From Betaproteobacteria bacterium (GTDB taxonomy: Bacteria > Pseudomonadota > Gammaproteobacteria > Burkholderiales > Casimicrobiaceae), in the NCBI GenBank assembly GCA_013298695.1, contig JAAFIS010000001.1:620001-684000 (forward strand): DNA of 64,000 nt, read 5' to 3'. Each line of letters starts with the position of its first letter. Positions within the stretch are counted from its first letter, which is position 1. Positions 1-64,000 of this stretch are shown in pieces. A model generated the notes under the pieces. That model made no database searches, was not told the DNA's origin, and saw nothing but the letters and a program-made list of their open reading frames with translations. The position numbers and the translations under genes were made by a program.

Positions 1-363
1 GCGCTTTCGCCCTGGTACGTGACTGCGGTTGTTTGCTTCTGGTCCGCAATTTGCGCCGTCATTTGGGTGATCGCAACTGGCACAACGCAGTTATTTGTCG
101 CGCCGGTAACCGACGTTGCACTTCAAATCGTGATGCAGGGGCTGGTCGCGGGCCTGCTTGGCTTATCCATTTACTCGATAAGCATCCGCCACCTCGGCCC
201 TGATAACGCTTCGATTTTCGGTGCGTTGGTGCCGTTGCTGTCTACAGCTGGCGGCGTTGCGCTCTTGAACGAAAGTGTTTCAACCGGGGGTTTATGTGCG
301 ATGTTGCTTGTTGTTGTCGGCATCGCGCTCGCGAGCCGGTTTGCGAGTGCGGCAAAGGTGTAG
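1..363 (+). CDS. EamA/DMT-family transporter, C-terminal part
   Basis: The reading frame is open from base 1, so the gene starts upstream of the window; the GTG at 19 is probably internal. About 120 residues are visible, with four hydrophobic membrane segments. The segment that ends in GALVPLLSTAGGVALLNES is the usual 'xxPlxaaxxgxxxLgE' signature of the last EamA repeat, followed by a final membrane helix and a short polar tail. The family exports small metabolites through the inner membrane; the substrate cannot be read from this part. Confidence 0.8.
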   Translation, partial: ALSPWYVTAVVCFWSAICAVIWVIATGTTQLFVAPVTDVALQIVMQGLVAGLLGLSIYSISIRHLGPDNASIFGALVPLLSTAGGVALLNESVSTGGLCAMLLVVVGIALASRFASAAKV

Positions 364-447
364 CCAATTCATGACATCTGTCAGCGGAACCTAACCTGCG
401 GTGAAGTTACGGCAGCAGTCAATTCAATTTTTTACGAATAAACAGCC

Positions 448-1440
448 ATGAAAAAACTTGTTGAAACTCGCCGTATCGGGCTTGGCGGACGTTCCGTATT
501 TCCGATTGGATTGGGCTGCATGGGCATGTCCGAGTTCTACGGCGCAACGGATGACATCGAATCCTTGGCCACCCTTGAAGCTGCGTTTGACCAAGGCGTT
601 ACGTTCTACGATACCGCCGACATGTATGGTTCAGGACACAATGAAACATTGCTAGCCAAGTTCATCCACGGGAAACGCGACGCGTTGACCGTTGCAACCA
701 AGTTTGCCATCGTGCGCAAACCCGGCGAATACACGCGCACGATTGACAACAGCCCCGCCTACATTCACGCCGCGTGCGACGCATCACTAAAACGTCTGGG
801 CATCGACACGATCGATCTGTACTACGCACACCGAGTTAATCACGACACACCGTTAGAAGAATCCATCGGCGCACTTGCGGATTTGGTAAAGGCGGGCAAG
901 ATTCGCGCGATTGGTTTGTGCGAGGTTTCCGCTCAGACTTTGCGCAGGGCACACACTATTCACCCCATCGCTGCGGTCCAATCGGAGTATTCGCTGTGGG
1001 CGCGTGAGCCCGAGGCGGAAGTGCTGCCCGCGTGTCTGGAACTTGGCACCAGCTTTGTGCCATACAGCCCGCTTGGGCGAGGTTTTTTGACAGGTTCACT
1101 GAACGTGTCAAACGACCCCAATGATTTCCGGCAGCACTTGCCGCGACTACAGGGTGAAAATCTCGCCAAGAACCAGCTGATCGTAGACGTTGTTACTGCG
1201 TTCGCGAAAAAGAAGAACTGCACGCCTGCGCAACTCGCACTCGCCTGGTTGCTTGCGCAGGGCGAGCATATCGTTCCAATCCCTGGGACGCGGCGGATCA
1301 AATATCTCACCGAAAATAATGCATCGATTTTTGTTCAACTCAGTAGCGAAGATCTTCGGTACATCGATCAAGCCATTCCAGTCAACGCTGCGGTAGGGCA
1401 GCGCTACCCCGACGCAGGCATGAAAGGACTGAATTCCTAA
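448..1440 (+). CDS. Aldo/keto reductase
   Basis: A 330-residue NADPH-dependent aldo/keto reductase of the (beta/alpha)8 barrel type, probably cytoplasmic. The N-terminal LGCMGMSEFYG segment is typical of the YajO/AKR13-like subgroup. The catalytic tetrad is visible as Asp55 (YDTADMYG), Tyr60, Lys85 (ATKF) and His128 (YYAHR). The C-terminal PIPGTRRIKYLTEN motif is the cofactor phosphate-binding loop. Length is normal for the family. It stands alone; the next gene is convergent. The physiological substrate is unknown. Confidence 0.93.
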   Translation: MKKLVETRRIGLGGRSVFPIGLGCMGMSEFYGATDDIESLATLEAAFDQGVTFYDTADMYGSGHNETLLAKFIHGKRDALTVATKFAIVRKPGEYTRTIDNSPAYIHAACDASLKRLGIDTIDLYYAHRVNHDTPLEESIGALADLVKAGKIRAIGLCEVSAQTLRRAHTIHPIAAVQSEYSLWAREPEAEVLPACLELGTSFVPYSPLGRGFLTGSLNVSNDPNDFRQHLPRLQGENLAKNQLIVDVVTAFAKKKNCTPAQLALAWLLAQGEHIVPIPGTRRIKYLTENNASIFVQLSSEDLRYIDQAIPVNAAVGQRYPDAGMKGLNS

Positions 1441-1542
1441 GCGCGCGCTTCGCGGCGATCAATGTCGGCTATCCGCCGCAATTTGATTGACGCTTAATTT
1501 CGGTATGCGCGACTTTGCGCGAGGCGACCGCCAAGCGCAACA

Positions 1543-1580
1543 GTTGACGATCATGGCGATTGCCGCCATTGATCGTCAAC
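1543..1580. terminator. Inverted repeat between convergent genes
   Basis: A 16-17 bp stem (GTTGACGATC-ATGGCG paired with its reverse complement, one bulged base) with a loop of about 5 nt lies between the ends of the aldo/keto reductase (+) and the lyase gene (-). The position suits a bidirectional terminator, although neither side carries a clear T-run. Confidence 0.6.
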
Positions 1581-1588
1581 CCAAATCG

Positions 1589-4192
1589 CTAGGGTGTTGT
1601 TAGCGTTCCCAATGTCTGCAGAATCTGATCGAGGGTGCGGGCGTTGCCGTTGGTTGCGTTTAGGATCAACGGAGCACCGCGGACGTTGCGCAAATAGCGG
1701 CTGATAATCACACCGTCGGTTGACGCGCGACGCATCCCATCGCCATCGACATCAAGCGCTGCATGCAATCCGGCCAAATGCGCGGTGATCGTTGCAGCTG
1801 TGGTGCGTGTCGCCCCGGGTCCAAGCGCTCCAGTGATGAGTGCGTCCCCCGTTATTCCCAGCATGTAGCGCGAAATCAACACACCATCAGTTGCGGCATC
1901 TAAGGTCCCGTTGCCATCGATGTCAAAAACAATCGGATTGAATTCAGCGGGAGTCAGCGGTGCGACAGTTGCGGGTGGTGTGACGGTATTGCCGTTGATC
2001 GTGATCGAAGTGGTTTGCGGAAGCGCGCCCAACTGGAATCGCACGGAATGTGTCACTCCGTCCTTTACGATATTCACTACGCGGTCATTGCCATCGGTGG
2101 CGAGACTTACGGTCGGTAGTGCGGCGGCGCTGCTGCTGGCGTGCAGCACGTTGATGAACTCAATGGTCGGCGCACCGGTTGCACGAATATCCAAGCGGAA
2201 CTGCCCTTGTGCGCCACCACCGCTCGTAGCGTTTCGCTCCGCTACCGGAGTGATCGTGCGCGAGGTTGGGAGCAGCGGACGAACCGCAAGGCGCTCAGCG
2301 CCAGAGTTGCTCAAATACCAACCGCTGTTTTGAGTGAATGCCTCTTCGCCGTGCACGATCACGTGTCGAACCACCTGGCTTGGAGTTCGTACAGCACCCG
2401 TGAAATTCTGGTAACAATCAACGGCGTTTCCGTTTGGCGGATAAGTAGCCGAGTCCCCACTTCCGGTGAGCCGATCAATCATCACAAGCGTTTCAATTTG
2501 ACGCAGGAAGACGAATTCGCGCACCGCATTTTGCGCGTAGGGCCAGTCATACCTGCAGCGATTCGGGCCAAGCCGATATCGATAACTTTTAACTAAATCG
2601 ACGGCGCCATAGGCGAAATCGGCGTTCGCATATAGCCGCAGCATTTCCGCATTTCCTTCGGGGCGCGACTGCTCTCCAGAAACAAGGTAACTGCCGTTGA
2701 TATTGGCCTGCCCCTCAAACAGCACGACGTTGTGCGCGACTGCTTGATTAACGTCCACGCGACCAGCACCGTCAAGGCCCGTGACTGATTCGCCTGATCC
2801 CACATAGCCAGTCGATTCTCGGCTGAGCCAGCGACCATTGCGCCACCACTGAATATTACCCGCGTCGAAATGCATGTGTCCATTGGCAGGCGACCTACCA
2901 AACATGAACGAAAGCGAACTCGCATCAGCCGCCCATTTGTTGCGGGCATACAAACTGCGCGTGCCACTTGCGAAGTAGTCCAGCGGAAGCTGCCCAAACG
3001 CAATAGTGGGGGTTGGGTTTTGATCGGCAAAGAAAGCGCGTAACCACGGGCTGCTCCGCTGGTCAATGGTGCGTCGGATGAGCCGTGCTAGCTGACCCGA
3101 ATCCTTGTCAGCAAATATCTGGCCGTAGGCGAGTAGCGCATTTCCGTATACTGGTTCCCGCATGATTTCCCGATTGCAAAGATGAAACGCCTCATCGTCG
3201 GCAAAAGGGAAGTAAGACCAACGCCAATCGGCTTGTGCCTGCGAACACCCCGCTGGGAACTGCGATTTCGCAGTGCGGGCAGGGGTCATTGAGTAAGCGG
3301 TGTAGTACACACTTTCTCGCCAAAAGCGAATGCGCTGAAAAGGATCCTCGCCCATATGGCGCAGGCTGAGAAAAGGAACGACGTGATAGTCAAACATCAC
3401 AGGGCCGTAATTTGATCCCTCAATCGCTACGCCTCCAGCTAGCTCTTCAGCGTAGAACGTCTGTAACCAATCGAGAAAGCGAGTGCTGTAGCCATGCACT
3501 AAAAACTCTCGCGCTTTATCCACGCCGCCAACGGTATTTTCGCCCCATGTTGCTAAACCGAGGAGAATGCTGTTACGCATGTATCCCCAAAAATAGTTGT
3601 TTTCTTCCATGCCTCGACCGCCCCAAGTATTGGCGTTGAGTACGGATTGCCAAAGGTTCCAGCGGCGTTTGAAGGTTGTCCGTTCGGTGTCGGTGAAGTG
3701 TGCGTGGCACCAATCGTAGGTGAGGATCGCTTCTTCTCCGATCCATCGAGCAGGATCCGTAGCAACAGGCGGGGGTCGATTGGGATCGTTTGCAGGGGGG
3801 GGTGGCGGCGGATCGCTGAGGAGTTGGTAGTTCGCACCTGTCAGCACGAGCCCGATTGCGGTACGGCAACTCGTGGCGCTTTGCGTCATCAAACCGACGT
3901 ACGCGTTTTCAATCGCACTCCTAGTGTCCGGAATAATGGTGTTTGCCGCATACCAAGTTCGGGCGCGGGCCAGATCCGCTGGCGTGGTGTAGAGCAAGCG
4001 CGGGTGCGCCGCAGGGATGTTGAGGGTGTCAGGGTTGAATGGCTGCGCGTCGCTGCGGTGGCACGTGAACGACAGTATCGAAGCGACAAAAACTAACATC
4101 GCTCTCGTTTTAAGGAATGGCGCAGATTGGGCACCAGCCAATTTCTTTGCTGTTCGCATAAACCACCATCCTTGTTTCTTGCCAATTCCCAT
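1589..4192 (-). CDS. Secreted heparinase II/III-like polysaccharide lyase with dockerin-like tail
   Basis: An 867-residue exported protein. A signal peptide ends near SDAQP. The N-terminal HPRLLYT segment and the helical region up to about residue 400 resemble the alpha/alpha-toroid of alginate/heparinoid lyases. The later stretch GRSPANGHMHFDAGNIQWWRNGRW matches in pattern the heparinase II/III beta-domain motif with a His-x-Asp pair, so a role in uronic-acid polysaccharide cleavage outside the cell is likely. Residues about 756-867 hold two EF-hand-like repeats (FDIDGNGTLDAATDG and LDVDGDGMRRASTDG), the same tail module as in many neighbours, here without the flanking Cys. The start at 4192 has GGAAAG six bases upstream; ATG at 4159 also has a good site. 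An ECF-type promoter lies at 4265-4292. The family call is moderately sure; the substrate is unknown. Confidence 0.72.
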   Translation of the reverse strand: MGIGKKQGWWFMRTAKKLAGAQSAPFLKTRAMLVFVASILSFTCHRSDAQPFNPDTLNIPAAHPRLLYTTPADLARARTWYAANTIIPDTRSAIENAYVGLMTQSATSCRTAIGLVLTGANYQLLSDPPPPPPANDPNRPPPVATDPARWIGEEAILTYDWCHAHFTDTERTTFKRRWNLWQSVLNANTWGGRGMEENNYFWGYMRNSILLGLATWGENTVGGVDKAREFLVHGYSTRFLDWLQTFYAEELAGGVAIEGSNYGPVMFDYHVVPFLSLRHMGEDPFQRIRFWRESVYYTAYSMTPARTAKSQFPAGCSQAQADWRWSYFPFADDEAFHLCNREIMREPVYGNALLAYGQIFADKDSGQLARLIRRTIDQRSSPWLRAFFADQNPTPTIAFGQLPLDYFASGTRSLYARNKWAADASSLSFMFGRSPANGHMHFDAGNIQWWRNGRWLSRESTGYVGSGESVTGLDGAGRVDVNQAVAHNVVLFEGQANINGSYLVSGEQSRPEGNAEMLRLYANADFAYGAVDLVKSYRYRLGPNRCRYDWPYAQNAVREFVFLRQIETLVMIDRLTGSGDSATYPPNGNAVDCYQNFTGAVRTPSQVVRHVIVHGEEAFTQNSGWYLSNSGAERLAVRPLLPTSRTITPVAERNATSGGGAQGQFRLDIRATGAPTIEFINVLHASSSAAALPTVSLATDGNDRVVNIVKDGVTHSVRFQLGALPQTTSITINGNTVTPPATVAPLTPAEFNPIVFDIDGNGTLDAATDGVLISRYMLGITGDALITGALGPGATRTTAATITAHLAGLHAALDVDGDGMRRASTDGVIISRYLRNVRGAPLILNATNGNARTLDQILQTLGTLTTP

Positions 4193-4264
4193 TGTTTACT
4201 TTCCAAGTTGTTTGAAAATGGCTCGCAGCTCAAGTTTCGAAACGCCACGAGAACACCTCGAGAC

Positions 4265-4292
4265 TCACGTAAACACAAGCCGCTACCGGACA
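4265..4292 (-). promoter_or_regulatory. ECF-type promoter for the lyase gene
   Basis: Read on the minus strand: TGTCCGG, 15 nt, ACGTGA. It is 73 bp before the lyase start codon at 4192 and matches the element found throughout this window. Confidence 0.6.
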
Positions 4293-4400
4293 ATTGCGTT
4301 TTTGCGCGAAAAACCAGACGCCAGAATTTTTCACAACAAGGCAAGTTGTGCGTATTGATATTCCTGGATCCATTCGATGGGCGCGAAAAATGTGACCACG

Positions 4401-4428
4401 AGTCCTGTTTCTAAGCTGCAACGCGTTA
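4401..4428 (+). promoter_or_regulatory. Weak copy of the ECF-type promoter element
   Basis: AGTCCTG, 15 nt, GCGTTA. It is a weaker match than the copy at 4590, but it is followed nine bases later by the same kind of long hairpin as the other tandem copies, so it may be an older duplicate. Confidence 0.4.
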
Positions 4429-4436
4429 AACATAAT

Positions 4437-4505
4437 GTCGTCGCTGTGCGACTTGGTTGAGCCGTTTCTTCCCCCGAGAGCGAGCTCAACTTGCGCAGCG
4501 ACGAC
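4437..4505 (+). other. Long imperfect hairpin downstream of a promoter copy
   Basis: Left arm 4437-4462 begins GTCGTCGCTG and right arm 4484-4505 ends CAGCGACGAC; a TTGAGC/GCTCAA inner stem is also present. It would fold at the very 5' end of a transcript from the 4401-4428 element. Confidence 0.55.
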
Positions 4506-4589
4506 GCCCTGAAAGAAAATCTTTTGCGTCGTAGATTTCTCCCGGGTTGAGCTCAGCGCTGGGTTTCGTGATGAACCAGCTCATCTCGT

Positions 4590-4617
4590 TGTCCGGTTTC
4601 GTGAGCGAAATGCGTTA
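4590..4617 (+). promoter_or_regulatory. ECF-type promoter (consensus copy)
   Basis: TGTCCGG, 15 nt, GCGTTA; a perfect copy of the window consensus, 115 bp before the ATG at 4732. Confidence 0.65.
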
Positions 4618-4623
4618 AGTTGT

Positions 4624-4712
4624 GTGTTGCCACTTTTCGCCGTTTCTCTCCGTGATCCCCACCGCCAACCCCCCCTCGAGTAGTTGGGGTCGCCGTGCGA
4701 CAGTGGCAACAC
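4624..4712 (+). other. Leader hairpin closing stem
   Basis: GTGTTGCCACT (4624-4634) pairs perfectly with AGTGGCAACAC (4702-4712). The left arm starts seven bases after the -10 element, so the leader RNA of the following gene would be closed by an 11 bp stem ending 19 bases before the ATG at 4732. Confidence 0.55.
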
Positions 4713-4731
4713 CTCTATTCTTCCTCGCGTT

Positions 4732-6999
4732 ATGTACAAGTCTTCCGAAGCGTGTTCGATCAGATCTTTGCTAAGCGTGATCGCTGCGCGGCTGATTGGA
4801 CGATCCTGGTCGAGGTGGTTGTTCCCGCTTTTGCTAGGTGTTTGCTCCGTTCAGTACACATTCGCTGCGCCTTTCTACGCAAGTGCTGTGCGAGAAGGCG
4901 AGCTCGCTATCAAGATGCATCCGACCGAAGGCTTCGGCGCGGGCACTACCAGCATCGTCACCTTTGGCATGCCGTTTCCTCGTGGTTCGGTGCTTCCGGG
5001 AGAGGTCTCAAGAATCCGTTTGCTGAACGCGCAACGACAGGAAGTCCCGGCGTTCGTTGAGTTGCAGACACCGTGGCGACACGCTGTCGACCAAAGCAAA
5101 AATGGTACGTCAGTGCGGGTCGCACGCATCCAGTTCTCACATTCACCGAGCGTCACCCATCCGAATTTCGAGACGTTTTACGTCGAGTGGGGGCGCACCG
5201 CCCGAACACTCAATCGAGCTAGTCTCGTCGATCCGCGCGGCAGTTGGCACGCTGTAACAAGTGGCTCGTTTGTCGCCGCAGACAACGTGCGCGAACCCGA
5301 TGTGTTTGCTGTTTTACCCGCCCAGTGGCTCTCGCGTGGCTTGCTGCGCAGCGGGCCGATGGATCCGTTCGACGCTGTGGTGAGCGATGCGCGCGACTCG
5401 CCTTCGGTAATGGCCGCCACAGCCCAGTATCCGGGCTATCGCGAGCAGCAATTTGCGATGAAGAATTTTTTCTACACCGCGATTAACGAATTCGGTTCGG
5501 ACCCACCGCCCACGCTGGCGCGTCAAATGCCGTATCGCACCTCCGATGAACCGTGGCTGTATGACCGTGCGTCGACTTTTTATTCGCTCTACTATCGATC
5601 TGGTTCATTTAAGGCGCTGCGCGAGGCGGTTCGCAATACCGAGTTTTATCGCACCCAACTCTATCCGGCGGCCACCGTGCCTTCTGTCGCAATAGGCGCG
5701 TTTAAACTAAAAAATCCCGATCCCGCTGGGTATATTGGTTCGAACGGTACGATGTACTCCTACGGCGAGCCGCTGGCTTACTCCTATTGGTTAACCGGCG
5801 ATAACGTCATGCTTGACCCCATCAAATGGGTCGCAAAAGCCCACGAAGATTCGTCAAGTGAGCAGATCATCTGGGCACCCTGGACGTGCCCCGTTGGTCG
5901 TAGCTGCGGACCGACTGCGTACACCGAGCGCCACGCCTCTTTTCGGCTCATGGCCCACGTCATGGCCTACGAAGTGTTTGGCGATAGTGCTTTGGTGATC
6001 GGGAAAACTTACTCATACAAAGACCGCATGCTTGAAATCATGACCAACCTGCGTTGGCATCAAGACGGCGCAGGTGGCCAGATTCCCGCCAATCGCGTCG
6101 ACGGCGCGCTTTGGAAAGACGGCGGGCAGCAGCAAGAGGGCGACGAGGGTACGTTCGTTGCCGCGCCGTGGCACTATGGCCAGCTCATTGATGCCGTGGT
6201 GCGCACGTACGCGCTGACAGAAAACGTTGCCGATGCCCAGTTCATTCGGCGCGCCGGCACATTTTTAAAGGCCGCTAGCAAATACGACGTCTCCGAGTTC
6301 GACGCTTTCAGCGGTCAATTGCGAAGAGTCGATTACGTCACCAATATTGATGGCAGTACCTATGCTGCTGATGGATCCTTCGGCGTGCACGCGCTGCAGG
6401 TTGCTGGCGCCATTGGCTGGTCATATTATTTTTCGACACTGCTCGGTACACCTGATACAACGCTCAAGACTCACGCCAGTCAGCTCTACACCACATTCGA
6501 CTATCTCGTGAGTGATCGAACCCGACCTACCTCGCCTCCGTTGGGCTACGCGGCTTTTCGCATCGGTCCAAATCCGGATCCGTGGCGCTCCTACAACTGG
6601 ATGCATCACAACAGTGGCAGCCTCTCGTGGGCGCTTTCGGCGACATCGCTCGCACCGAATTGCCGATTGGACGTGAACGACGATCAATCGCTTAACGCCG
6701 AGGTTGACGGCATCTTGATCCTTCGCTACCTGCTCGGATTTCGCGGCAACTCACTGATCGCTGGTCTCACGCTCGCTGGTAATCGCACCTCGGTTCAAGA
6801 TATTCAAACGTTTCTTGCCGCTCAAAACCTTGATGTGCGCCACCTCAGCCCCGCCGCCACCACCGCAGCACGCGACGGCCTTGTCATCCTGCGCCACATG
6901 CAATTGCAAAATGCAGCAGCGATGGTCGCCGCCACCGATATTCCAGCCGTGAATGCTGACGCAGTCAAAGCGCGAATCGCCGCGTGGTGTTCGCCGTAG
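4732..6999 (+). CDS. Secreted glycan-active protein (exo-rhamnogalacturonan-lyase-like) with dockerin-like tail
   Basis: I take ATG 4732 (755 residues); the TTG at 4684 lies inside the leader hairpin. An Arg-rich n-region and a hydrophobic core end near FAAPFYA, a signal peptide. The N-terminal domain has the layout TSIVTFGMPFPRGSV ... RLLNAQRQEVPAFVELQTPW, which resembles the N-terminal barrel of PcRGLX/YetA-type exo-rhamnogalacturonan lyases. The middle part, rich in Trp and Tyr (about 250-630), looks like an alpha/alpha barrel. Residues 644-755 carry two tail repeats, a clear one (CRLDVNDDQSLNAEVDG) and a degenerate one (residues about 702-755), closed by a terminal Cys. It is divergent from the other lyase, so both may act on the same polysaccharide. 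Family assignment is by pattern only. Confidence 0.6.
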   Translation: MYKSSEACSIRSLLSVIAARLIGRSWSRWLFPLLLGVCSVQYTFAAPFYASAVREGELAIKMHPTEGFGAGTTSIVTFGMPFPRGSVLPGEVSRIRLLNAQRQEVPAFVELQTPWRHAVDQSKNGTSVRVARIQFSHSPSVTHPNFETFYVEWGRTARTLNRASLVDPRGSWHAVTSGSFVAADNVREPDVFAVLPAQWLSRGLLRSGPMDPFDAVVSDARDSPSVMAATAQYPGYREQQFAMKNFFYTAINEFGSDPPPTLARQMPYRTSDEPWLYDRASTFYSLYYRSGSFKALREAVRNTEFYRTQLYPAATVPSVAIGAFKLKNPDPAGYIGSNGTMYSYGEPLAYSYWLTGDNVMLDPIKWVAKAHEDSSSEQIIWAPWTCPVGRSCGPTAYTERHASFRLMAHVMAYEVFGDSALVIGKTYSYKDRMLEIMTNLRWHQDGAGGQIPANRVDGALWKDGGQQQEGDEGTFVAAPWHYGQLIDAVVRTYALTENVADAQFIRRAGTFLKAASKYDVSEFDAFSGQLRRVDYVTNIDGSTYAADGSFGVHALQVAGAIGWSYYFSTLLGTPDTTLKTHASQLYTTFDYLVSDRTRPTSPPLGYAAFRIGPNPDPWRSYNWMHHNSGSLSWALSATSLAPNCRLDVNDDQSLNAEVDGILILRYLLGFRGNSLIAGLTLAGNRTSVQDIQTFLAAQNLDVRHLSPAATTAARDGLVILRHMQLQNAAAMVAATDIPAVNADAVKARIAAWCSP

Positions 7000-7207
7000 A
7001 AACGAAGACTAAATACCAACGACAAATGGCGACGGTACGCGCCGCTGTTGTAGCGCATGAACACTGCGGCACGCAAGATTTGCGGCGAATTTCATCAACG
7101 CTCTGCGCTCTGCGCTCTACGCTCCACGAGCATCGGCAAGTAAATTCCCATCCGATGCTCACGGCCTAGGCCGCTCACAACAAAGCCCGCACCCATCAAA
7201 GGATCCC

Positions 7208-7636
7208 ATGCCCATCCAAATCGAACACCGCATCATTGTTGATGCAGCGCCCGAAACTATTTTCAGCATCTACGAAGACGTTGCCAACTGGCACACCTGG
7301 GATCCCGACACCAAGCAAGCCGCGCTGAACGGCCCGTTTCGCATTGGCACACGGGGACAACTCGTGCCGACAAAGGGCAGGGCGGTTCCGATGCGCATTA
7401 CTGAACTCACCCATGGCCGCAGCTTCACGATCGAATCAAAAATCCCGCTGTTTCGCATGGTGTTTGAACACCTGATGCTTCCCGCCGCGTACGGCACAGA
7501 GGTTGTGCATCGTGTCACGCTTTCGGGGCTTCTCACGGTCGTCTTGGGCTCCATGCTCTCGAAGCAACTCAATCATGGCCTGCCGGTCACCCTCCGCAAT
7601 CTCAAACAGTTGGCCGAGCGCATTGCTGCGGCATAG
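7208..7636 (+). CDS. SRPBCC (START/Bet v1-fold) family protein
   Basis: A 142-residue single-domain protein. It begins IEHRIIVDAAPETIFSIYEDV with a following Trp pair (NWHTWDPD), the usual start of the polyketide cyclase/dehydrase SRPBCC fold, and ends in a long C-terminal helix. No signal peptide is seen. AAGGA lies five bases before the ATG. Such proteins bind hydrophobic ligands; no ligand can be named. The next gene starts 75 bp downstream on the same strand and has no clear promoter of its own, so co-transcription is possible. Confidence 0.82.
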   Translation: MPIQIEHRIIVDAAPETIFSIYEDVANWHTWDPDTKQAALNGPFRIGTRGQLVPTKGRAVPMRITELTHGRSFTIESKIPLFRMVFEHLMLPAAYGTEVVHRVTLSGLLTVVLGSMLSKQLNHGLPVTLRNLKQLAERIAAA

Positions 7637-7711
7637 GCGTCTGTCGGCGTTGAAAAGCATCGGCTGCGTCGCGCTCGCGACGCAAACCGCAGCACCATCC
7701 CACTGTTTTTT

Positions 7712-9247
7712 ATGAACACACCCACGCAGCGCAACCGATTTTTCGCCGCACTCCTGACCATACTTGGGTTGTTGCTGGCCGCTGGCGCGCAGGCAGCGCC
7801 CGGTCAAGCTGACACCACATTTGGCAACAACGGCCGCGTCGGGCTGCTGTTTCCGGCGAACGTAGAGTCGACAGTGGACGGGATGGTGATCCAGCCCGAC
7901 GGAAAAATTGTGGTGGCTGGCATTTGCGGCTCCGCGCTAAAGGTCATCTGCATCGCTCGGCAGCTACCAAACGGTGATCCCGATCCGGGTTTCAACGCGA
8001 CGGGTACCTTCATCACGACCGACAGCATTTTCACTAACGCGTTCGCGATCAAAATCGTTCTGCAACGCGATCGCAAGCTGGTGATTGCAAGTACCTGCGA
8101 ACCGGCAATCTTTTGCGCGATTCGCCTGAATGCCGACGGCACCCGCGACAACAGCTTTGGCATGAATGGCAAAACCATTGTTGCCGCCCGCGCTGCTCAG
8201 TCAATCACTGAAGCCTTCACTGAGCAGCGCGACGGCAAGCTGGTCTTCGCAGGCCGTTGCACGCCAGCGGCCAATGAGCCTCAAAGCGCAAACCTGTGCG
8301 TGGCACGCGTGTCTGCCAATGGATTGGTGGATGCCTCATTCGGTGTGGGTGGAACTGCCTTTGTGGAGACACCGATTGGGGTTGAATCGCGCTCGATCAT
8401 TGCCGTGGCGATCAGCGAGCAGGCCGACGGGAAGTTAGTGCTTTCTGGCCGATGCGTACTACTTGCTGCGCCGCCGATGCCCGAGGCTACAACTCCATGC
8501 GCCATTCGCCTGCAGGGCAACGGAACGCGGGACGCAAGCTATGGTGTCAACGGTTTTGCGTCAGCACGAATTTCATCCGACAACTTTTTTTCCGCTCAAG
8601 CGGCGATCATGCAGCCCGACGAGTCGGTGGTGGTGGGCGGGCTTTGCGATTTAAACGGTAGCTACATATCCTGCATCGCGCGCTTCGACCGCAGCGGCAT
8701 GGCCGACGCAACGCTGCAACACCACGCCGCTCCCGCCCAATCTAACTTTGCCCTCCAGTCACTGCATCTCCAGCGCGACGGCAAGCTACTCGCGGCGGGC
8801 GGGTGTGGTCGATCAGCCAGCAACGATAGCCGCGTTTGTTTCCTTCGCTACCACTCGGATGGCTCGCTCGATGCCAGCATGCCCGTGGTCGTAGACAACG
8901 CGGTTCTGGACGCCGTGGGCGTTTCCATCACAACCCAAGCCGACGGAAAAATAGTCGTGGCTAGCATCTACCGTGACGCGGCATCAACACTGAAATCAAG
9001 CCTCCACCGCTACCAAGGCGGCCCGTTCGCCGCCACCCAGTGTTCGCTCGACATTGATGGTGACGGAATCTTCAATCCCGCGATTGATGGCCTGCTGCTC
9101 ACCCGCGCCACGCTCGGATTCACCGGGCCTGCGGTGTATGCCGGGATTACGTTCCCCGGCAACGCGCTGCGCAAGCAATGGGGCAACGGCGGCGATGACG
9201 ACATCCGCAAATTCCTGGTGGCGCAGTGCGGGATGCGGCTGAATTGA
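7712..9247 (+). CDS. Secreted delta-60 beta-propeller protein (7 repeats), dockerin-like tail
   Basis: 511 residues. The signal peptide ends at AGAQA/APG. Seven delta-60 (TIGR02608/DUF5122) repeats of the pattern QxDGKxVxxGxC...CxxRxxxxGxxDxxFG follow, enough for one seven-bladed propeller. Blades 1-6 carry a Cys pair; blade 7 does not. Residues 444-511 are the EF-hand/dockerin-like module, from CSLDIDGDG to QCGM. It is the first of seven tandem paralogues, in the short size class. No good match to the ECF-type element lies in the 75 bp upstream. The function is unknown; a surface or secreted binding protein is the reasonable guess. Confidence 0.85.
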   Translation: MNTPTQRNRFFAALLTILGLLLAAGAQAAPGQADTTFGNNGRVGLLFPANVESTVDGMVIQPDGKIVVAGICGSALKVICIARQLPNGDPDPGFNATGTFITTDSIFTNAFAIKIVLQRDRKLVIASTCEPAIFCAIRLNADGTRDNSFGMNGKTIVAARAAQSITEAFTEQRDGKLVFAGRCTPAANEPQSANLCVARVSANGLVDASFGVGGTAFVETPIGVESRSIIAVAISEQADGKLVLSGRCVLLAAPPMPEATTPCAIRLQGNGTRDASYGVNGFASARISSDNFFSAQAAIMQPDESVVVGGLCDLNGSYISCIARFDRSGMADATLQHHAAPAQSNFALQSLHLQRDGKLLAAGGCGRSASNDSRVCFLRYHSDGSLDASMPVVVDNAVLDAVGVSITTQADGKIVVASIYRDAASTLKSSLHRYQGGPFAATQCSLDIDGDGIFNPAIDGLLLTRATLGFTGPAVYAGITFPGNALRKQWGNGGDDDIRKFLVAQCGMRLN

Positions 9248-9385
9248 TGGGCTGCGGCTGTGACTGCGCATTTCGCCTCGCGCGCCATTGCGAACTGCGA
9301 AGCTCTGCCGCGACGCGATTTTTTGCGCCACTATGGCGATCTTCATGGCTCGATCGAGCGCGCGACACCGCCCTTAACGCTATCC

Positions 9386-9469
9386 GCCCGATAGCATTGG
9401 GCGTACGCCTCAATCGATAGGTTTAACGAAAAATGCGCAAAGCACCCGATAAGCCCAATTAACTTGGGC
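9386..9469 (+). repeat. GCCC-N9-GGGC palindrome doublet, copy A
   Basis: GCCC-N9-GGGC at 9386-9402 and again at 9453-9469, 67 bp apart, with AAAAATG between them. It is followed by a small ATAGC/GCTAT hairpin. It shares its layout with 13092-13175, 22363-22447 and 50528-50610. Confidence 0.5.
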
Positions 9470-9567
9470 GTATAGCGGAACAGCTATTAGCCGTTTACTC
9501 GCGCTTCGTACCCATTCAAATTCATGGAATTGCCGCGATTAGCGCGCCATGTGCTGCGCCGGTTCCG

Positions 9568-9595
9568 TGTCCGGTTTCACGCGGACGCTGCGTTA
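9568..9595 (+). promoter_or_regulatory. ECF-type promoter (consensus copy)
   Basis: TGTCCGG, 15 nt, GCGTTA, 131 bp before the ATG at 9727 of the next propeller gene. Confidence 0.65.
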
Positions 9596-9620
9596 GTCAG
9601 CCTGTAGAGCGCATGAGCAT

Positions 9621-9675
9621 TGATGGCGATCAACGCCGTTGATGGCAATCCACGTCATCGACGGCGATCCACGCA
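9621..9675 (+). repeat. Three imperfect 18-19 bp tandem units in the leader
   Basis: Units begin at 9621, 9640 and 9658 and share GAYGGCRATCMACG. They lie between the promoter at 9568 and the ATG at 9727, so they would be part of the leader RNA. Confidence 0.55.
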
Positions 9676-9726
9676 GCCCGTTGCGTCGTGAATGCCATAC
9701 ACCCGCAGCCCCTCGAACTTCCCCAT

Positions 9727-11256
9727 ATGAACGCATCCACTCTGCCCAATCGATTTATCGTCATCCTCTTGGCCGCCCTCGGGCTATTGCTGGCCGCTGG
9801 CGCAAAGGCAGCGCCGGGTGATCTTGACCTGAGTTTTGGCCACAGCGGGAGCGTGGCTTCGCTGTTTTCAGGTACGACGAGATCTCGGGTCGGCGAAGTC
9901 GTCATTCAGCCCGATGGAAAGATCGTGGTCGCGGGCGGCTGCGGCGATGCGCCAGAGGTCATCTGTGTTGCTCGGCTGCTCCCTGACGGCCAGTTTGATC
10001 CGACGTTTAATTCGGGCACCGTCATCACCACAGAACGGATCGCACCCACCAGAGACGCAGTCAGGATCGTGGTGCAGCGCGATGGCAAGCTGGTGATCGC
10101 AGCGACGTGTAATCCGCTATCCATGTGCGCCATTCGCCTCAATCCCAATGGCAGCCGAGACGCTGCGTTTGGCAGCAGCGGGAAAGTGGTGATGTTGACC
10201 ACACAATTCGACTACACAAAAACAAAAGCCTTTACCGAACAGCGCGACGGCAAACTTGTGTTGGCTGGCTCGTGTGGACTCGCAGGCGAGGCCGCGCTCG
10301 CCCCGACAGAGACGGTTCAGTCGTGTCTCGCGCGCATCAACGCCAACGGATCGCCCGACCTGTCGTTCGGCATCAACGGTGTGGCCGCTGTGGCAACGCC
10401 CGCAGCGGTGGGCAACGGCCCTGCCGGCGTGGTCGGCATCGATGAGCAGAGCGATGGCAAACTGGTGATTCTGGGCGATTGCCAGCTTACTGTAGCGTTG
10501 CCGCTGCAACCCGATCCGTGTGCCATTCGCTTTCACCCGAACGGTGACCGCGACACCAGCTACGGCGTCAACGGCTTTGCGTCGATTCGAGTTTCAAACG
10601 GTAGCTATTACGATCTCGCAGCCGGCGTGATGCAGCCGGACGGCGCGGTGGTGATTGCGGGAATCTGCCATATCTCGGACCGAAGCGTCTGCAACGCGCG
10701 ATTTGATCGCAACGGTATGCCCGACGCAACGCTGCAGCGCTACACCGCACCCGCGCTATTTCGAGGCCTCGATGCGTTGCATCTCCAGCGCGATGGCAAG
10801 ATCATCGCTAAAGGTCGCTGCCCGCAAAATTCGATGGGATCCGCCTGCTTCCTTCGCTACAACACGGATGGCAGCGTTGACACCAGTTTACCGCTCGTAG
10901 TGCAACCGTTGGTTGTGGAGGGAGGGACTACTCCGATCACAACGCAAAGTGACGGAAGAATAGTTGTGGCCGGTGCATCCGGGCCTCTCAATGCACAACT
11001 GTCCAATCTCTACCGCTATCAAGGCGGCCCGTTCGCCGCCACGCAGTGCTCGCTCGATATTGATGGTGACGGAATCTTCAATCCCGCGATTGATGGCCTG
11101 CTGCTCACCCGCGCCACGCTCGGATTCACTGGGCCTGCGGTGTATGCCGGGATCAGTTTCCCTAGCAACGCGCTGCGCAAGCAATGGGGCAACGGCGGCG
11201 ATGACGACATCCGCAAATTCCTGGTGGCGCAGTGCGGGATGCGGCTCACTTTTTAG
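9727..11256 (+). CDS. Secreted delta-60 beta-propeller protein (7 repeats), dockerin-like tail
   Basis: I take ATG 9727 (509 residues), which gives the signal peptide MNASTLPNRF...AGAKA; the ATG at 9688 would only add a polar extension. Seven delta-60 repeats are present, the first six with a Cys pair each. The C-terminal 70 residues are the CSLDIDGDG...QCGM module, and at DNA level they are almost identical to the genes ending at 9247, 13071 and 22340. Most similar to 7712-9247. An ECF-type promoter lies at 9568-9595. The binding partner is unknown. Confidence 0.85.
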   Translation: MNASTLPNRFIVILLAALGLLLAAGAKAAPGDLDLSFGHSGSVASLFSGTTRSRVGEVVIQPDGKIVVAGGCGDAPEVICVARLLPDGQFDPTFNSGTVITTERIAPTRDAVRIVVQRDGKLVIAATCNPLSMCAIRLNPNGSRDAAFGSSGKVVMLTTQFDYTKTKAFTEQRDGKLVLAGSCGLAGEAALAPTETVQSCLARINANGSPDLSFGINGVAAVATPAAVGNGPAGVVGIDEQSDGKLVILGDCQLTVALPLQPDPCAIRFHPNGDRDTSYGVNGFASIRVSNGSYYDLAAGVMQPDGAVVIAGICHISDRSVCNARFDRNGMPDATLQRYTAPALFRGLDALHLQRDGKIIAKGRCPQNSMGSACFLRYNTDGSVDTSLPLVVQPLVVEGGTTPITTQSDGRIVVAGASGPLNAQLSNLYRYQGGPFAATQCSLDIDGDGIFNPAIDGLLLTRATLGFTGPAVYAGISFPSNALRKQWGNGGDDDIRKFLVAQCGMRLTF

Positions 11257-11408
11257 CGCACGGTGTACGGGTTCATCGCCTTACCGCCTCGCTGTCTCGC
11301 CGCCCCAGCAAATGGCGCGTTGGCACCCGTTGTGCGAGCGATCAACTTCGGGATGATTGACGGTTGATGCCTTTCAAACTCGGCCGACGCTCGTGCATGA
11401 GCGCGCCC

Positions 11409-11436
11409 TGTCCGGAATTCTTGCCGCAGTGCGTTA
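11409..11436 (+). promoter_or_regulatory. ECF-type promoter (consensus copy)
   Basis: TGTCCGG, 15 nt, GCGTTA, 111 bp before ATG 11548. Confidence 0.65.
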
Positions 11437-11547
11437 GCAGGGTATGGCGTCGATGTGTGATGCCTCTGCCGACCTGCCCGCGCTGCGCTGCTCTGCGCGC
11501 GTGGCTCTGGTGTGTAGGCACGCAACCTGAAGCGTAGGGGAATCACA

Positions 11548-13071
11548 ATGTCGAGCGGAAAACCGCAGGGAACACAGCAAGTAAAGGCCTATCGATGGAC
11601 GCTGCAAGTAGCCGCCGCCCTCGGGCTATTGCTGTCCGCTGGCGCGCAGACAGCGCCCGGTCAACGAGACCCCACATTCGGCAACAACGGCCGCGTGGGG
11701 CTGCTGTTTCCGGCAGACGCATACACCAGAACCGGCGGGATCGTGATTCAGCCCAACGGGAACATCGTGGTCGCTGCAGGGTGCCGCGAGGCCATCGTGG
11801 TGATTTGCGTAGCGCGAGTGACCCCCAGCGGTGGGCTTGATCCGGATTTTGGTGTGCAGGGCGTCGTCACCACCACCGACGATATTTCTGACGGCGACGT
11901 CATCCGTATCGTTTTGCAACACGATGGCAAGCTGGTGATCGCCGCCACGTGTGGCAATCGCCTTTGTGCGATTCGGCTTAATAGCAACGGCAGCCGCGAT
12001 ACCAGCTTTGGCACGAACGGAAAAACCGTTGTGACGGCCCGTACCGTTAGCTCGCGACCCAGCGCCTTTATCGTGCAGCGCGACGGCAAACTGATATTCA
12101 CGGGCTCTTGCGAACCTTCAGCCAACGAGCCAAATAGATCAATTGCCTGTGTGGCGCGGCTCACCACGAGCGGGTTGATGGACGCGTCGTTCGGCGTCGG
12201 CGGTTTGGTCTTTGTGGAGGGGCTTTTTCTTGCGGACGCGATCAGCGAGCAAACCGACGGAAAGCTTGTCCTCTCGGGAGGGTGTTTACTCGTTGCTGCG
12301 CCGCCGCTGCCGCAGGCCCAGGCCCCGTGTGCAGTTCGCCTGGATGGGCAAGGCGCGCTGGATGCAACCTACGGTATCAATGGTTTGGCGTCAGCCCGCC
12401 TTAACACTGATGACAGATACATCGCGACCACTGCGGTGATACAGCCCAACGACTCGGTCGTGATCGGCGGTAGGTGTTATGCACTAAATCGCAAACCCTG
12501 TGTTGTGCGCTTCGATCGCAGCGGCATGGTCGACGCGACGCTGCAAAGCGACGCCGCTCCCGCGCAATTCGACACTCTCAATGCCCTACACCTCCAGCCC
12601 GACGGCAAGCTACTCGTAGCGGGCGGATGCCGTCCTGGCGGCCTCGGAACTTCTCGCGTTTGTTTCCTTCGCTACCACTCGGACGGTTCGCTCGATACCA
12701 GCATGCCCGTGGTCTTAGAGAATGCAGTCCCAGACGCGGAAGGACGCTCTATCGCCGTCCAGACCGACGGAAAGATAGTCGTGGCAAGCGAGTACTACGT
12801 GGGCGCTGCCCAAAAAACCAGCCTCTACCGCTTTGAAGGCGGCCCGTTCGGCAACACGCAATGCTCGCTCGATATTGATGGTGATGGAATCTTCAATCCT
12901 GCGATCGATGGTCTGCTGCTTACCCGCGCCACACTCGGATTCACTGGGCCCGCGGTGTATGCCGGGATCAGCTTTCCTGGCAACGCGCTGCGCAAGCAAT
13001 GGGGCAACGGCGGCGATGACGACATCCGCAAATTCCTGGTGGCGCAGTGCGGGATGCGGCTGAATTTCTGA
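11548..13071 (+). CDS. Secreted delta-60 beta-propeller protein (7 repeats), dockerin-like tail
   Basis: 507 residues. AGGGG lies eight bases before the ATG. A somewhat long n-region leads to a hydrophobic core and AGAQT/APG. Seven delta-60 repeats; Cys pairs in blades 1-6, none in blade 7. The tail module is from CSLDIDGDGIFNPAIDG to QCGM. Third gene of the tandem array and very similar to its two predecessors, consistent with recent duplication or gene conversion. Confidence 0.85.
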   Translation: MSSGKPQGTQQVKAYRWTLQVAAALGLLLSAGAQTAPGQRDPTFGNNGRVGLLFPADAYTRTGGIVIQPNGNIVVAAGCREAIVVICVARVTPSGGLDPDFGVQGVVTTTDDISDGDVIRIVLQHDGKLVIAATCGNRLCAIRLNSNGSRDTSFGTNGKTVVTARTVSSRPSAFIVQRDGKLIFTGSCEPSANEPNRSIACVARLTTSGLMDASFGVGGLVFVEGLFLADAISEQTDGKLVLSGGCLLVAAPPLPQAQAPCAVRLDGQGALDATYGINGLASARLNTDDRYIATTAVIQPNDSVVIGGRCYALNRKPCVVRFDRSGMVDATLQSDAAPAQFDTLNALHLQPDGKLLVAGGCRPGGLGTSRVCFLRYHSDGSLDTSMPVVLENAVPDAEGRSIAVQTDGKIVVASEYYVGAAQKTSLYRFEGGPFGNTQCSLDIDGDGIFNPAIDGLLLTRATLGFTGPAVYAGISFPGNALRKQWGNGGDDDIRKFLVAQCGMRLNF

Positions 13072-13090
13072 ACATAGCTTATTTATTTAT

Positions 13091-13118
13091 TGCCCAATTT
13101 AATTGGGCGTCAGCGTTA
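13091..13118 (+). promoter_or_regulatory. Divergent match to the ECF-type promoter
   Basis: TGCCCAA, 15 nt, GCGTTA, ending 22 bp before ATG 13140. The -35 half overlaps the first palindrome of doublet copy B, so the match could be partly fortuitous. Confidence 0.4.
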
Positions 13119-13175
13119 TTTTTATAGATTGTCAATAAAATGAATATTTGCAATACTCCCCCAGTTCAAATGGGG
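13092..13175 (+). repeat. GCCC-N9-GGGC palindrome doublet, copy B
   Basis: GCCCAATTTAATTGGGC (13092-13108) is a nearly perfect palindrome; a related CCCC-N9-GGGG follows at 13159-13175, 67 bp on. The start codon at 13140 lies between them, preceded by TCAATAAA as in copy C. It is AT-rich compared with its surroundings. Confidence 0.5.
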
Positions 13176-16058
13176 CTTTCGCTAATAGGTCGATTGAGTT
13201 TCTTCATGCAGGCGCGCGCATCCGCCGCGGCATCGCTGATCTCGCTGGCATCGCTCGCATTCTGCGCGCTGCCTGCGGCAATCACCCACGCCGCGCCCGG
13301 CAGCCCGGATTTATCGTTTGGCCCCGGTCTGGTGGTCACGCCCATCGTGACTACTGCAAATGGGTACTCTGCCGCACAAGCCATCGCGATGGATGGCAAC
13401 CGCATCGTGCTCGGCGGCTATTGCGGCGGCACGGGTTTGTCGGACTACAGCGTTTTTTGCGTGTCGCGGCACTTACCCGATGGTCGGCTTGACACCACCT
13501 TCGGCGGCGCGGGCAAAGTGTTCACGCTGATCGGCAACAACGCTAACCGGGACAGCCAAATCACCGCCATCGCTGTGCAGCCGGATCGCAAAATCGTCGC
13601 GGTCGGCGAATGCCGTTCCAGCGCCGACGTTCGCGCAATCTGTGTGGCGCGCTACAACGCAGACGGCTCGCTCGATGGCAGTTTCGGCAGCGGCGGATTG
13701 GTCGTAACGGTGGTAACGGGCGCGGGTGGTGCGACCTACACCACCTATCCAAGCGCCATCGCGCTGCAAGGCGACGGAAAAATTGTGGTGACCGGGATAT
13801 GCAACGCCACCAGCACGCTGACCGGTGCCGATTTCTGCCTGGTGCGCTACCAAAGCAATGGCACGCTCGATCCGGGTTTCGGCACCGCTGGCGTGGCGAT
13901 CACGCCGGTGTCCGCAACCTCGGGCAGCGACTCGCCCTACGCCTTGTTGATCCAGACTGATGGGCGCTTGGTGGTGGCAGGCGGCTGCGAGGGTAATTTT
14001 TGCGCTGCGCGCTATGCGGCGAACGGCACACTCGATACCAGCTTCGGCAGCGCCGGAAAACTCTTCATCACGATGAGCAGTGGCAGCAATTACGCGAACT
14101 CGCTCGCGCAACAGGCCGATGGCAAGCTGCTGATCGCGGGTACGTGCAATCCAAACATCGCCCCTCAATTCTGCATGGCACGAATCGCGCTGGCCGATGG
14201 CGCGCTGGATACAAGCTTCGGCGCGGGTGGAAAAACCATCCTGTCGCTGGGTAGCGTCGGAAACCAGCCAGAGGTTGGCTACACCGTGCTGGTTCAGCCG
14301 GATCAGCGCATCCTGTTTTCTGGCGCGTGTGGAGACGGCAGATCCGTATTTTGTTCAGTGCGGCTGTTGCCGGACGGTCGCCAGGCTGACACCAGCTACG
14401 GCCGCGCGGGCGTGGCCAAAACAGCCGGTCGCGGGGTCAATGTTGCGTTTAAAGCGGCGGTGTTGCAAGCCGATGGCAAGCTCGTGCAAAGCGGACGCTG
14501 CCTAGATGGCCAAAATCGGAAGCAATTTTGTTTAGTGCGCTACACCACCGACGGCGCGCTGGATCTATCGCTCAATGGTGGCAATAGTGGCAGCGCCGCT
14601 GACCCTGGCGGCGTTGGCGGCGGCTCGGGCGCGGTGTACACCGCGTTTCGCGTCGGCGGCGAAGTGCGCAGTATCGCGCTGCAAGCCGATGGCAAAGCGG
14701 TGCTGGGCGGCTTTTGCCACAACGGCACGGATCATGATTTTTGTCTAGCGCGGTATTTAAGTAACGGCGCGCCCGATACGGCTTTTGGGCCAAACGGCAG
14801 CGGTATCGTGACCACACCCATCGGTGCGGACAATGACGGCGGCAGCGTGGTGCTCATTCAGCGCGATCAAAAAATCATCCTCGCCGGGCAATGCGTGGTG
14901 TCGCCCGACAACAACGATTTTTGTCTCGCACGCTATCTGCCCAACGGCACGCTAGATACGAGCTTTGGCAATGGTGGCAAAGTCATCACCGCGATCGGCG
15001 CTGGCAACGATGGGGTGGGTTCGGCAGTGATTCAATTTGACGGCAAGATTGTGCTGGCGGGGTACTGCCTCAGCGCGAACGGCAACTATGATTTCTGTTT
15101 AGCGCGCTACCTATCCAACGGCGCGCTCGACGTGAGCTTTAACGGCACCGGCAAGCTGTTAACCGATCTCTCGTTCAGCTCGGATTTCGCCGACGCCGTG
15201 GTGCAACAACCCGACGGAAAACTGCTGGTCGCAGGCACCTGTTTTACGGCTAACAACTTTGACATGTGTCTTGCTCGATACCTTGAAAACGGATCGCTCG
15301 ACCTGCGCTTTGGCGCCGCCAGCGAGAACACATCGGGGTCGGGCATGGTCTCCTACCCCATCGGCAGCGGCAACGACGTTGGCCGCAGCATTGCGCTGCA
15401 ACCGGATGGCAAGATCGTAGTGGTGGGCGATTGCCAGAATGCCATCGCCCCGACGCTCTCAAACTTCTGCATCCTGCGGCTTCTGGAACACGGCACGCTC
15501 GATGTGCCATTTGGCAACAATGGCACGGTGTTTCCGACGCCAGCAAACAATGCCGTCGCCTACGCGGTGGCCGTACAACCCGACGGAAAAATTCTGCTCG
15601 GCGGGCACTGCGGGGCATCCGGCGATTCCAGCGCCTGCGTGGTGCGCTACAACCCGGACGGTTCGTTTGACCGCACCTTTGGCCCGACAGGCACAGCCGA
15701 CGTGATCAATCGGCTCAGCGATTCCGACGCGATGTATGCCCTGGCGCTGCTGCCGGATGGCAAGATTTTGCAAGCCGGCACCTGCCGGCATGATGCGAAA
15801 AACGAATTCTGCATGGCGCGCTACGAGGGCGGCCCGTTTGGCTATCAAGCCTGCTCGCTCGATATTGATGGCGATGGACTGGTGACACCGACGGTCGACA
15901 ACTTAATCGCCCAGCGAGTGATGCGCGGCATGAGCGGCCCCGCCGTGATCGGCGGCATCAGCTTCGCGCCCCATGCCCGCCGCAGCACATGGGGCGACAA
16001 CACCGATCGCGACATTCGCCGCTATTTGCGCACCCAGTGCGGGATGACGGTGAATTGA
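13140..16058 (+). CDS. Secreted delta-60 protein, long class (14 repeats), dockerin-like tail
   Basis: 972 residues. The start at 13140 is supported by the paralogue at 17814: both begin M-x-x-C-N-x-x-P, with the hydrophobic core about 25-35 residues further in, ending THAAPG. Counting the QxDGKxxxxGxC...C units gives 14 delta-60 repeats, every one with a Cys pair, so most simply two seven-bladed propellers. A Gly/Ser-rich stretch (NGGNSGSAADPGGVGGGSG) after repeat 7 looks like the linker between them. The tail is CSLDIDGDGLVTPTVDN...QCGM. It is closest to 17814-20678. Confidence 0.85.
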   Translation: MNICNTPPVQMGLSLIGRLSFFMQARASAAASLISLASLAFCALPAAITHAAPGSPDLSFGPGLVVTPIVTTANGYSAAQAIAMDGNRIVLGGYCGGTGLSDYSVFCVSRHLPDGRLDTTFGGAGKVFTLIGNNANRDSQITAIAVQPDRKIVAVGECRSSADVRAICVARYNADGSLDGSFGSGGLVVTVVTGAGGATYTTYPSAIALQGDGKIVVTGICNATSTLTGADFCLVRYQSNGTLDPGFGTAGVAITPVSATSGSDSPYALLIQTDGRLVVAGGCEGNFCAARYAANGTLDTSFGSAGKLFITMSSGSNYANSLAQQADGKLLIAGTCNPNIAPQFCMARIALADGALDTSFGAGGKTILSLGSVGNQPEVGYTVLVQPDQRILFSGACGDGRSVFCSVRLLPDGRQADTSYGRAGVAKTAGRGVNVAFKAAVLQADGKLVQSGRCLDGQNRKQFCLVRYTTDGALDLSLNGGNSGSAADPGGVGGGSGAVYTAFRVGGEVRSIALQADGKAVLGGFCHNGTDHDFCLARYLSNGAPDTAFGPNGSGIVTTPIGADNDGGSVVLIQRDQKIILAGQCVVSPDNNDFCLARYLPNGTLDTSFGNGGKVITAIGAGNDGVGSAVIQFDGKIVLAGYCLSANGNYDFCLARYLSNGALDVSFNGTGKLLTDLSFSSDFADAVVQQPDGKLLVAGTCFTANNFDMCLARYLENGSLDLRFGAASENTSGSGMVSYPIGSGNDVGRSIALQPDGKIVVVGDCQNAIAPTLSNFCILRLLEHGTLDVPFGNNGTVFPTPANNAVAYAVAVQPDGKILLGGHCGASGDSSACVVRYNPDGSFDRTFGPTGTADVINRLSDSDAMYALALLPDGKILQAGTCRHDAKNEFCMARYEGGPFGYQACSLDIDGDGLVTPTVDNLIAQRVMRGMSGPAVIGGISFAPHARRSTWGDNTDRDIRRYLRTQCGMTVN

Positions 16059-16131
16059 TTCGCAAGAAAGCGACCATTGATCGCGCAACGTGATGTTTGT
16101 AGCGCTTCGCGTTCGAGATGAACGATGTCGG

Positions 16132-16150
16132 GTGGGCACCCCGTGCCCAC
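16132..16150. other. Short perfect hairpin between propeller genes
   Basis: GTGGGCA, loop CCCCG, TGCCCAC. It lies 60-80 bp upstream of ATG 16210; it could be a terminator of the previous gene or a protein-binding palindrome. No T-run follows. Confidence 0.4.
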
Positions 16151-16209
16151 GCGTTCGCTTTCAAAGCGTGAGCCGACCTAGCGCTAACTAACCATCGAGT
16201 GCAGAAAAC

Positions 16210-17745
16210 ATGCTGAGTAGAAATCCGTATCACGCACGACCCTATCAACGCGCTGTGCAGGCAATTGCTTCGCTCGCGTTGATGCTCACGTCGGTTGCGC
16301 AAGCACTGCCGGGTGAACTTGACGCCACGTTTGGTTTTTCCGGACGCGTCATCGCGCTGTTTCCGACTTCGAATGTACGGGTCGGCGGCATGTTGATTCA
16401 GCCCGACGGAAAAATTGTCGTCGCCGCGGCATGCGGCACGACCTCTCAGATGCTTTGCGTCGTGCGACATCTAACGAGCGGCGTGCCGGATCCCGCATTT
16501 GGCGCAAACGGCGTCGTAATCACCGCTGACGAGATCACCAACTCGCTTGCAATTCAAGTGGTGGTGCAGCGCGATGGCAAGCTAGTGATTGGGGCGACTT
16601 GCGTGCCGCGCGCCTTTTGTGCCATTCGGATCAACAGTGATGGCAGTCGCGACGCTAGTTTTGGAACGAATGGAAAGGCGATCATCACCGCGCGCACGAC
16701 GGATTCAACAACTGCGGCGTTCGCCGAGCAACGAGACGGCAAGCTGCTGTTCACCGGCGACTGTCAACCATCGGCTGGCGAGCCAGTGACCGGAACCCAT
16801 TGCGTGGCGCGGCTGCATGCCAATGGAGCGCTGGACACCTCGTTCGGCGTGGGCGGGTTGGCGTTTGTGGAAGTGCCCTTGGGGATCGTTGTAAATTCGA
16901 TTACGGCCGTTGCGATTCACGAACAAGGCAGCGGCAAGTTGGTGATATCCGGGCGATGCACAAACATTGATGCCACGTCGACCCTCGTTGCCGCGGCATG
17001 CGCATTTCGTCGTCAAAGTAACGGCACGCCCGATTCCAGTTATGGTGTCAATGGGTTCGCCTCTTTTCCCATTGCCGGTGATGGCAGCTTTGTCGCGGGC
17101 GCGGCGGCCATGCCGCCTGACGATTCGGTGCTGATTGCTGGGCTGTGCAACGTGGATTTCGACAACGCTTGCGTTGCACGATTCGATGCAAACGGTGTGC
17201 GTGACGCGGCGCTGCAAACGATGCTTCCGACTCAGCAAGCCAGTTTGACGCCGCGTGCGCTGCATGCCCAGCGCGACGGTAAGTTTCTGGCAGCGGGCAG
17301 ATGTTTCCGGCCAAATATCGCTACGCCGTTTCTTTGTGTCTATCGCTACAACGCGGATGGCAGCGCTGACACCGGCTTGCCACCGATTGTGGGGACGGTG
17401 TTGGATGAATCGCCGATTGCTGTCGCACCTCAAGACGACGGAAAAATAGTTGTAGCGAGCAACTACGCGGTGACAAGGAATACACAAAGCGCCGGTCTTA
17501 TTCGCTACGAAGGCGGCCCTTTTGGTAACGCCGAATGCTCGCTCGATATCGACGGCGATGGTGTGTTCAACCCTGCGATTGACGGTTTGATGTTCACCCG
17601 AGTCGCGCTCGGCTTCACGGGGCCCAATGTCTATGCCGGAATTTCGTTCGCGAGCGCTGCGCGCCGCACTCAATGGGGCGGCGGGGGGGATCAGGACATT
17701 CGCCAATTTCTGGTTTCTCAGTGCGGCATGCGGCTTGGTTTTTAA
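16210..17745 (+). CDS. Secreted delta-60 beta-propeller protein (7 repeats), dockerin-like tail
   Basis: 511 residues. The signal peptide ends at SVAQA/LPG. Seven delta-60 repeats; Cys pairs in blades 1-6. The tail is CSLDIDGDGVFNPAIDG...QCGM. It is the most diverged short-class member at DNA level, including in its 3' end. No ECF-type element with the 15-nt spacing was found upstream; TGTCGGG at 16126 and GCGTTC at 16151 are 18 nt apart. Confidence 0.85.
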   Translation: MLSRNPYHARPYQRAVQAIASLALMLTSVAQALPGELDATFGFSGRVIALFPTSNVRVGGMLIQPDGKIVVAAACGTTSQMLCVVRHLTSGVPDPAFGANGVVITADEITNSLAIQVVVQRDGKLVIGATCVPRAFCAIRINSDGSRDASFGTNGKAIITARTTDSTTAAFAEQRDGKLLFTGDCQPSAGEPVTGTHCVARLHANGALDTSFGVGGLAFVEVPLGIVVNSITAVAIHEQGSGKLVISGRCTNIDATSTLVAAACAFRRQSNGTPDSSYGVNGFASFPIAGDGSFVAGAAAMPPDDSVLIAGLCNVDFDNACVARFDANGVRDAALQTMLPTQQASLTPRALHAQRDGKFLAAGRCFRPNIATPFLCVYRYNADGSADTGLPPIVGTVLDESPIAVAPQDDGKIVVASNYAVTRNTQSAGLIRYEGGPFGNAECSLDIDGDGVFNPAIDGLMFTRVALGFTGPNVYAGISFASAARRTQWGGGGDQDIRQFLVSQCGMRLGF

Positions 17746-17813
17746 CCGCCCGCCTGTTTTCGATCGCATGCTGTCGGCGGGCCAACACCTTACCTATCTG
17801 GGATATCAACACA

Positions 17814-20678
17814 ATGATCACCTGTAATGGAGAGCCGATTGAAATCGGCACTCACTCAATATGGACCACTGCAATTCTGGCGAGCACGATTCGTAGGCGT
17901 GCTACCGCTGCTTGCGTCGCCATCGCCTTGGTCGCGATGTTGGCGCTTCCGGTGACGAGTGTCCACGCCGCCCCCGGCGATCCTGATCTATCGTTTGGCG
18001 CGGGTTTGGTGGTGACGCGGCTTTTCCAAGGTGCCACATCGCAGCCGCTGGCTGTTGCAATGGATGGAGGCCTCATCGTTTCAGCAGGCTATTGCAGCAA
18101 CACCGCGTTGACGTCCAAGGATGTTTTTTGCGTGGCGAGATATTTGCCCGATGGCCAACTGGACAGTAGTTTTGGCGACGCCGGCAAAGTGGCGACGCTC
18201 ATGGGAGACAACGCGGCGCACGACAGCAGGATCACCGCGATCGTCGTACAGTCTGATCGAAAAATTGTTGCCGTGGGCAAATGCACTTCCAACGCAGGCG
18301 TGAGTTCGTTTTGCATCGCGCGCTACAGCGCGAACGGTGCGCTGGACGGCGGATTCGGCAGCGGCGGACGGATCGTGACGTCATTCGGAGGCGCTGTTGT
18401 TGCCGCGAATGCTGCGGCCATGGCGTTACAGAGCGACGGAGGCATTCTGGCGGCAGGCACGTGTAACGCCACCGACGCGTCAGCAGCGCGATACCGTGAC
18501 TTTTGCCTGGCACGGTATGACGGCAGCGGCGCGCTTGACGCAACCTTCGGCAGTGGCGGGAAAGTGATCGCTTCGGTGTCACCGGCACGACGCGACGGCC
18601 TTGGAGCGCTGATGGTTCAGCAGGACGGGCGCTTACTCGCTGCTGGGGAGTGCGATCTGCAATTTTGCGCGGTGCGGTTCAACGCCAATGGCGCTGTTGA
18701 TGCATCGTTCGGCACCTCGGGCAAGCTGTTCATCAGTATGGGTGGCGCAAGCAACGCAGCCACTTCGCTCGCGCAGCAGGCCGATGGAAAATTGGTGATG
18801 GGCGGACGTTGCCTGAACGATAACAAGCAGCAATTCTGTTTGGCGCGTCTCGCGCTTGCGAGCGGCGCGCTTGACCCAAGTTTTGGCAGTGGCGGGACAG
18901 TCACCGCAGCGCTTGGCGGGCCGACGGTCGACAGTATCGGTAGCAACGTGCTGATTCAGGCCGATCAAAAAATCCTGATGTCCGGGGCGTGCACTTACGC
19001 AACTCCCATCGAAACGCTGCGGCTTCCAGCGTTCTGCGCGATTCGTCTACTAGGCGACGGGCAGCGCGACTTAACGTATGGTCGGGGCGGCGTTGCTAAT
19101 ATTTTTCGGCGCGGTGTTAGCGTAAAGCTCGCGCTTCTTGGCGGCGCTGTTCTGCAGGCAGATGGCAAACTCATTCAGAGCGGTTCGTGCGATGTTGGCG
19201 ATAGCTATCAGTTCTGCCTTACGCGCTCCACCACGGACGGCGCGCTCGACGCCTCGTTAGCGGGGGGCGGCTCGGGCTCGCGCAGCACGGCAGTGTTGAC
19301 CGGCGGAGAAGCCTGGAGCCTTGCCGTGCAGCCCGATGGCAAATATGTGCAGGGAGGGTTCTGCAGCAGCGGGAGCAACAACGATTTCTGTCTTGTTCGC
19401 TATCTTGCCAGTGGCGCACTCGACTTGGGATTTGGCATTGGCGGTCTGGTGAGAACGCCGATGGGATCGGACGAAGATGGTGGCACGGTGGTACTGATTC
19501 AGCGTGATCAAAAGATCATTCTTGCCGGGCAATGTGTGGTGTCTGCCGGTAACAATGACTTCTGCCTGGCGAGATATCTGCCCAACGGCGCACTCGATCC
19601 AAGCTTTGGAGCCGGAGGCAAGGTGATTGCAGCAATCGGCACAGGCAACGACGGCGTCAACGCAGGCCTTATCCAGTTCGACGGCAAAATCGTGCTGGCC
19701 GGCTACTGCATCAACGCTGGCGGAAACTATGATTTTTGCGTCGCTCGCTTTATGCCTGACGGCGCGCTCGACACTGGTTTTAACGGCACCGGCAAAGTGT
19801 TGACGAATCCTTCGCTTAGCGTGGAATATGGCATCGCGCTTGCGCAACAAGCGGATGGCAAACTGGTCGTCTCGGGTACCTGCTTCACGGGCAGCAGCTT
19901 CGATATGTGCGTTGCACGCTACCTTGAAAACGGTTCACTTGACTCGCGTTTTGGCACCAGCACCAACGCACCCGGCCCCGGCTTTGTATCGTACGGCATC
20001 AGCAGTAGCGACGACATTCCTCGCAACATGGCGTTGCAGCCCGATGGCAAGATTGTGATGGTGGGCGATTGTCGGGATGCTGATTCGCAATCGAAATTCT
20101 GTATCTTGCGGCTCCTTGAAAACGGCACGCTCGATCTGCCCTTCGGCAACAACGGAGCCGTGTTGAGTTCGATGTTGGGGATTGCATATAGCGTTGTAGC
20201 TCAGCCTGATGGCAAACTTCTCTTGGGTGGCAGTTGCAACTTAGATGGGGTTTCTGCGTCTTGCATTGCCCGGTTTAACTCGAATGGATCGCCCGACACT
20301 ACATTTGCCGCCGCTGGATTGCGGCTGAATCCTTTAAGTGCGATGGATACGATGTTCTCGATGCTGCTGCTCCCGGATGGTCGAGTTTTGCAGGGGGGCA
20401 CGTGCACCAACAGTGGCGTCAAAGACTTCTGCATTGCTCGCTATCAGGGCGGTCCGTTTAACTATCGGTACTGTTCGCACGATATCGATGGCGACGGCGT
20501 GGTCACACCCACGATCGACGCCCTGATCGCCGTTCGCGTGATGCGCGGAACCACGGGTTCTGCCGTCATCGGCGGCATCAGCTTCGCGCCACAAGCGCGC
20601 CGCACAACATGGGGCGACAACACTGATCGCGATATTCGCCGCTATTTGCGTGATCAGTGTGGGATGACGGTGAATTGA
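17814..20678 (+). CDS. Secreted delta-60 protein, long class (14 repeats), dockerin-like tail
   Basis: I take ATG 17814 (954 residues); the upstream ATG at 17673 would overlap the previous gene, and the 17814 start aligns with the paralogue at 13140. The signal peptide ends VHAAPG. There are 14 delta-60 repeats, all with a Cys pair, and a Gly/Ser-rich break after repeat 7 (AGGGSGS), consistent with two seven-bladed propellers. The tail is CSHDIDGDGVVTPTIDA...QCGM. Only 68 bp separate it from the gene before, so the two may be co-transcribed. A 7 bp palindrome (GCCGATT/AATCGGC, 17834-17849) sits 20 bases into the coding sequence, at the place where copy B of the doublet has its second palindrome. 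Confidence 0.85.
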   Translation: MITCNGEPIEIGTHSIWTTAILASTIRRRATAACVAIALVAMLALPVTSVHAAPGDPDLSFGAGLVVTRLFQGATSQPLAVAMDGGLIVSAGYCSNTALTSKDVFCVARYLPDGQLDSSFGDAGKVATLMGDNAAHDSRITAIVVQSDRKIVAVGKCTSNAGVSSFCIARYSANGALDGGFGSGGRIVTSFGGAVVAANAAAMALQSDGGILAAGTCNATDASAARYRDFCLARYDGSGALDATFGSGGKVIASVSPARRDGLGALMVQQDGRLLAAGECDLQFCAVRFNANGAVDASFGTSGKLFISMGGASNAATSLAQQADGKLVMGGRCLNDNKQQFCLARLALASGALDPSFGSGGTVTAALGGPTVDSIGSNVLIQADQKILMSGACTYATPIETLRLPAFCAIRLLGDGQRDLTYGRGGVANIFRRGVSVKLALLGGAVLQADGKLIQSGSCDVGDSYQFCLTRSTTDGALDASLAGGGSGSRSTAVLTGGEAWSLAVQPDGKYVQGGFCSSGSNNDFCLVRYLASGALDLGFGIGGLVRTPMGSDEDGGTVVLIQRDQKIILAGQCVVSAGNNDFCLARYLPNGALDPSFGAGGKVIAAIGTGNDGVNAGLIQFDGKIVLAGYCINAGGNYDFCVARFMPDGALDTGFNGTGKVLTNPSLSVEYGIALAQQADGKLVVSGTCFTGSSFDMCVARYLENGSLDSRFGTSTNAPGPGFVSYGISSSDDIPRNMALQPDGKIVMVGDCRDADSQSKFCILRLLENGTLDLPFGNNGAVLSSMLGIAYSVVAQPDGKLLLGGSCNLDGVSASCIARFNSNGSPDTTFAAAGLRLNPLSAMDTMFSMLLLPDGRVLQGGTCTNSGVKDFCIARYQGGPFNYRYCSHDIDGDGVVTPTIDALIAVRVMRGTTGSAVIGGISFAPQARRTTWGDNTDRDIRRYLRDQCGMTVN

Positions 20679-20723
20679 TTCGCGGCGCGAGCGCCATTGA
20701 TCCGGCATTTAATTGCATGAAAT

Positions 20724-20751
20724 TGTCCGGATTGAGTTATCTGGATCGTGT
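20724..20751 (+). promoter_or_regulatory. ECF-type promoter
   Basis: TGTCCGG, 15 nt, TCGTGT; perfect -35 half, weaker -10 half, 42 bp before ATG 20793. Confidence 0.5.
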
Positions 20752-20792
20752 TGAGCCAGTCGCACATAGCGAGAGAGCGCAGGAAATCAAAA

Positions 20793-22340
20793 ATGTTGAA
20801 TAGAAAAATGCGTGGAACACAAGGCGTACAGCTCAATGGCTGGTTGCTGCGAGTAGCCGCCGCGCTCGGGCTCCTGCTGGCTGCTGGCGCGCAGGCAGCG
20901 CCCGGTCAAGCTGAAACAACATTTGGCACCGGCGGCCGCGTGGGGCTGCTGTTTCCGGCCGAGGTGAGTTCGTATGCAGATGGAATGCTGATCCAGCCCG
21001 ACGGCAAAATCGTAGTCGCTGCTGCGTGTGGGGTCAGTACGCAAGTGCTTTGCGTTTCGCGGCATTTATCCAGCGGTGTCGCTGATCCTGGCTTCAACGC
21101 AGTGGGTGCAGTCATCACGACCGATGACATCACGAACGCGAGCGTCATCAAAATTGTGCTGCAACGCGATGGAAAACTAGTGATTGCCAGCAAGTGCAGC
21201 AATTGCTTTTGTGCGATCCGGCTCAACGGCGACGGCAGCCGAGATAGCAACTTTGGTGCGAACGGAAAAATCGCTATTACCGCCCGAACCGCGGCTTCAA
21301 ACACCTACGCCTTCACCGAACAGCACGACGGTAAGCTGCTGTTTGCGGGCCGTTGCACGCCAGCCGCCAATGAGCCTCAAAGCGCAACGGTGTGCGCGGC
21401 ACGCATCCATGCAAATGGATCGCTAGATACATCATTCGGCATCAACGGTGTTGCGCTGATCGAGGCAGCTCAAGAGGTTGAAGTCAACTCCATGTTTTTG
21501 GCAGCGATCAACGAGCAGGCCGATGGAAAGCTAGCGCTTTCGGGTCAATGCACCCTCCTTGCTAGGCCGCCACTGCCGCAGGCTAAAGTGCCCTGTGTGT
21601 TTCGCCTGCAGGGTAACGGTGCGCCGGATGCAAGCTACGGCATCAACGGTTTTGCGTCAGTACGAATTTCAGCTGACAACTATTTTTCTGCGGCAGCGGC
21701 GGTCATGCAGCCCGACGAGGCGGTGCTGATTGGTGGGATTTGCGATCAAACAAACTTCATGCCCTGCATCGTGCGATTCGATCGCGACGGTGTGGCCGAT
21801 GCGACGCTGCAGCGCCACGCGGTGCCCGAGCAATACGATTTTGTTCTTCAGTCACTGCATCTCCAGCGCGACGGCAAATTGCTCGCGACCGGTACGTGCC
21901 GTCCTGACCGGGTCGGCCCCTATCTCGGTTGTTTCCTTCGCTATCAGTCGGATGGCTCGCTCGATACCGGTGTGCCCGTGGTCGTAGAAAACATGGTTCC
22001 CACCGCCACAGGACGCGCCATTGCCGCCCAAGCCGACGGAAAAATCATTGTGGCGAGCAACTACTACGTGGGCGGCATCCAAAAATCAAGCCTCCACCGC
22101 TTTGAAGGCGGTCCGTTCGCCGCCACCCAGTGTTCGCTCGATATTGATGGTGACGGAATCTTCAATCCCGCGATTGATGGCCTGCTGCTCACCCGCGCCA
22201 CGCTCGGATTCACTGGGCCTGCGGTGTATGCCGGGATCAGTTTCCCTAGCAACGCGCTGCGCACGCAATGGGGCAACGGCGGCGATGACGATATTCGCAA
22301 ATTCCTGGTGGCGCAGTGCGGGATGCGACTCAATATTTGA
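20793..22340 (+). CDS. Secreted delta-60 beta-propeller protein (7 repeats), dockerin-like tail
   Basis: I take ATG 20793 (515 residues), preceded by AGGAAA; the ATG at 20748 would start inside the promoter element. The signal peptide ends AGAQA/APG. Seven delta-60 repeats; Cys pairs in blades 1-6. The tail module CSLDIDGDGIFNPAIDG...QCGM is nearly identical at DNA level to those ending at 9247, 11256 and 13071, although this gene lies 9 kb away behind three more diverged paralogues. Last gene of the tandem array. Confidence 0.85.
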   Translation: MLNRKMRGTQGVQLNGWLLRVAAALGLLLAAGAQAAPGQAETTFGTGGRVGLLFPAEVSSYADGMLIQPDGKIVVAAACGVSTQVLCVSRHLSSGVADPGFNAVGAVITTDDITNASVIKIVLQRDGKLVIASKCSNCFCAIRLNGDGSRDSNFGANGKIAITARTAASNTYAFTEQHDGKLLFAGRCTPAANEPQSATVCAARIHANGSLDTSFGINGVALIEAAQEVEVNSMFLAAINEQADGKLALSGQCTLLARPPLPQAKVPCVFRLQGNGAPDASYGINGFASVRISADNYFSAAAAVMQPDEAVLIGGICDQTNFMPCIVRFDRDGVADATLQRHAVPEQYDFVLQSLHLQRDGKLLATGTCRPDRVGPYLGCFLRYQSDGSLDTGVPVVVENMVPTATGRAIAAQADGKIIVASNYYVGGIQKSSLHRFEGGPFAATQCSLDIDGDGIFNPAIDGLLLTRATLGFTGPAVYAGISFPSNALRTQWGNGGDDDIRKFLVAQCGMRLNI

Positions 22341-22362
22341 GTCTACATATTATTTATTGATC

Positions 22363-22447
22363 GCTCAAATTTTAAGGGTTTACATGTGATTGCATGAAAA
22401 TATCAATAAAATGTTTTTTTTGCGGTTTACGCCCGTATAAATTGGGC
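22363..22447 (+). repeat. GCCC-N9-GGGC palindrome doublet, copy C
   Basis: GCTC-N9-GGGT (22363-22379) and GCCC-N9-GGGC (22431-22447), 68 bp apart, with TCAATAAAATG between them at the same place as in copy B. It shares an upstream TTATTTATTG with copy B and is followed by an ATAAC/GTTAT hairpin. Confidence 0.5.
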
Positions 22448-22543
22448 GGATAACGACTAAGTTATTTCGTACTCGCAGCGACATGCGTTGCTGCCCTGCG
22501 AGCGCTGTCATCGCGTGGGTCGCGCCAGTAGCGTATGCGCCGA

Positions 22544-23044
22544 CTACCGTTTGTCTCTTACGAGAATCAGAGAATGCGGCGTTGCGGAAGGGGCATGCAG
22601 GTAACCGCCGCTTGAAAAATCCACGTACTGTGCGTGATGCCGCTCGGTGGTGTTTGTTGGCGTATCGCGCGCGAACGTCGTGGACGTCCAAAACCGCTGT
22701 GGCGGTAGGTTGGAAAAAACAGTTGCGTCAACAGCAGAAACTAGCAGGCGCGTCGGATCAGCAATGCTGAGCAGCTCTTTAAGGCTAGGCACCCGCCAAC
22801 CGGCGCCGGTGACTAACGATTGCGCCTTGGCCCGCGTGATCGCGCTGTCGTGTGTAAATGTGAGCGCTCTTCCGCTACAGCTGAGGCCGTTCCATTGCAT
22901 CCCCTCTGCACACCGGCGCCATACTAATGATGTCACCGAATCGGCTACTTCGTGGCCGTCGGGAGACACAGAGAACGGTGCGTCAGCCGTCGCAGAGGTG
23001 GAAAAAAGTAGCGCAATCGTTGTACTGAGTATCGTTTGTTTCAT
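22544..23044 (-). CDS. Exported DUF1566 (Lcl C-terminal domain) protein
   Basis: 166 residues. A clear signal peptide ends near SATADA. The remainder is one DUF1566 domain: DSVTSLVWRRCAEGMQWNG, then GWRVPSLKELLSI and FWTSTTF, the Trp-rich motifs of that family, usually found on secreted or surface proteins. It is a single-domain relative of the double-domain protein at 23492-24649. A possible promoter lies 248 bp upstream at 23292-23319. The biochemical role is unknown. Confidence 0.85.
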   Translation of the reverse strand: MKQTILSTTIALLFSTSATADAPFSVSPDGHEVADSVTSLVWRRCAEGMQWNGLSCSGRALTFTHDSAITRAKAQSLVTGAGWRVPSLKELLSIADPTRLLVSAVDATVFSNLPPQRFWTSTTFARDTPTNTTERHHAQYVDFSSGGYLHAPSATPHSLILVRDKR

Positions 23045-23291
23045 AGATGGATTTGAGTGAAGTTAAGTGGTTGGGTTGACGTGTTGCCTGTAGCCCCGAG
23101 GCACCACTGCGCATCAAAAATGCAACTTCATGGGCGGTCTCAGATCACGTTTACAGACAAGTTCTAGGCGAGCCCCGAAGGGGCTGCTCACTGCTGCTTA
23201 AAACAGCGGCTTTCCTGCTAGCCGATCAATGCAGGGTGGAGCCACATCAATGCAGTGTGGAACCGGATGAACTCTGCCTCGTCCCTTTTGC

Positions 23292-23319
23292 TCACGTATT
23301 GCCGACTAAAAGTCGGACA
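23292..23319 (-). promoter_or_regulatory. ECF-type promoter, minus strand
   Basis: Read on the minus strand: TGTCCGA, 15 nt, ACGTGA, the same -10 variant as before the lyase gene. It points towards the DUF1566 gene at 23044. Confidence 0.45.
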
Positions 23320-23390
23320 TACGCACGCCACCTATGGATGGGCAGCGGATGGGCGAAGGCATTTATCGCCACGCTACTCAGGGAAGCCGT

Positions 23391-23418
23391 TGACCGTTTT
23401 TTCTGCCCAATTGCGTTA
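23391..23418 (+). promoter_or_regulatory. ECF-type promoter, plus strand
   Basis: TGACCGT, 15 nt, GCGTTA, 73 bp before ATG 23492. It forms a divergent pair with 23292-23319. Confidence 0.45.
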
Positions 23419-23491
23419 GCTATTGTCGAAACGATGCCGCCAATTGGTGTCCGGCACGATCGTCGCGTGAATTCAAGGATCCCAGCAAACG

Positions 23492-24649
23492 ATGAACCGT
23501 AATCTAATCACTCTTTTAGTGTTGACGCCCCTCATGGCCGCAATGCATGCGCACATACACGCGCAGTCCCAGCCTTCAATCGGCGGTCTGCTCGACGGTG
23601 TGTTCAACAAAGCAAAAAACGCGAAGAATTCTGCGCCCGCGCAGCCCAGTTCAGATCCGGCTGCGCCGAAACATGGATTCAATGCCGCGAACGCATTGCC
23701 CGATGGTTCGGTGGCAGATACCCGTTACACCATTTCTGCCGATGGTGCTGAAGTTACCGACAGGAAAACCGGAATTACTTGGCGACGCTGTGCTGAGGGA
23801 ATGAACTGGACTGGCACAACCTGTAGTGGGCAATTACGAACTTTCAGTGGGCTGAGTCGCGTGCTCGCGTATGAAAAAACGCTAAAAGGCTGGCGCGTGC
23901 CAAAGATCGATGAGCTGCTTTCGATCAGCCGACTCTATGCGACACATGAAAACGCCAAAGTCGGCTCGGGCGGCACTGACGCGGTAGCGTTTCCTGCATT
24001 GCCACCAGAGCCATTTTGGAGCTCCACGCTGTACTATAAAGATCGAGGCGATCGTGATCGCACGAAGACGGTGAATTTCAATAACGGTGGCGAAGGTTTT
24101 CACGACAACGGTGAGCCCGCCTCGTTATTGCTGGTAAAGATAGGCGGGGCACAAGCGCGCGCCGCCAGTGCGGAAACGGGCGGTGTGGCAGTCGTTCCGA
24201 TGGAGGCCAAAACCAGCAAGCCACCAGCGGGATCGAACGGTTCGCGGTACGTTGTTTCGACGGATGGTCGTGAAGTAACCGATACAACCACCGGGCTCAT
24301 TTGGCGGCGCTGTGCAGAAGGCATGACGGCGAGCGGTGGCAGCTGCGTGGGTAAGGCGTTGACCTTTGATTTTGCTGGCGCGCAGTCAAGAGCAGACGCG
24401 CAGGCGAAGGCGTCACGCACATCGTGGCGCTTACCCGATAAGGATGAGCTTCTTGCTATCGGTGATGAGAAGCGGTTCAAAATGGCAATCGATACTGCGG
24501 CCTTTCCAGGCACGCCACCAGACCATTTCTGGACATCGCATCGCATTGATTCAACCTACGTGTACGCAGTGAATTTCTACAACGGATTTCACTATGATCG
24601 CTATCAAACAAGCCAACACTACGTGCGGCTTGTCAGGGATGTGAAATAA
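23492..24649 (+). CDS. Exported protein with two DUF1566 domains
   Basis: 385 residues. The signal peptide is followed by a low-complexity Ala/Pro/Asn stretch. Two DUF1566 domains (about 78-212 and 247-385) each show TGxxWRRCAEGM, WRxPxxDELLSI/LAI and a FWSS/FWTS motif. Cys spacing (RRCAEGM...TCSG / SCVG) is the same in both domains and in the protein at 22544, so an internal duplication of that unit is likely. Surface function unknown. Confidence 0.85.
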   Translation: MNRNLITLLVLTPLMAAMHAHIHAQSQPSIGGLLDGVFNKAKNAKNSAPAQPSSDPAAPKHGFNAANALPDGSVADTRYTISADGAEVTDRKTGITWRRCAEGMNWTGTTCSGQLRTFSGLSRVLAYEKTLKGWRVPKIDELLSISRLYATHENAKVGSGGTDAVAFPALPPEPFWSSTLYYKDRGDRDRTKTVNFNNGGEGFHDNGEPASLLLVKIGGAQARAASAETGGVAVVPMEAKTSKPPAGSNGSRYVVSTDGREVTDTTTGLIWRRCAEGMTASGGSCVGKALTFDFAGAQSRADAQAKASRTSWRLPDKDELLAIGDEKRFKMAIDTAAFPGTPPDHFWTSHRIDSTYVYAVNFYNGFHYDRYQTSQHYVRLVRDVK

Positions 24650-24826
24650 CCATTGATACTCGCGGGATGCCTGAATTTTCTTCAGCTTCCTGCAAACTCA
24701 CCGCGCGTGGGGAACGCGCTCACTGCGTGGGAGAGGCGTGCACTTCGTCGAGCCAGATGCGTAGGGTTGTTTTGGTCGCGCGAACAACCCGCTTTATCGT
24801 TGCGGATTATTCGCGCGTCGCGTTGC

Positions 24827-25684
24827 TTAAAACTTCCAGCGAATCAGTGAGCTCTTGAAGAGCGTGGTGCCCACAGGCAGTTTGGGGTGCGAAGCGGCGG
24901 TTGAGTACACCTCAATAGTGAGCGCATCGTCCTTTTCAACCCGTAGCTTCAATGCACCGGCGTCCCGCCCGACGAGGCCGGGCATCGGACAGGCGTTGGT
25001 GCCGCAGCCGCCGCTGTTGACCGGCACGTTGTACTCCTGGAGCGCTGCTTCAAACATATTCGTAGCCGTACGCCGACTGCTGTGAATGAATTGCCAGCGT
25101 GCGCTACCGTCGCGTGCGAACATGTTCCAGCTGCCGACCAGCGCATCGCTCGCGCCTTCGCTGTGAGCGAGCATCAGGATGGATGAAGCTTCGGGGCCGA
25201 TCCAGAAACCGGAAAGCGTGCTGCTGCCCGGTGTACCTGGCAGCAGGGTGAGCATCTTTCCTCGGGCGATGACGCGCTCGTCGCTAGTGATCGCAGCGAC
25301 ATTGAACTCACCGTCGCGGGTGGGCGTGAAGTCCACCTGTGCGCCGAACGGCGTTTCCACCTGTGCGCACGCCACCAGTGTGGCCGGAACGACGAATCGC
25401 AAAATCAGCGTGGTCGGATTAATGCCTGGCTCCATCGCGGCTTCCTGAAAGGAGGGAGGGCAAGCGTTCGGCCAGATCGCACTGACGGTGATCGTGCGCG
25501 GCGTACCGACGTCTGAAACCGCAGGTGCAACACCAATGCTGCCCCTGAAATTGTCGATATCCATATCGAACCGCGCCTGCGCAGAACAGAGTGAGAGCGC
25601 GGCGAAAGCAATAGCGACTGCCGCGCGCGAGCGTTGAGGCCATCGGGGGCGAAGAGATAGGATGCTGTTCATGTGATCTTTCAT
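24827..25684 (-). CDS. Exported protein of unknown function
   Basis: About 285 residues from ATG 25684 (alternatives 25702 and 25672). Arg-rich n-region, hydrophobic core and SAQARFD mark a signal peptide. The mature part begins with a beta-rich segment of about 110 residues with a Cys pair, then a region with SGFWIGPEASSILMLAHS and LVGSWNMFARDGSARWQF that reads like a lipocalin-like or 'two-strand' sensor fold. I recognise no named family. An ECF-type element lies about 95 bp upstream on the same strand. Confidence 0.65.
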   Translation of the reverse strand: MKDHMNSILSLRPRWPQRSRAAVAIAFAALSLCSAQARFDMDIDNFRGSIGVAPAVSDVGTPRTITVSAIWPNACPPSFQEAAMEPGINPTTLILRFVVPATLVACAQVETPFGAQVDFTPTRDGEFNVAAITSDERVIARGKMLTLLPGTPGSSTLSGFWIGPEASSILMLAHSEGASDALVGSWNMFARDGSARWQFIHSSRRTATNMFEAALQEYNVPVNSGGCGTNACPMPGLVGRDAGALKLRVEKDDALTIEVYSTAASHPKLPVGTTLFKSSLIRWKF

Positions 25685-25779
25685 AAAAGGTTTCCGCAAC
25701 ACGACGAGTTCATCGTGCTGACTTGGTAGTAGGTGGCGAGTCGCGGCAAATTAGATAGAGCCGCGCCACATCCTTTACT

Positions 25780-25807
25780 TAACGAATCGCTCGTTGTAAA
25801 CCGGACG
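25780..25807 (-). promoter_or_regulatory. ECF-type promoter, minus strand
   Basis: Read on the minus strand: CGTCCGG, 15 nt, TCGTTA. It drives towards the exported protein at 25684 and is divergent from 25861-25888, with 53 bp between the -35 elements. Confidence 0.55.
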
Positions 25808-25860
25808 CTAGGCCACAACTCTGAGGCGCGGTCAGCTTTAACAAAACATACAAGATCGGC

Positions 25861-25888
25861 TGTCCTTTTTTGTCCCGAGGTTGCGTTA
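25861..25888 (+). promoter_or_regulatory. ECF-type promoter, plus strand
   Basis: TGTCCTT, 15 nt, GCGTTA, 171 bp before ATG 26060. A perfect 7 bp hairpin (CCGCGTT/AACGCGG, 25903-25918) follows in the leader. Confidence 0.55.
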
Positions 25889-26059
25889 AGTATCCCAAGT
25901 CCCCGCGTTTGAACGCGGAGCATTTATGTGTGCGCCGCCGAAGTCAATCGTAGGGCGTCGCAACGTAATCGTGGCGCGTCGCAGGGGGCTACGCGTGTGC
26001 CGTTCGTAAGACGGTCCACGTTATGCGTCCGGCCGGACAGAAAACCTAGGAAGACACAA

Positions 26060-28729
26060 ATGAACGAGAGAAAGAAACTGGCAGTTGCGATCACGGTCGC
26101 GTTGGCTGCATCGGGGCTCACGAACGCGCAGACAGCTACGACCGATGGATCCACTCAAAAGGTCGAGCGGATCGAAGTTACCGGATCGAGCATTCGGCGC
26201 ATTGATGCTGATGGTCCTGCGCCCGTCATTACGATCACGCGTGAAATGATCGAAAAATCGGGGCAATCAACAGTGTCGGATATTCTGCGCTCGCAGACCA
26301 TAAACAGCGGTGGCGCATTCGACGAAAAATTTACCAATAGTTTCGCACCAGGTACCTCGGGTGTCTCGCTCCGCGGCTTAGGCCAAAACACAACGCTTGT
26401 GCTAATCAACGGGCGACGCGTAGCGAACTACGCGTTTGCGCAGAACTTGTCGGATGCATTTGTCGACCTGAACAGCATCCCCCTGGCCGCCATCGAGCGC
26501 ATCGAAATCCTGAAAGATGGCGCATCTGCGATTTACGGTTCAGACGCTATTGCGGGCGTAATCAACGTCATACTACGTCGCGATTTCAGAGGCGCTGAGA
26601 TTACGGCGTCTTACGGCCAAGCTGTGCCTTACGGTGATGCAAATGAGACGCGCACCTCACTGGCGGCGGGCTACGGCGACATCGCTAAAGATCGTTTCAA
26701 CGCGCTGGTGATGCTCGATTTTTTTAAGCGTGATCCGAAATTCCTCCGTGACCGCGAATACAGCAAGTCGGCGGATCAAACTTCACGCGGGGGCTCCGAT
26801 TCCCGTTCACCCACGGGTTCACCGGGCTCTTGGATTTTTAACCAAGGTCAACCGACCGGCACCAACACCTTTTCTCGACCATTTCCCACCTGCAAGCCTA
26901 CCGACATTATTCCCGACTTCTACGGTGTGTCGGGTAACGGAGACGACGTCTGCGGCTACAACTTTAACAATGCAATCGCAGACATCATTAAAACCGAGCG
27001 CGTAGGCGCAACCGCGCGCGCGAGCTTCGCGCTGACGCCGTCGATCACGGCTTTCTTCGATGGCAGCTACAACAAGAACAAATCACAAACTCTCTCAGCA
27101 CCAACCCCCGCCGCATTTAACTTGCCGGTGGGACATAACTCGAATCCTTTCGACAAACCGGTACGAATTTCATATCGATTTCTGGACGTTGGCCCTCGTA
27201 CGAACGACATTACGTCCGAGAATTCACGTGCAGTGCTCGGGATGAAAGGAACGAGCTTCGCGTGGGACTGGGAAGCCGGGATTTCGGCTACCCGAAATAC
27301 CACGAACAATCATGCGACCAACTTCATTGATTCGCAGGCTGTCACCCAGCTTGTTGCTAACGGTGTTTACGATTTCCTGAACCCATCGCGCAATAGCCCG
27401 GCGCAGGTGCAAGCGCTTCGTATCGCTACGGACCGAGTGGGCGTGTCGGACGCGCAATCAATTGACTTGAAAGGTTCGCGCGAGCTCATTGAGCTTCGAG
27501 GCGGCGCGCTTGCTATCGCGCTCGGTGCGGAGTATCGACGTGAACACTCGAGTGATACGCCAGATAAATTCACGCGTGAGGGGCGCGTCGTGGGATCTGG
27601 CGGTACCTCGTCGAGTGGGTCACGTTCCGCAAATGCGTTGTACGCGGAATTAAGCGCACCTGTACTCAAAAATCTTGAGTTGCAAGCAGCGATTCGACGA
27701 GACAGCTATAGCGATTTTGGCGCTGCCACCGTGCCGAAATTCGGATTCAAGTATTCACCCACGAAGCAATTCGCAGTGCGCGGCTCTTATGGTGAAGGGT
27801 TCCGCGCACCGTCACTGCCGGAGCTTTATTTGGGGAGTTCAATAAGCTTCGCTCAATTCGTGGACACTCCTCGTTGTAACGCCTACACGCTAGCGGAAAG
27901 CGCAGGCAACGCAACGGCTGCGGAAAAAACATCGGCTTGTCGCGGTGCACAATATCGAACATCGCTTGCAGGCAACAGTTCATTAAAGGCTGAGACGTCG
28001 AAGAGTGTATTTCTCGGCGTCATTATTGAGCCAGTGAAAGATCTGTCGCTAAGTGTTGATTACTTCGATATTGATCATGCTGACAAAATCGCAAATCCAG
28101 CATTTTCATACCAACTCCTAAACGCCTCTGCCTTTCCCGGAACAGTGGTGCGGGAGCAGGCTTCGGATCGCGACACAGCCGTAGGATCGCCTGGTCGTCT
28201 TCAAGGCTCTGGTGCGAGCGATGCGATCGGTCTATATCGCTCTTACTACAACCTCGGTAATCAGCGTGCACAAGGTGTCGACGTTGAAGCGCGCTATCGC
28301 TTCGACGTCGAGGGTCTTGGACGGATTTCAACGCAAGCCGCTGCGACCTACTACGATAAGTTGTTCGTCACCGCTGCACCTGGGCAACCAGCGTCGCAAC
28401 AGGCAGGCACTTACCGCTATCCACGAGTCGTGGCAAACGCTTCGGTTGGACTCGCTCGCGGGGCTTGGGATACTACGTTGTCGGCGAACTACATTCACCA
28501 TTACCTCCAGGTAAATCAGATCACCACAAGCCATGTGGGACAAAATTTGACTTGGAATTTGGTGGCTACGTACACGGGCTTTAAAAATATCCGGCTTACG
28601 ATAGGCGCGCGCAACCTGCTTGATCGCGACCCACCTTTCAGTGACGATGAAACCGAGGGTTACGACTTCGGTACCCATGACTCGCGCGGGCGTTTCGTGT
28701 TCGGATCATTCACTTACTCGTTCAAGTAG
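26060..28729 (+). CDS. TonB-dependent outer-membrane receptor
   Basis: I take ATG 26060 (889 residues), preceded by AGGAAG; the frame is open further upstream to 25928, but that part is Arg-rich and has no ribosome site. The signal peptide ends LTNAQTA. The plug domain has VERIEVTGSSIRR, SLRGLGQNTTLVLINGRRV and IERIEILKDGASAIYGSDAIAGVINVI, all classic. The C-terminal barrel ends in a Phe-containing strand (FVFGSFTYSFK), as outer-membrane barrels do. Its type (RxxVTGSxI, 'Oar-less' catecholate or oligosaccharide class) suggests uptake of a sugar oligomer, peptide or siderophore; none can be chosen from sequence. The neighbouring secreted lyases make a glycan plausible. Confidence 0.95.
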   Translation: MNERKKLAVAITVALAASGLTNAQTATTDGSTQKVERIEVTGSSIRRIDADGPAPVITITREMIEKSGQSTVSDILRSQTINSGGAFDEKFTNSFAPGTSGVSLRGLGQNTTLVLINGRRVANYAFAQNLSDAFVDLNSIPLAAIERIEILKDGASAIYGSDAIAGVINVILRRDFRGAEITASYGQAVPYGDANETRTSLAAGYGDIAKDRFNALVMLDFFKRDPKFLRDREYSKSADQTSRGGSDSRSPTGSPGSWIFNQGQPTGTNTFSRPFPTCKPTDIIPDFYGVSGNGDDVCGYNFNNAIADIIKTERVGATARASFALTPSITAFFDGSYNKNKSQTLSAPTPAAFNLPVGHNSNPFDKPVRISYRFLDVGPRTNDITSENSRAVLGMKGTSFAWDWEAGISATRNTTNNHATNFIDSQAVTQLVANGVYDFLNPSRNSPAQVQALRIATDRVGVSDAQSIDLKGSRELIELRGGALAIALGAEYRREHSSDTPDKFTREGRVVGSGGTSSSGSRSANALYAELSAPVLKNLELQAAIRRDSYSDFGAATVPKFGFKYSPTKQFAVRGSYGEGFRAPSLPELYLGSSISFAQFVDTPRCNAYTLAESAGNATAAEKTSACRGAQYRTSLAGNSSLKAETSKSVFLGVIIEPVKDLSLSVDYFDIDHADKIANPAFSYQLLNASAFPGTVVREQASDRDTAVGSPGRLQGSGASDAIGLYRSYYNLGNQRAQGVDVEARYRFDVEGLGRISTQAAATYYDKLFVTAAPGQPASQQAGTYRYPRVVANASVGLARGAWDTTLSANYIHHYLQVNQITTSHVGQNLTWNLVATYTGFKNIRLTIGARNLLDRDPPFSDDETEGYDFGTHDSRGRFVFGSFTYSFK

Positions 28730-28980
28730 GGTAAATCGGGTCGAAAAGGGAGGGCGGCCTCCCTTTTCCTCCCCCCCTCGCAAAGCCATTTTTCACAATC
28801 TAGAGACCTGGCTGAAACACCTGCTCAGGCGCGGTAAAGGAGCGAGTTTGCTGTGCATGCGCAGATCATGATCGCCGATACGAAGCGGGTACGTTATGCG
28901 ACGGTCAATACATGTCAAGGTTGCGCGCGCAACTATGGCCCTGGCACAGCATTCGGCCGCCCCGCTTCGAACGCGACTTA
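28730..28980. other. Intergenic, no gene seen
   Basis: Just after the receptor gene, a short GGAGGGCGGCCTCCC inverted repeat (about 28749-28763) followed by TTTTCC could terminate it. Nothing else was recognised up to the promoter element at 28981. Confidence 0.4.
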
Positions 28981-29008
28981 CGTCCGTTTATGTGCCGACG
29001 ATGCGTTA
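28981..29008 (+). promoter_or_regulatory. ECF-type promoter
   Basis: CGTCCGT, 15 nt, GCGTTA, followed by the palindrome AACACGTGTT. The next gene starts at 29305, so the leader would be about 290 nt, unusually long. Confidence 0.5.
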
Positions 29009-29304
29009 GTTAACACGTGTTTACTCCTTTAGAGCGACTTGCTTCGAAGACATCGCCAGGATCGACTTGCTTGGGTTCGCGGGCTCCGAAAAAATCGAAA
29101 TCGGTAGCACGCGTTGAGTAGGTATTTTTTTTATTCACAGTCGGCAACGCCCCTTGTAGTGGCATCTCGGTTCCTTGATGTCTTGCGTACTTGTGCTTCC
29201 ACGCGCACACCCTTAGTTTTGCTTTTAGGTGCGCGCTTCGTTGAGTCACTGATGAGCGCGTTCGCTTTCGTCGAGACCCAGCAACGCTTCCTTGGAAATA
29301 GAAA

Positions 29305-30933
29305 ATGATCAATCGCACCATTTCTGGCTTCGCCTTTACGCTATTTACGGCAACAGCGGTGCTTTGTGCTGCTCAAAGCGTCGCACAAGTACCGGGTGAT
29401 CTTGACCGCACTTTTGCAACGCCCGACGGATTCATTGCCGGTATTACGGTCGCTCCATCAACTGCAATCGCGGGCGGGCTGCTTGCTGTACAGGCAGATG
29501 GAAAATTTCTAGTCGCTGGTACATGCGGCTCCGGGCGCAGCGACTTTTGTGTGATGCGAGTGAACGCAGATAGTACGTTCGACACAACATTTGGAGGGCC
29601 GGATTCATCTGCCTCAAAGAACGGCAGGGTCATTTTTTCAATCGGCGGCGGTAATTCCGTAGCCACCGCTTTGGCTATTCAGCGCGGCGGAAAGATAGTG
29701 CTGGCGGGATACTGCGATGCCAGCGGTAAACGCCAGTACTGCATTGCACGACTCAACCGCGACGGCACCTACGACGACACTTTCGATGGTCCAAATCCCG
29801 TCGAGCCGGGCAATGGTAGATTTATATTGCCCGCCGTTGTAGCGACCTGGGACCACGACCTCAAATCCGTTAGTTTAAATAACGACGACAGAATACTGTT
29901 GACCGGATCTTGCTACTCGGGCCAGGGAGCCAGCCTCCTGAGTCAGGCGTGCGTGGCGCGCTTGCACGCTGACGGGACGTTCGATGAAACTTTCGATGGT
30001 CGCAATCCGAGCACTCCCGGAAACGGCAGATTCGCGTTCGAAATTGGGACGAGGAACGCGTTGACCTACGCTACCGCTGCAGCGTTGCGATCCGATGGCG
30101 CAATTGTTGTTGCGGGAAACTGCCGGACTGCAGGCGCAACTGCAACCTACGTTTGTGTGGGGCAGTTGCTCGCCAACGGAGACGTTGATCGGAGTTTTGA
30201 GGGGTCGGATGGATTTCCGGGGCGAATCGGGTTCCCAATGGGCGGAACGAGCAGTGGCGCTAGCGCCATCGCTGTACAGGCTGACGGCAAGATTGTCGTC
30301 GTCGGCCAATGCCTTGTAGGCGCGGTACAGCAGATCTGCGCAGCCCGAATTCGCCCGAATGGGATCAGGGACAACACTTTTGGTGGTCCTGCGGGGACAC
30401 TTGTAATCCCAATTGCAGATGCAAGTGCAAATTCAACCAGCGTCGTAGTGCAACACGATGGCAAACTGCTCATCGCAGGCACGTGCTTAACCAACTCACA
30501 GAGCCGGATATGTTTGGTCAGACTCAATTCAGACGGAACGCTCGACGACACCTTTGACGGTTGGAGTCGTGCGGGCAATGGAGCGACAGTGCTTCCCCCA
30601 ATGAGTCTCAACGACCTTAGTGGAGGCGTCGCGGTGTTGAACGACGGTAGTATCGTCGTCGCCGGCAAGTGCAACAACGGTGATTTCAACCTTATGTGTC
30701 TTGCAAAGCTTCAGGGCGGGCCGTTCGAAGCGTCCCGATGCTCGCTTGATCTGGACGGGGATGGTGTCGTGCTGTCCTCAACCGACTTGCTGATGATGAC
30801 GCGAGTTGCGCGCGGGCTTTCTGGTGCAGGCGTGATCAATTCCATTCAGTTCGCAGCCAATGCCACGCGCAAAACATGGCCAGAAATTCACCGATTTCTG
30901 ACATCACAGTGCGGCATGTCCTTGGTTCCATAG
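29305..30933 (+). CDS. Secreted delta-60 beta-propeller protein (7 repeats), dockerin-like tail
   Basis: 542 residues. The signal peptide ends AQSVAQVPG. Seven delta-60 repeats, all seven with a Cys pair. Loops are longer than in the tandem array and often end in TFDGPNP..GNGRF. The tail is CSLDLDGDGVVLSSTDL...QCGM. It forms a probable two-gene unit with the next propeller gene, whose start is only 32 bp away. Confidence 0.85.
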   Translation: MINRTISGFAFTLFTATAVLCAAQSVAQVPGDLDRTFATPDGFIAGITVAPSTAIAGGLLAVQADGKFLVAGTCGSGRSDFCVMRVNADSTFDTTFGGPDSSASKNGRVIFSIGGGNSVATALAIQRGGKIVLAGYCDASGKRQYCIARLNRDGTYDDTFDGPNPVEPGNGRFILPAVVATWDHDLKSVSLNNDDRILLTGSCYSGQGASLLSQACVARLHADGTFDETFDGRNPSTPGNGRFAFEIGTRNALTYATAAALRSDGAIVVAGNCRTAGATATYVCVGQLLANGDVDRSFEGSDGFPGRIGFPMGGTSSGASAIAVQADGKIVVVGQCLVGAVQQICAARIRPNGIRDNTFGGPAGTLVIPIADASANSTSVVVQHDGKLLIAGTCLTNSQSRICLVRLNSDGTLDDTFDGWSRAGNGATVLPPMSLNDLSGGVAVLNDGSIVVAGKCNNGDFNLMCLAKLQGGPFEASRCSLDLDGDGVVLSSTDLLMMTRVARGLSGAGVINSIQFAANATRKTWPEIHRFLTSQCGMSLVP

Positions 30934-30965
30934 CCCTGACGTGCAATATTGAAACCGCTTCACAG

Positions 30966-32717
30966 ATGACATCAACACTCATTGCGACGACTATGAAACA
31001 CGATCATCCATCAATATCCCGCTATCGCTCCGTCCTCGCGCTTTGCGATAGTGTCTTTGCATTGGCAGTTGTCCTGATGCTAGCGTTGGTTACGACACAT
31101 GCAAATGCCGACGTGTGGCCTTCGCAAGCTGTGCCAGGCACATTTGACACGACGTTTGGCAGCAACGAATCCGGCAAGATCATCGAATTGGGAGTAACAC
31201 TGGAAGGCTCTGACTACCTGCGAGCTATCGCAGTGCAGCCCGATCAAAAGATCATCGTTGCAGGACAATGTGGAGAAGTCTGGAAATTCTGCGTCGCGCG
31301 TCTGTTGAGCAGCGGTGTGCCAGATCCATCGTTTATTGGAGACAACCAGGATCGCGGCAAATTCACGGTCAACGTCGGCACGCCCGGCCAGAACAGTTAT
31401 GCCAGCGCTGTCGCAATTCAACCCGACGGCAAACTGCTAATCGCTGGAAGCTGCACTCTAGCTCCTGCCCGTTCCGACGCGTGCATCGTTCGACTGTTAC
31501 CCGATGGCAGGTTTGACCCGACATTTATCGGTCCCTCCGGTACTGCGCGTGGCGCGTTCACTTTGGCAATCGGCAACAACCGGGATTCGATCAACACAGT
31601 GCTTGTACAGCCAGACGGGAAAATTGTTATGGCTGGTCTCTGCGACACTTCGTTCACGATTGCGGTGGCCTGCGCGGCTCGGCTTATGCCAGACGGAGCG
31701 CTAGACCCAACCTTCGTCGGACCGTTGGGGACGGGCACGGGAACATTTGTGATGTCGCTGAGTGGCACTAGCGACTTCGACGTTAATTATCTCCTCCAGC
31801 CGGATATGACTTTCATGATTGCCAGCAGCTGCCGCGGTGATCCGCAAGAACCATTCGGCACACGAGCCTGTCTCACCAAGCTTGATTCCATTGGCAGGTT
31901 CGATACGTCGTTCAACCCGAACGGCACACCCGGTCAAATAAAATACATCTCTGGTGGCAATCTCTACTTCACAACAGCGGGGATCGCGTTGCAGCCGGAC
32001 GGCAAATTGGTTTTGGCAGCCAGCTGTTTGCCTGTCGCGACCGAGCCTGAAAAAATTTGCCTAATTCGCTACTCGGCCGACGGTATTGTTGACCGAACTT
32101 TCGTCGGCCCAAACCGGCAAGGCCGTGGAAGCTTCGCGTTTCCGATTTCTGGCGTAGCTGGCATCGCGCTTGCGAGAAACATAGCGTTGCAGTCCGACGG
32201 CAAGATTGTCGTTAGTGGGCTTTGCAAAGTAACCGTCAACAGTGGCACCTCGGATATCTGTGTTGCCCGCATGCATGGCGACGGTACCGCAGACACTAGC
32301 TTTGATGGGCCGAATGCGCTGGCACCTGGCAACGGCGGTTTCATGCAACTGATAGGCCCCTCGATCCTCAACGGTTTGCGCCTGCAGATCCAAAGCGACG
32401 GACAGATCCTACATGGCGCCTACTGTCGCCTCAACGCCAATGGCGGTGTATATCGCATGTGCATCGCTCGCATCAACGGTGGGCCCTATGCGGCGCCACA
32501 ATGCTCACTCGACATCGATGGCGACGGTACGATTGGGACGGTCACTGACATACTGATTGCAACGCGCGCGGCACTGGGATTCACTGGCGCGATCGTTTAC
32601 GGTGGCATCACTTTCGCAGAATCAGCAACACGTCGAAACTGGAGCAGCATCCATAGATATTTCACGCAAAAATGCGGTATGCCGCTACCGCCGTTTGACC
32701 CGAGCTCAGAGTTGTGA
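30966..32717 (+). CDS. Secreted delta-60 beta-propeller protein (7 repeats), dockerin-like tail
   Basis: I take ATG 30966 (583 residues; 30993 is also possible); the ATG at 30876 would overlap the previous gene by 58 bp. A long n-region is followed by a hydrophobic core ending THANADV. Seven repeats, all with a Cys pair, with a GPxGxGxGxF loop between blades as in 29305-30933, its closest relative. The tail is CSLDIDGDGTIGTVTDI...KCGMPLPP, with a short acidic extension. No separate promoter is seen. Confidence 0.85.
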   Translation: MTSTLIATTMKHDHPSISRYRSVLALCDSVFALAVVLMLALVTTHANADVWPSQAVPGTFDTTFGSNESGKIIELGVTLEGSDYLRAIAVQPDQKIIVAGQCGEVWKFCVARLLSSGVPDPSFIGDNQDRGKFTVNVGTPGQNSYASAVAIQPDGKLLIAGSCTLAPARSDACIVRLLPDGRFDPTFIGPSGTARGAFTLAIGNNRDSINTVLVQPDGKIVMAGLCDTSFTIAVACAARLMPDGALDPTFVGPLGTGTGTFVMSLSGTSDFDVNYLLQPDMTFMIASSCRGDPQEPFGTRACLTKLDSIGRFDTSFNPNGTPGQIKYISGGNLYFTTAGIALQPDGKLVLAASCLPVATEPEKICLIRYSADGIVDRTFVGPNRQGRGSFAFPISGVAGIALARNIALQSDGKIVVSGLCKVTVNSGTSDICVARMHGDGTADTSFDGPNALAPGNGGFMQLIGPSILNGLRLQIQSDGQILHGAYCRLNANGGVYRMCIARINGGPYAAPQCSLDIDGDGTIGTVTDILIATRAALGFTGAIVYGGITFAESATRRNWSSIHRYFTQKCGMPLPPFDPSSEL

Positions 32718-32848
32718 TTAGACAACCCGTGGAACTGCTGCTACGCTCGATTTGTGGAACGATTTTGCGCACAGTACCCTACCGTGCAGCCCTGTAAAAT
32801 CGACGACCGCATTAAGTCCCTCTTAGATCGACTAACTACCTTCCGCAC

Positions 32849-34624
32849 ATGTTTCGATGGACCAGTTTTCTTGCATTGCTGATTGTCCTGGTCATATCTC
32901 CCCGGGTGTATGCCTCGCTGGGTAAACCTGCCGTTTGTGAGGTGGATGTTCGTTTTGAAGCTAAATGGGACACCACACCCCGTCGATTCGAAGTCACCTT
33001 GAGCTATGACATCGGTGAATCAGTCGAAGGAAAACTCATTGGCCCGAAGTCGTGGGGTGGTATCGAAAACTTCGATGCGACCATCACAAACCTGCGATCA
33101 ACAACGTCTGGTGTTAGGGTCGCAGCAATCAGCAGCAGTGAATGGAAAATCGTTGCGAAACGAAAAAAGCAACGCGTCACCGTTCGCTATTCGATCACTA
33201 ACGGCATAGCCAATATCGATGACGAAACGCCCGTCCCGACCACCGAGTTCTATCGCAATACGCTCGGCAAACGGCACTTCCAGCTCATTGGACATGGCGC
33301 GTTCGTACTGCCTGAACCACTCTCGAATTACGCGGAGCGCACTGCGTGCGTTACTTTTTCTGGGATGCCCGCAAGCTGGGTGTTCGCAAGCAGCTTCGGC
33401 GCCGGACATCGCAACGGTGTGGCGACCTATCGCGCAAAGGGCATTTCAGATCAGCTTCGCGAGTCCGTTTTTCTTGGGGGTGACTACCGGCTGATTGAGC
33501 GGAAAGTGGGCGATCAATCGCTGTTCCTGGCTGTGCGAGGTGAGTGGACGTTTGATGACGCCAAATTTGCAGATGCGACGGCGAAGTTAGTGTTGATTCA
33601 CCGTTCGTTCTGGAATGATTTCAACTTTCCTCACTATCTGATCGCACTCACGCCGAATCGCGTACGCAGCGCATCATACGGCGGCACACGCCTACTCAAC
33701 GCATTCACGATGCACGCGTCAAGCGGCTTTAGCATTCCAGGTGCCGAGTTCGACTTTCTCATTGGACATGAACATTTGCACACTTGGATGCCGGAAAGGA
33801 TCGGCGAGATGGGCGAAAACGAGGCACAGTATTACTGGTTCTCAGAGGGCTTCACCAACTACCTCACGCATCGACTGCTACTGCAATCGGGCGAATGGAC
33901 GCTCAAGCAATACGCAGATGGAATCAACCGTACCGTCTCTGCTTATTTTTTGTCTCCCGCGATAAATGCAAGCAACGAGCGCGTCGCCAGAGAGTTTTGG
34001 ACCGACAGGCAACACGTCGGTAAATTGCCCTACCAGCGTGGAGAATTGCTGGCGTTGCGCTGGGCTGGCCAACTCGCATCTCGTGGCAAAAGTCTAACAA
34101 CGCATTTGCGTGAATTGGCCTACACCCAACACGATTTACTCAAACAGCGTGCGACGAACACGTCCTCCGAGCTCGCGGTAAATCGTCTCACGGCAGCGCT
34201 ACGCAAAGACCTAGCGAAGAGCATTGATGGCGACATCGACAGATTTATTGAGCGGGGCGAAACCTTCGAAATTAGCGCTAATTTTCTTGGACCGTGCTTT
34301 GAGGCCAATACTGCTGAGATCGCTCCCTACGAGCTCGGCTTTGACGCAAAACCCAGCTTTGCCGAGCGCAAAATCAGCGGGGTCATCACGGGAAGCAACG
34401 CAGAGAAGGCTGGGTTGCGTGACGGTATGACTCTAATAGATTGGACCTTAGAGGCGGGCAGGCCAGCTCGCGAAGCGTCGGTAACTGTAGACGTGAGCGG
34501 TGTCGCTCGGACCCTACGCTTTTTACCCGCAGGCACTCGATTAGTGCAAGTGCCGGTTTTCAGCGTGCGCGCCGACGCCGCGACGAGTGGCGAATGCAAG
34601 GGCTGGCTTGCAGGGGAAGTTTGA
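32849..34624 (+). CDS. Exported M61-like metallopeptidase with PDZ domain
   Basis: 591 residues with an N-terminal signal peptide. A beta-rich N-terminal domain precedes the gluzincin motif His307-Glu308-x-x-His311 (GHEHLHTWMPERIG), with the third zinc ligand Glu333 in WFSEGFTNYL; this arrangement is that of peptidase family M61 (glycyl aminopeptidase-like). A C-terminal PDZ-like domain (about 505-560: ISGVITGSNAEKAGLRDGMTL) is also typical. It is likely to act in the periplasm or outside the cell. It lacks the dockerin-like tail of its neighbours, and no ECF-type element was found upstream. Confidence 0.85.
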   Translation: MFRWTSFLALLIVLVISPRVYASLGKPAVCEVDVRFEAKWDTTPRRFEVTLSYDIGESVEGKLIGPKSWGGIENFDATITNLRSTTSGVRVAAISSSEWKIVAKRKKQRVTVRYSITNGIANIDDETPVPTTEFYRNTLGKRHFQLIGHGAFVLPEPLSNYAERTACVTFSGMPASWVFASSFGAGHRNGVATYRAKGISDQLRESVFLGGDYRLIERKVGDQSLFLAVRGEWTFDDAKFADATAKLVLIHRSFWNDFNFPHYLIALTPNRVRSASYGGTRLLNAFTMHASSGFSIPGAEFDFLIGHEHLHTWMPERIGEMGENEAQYYWFSEGFTNYLTHRLLLQSGEWTLKQYADGINRTVSAYFLSPAINASNERVAREFWTDRQHVGKLPYQRGELLALRWAGQLASRGKSLTTHLRELAYTQHDLLKQRATNTSSELAVNRLTAALRKDLAKSIDGDIDRFIERGETFEISANFLGPCFEANTAEIAPYELGFDAKPSFAERKISGVITGSNAEKAGLRDGMTLIDWTLEAGRPAREASVTVDVSGVARTLRFLPAGTRLVQVPVFSVRADAATSGECKGWLAGEV

Positions 34625-35305
34625 GTTCACTTCCAACTACGACAGGTGCCGGATCTCTCCGTGACGCAAGATTTATAAGCCGATGTGAAAACAACGGACC
34701 TATCTGCGGACAGCCTCTAGCCTCTAGCCTCTAGCCACTCGCTTGAGCTGCGAGGCTTCATCGTCCAGCCTACAAATCAATTTAGGCTGCGCTCCCCTCG
34801 AATCACTGCATGCGCGCGGAGTTTCTACTGTGTGCTGGCATCTGCCGTGCGAAATTTCGTTGGGTAAATCGTATGAACTACACGCCACAATTGCGCGCTG
34901 GGTAGCCGCAGCAGGCTCCCACAAACATGGAAACAGTAGATGCATCTCCATGCTCAAATATCGCATCGGCAACCCGGTTGCGCCTCCTGCTTATCTAAAG
35001 AGAGCGATCACGGCGCAAGCTGCGGTGATCGGGCTGGGTTCTGTGCGGTTTGCTTGGCGACAGCGCGGCCGCGCGTTCGGCCCTCACGCTGGTCATTTCG
35101 ATGTTGTGCCAGCGCGAGACTACGCTTTCAGCAACCGTTGAGGGCGAGCGCCAACCGATGGATTTTCGTGACGACTATCTGTCGGGTGCGCTTGAGCGGA
35201 CATGCACCCAATTAGCGATTAGAGTTGTGCAAGAAAGATGCAGCATCGATCGCGCTATTCCCCTGGTTGTTCTGCCAGGCTGTGGTCGCGCCTTGTGCAA
35301 CTCGC
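34625..35305. other. Intergenic, no gene recognised
   Basis: About 680 bp after the peptidase gene. Several short open frames exist, but none has a recognisable family, ribosome site or signal peptide. It contains the small tandem repeat at 34712-34736. It may be decayed coding DNA, as the broken lipoprotein gene follows directly. Confidence 0.5.
34712..34736. repeat. Heptanucleotide tandem repeat
   Basis: Three exact AGCCTCT units plus a partial fourth (AGCC), in non-coding DNA. Confidence 0.8.
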
Positions 35306-35679
35306 TTAGCACTTCACCATTCGCCAGCTGTTGTCGAACGCGTGTCCCGTTCTATCGCCCGACTGCAAGTCGTTGACGTAGTAGTACAAATGTTTACTGC
35401 GAACGGCCCATGGTTTCTAGCCGTTGTCGCGCGTAATCGGTGTGAATTCACCAGTTTCTATTTCGCTAGGGAAGGCGTAAAAGGGTAGCCAGCCTATTGG
35501 AAATTGATCATTGCAAGCCGACGTGCTACGACCTGCGACATCGCGATCAGACGTGTAGAGAGTCATGCCATTAGGGCCGACTAAAGCTCCGTCGTGTACG
35601 TTTGCAGGGACCTGCGACATGGCGGCGCACCCGACAACTGTCGCGGCTATAAGCGCGACCGTAGTTCATTTTTAGGCAT
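35306..35679 (-). pseudogene. Broken Lipoprotein_15 (COG4315-like) gene
   Basis: On the minus strand a lipoprotein signal (LIAATVVGC, lipobox V-V-G-Cys) is followed by GALVGPNGMTLYTSDRDVAG and GEFTPITRDNG, the PF03640 'secreted repeat' pattern. Two lesions are visible. First, the possible ATGs (35679 or 35669) are out of frame with the signal peptide, and in the correct frame a TGA lies just upstream; one extra base after GAA would restore M-P-K-N-E-T-T-V-A. Second, an in-frame TAG at 35417-35419 interrupts the domain, after which the homology continues (KPWAVRSKHLYYYVNDLQSGD...SWRMV) to TAA at 35306. AAGGGG precedes the ATG at 35679. A sequencing error could explain one lesion but hardly both. 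Confidence 0.8.
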
Positions 35680-36131
35680 ATTTTCCCCTTAGTTTCCTAA
35701 TCCTCTAGCGGCATCGACCTTTCAAAGGACGACACTGATGCGGCGCACACGCTCGGCAATTAGCCAAAAGTCATGTGTTGTTTACACCACGAAAATGCAG
35801 AGATTGCCAGGACATACAACGGGCAAATTGGACTACTACCATGCGCGAAAACGCACTGCTTTTGACCGCGTCGCAATCCGCGTTACTCGCCATCAAAGCC
35901 GAGACAAGTGAGATACTTTTAGTGGCTCTGACAACTGAGAATATTGCGACTCCGCAAATAGCGGTTGCTCAAGAGCCTGCTGCAATCATGAAAATGAAGA
36001 ACAGGTCGCTTAGCGAAAGGCAATAGCGTCTGTGATCCGCCCGCCGCATCGTGCGCCGTTCACGGTGCATGAAGGGCTTGTTGAATTGCATTGAAGTCGT
36101 TTCGATTGCGGAGCGAAAGCAGCATTTGTGG
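35680..36131. other. Intergenic, no gene recognised
   Basis: About 450 bp upstream of the GNAT promoter element. One 83-residue open frame (35775-36026) has no recognisable family or ribosome site and is not called. Confidence 0.4.
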
Positions 36132-36159
36132 TGTCCGCTTTCCCGGTTGCAGTACGTTT
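36132..36159 (+). promoter_or_regulatory. ECF-type promoter-like element
   Basis: TGTCCGC, 15 nt, ACGTTT, 109 bp before the acetyltransferase start. It is one of the few copies placed before a cytoplasmic protein. Confidence 0.4.
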
Positions 36160-36267
36160 AAAAAAACTGGATTCCCTCACAGATTCGTACGCTCAATTTC
36201 AAGTGCGCGAGCATAAGGGTTTGCGGTTTATGCACTTGTTCAGCCGGTCGCGTGTCATACGCGTAAG

Positions 36268-36858
36268 TTGAACGAGACATTCGACATCACGATATTTGGA
36301 GTAGTAGCGTTGGAACAAAAACAAGTGCTGTTGGAAGGTTCGTACACGCTACGCTCGCTTCAACCCTTCGATGCGTCACCGCTTGCCAGATACTTCGATG
36401 GACTCTCAGACGCGACTCGTCGTCGCTTCAAACCTCATCCACTTGATCACCAAACAGCGGCATCGCTATGTGAGCGAAGCCTCGCTGGCGAGCTTCGATA
36501 TGTCGTGATTTGGGGGAAACAAATCATTGGCTATTTTGTTCTCGACTCGCATTCATCTCAGCACGAAGCCGCGCGATTTCTCTCACACGGAATTGCGTTA
36601 CAAGACGGCGTCGATTTCCTGTTTGCGCCATCTATTGCGGATGCTTGGCAAGGCCGAGGTGTCGCGTCTCTTTCTATGCCCGCGCTGCTTCAGTTTGCAA
36701 GAGTCGCTGGCGCTAGAAGTCTGGTGCTTATGGGTGGTACGCAAGCAACAAACGTTGCCGCAATTGCGTTCTATGAAAAACTCGGATTTCAACGGTATGG
36801 CGGCTACTACACGGACATGTTTAATCACGACATGAGGCTATGCCTTGAACCCGTTTAA
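36268..36858 (+). CDS. GNAT-family N-acetyltransferase
   Basis: Up to 196 residues from TTG 36268; TTG 36310 has a better ribosome site (GGAG eight bases before) and may be the true start. The acetyl-CoA loop is AWQGRGVASLSMPALL, followed by AIAFYEKLGFQRYG, the usual motif B of the GNAT fold. Cytoplasmic. The acceptor substrate is unknown. The next gene, ilvE, starts 37 bp downstream on the same strand, so the two are probably co-transcribed. Confidence 0.85.
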   Translation: MNETFDITIFGVVALEQKQVLLEGSYTLRSLQPFDASPLARYFDGLSDATRRRFKPHPLDHQTAASLCERSLAGELRYVVIWGKQIIGYFVLDSHSSQHEAARFLSHGIALQDGVDFLFAPSIADAWQGRGVASLSMPALLQFARVAGARSLVLMGGTQATNVAAIAFYEKLGFQRYGGYYTDMFNHDMRLCLEPV

Positions 36859-36895
36859 TGGCTCCAATTTTTGTGGCAACTTACGGAGCAATTAA

Positions 36896-37822
36896 ATGGC
36901 GATAGATGATAAAGACGGAAAAATTTGGGTGGACGGGAAACTGGTGGAATGGCGTGATGCCACGGTGCACGTGCTTACGCATACGCTTCACTATGGCATG
37001 GGGGTATTTGAGGGTGTGCGAGCCTACAAACAGAGCGATGGAGGCACTGCGATCTTTCGCTTAGCAGACCACACAAAGCGATTATTCAACAGCGCAAAAA
37101 TTTTTCAAATGTGTATCCCATTCGATCAACCTACGATTGAAGCGGCACATCTTGAGGTCATTCGAGCGAACCATTTGGACAGCTGCTACATCAGGCCACT
37201 GGTTTGGATTGGCTCAGAGGCACTAGGAATTTCGGCGCCTGACAATACGATTCACGTCGCTATCGCGGCGTGGCGCTGGACAAACTATTTGGGGGAGGAG
37301 GGCGCTGAGAAGGGTATCCGCGTGAAGACATCGTCATTCACCCACCATCACCCGAACGTGGCTATGTGCCGTGCAAAAGCGGTCAGCAACTACCCTGTTT
37401 CGATTCTTTCAAAGCGGGAAGCTCTCAACGATGGCTATGATGAAGCGATGCTTCTGGATACGCATGGCTTTGTGTGCCAGGGTTCAGGGGAGAACGTTTA
37501 TCTGGTGACCGAAGGCGAGATACACACCCCAGATCTTGCAGGCGGTGCGCTAGATGGCGTTACTCGGAACACGATGAAGGCGCTGGCGAATGAATTTGGA
37601 TTGAAATGGATCGAACGCCGCATCACGCGCGACGAGTTCTACATCGCAGATGAGGCTTTTTTCACCGGCACTGCAGCCGAGGTCATACCGATTCGAGAGT
37701 ATGACGGACGCAAGATCGGCGATGGAACACGCGGCCCGATTACGGAGCAGCTACAAAGCGCTTATTTTGATATCGTGACCGGGCGCGATCCGAAATACGC
37801 GCATTGGCTTTCAAGGATTTAG
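36896..37822 (+). CDS. ilvE: Branched-chain amino acid aminotransferase
   Basis: 308 residues, the normal length. A fold-type IV PLP enzyme: THTLHYGMGVFEGVRAY at the N-terminus, the PLP-binding Lys161 in CRAKAVSNYP, and QGSGENVYLV and FFTGTAAEVIPI near the cofactor phosphate. It transfers the amino group between glutamate and the branched-chain 2-oxo acids in the last step of Ile, Leu and Val synthesis, in the cytoplasm. GGAG lies 10 bases before the ATG. It stands away from other ilv genes. Confidence 0.96.
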   Translation: MAIDDKDGKIWVDGKLVEWRDATVHVLTHTLHYGMGVFEGVRAYKQSDGGTAIFRLADHTKRLFNSAKIFQMCIPFDQPTIEAAHLEVIRANHLDSCYIRPLVWIGSEALGISAPDNTIHVAIAAWRWTNYLGEEGAEKGIRVKTSSFTHHHPNVAMCRAKAVSNYPVSILSKREALNDGYDEAMLLDTHGFVCQGSGENVYLVTEGEIHTPDLAGGALDGVTRNTMKALANEFGLKWIERRITRDEFYIADEAFFTGTAAEVIPIREYDGRKIGDGTRGPITEQLQSAYFDIVTGRDPKYAHWLSRI

Positions 37823-37999
37823 GGGCGACCCGCGTATGCGCCGAGCGTGGAGAGGCGCTGAATAGCTCTGGTCGAGGTAGCGCGCCGTAGCTAGGGAGCG
37901 CATTTCAAGCAACAGATACGATGCGTGGCAACGCGCTGTTCAGCGTTTCCCATCGTGGACAACCCACGCGTACGGCTGATCACGTGTTCCCGCAAACGT

Positions 38000-38027
38000 T
38001 GTCCAGTATTCGCTTCATATCGCGTTA
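38000..38027 (+). promoter_or_regulatory. ECF-type promoter
   Basis: TGTCCAG, 15 nt, GCGTTA, 33 bp before ATG 38061. Its place rules out the earlier ATG at 38034 as a likely start. Confidence 0.6.
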
Positions 38028-38060
38028 GATTGCATGAGTCTTTTCGCGATTGAATCCGCT

Positions 38061-39662
38061 ATGAAATTTTTTAGATCACAACGTTCGACATCACCAAATG
38101 CGTGGCTCGCCACGCTGTCGAAGGCAACAACGGCGCTTGCACTTGTGGCTGTTGGCACAACACAGGCTGCGACGTACAGCGTAAGCAATTGTGCCGACAA
38201 TGGCGCAGGTTCGTTGCGCTGGGCGGTTGAAAGTGCCAATACGAATCCCGGCGCAGACGTCATCAATTTCGCGTTAACTTGCTCAACTATCGTGTTAGCG
38301 AGCACGATCAGAATAGGCGAGTCGGTCAACCTCATCGGTCCAGGGGCTAGCGTTTTAACAATCACTGCGCCGAGCTCGAGAGCATTTCTCTTGGAGCCGC
38401 TCGCTGCCGCACCGGCAATCCAAGAAGTAACGCTTTCTGGCTTGCGATTTGCCAACACAACGGGTGCCATTGGTGAGCTCGGCGGAGCGATGGGATCGTT
38501 CCGGACAAATCTCGGCATCCGCGCGAGTGTGTTTGAAGGCAACGACGTCTCTGGCCGAGCGGGCGGAGGTGCAATCTATTTCGAATCAGCTTCTGGCGAG
38601 CAGTGCACGCTCAATATCGATTACACATCCTTTCTCAACAACGGCCTTGCCGCGCTTCAATACTTGGGTGGGGGCGCTATTCTCCAAGTGGGGCCGAGTT
38701 TGGTTACGGTTCGGCGCAGCCTGTTTCGGCAAAACGGTGCGGCCGAGCCGAGCGCTAGCGGCGGCGCGATCCTTTCCAGAGATGCTTCTGCGTTGCTCAT
38801 AATCGAGTCTGGCTTTTACGCAAATTCGGCGAACGCCGGTGGCGCAATTTCAACGAACGGAATAGGAACGACTCGCGTAATTGGTTCGTCGTTCGTTGGA
38901 AATTCCGCGCGCGGCCTAGCTATTGAGACAGACTTTGGCGGTGGCGCGATCGACAATAACCTCAGCGCCCTGACTATCGAAAACTCTACCTTTGCTGCCA
39001 ACACTGTCAACGGTATTGCGGTAGGCGCTGCGATTGCGTCTCGCGGGGCGACCGTCACGCTACTGAATTCGACAATCGCAAAAAATCGCGTTCGCTCGTC
39101 GGCAACAACTAACGGCGGACTTGCAGTTTTTTCGGCGCCCGGTTCAGGCAATGCGGTTGCCGCGCTCAACTTGCGCAACACGGTTGTAAGCGTGACCCTC
39201 GCTGTAAATGAAGATCAGCGCAACGATGTTTGGGTGGAGGGGCGCGGCATCGCTGCCAATTTCCTGTCCTCAACCTCGTTAGCGTCTGTGGTTCGTTACG
39301 GGACGGCGCTCACACAAAATCCCGGGGGCGCACTCTTGGGTAATGCAGAAAACAACGGCGGCATCACGATCGGTGAACAGAGCGGATCGCGCGAACCGCT
39401 TTTGACGATGCTGATCGGTAGCGGCTCCGCTCTCATTAATGCGGGCAACAATACGGACGCTGTGACACTTACAACAGATCAGCGCGGCCTTGGCTTTCCC
39501 CGTGTTCTTGACGCTGTTGTTGATATCGGTGCAATCGAGTATCCCTCGCTAGTTACCGCCGAGGCGCCGAGTGTACCGACGTTGCCGACGCTGGGCTTAA
39601 TCTTGTGTATTGCGCTAGTTGGCTTCGCGGTAAGCATTGCGCGACATACACATAAATCTTAG
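38061..39662 (+). CDS. Exported parallel-beta surface protein with IPTL-CTERM-like tail
   Basis: I take ATG 38061 (533 residues). The signal peptide ends TTQAATYSV. The N-terminal CADNGAGSLRWAVESANTNPGADVI is the CSLREA/choice-of-anchor region; many short repeats such as GGAIxxx, NSTFxxN and GGGAIxxN follow, predicting a right-handed parallel beta helix. The C-terminus has VPTLPTLGLILCIALVGF followed by a short basic tail, the layout of the IPTL-CTERM sorting signal (motif, membrane helix, basic end). It is therefore likely to be processed and displayed on the surface. It has close relatives at 45873-47486 and 63382. Confidence 0.83.
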   Translation: MKFFRSQRSTSPNAWLATLSKATTALALVAVGTTQAATYSVSNCADNGAGSLRWAVESANTNPGADVINFALTCSTIVLASTIRIGESVNLIGPGASVLTITAPSSRAFLLEPLAAAPAIQEVTLSGLRFANTTGAIGELGGAMGSFRTNLGIRASVFEGNDVSGRAGGGAIYFESASGEQCTLNIDYTSFLNNGLAALQYLGGGAILQVGPSLVTVRRSLFRQNGAAEPSASGGAILSRDASALLIIESGFYANSANAGGAISTNGIGTTRVIGSSFVGNSARGLAIETDFGGGAIDNNLSALTIENSTFAANTVNGIAVGAAIASRGATVTLLNSTIAKNRVRSSATTNGGLAVFSAPGSGNAVAALNLRNTVVSVTLAVNEDQRNDVWVEGRGIAANFLSSTSLASVVRYGTALTQNPGGALLGNAENNGGITIGEQSGSREPLLTMLIGSGSALINAGNNTDAVTLTTDQRGLGFPRVLDAVVDIGAIEYPSLVTAEAPSVPTLPTLGLILCIALVGFAVSIARHTHKS

Positions 39663-39694
39663 CTTGCATATCCTTTTGTAAAACCGAGGCTCCA

Positions 39695-39722
39695 TGTCCG
39701 TAAACGGCATTCGTACGCGTTA
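39695..39722 (+). promoter_or_regulatory. ECF-type promoter, first of two
   Basis: TGTCCGT, 15 nt, GCGTTA, 166 bp upstream of the second copy at 39861. Confidence 0.55.
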
Positions 39723-39730
39723 AACACAGC

Positions 39731-39813
39731 GTTGCCGCTGCGGCCGTTTAACAGCTTTTGTACGCAAAGTTCTCCCTCCACAGTAGACAATGCGCGGGCT
39801 CGACAGCGGCAAC
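39731..39813 (+). other. Leader hairpin closing stem, first copy
   Basis: GTTGCCGCTG (39731-39740) pairs with CAGCGGCAAC (39804-39813). The left arm starts nine bases after the -10 element and the right arm is followed by ACCT, as at 4702-4712. Confidence 0.5.
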
Positions 39814-39860
39814 ACCTACTCGGTTGTACTTGAAAAGTAACTCTTCGTGTAGCGCATGTG

Positions 39861-39888
39861 TGTCCGGATTGCAAATCGCGCTGCGTTA
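39861..39888 (+). promoter_or_regulatory. ECF-type promoter, second of two (consensus copy)
   Basis: TGTCCGG, 15 nt, GCGTTA, 245 bp before ATG 40134. Confidence 0.65.
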
Positions 39889-39896
39889 AACAAAGC

Positions 39897-39975
39897 GTCA
39901 CCGTCGCAAGCCTCCACGAGGAGTGTCATCCAGATATTCCGGATAAACGACAAGCACTAATCGTGCGACGGTGAC
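39897..39975 (+). other. Leader hairpin closing stem, second copy
   Basis: GTCACCGTCGCA (39897-39908) pairs perfectly over 12 bp with TGCGACGGTGAC (39964-39975), starting nine bases after the -10 element. Confidence 0.55.
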
Positions 39976-40133
39976 ACCCGCTTATTCGCTTGCAAGAAAA
40001 TCAATATTTTCTGCAGGCACGAGAAATTTGTAGCGTCCTCGTTCGCGTTCACCTCGTCGAGCCTTGTAATCGCTTCAAGCATCATCGTTCTGCTCCCGCA
40101 GATCCAACACCTGGTACAGAACAGAAGGCTTCA

Positions 40134-41843
40134 ATGCGCCCGATTTTTTCTTTGACGCGCATTGCGCCCTGTCTGTTTGCCACACTGCTGTTCTTTTCAT
40201 CTGACATAGCCTTAGCGCAAGCAGGCGTGCTGGACGCTAGCTGGGCTCGCGCTAGTGCGCTTGGATCGGGCAAAGTGATGACGCCGATTGGCGGCAGCAA
40301 CGACAGCGCGCGTGCGATCGCGTTACAGTCAGATCGCAAGGTACTTGTCGCGGGCACTTGCTACGCCACCAACTACGAGTTTTGCGTCGTCCGCTACAAC
40401 GAAAATGGCACGCTTGATACCGAATGGAATGGCACAGGTACCTTAATCACGGCAATGGGGCGTTTCGACGACGGCGTGAGTGCCATCGTCCAGCAGCGGG
40501 ATGGAAAAGTACTTGTTGCGGGCACCTGCGACAACGGATACAACGTGTTCTGTGCGGTTCGCTATAACGGCAACGGTACGCTTGATACAAGCTGGAACGG
40601 TACTGGCAAAGTGCTGACTCAGCTCAGCGGCAACGGTGGTTGGTCCACCGCCACCACGATGGCGCTGCAGCCCGATGGCAAAGTGCTTCTCGCGGGTTTT
40701 TGCACTAGTGGAAGTAATAACGATTTCTGTGCCTTACGCTACAACGCTGACGGCACGCTTGACCTAAATTGGAACGGCACGGGCAAGGTCATCACGCCAG
40801 TTGGCCGCAGTACTGACGACGCTCATGCTATTGCGTTGCAACGCGACGGTAAGGTGCTGCTAGCAGGGCGATGTTTCAACGGTACTGAAAACGTATTCTG
40901 CGTGCTTCGCTACCTTGCGGATGGCAGGGTCGATATCGCCTGGAACGCTACGGGCAGCGTGATGATGCCGATTGGCAATGGCTTGTTCGCCGGAGCCAAC
41001 GCGCTCGCTCTGCAGGCAGACGATAAAGTGATTGTGGCAGGCGAATGCGGGAGCGGCTCAATCAGCGCATTCTGTACGCAGCGCTATCAAATTGACGGTA
41101 CGCTTGACACAAGCTGGGGCGCTCTTGGTAAGACGATCACACCAATCGGCCGTGACGGCGTTGTTCATAGCGTTGTCGTGCAGCGCGACGGCAAGGTCAT
41201 CGTTGCCGGAGAGTGCTTTAACGTCACTGTGGATTTCTGCACGATTCGCTACAACTCTGACGGCACCCTTGATGCCCGCTGGGGTCTTGCAAATTCGCCA
41301 ACCGCGGGCAAAGTCATCACGCCCATCGGCAGCAGCCACGATCAGGCATTTGCGATGACCCTGCAGCCTGACGGGAAGGTTCTGCTTGCTGGTAGCTGTC
41401 TAAACAGTCGCGGCGACTCTGAATTTTGTGCAGCCCGTATCTACGCTGATGACCCACCACAGCCCGGGTGTGCGGTCGACCTGGACGGTGACTCGCAGGT
41501 CTATGTGACCACGGACTCGCTGATGCATGTTCGTATTGCACTCGGTCTTACCGGTTCGGCGGTGACCAACGGTATCAACTTCCCTGCGCGCGCGACGCGC
41601 AACACATGGTCGTCGATCAGCGCTTATCTTGTGGGGAAGACGCTCGATATCGATGGCAACGGCGTCGTGACCGCTCCCGTCGACTCGCTGATTCACGCTC
41701 GCGCCGCGCTTGGTTTCGCCGGCGACGCTGTCGTAGCAGGCATCACCTTCCCGGGCGATGCCACTCGAAGAACCTGGTCGCAGATACAGATGTACTTGGT
41801 AGACCAGTGCGAGATGACGCTTCCGGCCTTGCCCGTGCCGTAG
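40134..41843 (+). CDS. Secreted delta-60 beta-propeller protein (7 repeats), double dockerin-like tail
   Basis: I take ATG 40134 (569 residues), preceded by AGAAGG; the frame runs further up into the promoter and hairpin region. The signal peptide ends ALAQAGV. Seven very regular repeats, all with a Cys pair and mostly LDTSWNG in place of LDxxFG. The tail is doubled: CAVDLDGDSQVYVTTDS and LDIDGNGVVTAPVDS, each with an R-N/R-T-W-S-x-I segment, closing at QCEM. Two promoter-plus-hairpin units lie upstream. Confidence 0.86.
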   Translation: MRPIFSLTRIAPCLFATLLFFSSDIALAQAGVLDASWARASALGSGKVMTPIGGSNDSARAIALQSDRKVLVAGTCYATNYEFCVVRYNENGTLDTEWNGTGTLITAMGRFDDGVSAIVQQRDGKVLVAGTCDNGYNVFCAVRYNGNGTLDTSWNGTGKVLTQLSGNGGWSTATTMALQPDGKVLLAGFCTSGSNNDFCALRYNADGTLDLNWNGTGKVITPVGRSTDDAHAIALQRDGKVLLAGRCFNGTENVFCVLRYLADGRVDIAWNATGSVMMPIGNGLFAGANALALQADDKVIVAGECGSGSISAFCTQRYQIDGTLDTSWGALGKTITPIGRDGVVHSVVVQRDGKVIVAGECFNVTVDFCTIRYNSDGTLDARWGLANSPTAGKVITPIGSSHDQAFAMTLQPDGKVLLAGSCLNSRGDSEFCAARIYADDPPQPGCAVDLDGDSQVYVTTDSLMHVRIALGLTGSAVTNGINFPARATRNTWSSISAYLVGKTLDIDGNGVVTAPVDSLIHARAALGFAGDAVVAGITFPGDATRRTWSQIQMYLVDQCEMTLPALPVP

Positions 41844-41918
41844 TGGGGCGCTAAGAATGTAGTCGCGTCGATCAGCGGCAATGGCAGACGGTTTTTGGCG
41901 TGGCACACGTTCAATTCA

Positions 41919-41946
41919 TGTCCGGATCGTTCTTAAAACGACGTTA
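41919..41946 (+). promoter_or_regulatory. ECF-type promoter without an intact target gene
   Basis: TGTCCGG, 15 nt, ACGTTA. It is followed 33 bp later only by a 20-codon open frame, then by the integron-type cassette. Confidence 0.5.
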
Positions 41947-41979
41947 CGTTCTAAAACAACGCTTGACCTGTTCCACTCT

Positions 41980-42042
41980 ATGAACCTTAACCCAGTTAAG
42001 CTGCTGGCCCTCGTCGTCAGCCAATCGCGGGTAGCAGAATGA
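41980..42042 (+). pseudogene. Possible remnant of a signal-peptide coding region
   Basis: Twenty codons, MNLNPVKLLALVVSQSRVAE then TGA: a positively charged start and hydrophobic core placed at the usual distance from an ECF-type promoter, with no mature protein behind it. It may be the stump of a former secreted-protein gene disrupted near the cassette at 42259-42770. No AGGAG site is seen. Confidence 0.3.
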
Positions 42043-42258
42043 AGCTACGCAACCAGGCGTTGCTTCCGCGAAACTCTAAAGTTGAAGCTACTGCTCACTC
42101 AAATCTATTTCTACCAGACACGACTTTATGCTGGCGCCTGCCGTTAATTTGCAATGGTGCGTATACCGCCGACGTGGCAGATTAACGCTCCGGTGCGTGT
42201 TGATCTTACTTTAGCTGCCCGGCGGCGCCCGAAGCCAGCAATTTTTGAAATACAAAAA

Positions 42259-42689
42259 ATGAAGCAGACAAACATAAAAAAATTCATCGTCAGTGGTTCA
42301 ACTGTTGGCACGAGCAACAAGGCAGAAGCGAGCTCATTTGGAAAAACAACCAGCCTCTGGGGGCAGTTCTATTCATCCTGGCCCAACCCAGAAAATCAAG
42401 TCTATGGCGTGTATTCGGATAATGAATCTGACGCAACGGGAGAAGTCACATTTACTACCGGAACAAGGGTAGACACTGAAAATGATTCAAGTGTCAGCAT
42501 TAAATCTGGAACCTATTTGGCTTTTCCAGCAAACGGCCCGATGCCGAAAGCCGTCATTGATGGTTGGAAGGCTGTGTGGGAACACTTTTCACATGGACAG
42601 TCATATGTGCGCGCATATGACACGACTTCGAGGAATACAGCGGGCCGAAGTCCGCAAGAATTTACATTGGCATCAAAGCAAGCGGCTAA
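42259..42689 (+). pseudogene. Cass2/GyrI-like effector-binding protein, frameshifted near the end
   Basis: From ATG 42259 the frame gives SFGKTTSLWGQFYSSW, YGVYSDNESDATGEVTF and GTYLAFPANGPMPKAVIDGWKAVWEHF, the pattern of the integron-cassette Cass2 / AraC-type effector-binding family. At about 42622-42627 one base appears to be missing: the continuous frame runs on into the recombination site (to 42768), while the +1 neighbour frame gives DFEEYSGPKSARIYIGIKASG and a stop at 42687-42689, exactly the family's usual ending. The stop then lies inside the attC R'' box, as in normal cassettes. So the gene is either frameshifted in nature or carries a sequencing error. Confidence 0.82.
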
Positions 42690-42770
42690 CGTGGTGCTCA
42701 ACCTCGCTCCCTTCGGTCGGTGGACGCTGCGCGACAAAGCCGCGCAGCTCCGGTTAGCGCTAAGTTAGGC
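42684..42770 (+). other. Integron attC recombination site
   Basis: R'' GGCTAAC (42684-42690), 5 nt spacer, L'' GCTCAACC (42696-42703), variable stem including GCTGCGCG/CGCGCAGC (42726-42748), L' GGTTAGC (42752-42758), 5 nt spacer, R' GTTAGGC (42764-42770). L'' and L' pair except for one extra C in L'', the extrahelical base that sets strand choice in attC sites. Every canonical part is present at normal spacing. No integrase gene or attI was seen. Confidence 0.85.
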
Positions 42771-42787
42771 ACATCAAGGAGCTGTTG

Positions 42788-43486
42788 ATGACCGCACCGA
42801 CCATCGGCGTACTTGCTGGAATGGGGCCCCGTTCGACGGGACCATTCCTGGATCTTGTGGTCGACGCTTGCCAAGAAATCTACGGTGCGCGACACGACAT
42901 CGATTTTCCAAAAATGCTGATCTGCTCTCAGCCAGCGCCGTTCTACGAAGACCGGCAGGTCGACCATGCCGCACTAGAGGCGGCGACACTTGATGGACTC
43001 AGGCAATTGGAATCGGCGGGGGTCAACTTCCTCGCAATCGCATGCAACACAGTTCATATCTACTACCCAAGGCTGGCCGCTGCGGTTTCAGTGCCCTTGC
43101 TCAACATCGTTGACTTGGCCGTTCAAGCAATCCCCAGTTCGACAAAGACCGTTGCACTTGTGGCTGCGCGTCCGACGGCGGATTCCGAACTGTTTCAGCG
43201 ATCGTTGCAAGGTGCCGGATTCAACGTTGCCACTATCAGCTGGCAAAGCGACGTTGACGAGATGCTCTCAGAACTTCGGGAGGCAGCCGATCCCGGAGTA
43301 CTTCGGGATTCCTGGACAACGCTGCTGGGTAAGGTATCTGCCTGCGGCGCTGACTCGGTTTTACTTGCATGCCTAGACCTGAGCGGCGCAGTGCGTTTCG
43401 CTTCGCATCAAGTGCCGATCATTGATTCCGCTAGGTGCCTAGCTCGTCAGGTCGTTCGGCATTGGCTTCTGGCGCGTGATTGTTGA
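42788..43486 (+). CDS. Aspartate/glutamate racemase family protein
   Basis: 232 residues from ATG 42788, with AAGGAG eight bases upstream. GVLAGMGPRSTGPFL at the start and two catalytic Cys positions, ACNTVH and LLACLDLS (normally a GCTEL motif), place it in the cofactor-independent Asp/Glu racemase family. Length is normal. The start lies only 17 bp after the attC R' box, so it occupies the place of the next cassette; I found no attC after it. The true substrate is unknown. Confidence 0.88.
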   Translation: MTAPTIGVLAGMGPRSTGPFLDLVVDACQEIYGARHDIDFPKMLICSQPAPFYEDRQVDHAALEAATLDGLRQLESAGVNFLAIACNTVHIYYPRLAAAVSVPLLNIVDLAVQAIPSSTKTVALVAARPTADSELFQRSLQGAGFNVATISWQSDVDEMLSELREAADPGVLRDSWTTLLGKVSACGADSVLLACLDLSGAVRFASHQVPIIDSARCLARQVVRHWLLARDC

Positions 43487-43720
43487 CCGACCTCGTTAGC
43501 GTAGTTTACGGGAGCTGCCCGACCCTTCGATCGACAGAACGTCGCCCGGCAAACTGGGTATCGCCTCTCATTTCAAACGTGAACTCTTGACACTACCGCC
43601 ACCGGTATCAAAGGCATTTGAGTCGTCTGTGATCACACAGCTTAATAGTGCCACCCGAACCATCCCGCAGATTCGACGCAAAGTCGAGTTGAGTTTCAAA
43701 CTACATTGGGCAACATTGTT

Positions 43721-45766
43721 ATGAAAAATGATTTTTCTTATCTCCGCAAACTCTATCGCTTCGTCAATCGGTATCGGTGGATCACGATTGTGGCATTGGC
43801 CTGGCATGGGTGTGCTGTTGCTGCAATATCAGGTACAGAACGCCAGGCGCTACTCAATATTTACCAAAGCACAAACGGCGCGAATTGGACTGATAAAAGT
43901 GGCTGGCTCGGTGCGGCAGGCACAGAGTGTTCGTGGGTTCGTGTGGGCTGCGATGCCACGGGGGCGAATGTCGTCGTTATCAATTTGTCTGGCAATGGGC
44001 TTTCGGGGACGCTGCCGTCGCTTGCGGCGCTGACCAAGCTCGCGACGTTTGACGTGCGCTACAACGCAATTGGCGGTGCGCTACCCGCACTTGGAGGGCT
44101 CGACGATCTGACCGATTTTCTGGTGTCCGGTAACCGATTTAGCGGTGTAATTCCAGCGTTGAATGCGCTGGCCAAGTTACGTCAATTTGAGGCACAGGCT
44201 AACCTGCTGACTGGCAGCCTGCCAGAGTTGCAAGGCTTGCAGCAACTGGAATCATTTGATGTGGTCGGCAATCGGCTGACCGGGCTCATTCCAGCCATTC
44301 GGGGTTTGCCTCAGTTGAAGCGTTTTGCCGTTGCTGCAAACCAGTTAATTGGACCGCTGCCCGAATTGGCAAGGCTGAACAATCTGCAAACACTGATGCT
44401 GTTCAGCAATCAACTGTCAGGCGGAGTGCCAGAGCTTTTAGGGGTGCCCAGTCTGAGTGTATTGTCGGTACAAAACAACCAGTTAAGCGGTTCACTTCCA
44501 GCGTTGTCCGCGCTCACAAAGATGCAATATTTCAATGTGTCAAACAATCGTCTGACCGGTGCGATGCCAAGCTTGGGCGCGATGACCAACCTCGAGACAA
44601 TCGATCTGGATGACAACCAGTTTACGGGGGCGCTGCCGGCTTTTTCAGGTCTCTCCAGGCTCACACGATTCAGCGCGCGCAACAACCGCTTTACAAACGT
44701 AGTACCGCCACTCACGGGCCTTTCGAACCTCGAAACCTTTGATGTGTCCAACAATTCGCTCGTCCTGGCGCTGCCATCGCTAGACGATCTCGTCAACATG
44801 CGGATTCTGGACGTTTCAAAGAATCAAATCACTGGCGTATTTCCATCACTGTTGCGCCTTACTAAGTTGCTTTCATTGCGTGCCGAACTGAATCTGTTCA
44901 CCGGCGCAGCACCCTCAATCGACGGCCTTGTCGAACTTCAGCACCTTTCTATCGGCGGCAATCAAATGACGGGTGCAGCCCCTGTGGTTACAGGTTCGCC
45001 AAAGCTGAGAGTGGTCGACTTTTCAAACAACAATTTAACAGGCCGCTTGCCTTCGATTAAAGGTCTTACCGAGCTAAGCGGGTTCGTAGCGAGAAACAAT
45101 TCGCTATCTGGCTCTATCCCATCTTTCCAGAGCAATACAAAGCTTCAAGAAATCGACCTTCGCGGCAATGCGCTTACGGGGGCTATCCCGCAAATCAGCC
45201 ATCTCGCGTTTCTCGTCCGATTTACGGTGGGCGGAAATCAATTGTTTGGAGATCCGCCTGCGCCGCCTCCTGCGCTCGGCAATCGGGTGTCGTCGCTATG
45301 CCCAAATCAACTGAATCAGGTTGCAAACGCGGTGTGGGATCGCGCTGTCGAGGGCTCGCCACCCTGGCATTCGCAATGCACCCCTGCACCGCTCCCTGTG
45401 TGCACAAGCCTCGACATTGACGGTGATTCGCAGGTGACGGCGGGCATCGACGGTGTACTCCTCGAACGATTTTCGCTCGGATTTCGCGGCGGCGCACTAG
45501 TTTCTGGACTGACCCTGACCGGGACAAGACGCGGCGCCGGGGAGATTGAAGCTCACCTGCAAAGCGACTCATGGTTTGATGTTTTCGCGAGACCCGCAAG
45601 CGCAGCGGTTGCACCGCTGGGTGAAGCACTCGCGTTTGTTCGTATGGTCAGCGGCGCGCGCGAGGATGCGCTACTGTCGGGGATCTTAGTCCCTGCGGGC
45701 GCGCGCAACACTACTGGCGGAGCGATTCGTGCGTACGTCAACCAGCGCTGCGGTACTCAGTTCTGA
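43721..45766 (+). CDS. Secreted leucine-rich-repeat protein with dockerin-like tail
   Basis: 681 residues from ATG 43721 (TTG 43706 is less likely). A signal peptide ends AVAAISG. The LRR N-cap LLNIYQSTNGANWTDKSGW ... CSWVRVGCD is the plant-type LRRNT form seen in bacterial secreted LRR proteins. About twenty repeats of 23-24 residues follow, with the pattern LxxLxxFxVxxNxLxGxLPxLxG. The tail, after a Pro-rich linker, is CTSLDIDGDSQVTAGIDG plus a second, degenerate repeat, closed by QRCGTQF. Such proteins bind other proteins or glycans at the surface. No good ECF-type element was found upstream. Confidence 0.87.
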   Translation: MKNDFSYLRKLYRFVNRYRWITIVALAWHGCAVAAISGTERQALLNIYQSTNGANWTDKSGWLGAAGTECSWVRVGCDATGANVVVINLSGNGLSGTLPSLAALTKLATFDVRYNAIGGALPALGGLDDLTDFLVSGNRFSGVIPALNALAKLRQFEAQANLLTGSLPELQGLQQLESFDVVGNRLTGLIPAIRGLPQLKRFAVAANQLIGPLPELARLNNLQTLMLFSNQLSGGVPELLGVPSLSVLSVQNNQLSGSLPALSALTKMQYFNVSNNRLTGAMPSLGAMTNLETIDLDDNQFTGALPAFSGLSRLTRFSARNNRFTNVVPPLTGLSNLETFDVSNNSLVLALPSLDDLVNMRILDVSKNQITGVFPSLLRLTKLLSLRAELNLFTGAAPSIDGLVELQHLSIGGNQMTGAAPVVTGSPKLRVVDFSNNNLTGRLPSIKGLTELSGFVARNNSLSGSIPSFQSNTKLQEIDLRGNALTGAIPQISHLAFLVRFTVGGNQLFGDPPAPPPALGNRVSSLCPNQLNQVANAVWDRAVEGSPPWHSQCTPAPLPVCTSLDIDGDSQVTAGIDGVLLERFSLGFRGGALVSGLTLTGTRRGAGEIEAHLQSDSWFDVFARPASAAVAPLGEALAFVRMVSGAREDALLSGILVPAGARNTTGGAIRAYVNQRCGTQF

Positions 45767-45872
45767 TAGCGTAGGTTAGGAAGAGCTAGGAATCTTTGGG
45801 CGCGCGCTGATTTCGCCGAGACTGCTCTCACTCCGCAGAAGATGTGATCGACGTTGCGCGCGCGAGCATTTC

Positions 45873-47486
45873 CTAACTGCGAATTGCTTTGCGTCGAATA
45901 GTCACCGCAACTAGTAGAGCCAAAACTAGCAGCGCCATATTTTGATTTGACAGCATCGGTACGCTAGTCGGCAACACGACAACAGGCTCTGCGGCAGATT
46001 CGATTGCACCAATATCGATCGCCGATCCGTTGATTCGCGGGAAGCCACTGCCGCGCTGATCGTTTTCGAGCGTCGCAGCCACGTTGCTGCCAGCATCTAT
46101 CAAGGGTGAACCAACAAGCGGCGTGTGCGTAAAGCTGGCTTCGGTTGCGCCTGATGCACCTGGACGGCTCCCACCGCGATCCGCGGCAACGCTTAGCAGT
46201 GGATCAGCAGGCGTCACCGTGGTCGTGCCAGAAGGCGCGCGCAGGGATGACACCAAACTGAATTGCGAATCGAGTGTCGCATCATTTCCAGCCGCAGACG
46301 CGCTCACCCAAACATCTGCGCCTTTCGATGGGTCAAGCGCGACTGTTCCCGTCGCAACCGTGTTTCGTAGGGTCACATTGACGGGCGTGTTGTCGCCATC
46401 ACCCCCTGCAACTTGCGCAAATGCGGCGATCGCAGCGTTTTGCGGTTGCGTCGAATCAACCCGATTTTTAGCGGCCGTGTTGTTGATCAGCGTCATGGTG
46501 CCGCCGCGCATATCGATTGCCGCGCCGAAGCCTGCACCTTGCACGGTGTTCGCCGAAAAGGTGTTGTTTTCCAAGCGTAGCAAACCAAGTGACCCCGAAA
46601 TCGCACCACCGCCAAATCCACCGGGCTGAGTCCCAGTCGCTACGTTGCCAACAAACGACGTGTTGTCAATCCGCACGCTCGGTATGGCTGATGGTGCACC
46701 GGAGGTGGTTTCGATGAAAGCAATTGCGCCTCCCCGCGAACTTCGGTTACTGTAGAACGCAGAGTCGGTCACAAGGAGAACGCCCCCTGAGACCGCTACA
46801 GCTCCGCCAGCCCCTGGCGTTGCTTGCCTTCCGTTTTGTCTGAACAACGATCCGCGGATTGTCACAAATGAGTTCGCTGCGGCGATCGCGCCTCCAGAAA
46901 GGATTGACGACGCGCCGTTCGCAACAAACGTAGAGTTTTCAACAAATAGCGTACGTAGCGTCTCGGAATCAGACGTAAAAAAGATAGCCCCGCCAGTGTT
47001 CGCATCGTTGTTTGCAAACACGCTTTCTTGAATTGACAGGTTACTACGGCTCGCGAGAATGGCACCGCCTCCTGCATCACTTGAGCCGGTGAAGCGAATG
47101 CCGCGCATCGCAACGGCTTGAAACGCGGGCGATGGAGCGCTGGGCTGTATCGCAAAGATGCGCCCGCTTGCGTTTGTGATCGTCAACAGTTGTGCGCCCG
47201 GCCCTTGAATTTCAAGATCGCCTCCAATTGCGATCTCGGTTTGCAGGCTTATGTTTGAACAAAGGGGGTTCAGGTTGAACACGACGGTGTCGGCGCCTGG
47301 CGCGTCGTTGGCATTGTTGATTGCTTGCCGAAGCGAACCGACTCCTGAGTCTGCGCAGTTGCTAACGAGGTAAGTTGCCGCTTGCGCGGCGGGCAGTGCA
47401 CAAAAAAGCATCAACGCGCTGAGTGTGCGAAATCGAACGATCGATGTCTTGCGCGTTGTGAATTTCAGTAAGTTTGATATTGGCAT
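45873..47486 (-). CDS. Exported parallel-beta surface protein with IPTL-CTERM-like tail
   Basis: 537 residues. The signal peptide ends AAQAATY; then CADSGVGSLRQAINNANDAPGADTV, the CSLREA-type start, and GGAI/NSTF/NNTF beta-helix repeats. The C-terminus is SVPMLSNQNMALLVLALLVA followed by a basic RRKAIRS end, an IPTL-CTERM-like sorting signal. It is a close relative of 38061-39662. The ECF-type promoter at 47518-47545 is only 31 bp before the ATG. Confidence 0.83.
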   Translation of the reverse strand: MPISNLLKFTTRKTSIVRFRTLSALMLFCALPAAQAATYLVSNCADSGVGSLRQAINNANDAPGADTVVFNLNPLCSNISLQTEIAIGGDLEIQGPGAQLLTITNASGRIFAIQPSAPSPAFQAVAMRGIRFTGSSDAGGGAILASRSNLSIQESVFANNDANTGGAIFFTSDSETLRTLFVENSTFVANGASSILSGGAIAAANSFVTIRGSLFRQNGRQATPGAGGAVAVSGGVLLVTDSAFYSNRSSRGGAIAFIETTSGAPSAIPSVRIDNTSFVGNVATGTQPGGFGGGAISGSLGLLRLENNTFSANTVQGAGFGAAIDMRGGTMTLINNTAAKNRVDSTQPQNAAIAAFAQVAGGDGDNTPVNVTLRNTVATGTVALDPSKGADVWVSASAAGNDATLDSQFSLVSSLRAPSGTTTVTPADPLLSVAADRGGSRPGASGATEASFTHTPLVGSPLIDAGSNVAATLENDQRGSGFPRINGSAIDIGAIESAAEPVVVLPTSVPMLSNQNMALLVLALLVAVTIRRKAIRS

Positions 47487-47517
47487 GTGGTTTTAGTTTA
47501 GGTGAGTCACCTATACA

Positions 47518-47545
47518 CAACGATTTTGATTGGCGTGACCGGACA
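47518..47545 (-). promoter_or_regulatory. ECF-type promoter, minus strand
   Basis: Read on the minus strand: TGTCCGG, 15 nt, TCGTTG. It faces the surface-protein gene at 47486 and is divergent from 47629-47656. Confidence 0.6.
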
Positions 47546-47628
47546 TGCCACCGTGTGAGTGCCGCTCGTTTTCAGCTAGCGCCGTGTGACGACGATTTTC
47601 TAAACCTGCACACGGGTTGACTTGGAAA

Positions 47629-47656
47629 TGTCCGGGCGGCAACGGTTTCGGCGTTT
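47629..47656 (+). promoter_or_regulatory. ECF-type promoter, plus strand
   Basis: TGTCCGG, 15 nt, GCGTTT, about 105 bp before the preferred start of the hydrolase gene at 47761. Confidence 0.55.
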
Positions 47657-47760
47657 AACTAAATGCTTTGGCAACAGCCAAGATCGTCTCAACCGAGCAG
47701 GCGATTCACGAACCCCATGCGGCTTGCGTCAGGAAGCGCAAATATGAAAAGGAATGCGGC

Positions 47761-48627
47761 TTGCATTTTGAAAATTTCGACCCTGTTACGGTTGCGTCAA
47801 TATCGAATGATTTTTCAGATTTCGGGGAAGGCAGCGTCGTCGTACTCCTCCACAGCTCGCTTTCAACCAAGAGGCAATGGCAATCACTAATAGAACGACT
47901 CGCTGCAAATCATCGCTGTATCGCTTTTGATTTGATGGGGTACGGCAACGCAATGCAGCCGCCGGACGAGTCGCGCTTTTCGCTGGCGGAGGAGGTCTAT
48001 CGAATTCGTGTGCGTCTGGCTGCGCTCGTTTCTCGTGATAGCAGCATTCATGTTGTCGGGCATTCGTACGGCGGCGCTGTGGCCTTGCGCCTAGCGCAAG
48101 AGCTTGCATCCCAAGTACAAAGTCTCACGCTGTTCGAGCCAGTTGCTTTTCACCTGCTCCCTCCTGCGCACGGCGCGGTGTCCATAATTCGTACGGTGGC
48201 GGAATGTATTAGCCGCGAGGTAGGAGATGCGCGGAAAGCGACTAGAGGCTCAATCGAGACGCTCGCTCGCAAGCTGCTTCCTGCGACCCAAATGTTTATC
48301 GATTTCTGGAGTGGGCAAGGGGCGTTTGATCTGCTCGACGCGACGCGCCAATTATCCCTGTCGCTTATGTTGCCTAAGGTTGCGTTGGACTTTCAAGCCC
48401 TTCTCGGAGACCCCGCAAAACTGCCAACTCTTCATGCGTTCCAAGTGCCAACGTGTCTTATTGGTGGACGACTCAGCCCGCGTTGCTCGCACCAGTTGCT
48501 GCACGTTTTGGAGGCGGTTTTGCCGCAGGTAGAGCTACACTGGGTTCCTGCGGGACATTTAGCCCCAATCAACAACTCAATACGCGTAAATCCCATCATT
48601 GAGTCTTTCATCAAGCGAAGCGAATAG
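47761..48627 (+). CDS. Alpha/beta hydrolase
   Basis: I take TTG 47761 (288 residues, AAGGA upstream); the frame is open to TTG 47668, which would be almost leaderless from the promoter at 47629-47656. VVLLHSS is the oxyanion region, GHSYGG holds the nucleophile Ser, and GGRLSPRCS and AGHLAP give the likely acid and His positions. It resembles the epoxide-hydrolase/haloalkane-type hydrolases; no signal peptide. Substrate unknown. Confidence 0.82.
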   Translation: MHFENFDPVTVASISNDFSDFGEGSVVVLLHSSLSTKRQWQSLIERLAANHRCIAFDLMGYGNAMQPPDESRFSLAEEVYRIRVRLAALVSRDSSIHVVGHSYGGAVALRLAQELASQVQSLTLFEPVAFHLLPPAHGAVSIIRTVAECISREVGDARKATRGSIETLARKLLPATQMFIDFWSGQGAFDLLDATRQLSLSLMLPKVALDFQALLGDPAKLPTLHAFQVPTCLIGGRLSPRCSHQLLHVLEAVLPQVELHWVPAGHLAPINNSIRVNPIIESFIKRSE

Positions 48628-48767
48628 CCAGATGAATGTGCTGTTTGTTAAACAAGATTGCCCGACTTAGTGGCAAGTAAAAGATTGTCTTCTTCGCGCG
48701 GTGTGACGTTGGCCAAATGCCGCACCTCTTGCCGCTTTCCCCAAACTCGAACAAGTCATTTTTTAGA

Positions 48768-48795
48768 TGTCCGACCACCATCTCGCGGTGCGTTA
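48768..48795 (+). promoter_or_regulatory. ECF-type promoter-like element, no clear target
   Basis: TGTCCGA, 15 nt, GCGTTA. The next recognisable gene starts at 49358. It may be an orphan left by gene loss. Confidence 0.4.
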
Positions 48796-49357
48796 GGATG
48801 TTTTGGTGAGATTGCTCGGAACTGTGCGTACTTCTGGGCGCAGACAGCGAACCTAGAGCACATTCAGGAGAAGTTTAGATAAGGTGCACAGTAATGAATC
48901 GGGTACAAGGAGTCGTCATCAATCTCGCGATGCCAACACCGCTGATCTCGCCGAGTGCTCGCCACGAAGACCATCCACAACGGACGGAGCTGCAAGATTA
49001 GGATTTACCGTGGTTCTTGCACAGAATACTTGGTGGTTACAAATGACCGCTGCAAAAATTAACACGCGATTACGCTATCAACTCTGACATCGGTGCGAAT
49101 GTGAAGATTTTTTACTCGACTAACAAAGCCGTATCCCCGGCTCGGCAGGGCAGCCCGGCTCCTGACGATGCTGTAATCGTTGCACAGAATAGCCTTCGAA
49201 GAGCTAATGTCGATAGCGCATCCGTCCTCGATGCAGACGGATCCTGCGTTCCAGATGGGGCTACATCGTTTGCCCTGACGGACAGTAAAGAGGGCAGGGA
49301 AAAAGCGGCTCTTCGCTTGTCGCGTAATGGATTTTTGAACTATGCCCAGTACAAGCC
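48796..49357. other. Intergenic, no gene recognised
   Basis: About 560 bp with short open frames only (for example 48884-49087 and 49101-49364), none with a family, signal peptide or ribosome site. It may be decayed coding DNA behind the orphan promoter. Confidence 0.45.
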
Positions 49358-49993
49358 ATGCTAGATATACACACCCTACTCCTTTTCTCCGGTGCGGTAC
49401 TCGCGCTGCTCGTCTCCCCCGGCCCGAACATGGCGCTCTTGCTGTCGCACAGCATCTCGCATGGCCTACGAGGTGGGTTAGCGATCGCGCTCGGCATCTT
49501 CGCGGCAGACATTGTGCTTACCGCACTAACCGCCGCCGGCATTACAGCGGTCATTGCAGCGTGGCCGCCGTCGTTCGATGTGCTGCGCTTTCTTGGCGCG
49601 CTGTACCTAGTGTGGCTTGCGCTGCAGGCGCTTCGAACGCGCAGTACGGCGATCATCGAGCGAAAGCAACAATCAGCAACTTTGAAGGTGTTTCAAGTCG
49701 GTATGCTGAACAGTTTGCTCAACCCAAAAGCGCTGTTGTTCTTCATGGTGTTTCTTCCCCAGTTTGTTAACGCGGATCGGGGTAACGTGTCTTCGCAGCT
49801 CCTCGTTCTCGGTCTGGTGCTATCGGTGTGGGCGCTCATATTCCATGCGATGTTAGCCGCGTTCAGCGGCAAAGCCCGAACGCTATTTATGCGCGGGACC
49901 GCGTCGAGCAGGTATTTTGGTTGGGTGCATGCCGGTGTATTGCTCGCGTTAGCGGCGCGACTCGCTTTACTCGAACAGCCAACGTCGCGCTAG
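49358..49993 (+). CDS. LysE/RhtB-family amino acid exporter
   Basis: 211 residues. LLLFSGAVLALLVSPGPNMALLLSHSISHGLRGGL is the conserved N-terminal signature of the LysE superfamily (SPGPN), and MLNSLLNPKALLFFMVFLPQF is the second. About six membrane segments. It exports amino acids or their analogues through the inner membrane; the substrate is not determinable. The gene ends inside a strong hairpin. Confidence 0.92.
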   Translation: MLDIHTLLLFSGAVLALLVSPGPNMALLLSHSISHGLRGGLAIALGIFAADIVLTALTAAGITAVIAAWPPSFDVLRFLGALYLVWLALQALRTRSTAIIERKQQSATLKVFQVGMLNSLLNPKALLFFMVFLPQFVNADRGNVSSQLLVLGLVLSVWALIFHAMLAAFSGKARTLFMRGTASSRYFGWVHAGVLLALAARLALLEQPTSR

Positions 49994-50005
49994 CGGCGAC
50001 GTTGG
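49979..50005 (+). terminator. Perfect 10 bp hairpin at the end of the LysE gene
   Basis: CCAACGTCGC and GCGACGTTGG flank a 7 nt loop that contains the LysE stop codon TAG. There is no T-run, so terminator activity is likely but not certain. Confidence 0.55.
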
Positions 50006-50033
50006 ACTAAGTTGATAGGAGTGTGTCTGAAAC

Positions 50034-50441
50034 ATGTTTAGCCACGTCACTGTTGGGTGTTCAAACATCGAGCTTGCCGCCGCGTTCTACGATGCCGTGC
50101 TCGCGCCGCTGGACATGGTTCGGCGTGTGGTCGTTCCCGACGGTGGGCCGCCGTCCGCGTGCTGGGTATTGCGAGGTCAAGTGTTGCCAAGGTTTTACGT
50201 ATACATCCCCTACAACCGCAACCCTGCGCAGCCGGGCAACGGGGGCATGGCGGCTTTTTTGGCACAGAGTAAGGACGCCGTGGACGCGGGATATGCAGCC
50301 GGGATCGCATTGGGCGGAGCCGACGAAGGGAAGCCCGGTTTTCGTCCACATTACGGTGCTGGGTATTACGGGGGCTATCTTCGAGACCCCGATGGCAACA
50401 AACTTCACCTCGTCTATCGCGGCGACCTTGCTGCGAGCTGA
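50034..50441 (+). CDS. VOC (glyoxalase/bleomycin-resistance fold) family protein
   Basis: 135 residues. FSHVTVGCSNIELAAAFYDAVLAPLDM at the start and YYGGYLRDPDGNKLHLVYRG at the end are the usual first and last strands of the fold, with the metal-site His and Glu positions partly kept (His at 4, His in NKLHLV). AGGAG lies upstream at 50018, somewhat far from the ATG. Cytoplasmic. The reaction is unknown. Confidence 0.88.
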   Translation: MFSHVTVGCSNIELAAAFYDAVLAPLDMVRRVVVPDGGPPSACWVLRGQVLPRFYVYIPYNRNPAQPGNGGMAAFLAQSKDAVDAGYAAGIALGGADEGKPGFRPHYGAGYYGGYLRDPDGNKLHLVYRGDLAAS

Positions 50442-50527
50442 AAACGCGACACCAGTAGCGAACGGTGTCTTACCTGCTCTCATCTCCCACAAACGAGAGT
50501 TGTTGGCGTGTAACAATATCGCGCTAC

Positions 50528-50610
50528 GCCCGTTAAAATTGGGTGAATTAGTGGTTTAGTAAATTATCGAAATACAAAAAATAAGACATTCAAGCCCAAT
50601 TAGAAAGGGC
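50528..50610 (+). repeat. GCCC-N9-GGGC palindrome doublet, copy D
   Basis: GCCC-N9-GGGT (50528-50544) and GCCC-N9-GGGC (50594-50610), 66 bp apart. The AAAATG of the other copies is here AAAATA. It lies between convergent genes. Confidence 0.45.
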
Positions 50611-50646
50611 GTTTTATCTAAAAAGTTGCTTGCCATTCGAACCCAT

Positions 50647-51579
50647 TTATTCGGGGGTCTTGTAACTTGTGATGTGCGCCATCACGCACTTCCAGCGACC
50701 GTCCGCTTGCTTATGCCAGATGTCGGTATAGCGACTGATGCCTTTCTTGCCGTCTTTGAGCTCATAGAGATTTTCCGCATGAATAAGCGCGACATCATCA
50801 AAGCGTCGAATCACCGACACTTTCACTGGGAATGATTTCATGCTCGTCGCGAACACCGGCTTTGCGAAATTCTCCAATGCCTTCGCGCGATCATTGAACG
50901 TGCCGTCGCCGCCAACGACAACGTAGTCGTCGGTGAGATGCGCGTCGTACCAAGACACATCCGTTTCGCGAAAAGAACGTACATAGTTTTCGTTGAGTTC
51001 ACGCAACACATCGGCATCGTCGCCCACGGGATCAGCGCCCTGCCATCGCGTGAATGCTGGCGTCGTGCCGCGATGTAGATACTTCGACACGCCTTCGCGC
51101 AGCGGCGTATTCTGCGCAGCAACCAGCGCCCACTTCGCGCCGTTCCAGTAATACACATCGGTGTAGCGAACGCGTCGCACGGCGCGCTCGCTACCTTGAA
51201 TGATCGTCGCCTCAAACAAGCCATGAATTAGCGCAACATTGCCAAACAAACGAATGCGCACGTCTTCGTATGACAGTCCATCGGTAACCGTCGCTTTCTT
51301 CATCAAAGACAAATGTTGCGCTCGATCTATCCAGTCGCCACCGTTGCCGATCATGAAAAAATCGTTTGCAGTGAGTGCTTCAATGAAATCGAAATCAGCG
51401 ACCGCAAACGCGTTCACGAAACGATGATTGATCGCGCGCAGTTGGGCTTCGGCGATTGCGGGGGCAGGCACTGGCGCCGCCGAGACTTCGTTTGCGACCA
51501 TCGCAAGCACGAGTGGCGTGAAAGTGAAAAGCATGTTTATTCTCCGACCGAACATATTGACCTCATTTGTTTGTTTCAA
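50647..51579 (-). CDS. Exported protein with two SnoaL/DUF4440-like domains
   Basis: 310 residues. The signal peptide ends NEVSAAPV. Two NTF2-fold (SnoaL/DUF4440) domains follow: about 40-165 (INHRFVNAFAVADFDFIEALTANDFFMI ... YTDVYYWNGAKWALVAAQNT) and 190-305 (LNENYVRSFRETDVSWYDAHLTDDYVVV ... YTDIWHKQADGRWKCVMAHIT). The two halves align with each other, so an internal duplication is clear. Ligand or activity unknown; periplasmic. Confidence 0.87.
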   Translation of the reverse strand: MKQTNEVNMFGRRINMLFTFTPLVLAMVANEVSAAPVPAPAIAEAQLRAINHRFVNAFAVADFDFIEALTANDFFMIGNGGDWIDRAQHLSLMKKATVTDGLSYEDVRIRLFGNVALIHGLFEATIIQGSERAVRRVRYTDVYYWNGAKWALVAAQNTPLREGVSKYLHRGTTPAFTRWQGADPVGDDADVLRELNENYVRSFRETDVSWYDAHLTDDYVVVGGDGTFNDRAKALENFAKPVFATSMKSFPVKVSVIRRFDDVALIHAENLYELKDGKKGISRYTDIWHKQADGRWKCVMAHITSYKTPE

Positions 51580-52121
51580 GAGCTAGCTCGCGTGCTGTAA
51601 GCCATATCGGTAGAAAAAACCGCTTTCCGAAATTTCTTGTCAGTAGCGCGTAGCGTCGCGTTTCGACGCCGATCCTAAGCGCCCGAGCTTGGGTTGCCGG
51701 GCATCGCTAAGAACAGCAAACATAAAAAACAGCGTCGCAGGTAAATGTCAATGGTGGCTGACCGGTGCTGTGAACGCAAGATCAAGCCAGCGCTTGATGC
51801 GCCGAAAAAACGACGAAACTTGCTGATCGAACTGTTGTGTGCAAGTTTCAATTACCCGATTAATCAGTCAGATTCTGCTGGCACCTTTGCTGGGAGTACC
51901 TACATCAGCAAACTAACGCAAATCAGCCGTGGTTTCGGACAGATCCGTCTCCGTTCGCACTTTTTGGGTCAAACTCTTTTGACCGTCACCATTGCAGTTG
52001 GGCATAGGAGTTGGTTCGGGTTTGGGGCTTCGGCACATGCCGCGTACAGCACAGCTAACGAGGCCCGTCGAGAAATGTCCGACCCGTTGCTTAGCTAAAT
52101 CGCGAAAAATCAAGAAGCCAG
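51580..52121. other. Intergenic, no gene recognised
   Basis: About 540 bp. A 117-residue open frame (51745-52098) has no recognisable domain and no ribosome site. Nothing else was seen. Confidence 0.4.
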
Positions 52122-52149
52122 TGTCCGGATTTACCCCATATCCTCGTTA
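52122..52149 (+). promoter_or_regulatory. ECF-type promoter
   Basis: TGTCCGG, 15 nt, TCGTTA, 178 bp before ATG 52327. A GGTTAGCCCAAGTTGGCTATC inverted segment follows at about 52174-52194. Confidence 0.45.
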
Positions 52150-52326
52150 TCAGCATTAGTTGAACGGCGTTTCCTTCGGTTAGCCCAAGTTGGCTATCGG
52201 TTCAAACCAAAATTGACGTGTGCAATTTGAACGCGTCGCGCCGGCGTGTTACCCGCCTCGAGCGCGCAGGGAAACAGCCGCGCCAAAATAAAGCGGCCGA
52301 AGCCCGGTTTTTTCGGAGAATTTTTC

Positions 52327-52839
52327 ATGGGCTACCTAAGCACGCTTGCGAGATACAAAGAGTGGGCAGATGAAGTTTTTTTACACACAGTGAGTAGGCT
52401 GCCTGCCGCGGAATTAACGGCGCCGCGTCCGATTTTGTTTGGCAGCCTTATCCGTACGCTAAATCATTCCTACGCAATGGACTATGTGTGGCAGTCTCAT
52501 TTGCTTGGAAAACATCACGGCCTTACGTCTCGAAATCCCGAAAACTGTCCAGACATCGGAGATCTCGCAGATGCCCAGCGAACAATTGACCGTTGGTACG
52601 TTGATTATGTTGGCTCTCTCTCGGAGAAAAGTTTTGACGAGGTTGTCACCTTTGAGTTTATAGGCGGCGGCACTGGATCCATGACTCGGAGCGACATTTT
52701 GCTCCACGTCGTTAACCACACTACATATCACCGCGGTCATGCAGCCGACATTCTTTACAGCATCAACGTCTTTCCACCCGCCACTGACTTTCCCGTTTTT
52801 CTCCGAGAAACGCGGAAGCTGCAACACGCGATCACGTAG
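52327..52839 (+). CDS. DinB-family protein
   Basis: 170 residues from ATG 52327, with GGAG upstream; the open frame extends to 52246 without support. YLSTLARYKEWADEVFLHTV, LIRTLNHSYAMDYVWQSHLLG and LLHVVNHTTYHRGHAADIL give the metal-binding His residues of the DinB/YfiT four-helix fold (His in NHSY and in HTTYHRGH). Such proteins are often thiol transferases or hydrolases of unknown substrate. GTTAGGC overlaps its stop codon and the next gene starts 12 bp later. Confidence 0.9.
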   Translation: MGYLSTLARYKEWADEVFLHTVSRLPAAELTAPRPILFGSLIRTLNHSYAMDYVWQSHLLGKHHGLTSRNPENCPDIGDLADAQRTIDRWYVDYVGSLSEKSFDEVVTFEFIGGGTGSMTRSDILLHVVNHTTYHRGHAADILYSINVFPPATDFPVFLRETRKLQHAIT

Positions 52840-52850
52840 TTAGGCGTCAG

Positions 52851-53432
52851 ATGAAACCTGCACTCCCTTCCGCGCTCTTGGAGTTTCGCGAAGTCAATGC
52901 TGAGTCTTGGTCGGACTTCGAAAGGCTGTTCGAATCGGTGGGCGGACCGAAGTACTGTTGGTGCATGGCTTGGCGAAAGACCTCAGAAGAGGCGAAGTGC
53001 ACGGACCGAGCTAGTCTGAAACGTGCAATTCAAGGCCGTGTCATGAACGGCACTCCCGTGGGGATTCTGGGGTACCTAAAAGGGGAGCCCGTGGCATGGT
53101 GCTCCGTGGCGCCGCGAAGCACTCACCACCGCCTAGTCTCGGACGCGTCGATCGATGATGGAGTCTGGTCGATCACGTGTTTTTTCGTTACCCGCAAGCT
53201 TCGTGGCTTAGCGATCATCAAACAGCTGCTGGCATTTGCAACCTCTCACGCGACCAGACGCGGAGCAAAAGTTGTGGAGTCATACCCCGTGGATACAGAC
53301 TCGCCTAGCTACAGATTCATGGGCTTCGTGCCAATGTTTGCGGAAGCGGGCTTTGCGCACGTCGGTCAAGAGGGTAAACGTCGCAAGGTAATGCGGCTTG
53401 CAGTCCACGGACAGCATGAACGCGATGCATAA
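52851..53432 (+). CDS. GNAT-family N-acetyltransferase
   Basis: 193 residues. GGPKYCWCMAWRKT near the N-terminus is a mark of one GNAT subgroup, followed by SITCFFVTRKLRGLAIIKQLLAFA, the acetyl-CoA loop region, and YRFMGFVPM. Cytoplasmic. It begins 11 bp after the DinB stop codon, so the two form a transcription unit. Acceptor unknown. Confidence 0.85.
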   Translation: MKPALPSALLEFREVNAESWSDFERLFESVGGPKYCWCMAWRKTSEEAKCTDRASLKRAIQGRVMNGTPVGILGYLKGEPVAWCSVAPRSTHHRLVSDASIDDGVWSITCFFVTRKLRGLAIIKQLLAFATSHATRRGAKVVESYPVDTDSPSYRFMGFVPMFAEAGFAHVGQEGKRRKVMRLAVHGQHERDA

Positions 53433-53531
53433 GTCCTTGCTCCTGTCAGACTCGCTCCGGTAGCCGCTCATGTCAAACGTTCACGTACTACGCCTCACTC
53501 GCGAACCCTACATTGTCACCGTCAGAAAATC

Positions 53532-54047
53532 ATGTCAACAATATTTATTGCGCCCGCAGTTGAGTTATTCGATACCCGCCTTTCAACGCTACAAAATCTG
53601 CTGCGCGCTGGCGAAACGTACTTTTCGGAAAACGAGCACAAATACCTAAACAGGCGCTTAGCGCCCGACATGCTGCCGCTTGGAACTCAAGTAGCGTTCA
53701 CCTGCAATCAGCCGCGTAATTTTGCGCTCTGGCTCAACGGCAGCTCTGCTAGCGATATCGATCCGAACATCGAATCGCTCCGACAGGCGATGCACTGCAT
53801 CCAGGAGACGAGAGACGCGCTTGGCAAACTCGGGGGTTCCGGCAGAGAGGCACCCAAACACAAGTATCTCGAGTTGGGCTCAGAATCGCACGCAGAGCTC
53901 ACAGGATTTCAATACCTCAATGATTTTTTGATTCCGAACTTCTATTTTCATCTGGTCACGAGTTACGCAATATTGCGAATGTCCGGCGTGCCCATTGGTA
54001 AGCGCGACTACATGCTTCACCTGATTCCACATGTGAAGCAGCGATGA
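53532..54047 (+). CDS. DUF1993 family protein
   Basis: 171 residues. NRRLAPDMLPLGTQVAF and FLIPNFYFHLVTSYAILRMSGVPIGKRDY are the conserved segments of DUF1993, a helical family with distant similarity to the DinB fold. No signal peptide. Function unknown. It sits in a run of small plus-strand accessory genes. Confidence 0.9.
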   Translation: MSTIFIAPAVELFDTRLSTLQNLLRAGETYFSENEHKYLNRRLAPDMLPLGTQVAFTCNQPRNFALWLNGSSASDIDPNIESLRQAMHCIQETRDALGKLGGSGREAPKHKYLELGSESHAELTGFQYLNDFLIPNFYFHLVTSYAILRMSGVPIGKRDYMLHLIPHVKQR

Positions 54048-54103
54048 GCTTAGCGAGCAACCCAACCGGCGCCGACTCGATTGATCCCACTGTTTAGCGA
54101 ACT

Positions 54104-54520
54104 ATGAATAAATCAAATTTACTTGCGAAGAGAATTTTCTTTTGGTCTGCCGTTTACGGGATCGTGGTGCTGTTTCCGCTGTATTTTCTGGAGGCGTCGC
54201 TTGGTCAAGCGTTCCCTCCTGCTGGCAACAAACCCGAGCAATACTACGGTTTCATAGGTGTAGCGCTCGCTTGGCAACTCGCTTTTTTCATCATATCCAG
54301 CGATGTACATCGCTATCGCAAGCTGATACTACCGGCGATAGCTGAGAAATTTTTGTCGGCGGGTGCGGTCATTGTTCTGTATTTCCTTGATCGCGTTGCG
54401 TTAGAAACGCTCGCTCCTTCGATCATTGATTTAGTGATCGGAGGCTTATTCGTGCTCGCCTACCGACACTCCGCACCTGGCCTAGACCAAGCAACAAATA
54501 GCCCCCAAAATGACGCCTAA
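54104..54520 (+). CDS. Small integral membrane protein
   Basis: 138 residues with four predicted membrane segments (about 12-30, 45-66, 78-97, 105-122) and a polar tail. I recognise no family; the size and layout are like DoxX-neighbour or 'hypothetical membrane' cassette proteins. Its stop codon lies inside GCCTAAC, the form of an attC R'' box, but no matching half follows. Confidence 0.7.
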   Translation: MNKSNLLAKRIFFWSAVYGIVVLFPLYFLEASLGQAFPPAGNKPEQYYGFIGVALAWQLAFFIISSDVHRYRKLILPAIAEKFLSAGAVIVLYFLDRVALETLAPSIIDLVIGGLFVLAYRHSAPGLDQATNSPQNDA

Positions 54521-54652
54521 CTCTTCTCAAAATCAACGCTCATGGCGACCAATGCAACGCCGTTTTTTTCTTCGGTGCGCGGGGCCACTGCATCCGCGTA
54601 GGATCAGGGTGCAGCCTATACGTTGTGCTTCGCTGAAGCTAGGGAGTCTCCA

Positions 54653-55051
54653 TTGAACGCTTTGTCAATTCTTGTTGCTGGGTTCGCATACTTCGCTCTC
54701 GGAGGGCTTTGGTTTTCGCCGCTTTTTGGGAAGCAGTGGGATAGATCGATTGGCTTTTCACGCCCTCCGAGGTGGCGTCCCGCAGTGATTTATTACGTCG
54801 GTCCACTTGTGGGTTGTCTGGTTGCCTCTGGTGTTACCTCGTATCTTTTGCATTTGACGCGCGCGCAGTCGTTTACTGATTTCCTGAGCGTAGGGCTTTC
54901 AGTAGGAATCGGCTACGGTGCAACCATTACGTCTGTGAATGCGATCGCGCCAAACATGACCAAACCCGCGCTCTATGCCAGCGTTGTTGGGTCGTACCAT
55001 TTGGTGGGTCTCGCGTTGTGTTCCTGTGTTTTGTACTGGTTAGCTGTTTAA
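54653..55051 (+). CDS. DUF1761 family membrane protein
   Basis: 132 residues from TTG 54653, with AGGGAG upstream; the GTG at 54623 gives a polar extension. LVAGFAYFALGGLWFSPLFGKQWDRSIGF is the DUF1761 signature, followed by three further membrane helices. Function unknown. Confidence 0.85.
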   Translation: MNALSILVAGFAYFALGGLWFSPLFGKQWDRSIGFSRPPRWRPAVIYYVGPLVGCLVASGVTSYLLHLTRAQSFTDFLSVGLSVGIGYGATITSVNAIAPNMTKPALYASVVGSYHLVGLALCSCVLYWLAV

Positions 55052-55270
55052 TTCAACCCTATGCAAAAGCGAGCACGCCTCGCGTCTATCTTGTCAACAA
55101 TGAAGTTTTCAATGCCTGTTGAAAGCGATGATGTGGTTTGTTGCGCTTGAGCCTTCGAACCTGACTCGCATAAAGTAAACCATTTGCTTTTTGTTCCGAT
55201 AGGGATTGCCATCCACTGTTGGGTAGTTCGAGCAATACGCGCCGCGCAAGCCAACACCTCAGGAGCTTAT

Positions 55271-55774
55271 ATGAAGAGAAAAATAGTAGTCTGCGAGATA
55301 TCGGTTCAGGACGAATCAGCATTTTTGTCCGCGGCAAAAGCCAGCCGAAAACTCCATCACAATTGGGTCACTCCGCCTGTTACGCGCGCTGCATTCCGAG
55401 TCAGATTGAAGCGAATGCAAGCCCCGGAGAACAAGGCCTACTGTGTACGACGCACGGACGATGGGGCGCTAGTGGGCTACATTGAAATCACACAGATTGT
55501 TCGCGGGCCGTTACGTAGTGCGTATCTGAGCTACTACGCGTTTGCTGGCTATACGCGACAAGGATTAATGCGCGAGGGGCTCGAAAAAGTAGTTCGGTTA
55601 GCCTTCACTAAGCTCAAATTGCACCGACTCGAAGCAAACATCCAGCCAGAAAACCTGGCGTCAATCGCACTCGTTAGGGCCTGTTCGTTTGAAAAAGAAG
55701 GCTACTCTCCGCGATATTTAAAAATTCGTGGTCGTTGGCGTGACCATGAACGCTGGGCAGTACGTGCGACGTAA
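55271..55774 (+). CDS. RimJ/RimL-type GNAT acetyltransferase
   Basis: 167 residues from ATG 55271, with AGGAG five bases upstream; the open frame extends to 55184 but is not supported. YLSYYAFAGYTRQGLMREGLEKVV, LKLHRLEANIQPENLASIALVRAC and FEKEGYSPRYLKIRGRWRDHERWAV are the hallmark segments of the ribosomal-protein-alanine acetyltransferase type. It may modify a protein N-terminus or a small amine; the target is unknown. Confidence 0.9.
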   Translation: MKRKIVVCEISVQDESAFLSAAKASRKLHHNWVTPPVTRAAFRVRLKRMQAPENKAYCVRRTDDGALVGYIEITQIVRGPLRSAYLSYYAFAGYTRQGLMREGLEKVVRLAFTKLKLHRLEANIQPENLASIALVRACSFEKEGYSPRYLKIRGRWRDHERWAVRAT

Positions 55775-56370
55775 GAGAGAAATCTCGCGCATTTATCAGG
55801 TGAACAGAACGGCTACTCACCGCGAAAAAGTGTACGAGACTGGTGATCGCCGCTTTGAAATGAAGTAGGGTTGCGCAGCAGTTCACGCGTTCGGTAGTAA
55901 TCGCGTCCGCCTACATTCCGACGCGGGCGTCCCAACTAGTTATTTTTGCGAACCGCATGATGAAAAGGCATAACTGTTGTTCGCGGCCACTTTTTTTTCG
56001 ATCAATGCCCGCTACGCGAGTCTACGCACTTACCGGAGTCTTACCGGCTACCCGCTACACCTACCACTACGCCTCAAGTGGTCATTGAGGTAAGAAGTAC
56101 GAGCTGTCGGCAACAGGAAGGAGCGGAACACGCGTGTAGCTAGGCAGGCTGTGGCAAGAAATCGCAGATCGCGCTCATTTCGCGCTTGTGTTTAGGTGTC
56201 ATAATTAGTGAGTCGTATGAAACGTTGACAGCGCTGACTTCAGGACAAATATCTTGAGTTTTCGTCAAAATCGTCGACGCGTTTGAACTCTATAGATCAC
56301 CTTACCTCCGCAAAAACTCTCAAGAGTTGAGCAGTACTTGTTGCGTTTTGAGGGGGCGAACAAAGTCGCT
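55775..56370. other. Intergenic upstream of the sigma factor
   Basis: About 600 bp with no recognisable gene. I searched it for the ECF-type element with 15 nt spacing and found none, so the sigma gene itself seems to use another promoter. Confidence 0.5.
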
Positions 56371-56925
56371 ATGCCACAAGTCACTACGCTGCTGCAGCGC
56401 TTACGTGGAAATGATCGATCTGCGATCGACGAACTTTTTACGTTGCTCTACGATGACCTCAGGCGTATCGCAAGGTCTCGTCTCGCCGCCAACGGTCGTC
56501 AGACGCTGCTAGACACCTCTCTGCTGGTGCACGAGGCATATCTAAAATTTGTGAACGTTGGACAACTTAATCTCAATGATCGCGAGCATTTTCTCGCGTA
56601 CGCTGCGTCTACGCTGCGCTCAGTTGTGGTGGATTTCGTTCGCAAGCGCGGTGCGGAGCAACGCGGCGGCGACGTAGATCATGTGACTTTGAACACTGAG
56701 GTCGCTCAATCTGTGGGCGCGTGCGACGACGAAATTCTCGCTGTTCACGAAGCGCTCACCGTCCTGGCGCAGATCGATCCTCGCCTAGTAAAGGTAGTCG
56801 AGATGCGCTACTTCGCGGGACTCAGCGAAGTTGAAATTGCTGCTGCTCTCGGAGTAAGCGAGCGGACAGTGCGACGGGACTGGGAAAGATCACGTTTACT
56901 GCTCGCAGATATTCTCAGCACCTAG
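56371..56925 (+). CDS. ECF sigma factor, TIGR02999 / Sigma70_ECF (PF07638) type
   Basis: 184 residues from ATG 56371 (TTG 56338 would add 11). Region 2 spans about 10-95: ELFTLLYDDLRRIARSRL, LVHEAYLKFV and VVVDFVRKRGAEQRGG are typical of this ECF subgroup, which is often encoded next to Ser/Thr kinases. Region 4 is at about 130-180, with the helix-turn-helix LSEVEIAAALGVSERTVRRDW. It directs RNA polymerase to alternative promoters. No anti-sigma gene is adjacent; the kinase gene follows 141 bp downstream and has its own ECF-type promoter. It is the best candidate reader of the TGTCCGG-N15-GCGTTA elements. Confidence 0.92.
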   Translation: MPQVTTLLQRLRGNDRSAIDELFTLLYDDLRRIARSRLAANGRQTLLDTSLLVHEAYLKFVNVGQLNLNDREHFLAYAASTLRSVVVDFVRKRGAEQRGGDVDHVTLNTEVAQSVGACDDEILAVHEALTVLAQIDPRLVKVVEMRYFAGLSEVEIAAALGVSERTVRRDWERSRLLLADILST

Positions 56926-57003
56926 AGGGCGAGCCGCCGGTGGCGTAGTCAACGCGCCGATTGATCGCGTTGGTGTATGTTTTTTGCGATTTATCAGTAG
57001 GCG

Positions 57004-57031
57004 AGTCCGGTCGTTGGCGCCTTTTGCGTTA
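57004..57031 (+). promoter_or_regulatory. ECF-type promoter of the kinase gene
   Basis: AGTCCGG, 15 nt, GCGTTA, 35 bp before ATG 57067. It is the copy that connects the window-wide element to the sigma/kinase locus. Confidence 0.6.
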
Positions 57032-57066
57032 CACGCACAATATAGATCGAAAAGCGCATCGTAATC

Positions 57067-60033
57067 ATGTCAACAAAAACAGCTGGGTTCGACGTTGAGC
57101 GCTGGCAGCGGCTTAACGCGTTGTTAGAGCAGGGGTTGTCGATAGATGCGGAAGAACGCACTACTTGGCTTGACCACTTACCGCCGGAAAGCCGCGACTT
57201 GGCGGACAAACTCCGCGGAATGTTGTTGCAAAAGGGAATTGAAACCAAAGAGTTTCTGGCGCAACCGGTTGCGTTGCAGCAAATCGTGCAGAAGGGTGCC
57301 CAAGCCGCAGACGCCGCAGGCGCGAATGTTGGCCCCTACCGGCTCATCGCCGAGCTTGGCTCCGGCGGTATGGGTACGGTTTGGCTCGCCGAACGCAATG
57401 ACGACACCATCAAACGACAAGTCGCGCTAAAGCTACCGATATCACATTGGATACCAGGGCTTGCCGAACGAATGGACCGAGAGCGCGACATGCTCGCGGC
57501 CCTTGAGCACCCGAATATTGCAAGGCTATACGATGCTGGCGTAACCGAAACAGGACGCCCTTACCTCGCGCTCGAGTATGTGGAGGGTGAATCTATCGAT
57601 AGCTACTGCCAAACTCACAGACTACCGGTTCGACAACGACTAGAGCTCTTTCTCCAAGTCACCAACGCGGTAGCGCACGCCCACGCCCGACTTATCGTGC
57701 ACCGTGATCTGAAACCGAACAACATCTTGGTAACCAAAAATGGAGAAGTACGGCTCCTCGACTTCGGCGTCGGCAAGTTAATCGAGGACGAAAGTAAAGC
57801 GAGCAATCGTGAAGCCATTGACGACACGCCACGTTCGGCAGATTCCGGCACAGCAAACACCTCGCTCACTCGGATCACAGGAAGAGCAATCACGCTTGAC
57901 TACGCCTCACCAGAGCAAATCCGTTCTGAACGGATAACGGTCGCAAGCGATGTTTACTCGCTAGGAGTCGTGTTGTTTGAGCTACTGACGGGGCAGCGCC
58001 CTTACAAACTTAAGCGCAATACGGCCGGTGCGGTTGAAGATGCAATAGAAGCGCAAGACGCACCGGCAGCAAGCAGCGTTGCCGAAAAACCTGTGGCGAG
58101 AGTGCTACGCGGCGATGTTGATGTGATTTTGGCGAAAGCAATGAAAAAGGAGACTGGTGAGCGCTACGCCAGCGTCGAAGCGTTTGCTGCCGACGTCAAA
58201 CACTTTCTTAAAGGCGAGCCGGTCGTTGCGCAGAGAGATAGCGCGATCTATCGTGCGAGGAAGTTTGTCAGTCGAAACATTGGTGGAGTTATCGGTGGCG
58301 TTGTAGTTTTCTTGGCGATAACCGCCGGCACTTCGATTGCACTTTGGCAGGCGCATGTAGCGAAAGCTGAGACTGCGCGCGCGACGCAAGTTAAACAGTT
58401 CATCGCGTCGCTGTTCACCAGCGCTGTGCCTCGAACAGGCGAGGGAGGGCAGGTACTAGCCAGCGACCTTCTCACGAGCGCCGCGGATCGGATTGAAAAA
58501 GAGCTTGTTGATCAGCCCGAAATTGCTGCCGAACTTGGCTCGATCGTTAGCGAGAGTTTTATCAAATTGGGTGTTCCCGAGAAAAGTGAGCGAATACTAG
58601 AATTTGTGTTGTCTAAATCAACGTTGTATCTTGAACCACGAAACCGCATAACGTTGAGTGCTAAGCGAAATCTTGCGAGCGTGTTACGAGCCAGAGATCC
58701 AAAACGTGCAGAGGCTCTTTTGGACGACCTCATGCCAGACGCGGCTGCGATGTTGCCATCAACCGCAGAGGACTTGGCACAAGCGCATATGCAAAAAGCT
58801 TACCTCGCTGCGAGGCGAGCCGACGAAACGAGTGCTGTCGAAAATATTCAACGTGCCGTTGATCTTGCCGAACAATACTTCGGTAAAGAAAGCCCTCAGG
58901 CGATTCAATATCTCGGGAACTTATCAAACATTTACGGCGTGTTTAGTCGCCGCGCACCTCAGCTGCAAGCGGCGGCAACCGCTTATACAAAGGCTATCAA
59001 CACTATGGAGGGGTCGAGACCCAACGATGACCTGATTAATGCCGAGACAATGTATGCGAATGCCCTAGTAGCAAACGATCGCGCTGCAGAGGCAATTCCT
59101 CTCCTGCGGCGCGTTGTCGAAGATCGGCTCAACCTAGACACGTTGGAAACCCATAGGGTACGAAATGCACGCAGCTCGCTCGCAAACGCGTTGCTAACTA
59201 GCGGGTACCTTGACGAGGGCATTGCTCTGGCGCGAAAAGTTGTTGCGGACGAGCTCGCAGCAAACAAGGTTGACAGTACCGACCGGATACTGCTGGGTAA
59301 TCAACTTGTGCGCGGTCTCGTTGTGGCCAAATTGCTCGACGACGCGGCCACCGAAGTCGCTCGGATCAGCGGCGTGGCGGGTCAATTGAGTGAGTTAACC
59401 AATCTCATCCGCGATGTGCGTCTGGCCCGCCTGTTTTTCTTGCGGAGCGACGTTATGTCCGCTGAAACCACTCTCGACCAAATTGCTGACACGTTGAACA
59501 AATACCCGGCAGAAAATATCGCAGCGTTAGTAGTCAGGGCTGAAGGTGCTCGCCTTCAAAACGACTTTGTAACTTCGAAGGTTCGCCTTGACGCCGCGCT
59601 GGCCGCTCTTAACAGTGTCCCTATTAGCCTTTTAACCCAGGCAAACTTGTCTACTGAAATGGGCAGATACTTTCTCAGCCGCGGCTCTTTTGACCAAGCC
59701 GCGGATCACCTCAATCGCTGCAGAAGCATTTATGATCGATTGCAGCCCAGCGTTTCCACTTTGGCTGCTGACTGCTATGTAGGATTGGCTCAGCTTCATC
59801 TCAAGGCAAAAGAACCTGCTATCGCAATGCGTTTGCTTTCGCCCGTGGTAGATGCTTGGAGTCGCGTAAATCCTGGCAACGCGTGGCACGGCGAAGCGCT
59901 CTACTGGTTATCGCGCACGCAAGCGCAACTAGGGCAAACTGTCTCAGCGGATGCCAATTTTGCGCGCGCCCAGGCTATGCTGAAGAGGTCAACGTTGCCT
60001 GCGATGCGGGAGCTGTCGCGAGCAAAGCGATAG
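57067..60033 (+). CDS. Membrane-anchored Ser/Thr protein kinase with TPR sensor region
   Basis: 988 residues. The kinase domain (about 90-382) has all main motifs: Gly loop GSGGMG (98-103), VALK with Lys122, HRDLKPNN (212-219), DFG (232-234) and ASPEQ (280-284). One membrane helix (about 405-427) is followed by about 560 residues of helical repeats of TPR type, presumably on the periplasmic side. This is the usual partner of TIGR02999-type ECF sigma factors. In related systems the kinase phosphorylates the sigma factor, which has no anti-sigma partner; that is inference here. The gene has its own ECF-type promoter, which suggests positive feedback. Confidence 0.95.
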   Translation: MSTKTAGFDVERWQRLNALLEQGLSIDAEERTTWLDHLPPESRDLADKLRGMLLQKGIETKEFLAQPVALQQIVQKGAQAADAAGANVGPYRLIAELGSGGMGTVWLAERNDDTIKRQVALKLPISHWIPGLAERMDRERDMLAALEHPNIARLYDAGVTETGRPYLALEYVEGESIDSYCQTHRLPVRQRLELFLQVTNAVAHAHARLIVHRDLKPNNILVTKNGEVRLLDFGVGKLIEDESKASNREAIDDTPRSADSGTANTSLTRITGRAITLDYASPEQIRSERITVASDVYSLGVVLFELLTGQRPYKLKRNTAGAVEDAIEAQDAPAASSVAEKPVARVLRGDVDVILAKAMKKETGERYASVEAFAADVKHFLKGEPVVAQRDSAIYRARKFVSRNIGGVIGGVVVFLAITAGTSIALWQAHVAKAETARATQVKQFIASLFTSAVPRTGEGGQVLASDLLTSAADRIEKELVDQPEIAAELGSIVSESFIKLGVPEKSERILEFVLSKSTLYLEPRNRITLSAKRNLASVLRARDPKRAEALLDDLMPDAAAMLPSTAEDLAQAHMQKAYLAARRADETSAVENIQRAVDLAEQYFGKESPQAIQYLGNLSNIYGVFSRRAPQLQAAATAYTKAINTMEGSRPNDDLINAETMYANALVANDRAAEAIPLLRRVVEDRLNLDTLETHRVRNARSSLANALLTSGYLDEGIALARKVVADELAANKVDSTDRILLGNQLVRGLVVAKLLDDAATEVARISGVAGQLSELTNLIRDVRLARLFFLRSDVMSAETTLDQIADTLNKYPAENIAALVVRAEGARLQNDFVTSKVRLDAALAALNSVPISLLTQANLSTEMGRYFLSRGSFDQAADHLNRCRSIYDRLQPSVSTLAADCYVGLAQLHLKAKEPAIAMRLLSPVVDAWSRVNPGNAWHGEALYWLSRTQAQLGQTVSADANFARAQAMLKRSTLPAMRELSRAKR

Positions 60034-60227
60034 AAGGGGGCGCGAAATAGCGAATAAGAACATAGTTTAAATTTCATCGAGAAACCGCCCGCCTAGGTTC
60101 CAGTCTCTTTGTGTCTCTATCTGTCGGAGAGAAGTTGACAGCACTCCTCTAAATTATCAATGCCCTCCCCAAAATCGCGTAAGCGAAGTTGAAACGAAGC
60201 ATCGTACGACACTTTAGCCTCCCGCAA

Positions 60228-60255
60228 TGTCCGGATCAAAGCCGCCGCCGCGTGG
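60228..60255 (+). promoter_or_regulatory. Possible ECF-type promoter
   Basis: TGTCCGG, 15 nt, GCGTGG; perfect -35 half, weak -10 half, 90 bp before ATG 60346. Confidence 0.35.
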
Positions 60256-60345
60256 AACAAGTTATGAGGATTTTTTTGCCATTGAAGCAATGGCAGGTGA
60301 ATCTTTTCCTGGTTTGATTCTTTGGAGCCTACTTTGAACACCACT

Positions 60346-61305
60346 ATGCCAAATAGCCCCGCCAACATGGCTGAGGCACGTTCACAATCCTTCGAACAGG
60401 GCGCGCAAGCAGCTCTCCGGCCCCTAAGGCGCGACGTCGGACGATTTCGCGAATCAAGACGATTGAAAGTCCTGCGCGCGACGTTTGGGGTGCTCTCGAG
60501 AACACTGCCCGGCGTCGCCGCGAAGCTCGCGTATCGTGCCCTCGCCACTCCGCCTCGCGTTGCAGAGCGTCCATGGCAAGCGCAACTGCGTGAAACCGCC
60601 ACAAAGATACAGCTACCTTTTGGCGCGGGACATCTTGCCGTTTATGAATGGGGGTTGGGGCCAACCGTGCTGATGGTGCACGGCTGGGGTGCGCGTGCTA
60701 CGCACATGGGCAAGATGATTCCGCCGTTGGTTGCAGCCGGTTATCGTGTCGTATCTTTTGATGCGCCCGCGCATGGTGATTCATCTGGTAAACGCACAGA
60801 GCCTGTGGAATTTGCAGCTGCCGTCAATGCCGTCGCCCAGCATGCAGGACACGTTCACGTGGCGATCACCCATTCTTTTGGCGCAGCAGGCGCGTTGCTC
60901 GCGCACCGTGATTGGCGCCACGTCGCCGACCACTTCGTTTTGGTGAGTCCCATTGTGAGCTGTATGTGGTTCACTGAAATGTTCCGCGAGTATGCTGGAG
61001 TAAGCGCGCAGGTAATGGCGAACGCGCGCCAGATGGTGGTCGATCACTACAGCGGTAGATTTTTGTGGGAACGGATGTCGGTGGTGGAGTTGCTACGAAG
61101 CGCACGACGCCCCACGTTGGTCATTCACGATACTCATGACGTTGAAATCCCGTTTGCGCACAGCACAGCGGTATTGGATGCCGGTTCTCACGTTGAGCGG
61201 TTTGCAACCCATGAGCTCGGGCATCACCGCTTGTTGGGCGATCCACGCGTCATTGACCGCGTAGTGAAGTTTGTTAGGGAGAGCTCGCACCGGTTCATCG
61301 GCTGA
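60346..61305 (+). CDS. Alpha/beta hydrolase
   Basis: About 319 residues from ATG 60346 (TTG 60322 and ATG 60367 are alternatives; none has a strong ribosome site). VLMVHGWGARATHMGKMIPPLVAAGYRVVSFDAPAHGDSSG is the oxyanion and strand region. The nucleophile is probably Ser in THSFGA, in place of the usual GxSxG; the acid is in DTHDVEIPF and the His in LGHHRLLG. It resembles the YqiA/RsbQ-like hydrolases with a helical N-terminal extension. Substrate unknown. Confidence 0.83.
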   Translation: MPNSPANMAEARSQSFEQGAQAALRPLRRDVGRFRESRRLKVLRATFGVLSRTLPGVAAKLAYRALATPPRVAERPWQAQLRETATKIQLPFGAGHLAVYEWGLGPTVLMVHGWGARATHMGKMIPPLVAAGYRVVSFDAPAHGDSSGKRTEPVEFAAAVNAVAQHAGHVHVAITHSFGAAGALLAHRDWRHVADHFVLVSPIVSCMWFTEMFREYAGVSAQVMANARQMVVDHYSGRFLWERMSVVELLRSARRPTLVIHDTHDVEIPFAHSTAVLDAGSHVERFATHELGHHRLLGDPRVIDRVVKFVRESSHRFIG

Positions 61306-61708
61306 TCTCGAACCGCGGTTCGCAGCTTATGCGACGTCGTAAACCAGCAAAGCCACTGTTTTTGTTCGTTGGCGATTTGTCTTGTAACGGCAGTGTGACT
61401 CCACGCTGTTCGATCTCGCCGACTGCGACTAACTGTAAAGTGATAGCTCGCGCAAGCGCCCACAACGCTCTTGCCAATCGAGGCTTGTCGTTGCTAACGG
61501 CGCTGCCGACGCCTTGACATATCGCTCGAACTAAGGCTTGGCCGACGAGCGAGCCAATCGCATTTGGTGCGAAAGATGACATAACTGCGACGTACCAAAC
61601 GCGACAATATCGAATCAAGCGTATGTCGCTTGATACATGCAACTGCGAGTGCGATGATTGCGGCGAGAGCGACCAAGCATACTTTCTACATCAACCGGGC
61701 CAATCCAA
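61306..61708. other. Intergenic, no gene recognised
   Basis: About 400 bp. A 115-residue minus-strand open frame (61295-61642) overlaps the hydrolase end and has no recognisable domain. Confidence 0.4.
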
Positions 61709-62113
61709 ATGGAGCAACTTCTTCAATACGGCCAATCGGTCCTAGCGTCCCAGCCGTTTAGTCAACTGCTCGGCGCGAGGCTCGTGGCACTTTCGAGTGG
61801 TGCAGCAGAGATTCACTTGCGAATGCGTTCCGATCTTTTGCAGCAGCATGGATTTGCCCACGGCGGCGTGGTCAGCTATCTCGCCGACAACGCCCTAACT
61901 TTTGCCGGCGGGTCGCTGCTGGGGGACGCGCTAACGTTGGAATACAAAATCAACTACGTTCGACCCGCTAAAGGCGAGCTGTTAGTCGCGAGGGCGCGCG
62001 TCACCAGCAGCGGAAAAAATCTTGCCGTGTGTCATTGCGACGTGTTTTGCAGCAGCGCTGATGAGGAGGTGCTCTGCGCCGTTGCGCAAGGCACGATATG
62101 GAAAAAATCTTAA
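61709..62113 (+). CDS. PaaI-type hotdog-fold thioesterase
   Basis: 134 residues from ATG 61709; the frame extends to 61658 without support. LLQQHGFAHGGVVSYLADNALTFAG is the HGG motif with the catalytic acid of PaaI/YbgC thioesterases, and YKINYVRPAKGELLVARARV continues the fold. It hydrolyses an acyl-CoA thioester in the cytoplasm; the acyl group is unknown. The following gene starts 43 bp on. Confidence 0.92.
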   Translation: MEQLLQYGQSVLASQPFSQLLGARLVALSSGAAEIHLRMRSDLLQQHGFAHGGVVSYLADNALTFAGGSLLGDALTLEYKINYVRPAKGELLVARARVTSSGKNLAVCHCDVFCSSADEEVLCAVAQGTIWKKS

Positions 62114-62156
62114 CTCTGCTTGAATTCCATCAGAACAACTTGAAGCGATCACGGCG

Positions 62157-62525
62157 ATGCCATCCAAAGAAACCCTAGATAAATTTGTAGCCCGAGTAGT
62201 AGAGGGCGCACACGCCGAAGCGATTGAAGAGTTCTATACGCTAGAGGCCAGTATGCAGGAAAATTTGTCAGAGCCACGACACGGCCGAGACCAGCTTATT
62301 ACAAAAGAGAAAGCTGCGCTCGCACGCGCAAAGTCGGTGAAATCCACCTGCGTCCCCCCGGTCTTTGTAAACGGAGATCATGTGGTGATCCGGTGGGTGT
62401 TCGAGTTTGATTGGTTAGACGGTCGTAAAAGCCGCATTGAAGAGCTTGCTCATCAGCGGTGGGAAGGTGAGCGGATCGCCCAGGAAACGTTTTTCTACGA
62501 TCCAGCCCAATTTGTGCCAAAGTAA
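62157..62525 (+). CDS. SnoaL-like (NTF2-fold) protein
   Basis: 122 residues. FVARVVEGAHAEAIEEFYTLEASMQENLSEP and GDHVVIRWVFEFDWLDGRKSRIEELAHQRWEGERIAQETFFYDP are typical of SnoaL-like NTF2 domains. No signal peptide. Probably co-transcribed with the thioesterase. Function unknown. Confidence 0.87.
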   Translation: MPSKETLDKFVARVVEGAHAEAIEEFYTLEASMQENLSEPRHGRDQLITKEKAALARAKSVKSTCVPPVFVNGDHVVIRWVFEFDWLDGRKSRIEELAHQRWEGERIAQETFFYDPAQFVPK

Positions 62526-63323
62526 CGGAAATCGGAAAGGGCGTGGCTAGAGGCGCGCCCGCCTGCAAATGCGAGCTGTTTACTTTCAGCAAGTTTGCTA
62601 TGTGACCTGATGTGTTTCGAAACGTCGCTCTTTCGTGTCGCCAAGGATGTATTGGCGTTAATCGGTACTCCACACCCATCGCGCTTTGGGGCGAAACGCG
62701 CGCGGCGTTGGGACGAAGGCGCAAATTCGTCTGGCTGCTCAAGTGCATGCAAGTTGCGGAACGCAGGCCCGAGCACTGCGACCACCAACGTGAAGTGCTC
62801 GTCGGTAAAGTACAGCCCAGCGCCCAAGCCTGTCTCCATCGGTTCAAACCTGTCGCGCGTGTCGGCCGCCTTTAGTAAGCGTGCTTCCGTCGTTTGCGCG
62901 ATGTAGAGGTTGCCTTTCGCGTTCAATACGGCTGAGCCGAACTCCATTCACTCAGGAAGTCGCGCGCGATGTTGAATGGCCTGTACCGATGAAGCAGAAC
63001 CCACACGACAAGAGGCGATCAACGATAGACGACGAGCGAATTGGAACTGTCGTTCAGCCCGCTCCGCTCGTTTGGCGCTCGCCACGGTGCAAACCGCTTC
63101 TCGACATACCGAAAGTTTTCATGTTGACGCGTCGCCGAGTTCGCTGCAACGCGGATCGAATACGGCTCCAGACACGGCGCGCGCCTAGCCAAATATGTGT
63201 GCTGCGCATGTTTGCAGAGTCCATTTCGACCACGGGCCTCTGCGAGTTTTTGGACCCAGGCGCGCACTTGTCTGAACGAAGTCTGTCGAGCGCATAAAAA
63301 CAATGGCGATGTAGCGAATAGTC
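62526..63323. other. Intergenic, probably decayed coding DNA
   Basis: About 800 bp with no convincing gene. On the minus strand the segment 62947 to about 62760 reads FGSAVLNAKGNLYIAQTTEARLLKAADTRDRFEPM, which recalls a blade of a YCF48/BNR-type propeller, but the frame upstream and downstream makes no sense as a protein. I see it as a possible fragment only. Confidence 0.35.
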
Positions 63324-63351
63324 TGTCCGCTTTTCGCGCCAAATCGCGTTT
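63324..63351 (+). promoter_or_regulatory. ECF-type promoter
   Basis: TGTCCGC, 15 nt, GCGTTT, 30 bp before CTG 63382 and 90 bp before ATG 63442. Confidence 0.55.
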
Positions 63352-63381
63352 GCAAAGACAAGGACAGACTGGAGACGAAAC

Positions 63382-64000
63382 CTGACACATTCATCAGCTA
63401 CGCGAGGCAAAATCACCAATACGCTGTGGCGCAGCGTAATCATGACCGTTGCAGTTACCGGGGTGCAATCGGCATTCGCTGCAACTTACACCGTGACCAG
63501 CTGTGCCGACACTGGACCTGGATCGTTACGGGAGGCGATTTCTGCTGCGAACAGCAACCCCGGTGCCGACAACGTCAACTTCAACCTGACCTGTTCCACC
63601 ATCACTTTGCTCAGCACGATCGATATCGGTGAAGACATCGTCATTCAAGGCCCAGGTTCAGCGGGATTGACGATTACCAGCTCTGCGAATCGCATTTTTT
63701 CGCTGCTGCCGGAGGCAGCGCCACCCGCGTTTCAGCAGATCGCAATCAGCGGAATCAGATTTGCCAACTCAAGCAACGAAGGGGGCGGCGCGATTGATGC
63801 TCAGCGTAGCAACCTTTCACTTCAGGAAACTGTATTCGCCAACAACGATGCCGAGGGGGGTGGCGCGATCACGTTCAGCTCAACCGTCGCAGCGCCGCGC
63901 TCGCTGGTGATTGAAAACTCCACCTTTGTCGGCAATGGTCGTTCAGTGATAACAGCTGGCGGTGCCGTTGCCGCAGGCAACGCGCTAGTTACGATTCGCC
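63382..64000 (+). CDS. Exported parallel-beta surface protein, N-terminal part
   Basis: The gene is cut by the window end. From ATG 63442 the protein starts MTVAVTGVQSAFAATY, too short for a signal peptide. The same frame upstream reads TRGKITNTLWRSVI, which together with it forms a normal signal peptide, so the true start is probably a non-ATG codon such as CTG 63382. CADTGPGSLREAISAANSNPGADNV, the CSLREA/choice-of-anchor start, follows, then GGGAID and NSTF repeats of a parallel beta helix. It is closely related to 38061-39662 and 45873-47486, so an IPTL-CTERM-like tail is expected beyond the window. Confidence 0.8.
   Translation, partial: MTHSSATRGKITNTLWRSVIMTVAVTGVQSAFAATYTVTSCADTGPGSLREAISAANSNPGADNVNFNLTCSTITLLSTIDIGEDIVIQGPGSAGLTITSSANRIFSLLPEAAPPAFQQIAISGIRFANSSNEGGGAIDAQRSNLSLQETVFANNDAEGGGAITFSSTVAAPRSLVIENSTFVGNGRSVITAGGAVAAGNALVTIR

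Follow-up and report, generated by a model that had tools for sequence, protein, structure and literature searches.

A putative kinase-switched ECF43-like sigma factor circuit with promoter-like elements on its kinase gene and across the surrounding island in a Casimicrobiaceae genome

In the 64,000-nucleotide stretch of contig JAAFIS010000001.1 analysed here (the window), the genes of an ECF sigma factor and a Hanks-type kinase lie side by side among a locally confined set of ECF-type promoter-like elements, one of which precedes the kinase gene itself. The chance that the pair belongs with EcfK-PknS and EcfP-PknT, as an ECF sigma circuit switched by phosphorylation and serving a large local regulon, we put at roughly four in five. 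Its wiring appears to be local and self-amplifying, in a type of signalling circuit that is known but little-studied.

The sigma factor and kinase genes

The pair and the stretch between its two genes comprise the following features:

56371..56925 (+): ECF sigma factor, TIGR02999 / PF07638, ECF43-like, from profile matches
56954..56976 (+): weak terminator-like stem-loop between the sigma and kinase genes, from a stem-loop scan
57004..57031 (+): ECF-type promoter-like element of the kinase gene, AGTC-N19-CGTTA, 35 bp to the ATG
57067..60033 (+): Hanks-type Ser/Thr receptor kinase, from domain matches and a motif check

The sigma factor scores 174.3 bits against TIGR02999 (Sig-70_X6), over the curated cut-off of 126.15, and matches PF07638 at 2e-43; together with the kinase domain match, this bears out the TIGR02999 sigma/Hanks kinase pair proposed in the preliminary description. 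With phmmer, no solved structure related to the sigma factor was matched at E 0.01. Its sigma2.2 region reads DTSL at residues 48-51, without the acidic DAED motif, and the phospho-acceptor position is taken by Ser50. In an alignment of 60 sigma factors, this position holds Thr in 55 proteins, Pro in two, Glu in two and Ser only in that of the window. Among the ECF43 hallmarks, the kinase neighbour and the absence of DAED are found here and the Thr at the acceptor position is not; as Ser50 stands in its place, we call the protein ECF43-like rather than ECF43. A kinase gene lies within 800 bp of all 10 TIGR02999 sigma genes of the genome and of 52 of the 60 in the whole set.

The kinase consists of an N-terminal extension, a kinase domain (residues 91-368), one transmembrane helix, seen as a hydrophobic segment at about 408-426, and a C-terminal TPR region (TPR_12, 5.2e-16). 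Its catalytic motifs GSGGMG, HRDLKPNN, DFG and SPE, at 98, 212, 232 and 281, are intact, so that catalytic motifs, extension, helix and TPRs, by which we recognise the PknS type, are all present. The match to the PknS structure 9EED begins at residue 11 (phmmer, E 4.5e-41).

As had been described, the sigma gene lies directly upstream of the kinase gene, with 141 bp between its end (56925) and the kinase ATG (57067). Within this gap, the element at 57004-57031 (+) reads AGTCCGGTCGTTGGCGCCTTTTGCGTTA, that is, AGTCCGG-N15-GCGTTA followed by 35 bases and the ATG, just as first reported. The further claim that the same element precedes the exported-protein genes holds for the core, GTCCGG-N15-GCGTTA, which is shared with the site at 9568-9595, but not for the first base, which is A at the kinase gene and T in the TGTCCGG...GCGTTA of that site. 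The exact A-first pattern was rejected as the regulon element: it has a single copy in the genome, and T is usual at this base.

No matrix match of at least 9 bits occurs on the + strand from 52122 to 57004, and therefore no site precedes the sigma gene; a sigma-70 promoter was sought near this gene and not found. An RNA family search of the sigma-kinase intergenic stretch gave no match. The stem-loop at 56954-56976 is considered weak because three such structures occur in 55750-57100, where 1.7 are expected.

Promoter-like sites across the island and the genes behind them

Besides the kinase-gene element, the following sites were recorded in the window (PWM, matrix score):

4265..4292 (-): promoter-like site before 1589-4192; PWM 15.3
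4401..4428 (+): promoter-like site 256 bp before 4684-6999; PWM 21.4
4590..4617 (+): promoter-like site before 4684-6999; exact core motif, PWM 27.8
9568..9595 (+): promoter-like site before 9688-11256 (delta-60/DUF5122 propeller; PF17164); exact core motif
11409..11436 (+): promoter-like site before 11548-13071 (delta-60/DUF5122); exact core motif
13091..13118 (+): weak site before 13140-16058 (delta-60/DUF5122); PWM 14.1
20724..20751 (+): weak site at the start of 20748-22340 (delta-60/DUF5122); PWM 13.1
23292..23319 (-): weak site 248 bp before 22544-23044 (Lcl_C); PWM 13.8
23391..23418 (+): promoter-like site before 23492-24649 (Lcl_C); PWM 23.0
25780..25807 (-): promoter-like site before 24827-25702 (291 aa, exported); PWM 23.0
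25861..25888 (+): promoter-like site before 25928-28729 (TonB-dependent receptor); PWM 24.2
28981..29008 (+): promoter-like site 297 bp before 29305-30933 (delta-60/DUF5122); PWM 22.3
36132..36159 (+): site before 36268-36858 (GNAT acetyltransferase, no signal peptide seen); PWM 16.5
38000..38027 (+): promoter-like site before 38034-39662 (choice-of-anchor Q protein); PWM 21.9
39695..39722 (+): upstream of two sites before 39990-41843 (delta-60/DUF5122); PWM 21.6
39861..39888 (+): promoter-like site before 39990-41843 (delta-60/DUF5122); exact core motif, PWM 27.0
41919..41946 (+): promoter-like site 208 bp before 42154-42768 (Cass2/GyrI-like, no signal peptide seen); PWM 18.9
47518..47545 (-): promoter-like site before 45873-47486 (choice-of-anchor Q protein); PWM 16.1
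47629..47656 (+): site before 47668-48627 (alpha/beta hydrolase, no signal peptide seen); PWM 14.2
48768..48795 (+): site without a gene start of the ORF set within 350 bp; PWM 19.4
51914..51941 (-): site 335 bp before 50647-51579 (SnoaL/DUF4440, signal-peptide-like); PWM 21.0
52122..52149 (+): promoter-like site before 52246-52839 (DinB family, no signal peptide seen); PWM 23.8
60228..60255 (+): weak site before 60322-61305 (alpha/beta hydrolase); PWM 13.5
63324..63351 (+): promoter-like site before the ORF from 63442; PWM 18.1

The site at 51914-51941 falls inside a probably spurious ORF. The ORF from 63442 (509 aa) continues beyond the window end, and its start resembles, by eye, those of the choice-of-anchor Q proteins.

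The confinement of the motif is marked. GTCCGG-N15-GCGTTA occurs exactly six times in the 4.08 Mb genome, each time within C1:624-689 kb, a region of 65 kb or 1.6% of the genome, and 16 of its 27 matches with at most one mismatch fall there as well (binomial probabilities of about 2e-11 and 2e-22, respectively). The reversed control pattern has 33 matches genome-wide at the same tolerance, more than the motif itself, and none of them lies in this region; consequently, it is the clustering that is unusual and not the total. With up to two mismatches, the window holds 25 motif matches against 6.4 expected, a number reached by 0 of 100 shuffles. The matrix scan found 29 sites in the 70 kb island (19 of them its own training set) versus two in 54 kb of flanks, while the reversed matrix gave one and zero. 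Chance as the source of the motif is ruled out by the shuffles, the genome clustering, the matrix scan and the reversed control, and the last three also substantiate the earlier claim of an ECF-type promoter set centred on the sigma/kinase pair.

The layout of the sites is that of ECF-type promoters, with two boxes, CGT in the -10 and a fixed spacing. Before island genes, TG[TG]C-N(k)-CGT peaks at k=19, with 18 occurrences versus 0-7 at the other spacers from 13 to 26, and at other ECF43-like loci it occurs 60 times at k=19 versus 12-25 elsewhere. At positions outside the search pattern, the 19 aligned sites have T before GTCC in 15 cases and, in the three bases that follow the -35 box, T in 11 cases each. 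It could be argued that the element is the operator of an ordinary transcription factor, as two boxes at a fixed gap fit many operators too. The boxes are asymmetric, however, and not inverted repeats, 26 of the 29 island sites are intergenic with a same-strand gene start within 350 bp, the 19-base spacing is preserved in distant sigma-kinase loci, and CGT in the -10 is typical of ECF promoters according to the available text of PMC8103513; we regard an operator as very improbable. Still less credible is an origin of the motif in the duplication of upstream DNA along with tandemly arrayed paralogues. The delta-60 genes are indeed tandem paralogues, some of whose upstream regions may share ancestry, but the site alignment largely refutes this origin, as it is mainly the boxes that match while spacers and flanks differ, and sites are also found before unrelated genes, those of the TonB receptor, DinB, the kinase and Lcl_C.

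A signal-peptide-like start was found, by a heuristic, in 15 of the 21 window genes behind sites, and six, the kinase included, lack one; several targets look cytoplasmic. The preliminary description had taken the targets for secreted binding proteins and lyases, which is too narrow, and the lyases are unproven. A Pfam search of 1589-4192 (867 aa, exported) and 4684-6999 (771 aa, exported) found no family, and the former has a marginal heparinase III match (E 0.075).

Delta-60 clusters are strongly associated with TIGR02999 sigma genes in this genome, where seven of the 14 lie within 12 kb of one. The corresponding figures are two of four in genome G007 and one of 12 in G005, where the link is absent; for these comparisons, two scans scored 150 candidates in G000 and G005 and another scored eight sigma candidates per genome, and since eight-candidate scoring recovered seven of 10 in G000, the sigma lists of G005 and G007 are probably incomplete. 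Literature searches on the delta-60 link, and on TIGR02999 with 'sigma factor', returned nothing. The locus also offers a handle on the delta-60 repeat proteins.

Relatives and the other sigma factors of the genome

Among 64 family genomes, no close orthologue of the pair was found (best sigma factor 57% identical, best kinase matches 38-52%), and footprinting therefore relies on distant relatives. We considered the family loci whose sigma and kinase genes are at least 85 bp apart (gapped loci; 11 including the window). TG[TG]C-N19-CGT precedes the kinase gene in 8 of the 11, versus 0-2 at other spacers, on which basis feedback on the kinase gene appears to be widely conserved in the family. 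With A allowed in the -35 box, the count is nine of 11, now including the window, a value reached by 0 of 1000 shuffles and contrasting with 0 of 11 on the reverse strand; the [TG] and A alternatives were admitted post hoc, with the sequences known, which affects the spacer comparison less. The element is absent before the kinase in the gapped loci L166 and L171. Kinase-first loci have it in four of eight cases at k=19 and in none at other spacers, and in tight sigma-kinase operons k=19 does not stand out, with 4 of 27 and as many at k=16.

The feedback element that had been proposed for the kinase gene is supported as a promoter-like element. The suggested search for the same motif before kinase genes of relatives had a mixed outcome, as the layout recurs in 8 of the 10 gapped loci other than the window but the exact-sequence regulon is not shared. 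A regulon of exact sequence common to the relatives was rejected, since only this genome among the 64 has more than two exact core copies; among 399 genomes of the order, T-form copies number five in this one and 0-2 in the others. Exact matches of the reversed control reach seven in one relative (G021) of the 64. Outside the family, three gapped loci were found: L205 has TGGCCGG-N16-CGTAT before the kinase, in a gap that is open in two frames and may be coding, and L202 and L217 lack the element, their gaps being about 480-520 bp long and perhaps containing a further gene.

The sites could also be real ECF promoters read by, or shared with, another ECF sigma factor, the pair at 56371-60033 being merely a target. 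The genome encodes 10 TIGR02999 sigma factors above the cut-off, plus four weaker matches, and the presence of the kinase gene among the targets does not make its neighbour the reader. Additionally, promoter flavour follows overall sigma divergence only among close relatives: once pairs more than 75% identical were removed, 535 of 5000 permutations reached the observed correlation. Against this explanation, which we judge unlikely, the sites cluster around the window sigma factor, the same layout often recurs in relatives between the sigma gene and the kinase gene of a pair, and the island motif is absent from the intergenic places of the nine other ECF43-like loci, one of which, at C1:169 kb, has its own version, TGTCGGT-N16-CGTCT, at its kinase and two neighbours.

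A broader and tentative reading, which we hold to be somewhat doubtful as a whole, is that several surface-signalling modules, each insulated and self-amplifying, operate side by side in bacteria of this family and form an orthogonal promoter code within one genome. Each module would comprise one ECF43-like sigma factor and one periplasm-sensing TPR kinase, and its own TGTC-N19-CGT variant would precede the kinase gene as well as exported genes nearby, often those of delta-60 propellers. The kinase might sense these exported propellers or their ligands.

The proposed circuit and known systems

In the circuit that we favour, with the window sigma factor as the probable reader of the elements, the absence of DAED would keep this protein inactive until it is phosphorylated by the neighbouring membrane kinase, with Ser50 as the candidate site. 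The TPR domain of the kinase would face the periplasm. Active sigma factor would then bring RNA polymerase to TGTCCGG-N16-CGTTA promoters across about 70 kb, mainly those of exported delta-60 propellers, choice-of-anchor Q proteins, Lcl_C proteins and the TonB receptor, but also those of some apparently cytoplasmic enzymes. As the element would drive the kinase gene and not the sigma gene, each activation would yield more activator, that is, positive feedback on the sensor.

The circuit had been called little-studied, which is correct in that few experimental cases exist, but the type has already been characterised in EcfK-PknS and EcfP-PknT (available text of PMC13147305 and PMC8999054). In the literature available in part, the target promoters and feedback wiring of kinase-activated sigma factors are hardly described. 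What the locus adds is a promoter-like sequence in explicit form, some 25 window sites as a candidate regulon, and a conserved feedback that acts on the kinase gene instead of the sigma gene; the paralogues of the pair within the genome would allow orthogonality to be tested.

EcfK-PknS of Xanthomonas citri (ECF43) likewise consists of an adjacent sigma factor and Hanks receptor kinase, and PknS has the same N-terminal extension, kinase domain, transmembrane helix and C-terminal TPRs (PMC13147305, as far as available); members of ECF43 lack DAED (PMC8999054, in the text at hand), as does the window sigma factor. EcfK-PknS, too, lies among its targets, inside the T6SS cluster that it controls (accessible part of PMC6653060). 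The two systems differ in that the window sigma factor has Ser at the T51-type position and in their targets, which are delta-60 propellers and others here and not a T6SS. A further difference is the promoter-like element that precedes the kinase gene in the window locus, as described here; 'autoregulat' is absent from the text of the EcfK paper (PMC13147305).

EcfP-PknT of Vibrio parahaemolyticus (ECF43) has STTA for DAED, and its sigma factor is inactive until the neighbouring kinase phosphorylates a Thr (PMC8999054, available sections). The window sigma factor shares the absence of DAED and the adjoining kinase gene but has Ser instead of Thr; the output of EcfP-PknT is polymyxin resistance, and the same sections present no local promoter array comparable to that of the window. 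Finally, Ser is the proposed phospho-acceptor in the STPK-linked ECF59 and former ECF60 (PMC8103513, in part), and DAED-like motifs are described for STPK-linked groups other than ECF43 (PMC8999054, in part). The window sigma factor thus resembles ECF59 and former ECF60 in its Ser at the acceptor position, but it belongs to another group, as indicated by its TIGR02999 score of 174.3 bits.

Clustering of a promoter-like element around the sigma-kinase pair

The coordinates in the preliminary description proved to be correct, and they place a promoter-like element upstream of the kinase gene:

56371-56925, ECF sigma factor gene
57004-57031, AGTCCGG-N15-GCGTTA, with 35 bases between its end and the kinase ATG
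57067-60033, kinase gene

It had also been claimed that the same element occurs at 9568-9595, which holds for the core, GTCCGG-N15-GCGTTA, but not for the first base (A before the kinase, T at 9568-9595). There are six exact copies of this core in the 4.08 Mb genome, all of them within kb 624.6 to 688.6 of contig C1; with up to one mismatch, 16 of 27 genome-wide matches fall inside the same 65 kb. Because a backwards control pattern gives 33 matches genome-wide at this tolerance and none in the motif-rich 65 kb, it is the clustering that stands out, the total being ordinary. With up to two mismatches, the window contains 25 matches versus 6.4 expected. Past the window end, an exact copy (C1:688595-688622) lies 65 bp upstream of an ORF of 147 aa, which is followed by type IV pilus-like genes (by eye, their starts resemble those of prepilins).

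A matrix built from 19 aligned sites detects, at a threshold of 13 bits, 29 sites in the 70 kb island versus 2 in 54 kb of flanks, while the reversed matrix yields one and none, respectively. Since 19 of these 29 sites had served to build the matrix, counting the pattern across the genome is a cleaner test. The island sites are mostly intergenic, with a gene start at most 350 bp ahead on the same strand (26/29). Bases outside the searched pattern are also conserved: T precedes GTCC in 15 of the 19 aligned sites, and T is present in 11 of the 19 at each of three bases following the -35 box and in 11 before the -10 box.

Elements at related loci and promoter specificity

It had been proposed to look for the motif before kinase genes of relatives, and a looser form of it, TG[TG]C-N19-CGT, was found before many of them. 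We compared 60 TIGR02999-type sigma genes: 10 from the window's genome, 48 listed matches from 21 other family genomes and two additional ones from the stretches that carry those matches. A kinase gene lies within 800 bp of 52 of them, and several of the remaining eight are on short contigs. In 11 loci, window included, sigma and kinase are co-directional and separated by 85 bp or more; TG[TG]C-N(k)-CGT, where k is the spacer between the -35 and -10 boxes, precedes the kinase in eight of these at k=19 versus 0-2 at other k (13-26). The window's element has A in place of the first T; when A is allowed, the count at k=19 rises to 9/11, compared with 0/11 on the reverse strand and a mean of 0.57 (maximum 6, 0/1000 reaching 9) in dinucleotide shuffles. 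Only L166 and L171 have no such element before the kinase. Some of these loci are kin (sigma identity of 80% for L151/L162 and 74-79% for L166/L169/L172) and, therefore, represent about eight independent lineages.

Where the kinase gene comes first, the element occurs in 4/8 loci at k=19 and in none at other k; in opposed pairs, it precedes the kinase in 1/6 and the sigma gene in 2/6. Tight sigma-kinase operons give no k=19 signal (4/27 at k=19, 4/27 at k=16). When every ECF43-like locus except the window is counted, 60 sites precede genes at k=19 versus 12-25 at other k (13-26), and the nine paralogous loci of the window's genome contribute 14 versus 1-8 at other spacers.

In those nine loci (9.7-18 kb each), the window's motif was not found outside genes, the two matrix hits of at least 13 bits being both within genes. 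The C1:169 kb locus carries instead TGTCGGT-N16-CGTCT upstream of its kinase and two more genes, with one site overlapping the start of the longest ORF. One promoter variant is common to at least two genes in seven loci at k=19 versus 0-2 at other spacers (14-24). In this count, the window's share benefits from a length of 70 kb, and some of the sites or ORFs at L049 and L144 are doubtful. The idea that each sigma factor has one private variant is attractive. Across 21 loci, sigma identity and promoter variant are correlated (17/5000 permutations), but not significantly so once pairs more than 75% identical are removed (535/5000); consequently, the idea is only partly supported.

Two further arrangements were observed. 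At L049, a paralogous locus on contig C4, TGTCTGA-N16-CGTA elements at three neighbouring genes (2436-4985, minus strand) differ from the site upstream of the kinase. Additionally, a TGTCCGTTTT-N-GCGTTC element (L155:1711, L156:7297, L157:1433; L155 and L156 are near-duplicates) lies 33-36 bp upstream of the gene for a protein of 452-453 aa, whose start looks exported and which may resemble an RCC1-type propeller; the stretch in question also carries another ECF43-like sigma-kinase pair.

Candidate targets

Directly downstream of the window's sites are genes for delta-60/DUF5122 propellers, Lcl_C proteins, a TonB-dependent receptor, choice-of-anchor Q proteins and some exported proteins without a family. 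By our own simple heuristic, 15 of 21 window genes behind sites (ORF crossing the window end excluded) have a signal-peptide-like start; the other six encode a GNAT enzyme, a Cass2/GyrI-like protein, two alpha/beta hydrolases, a DinB protein and the kinase. The suggestion that the targets include lyases was not established: a Pfam search with the products of 1589-4192 and 4684-6999 returned no family, and the former had a single marginal heparinase III match (E 0.075). Propeller genes stand in tandem at 7712-22340 with similar starts, only some having their own promoter-like site; several (e.g., 7712, 16210, 17673) have none at 13 bits.

Among the TIGR02608 matches listed, the window's genome has 14 delta-60 clusters, 7 of them at most 12 kb from an ECF43-like sigma gene (binomial 6e-6), and 7 of its 10 sigma genes have a cluster within that distance. 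The window's main cluster, 15-49 kb from its sigma gene, is outside those seven. Among the matches listed for two relatives, the proportions are 2/4 (G007) and 1/12 (G005); thus, the association is strong in the window's genome, and its generality beyond it is not shown. In the literature searched, we found no link between delta-60 proteins and sigma factors.

The proposed loop and known sigma-kinase pairs

The window's sigma factor matches TIGR02999 with 174.3 bits, above the cut-off of 126.15, and PF07638 at 2e-43. All ten sigma factors above the TIGR02999 cut-off in its genome have a kinase gene at most 800 bp away. The kinase retains intact catalytic motifs and, as previously described, is a TPR-bearing membrane protein, with one strong hydrophobic segment (approximately residues 408-426) and a TPR match C-terminal to it. 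Its closest solved relative is 9EED (alignment starting at residue 11), the structure of Xanthomonas citri PknS, whose layout, in the accessible part of the report, is the same (PMC13147305).

A weak terminator-like stem separates the sigma and kinase genes, the promoter-like element lies upstream of the latter, and the matrix scan found no promoter match upstream of the former. In the proposed loop, a signal would activate the kinase, which would phosphorylate the sigma factor, and this would then transcribe the local regulon, extra kinase included. No promoter motif was found in the ECF43/TIGR02999 literature searched, but the ECF reclassification and the 2018 EcfK studies may contain one, so the motif described here may not be new. 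The available portions of that literature were not found to describe feedback on the kinase gene.

The type of circuit is already known. According to the accessible sections of two reports, ECF43 sigma factors have a sigma2.2 region without the acidic DAED motif, the neighbouring kinase supplies the missing negative charge by phosphorylating a Thr there, and a further regulatory Thr is located in the linker of EcfK (PMC8999054, PMC13147305). The linker of the window's sigma factor contains Thr106 and Thr109, positions at which 41 and 49, respectively, of the 60 sigma factors compared have Thr. At the phospho-acceptor position, these 60 have Thr in 55, Glu in 2, Pro in 2 and Ser in one. Glu, a natural phosphomimic, occurs in L151 and L162 (relatives G015 and G019), where the sigma factors may be constitutively active, judging by this residue; their kinase genes are still present and preceded by a promoter-like element. 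Pro occurs in L051 (C1:914 kb of the window's genome) and L134, where activation must therefore differ. The single Ser is that of the window, whose sigma2.2 reads DTSL; as this departs from the ECF43 rule, we call the protein ECF43-like. Ser is a possible phosphorylation substrate, and the consulted part of one study proposes it as the acceptor in ECF59 (PMC8103513).
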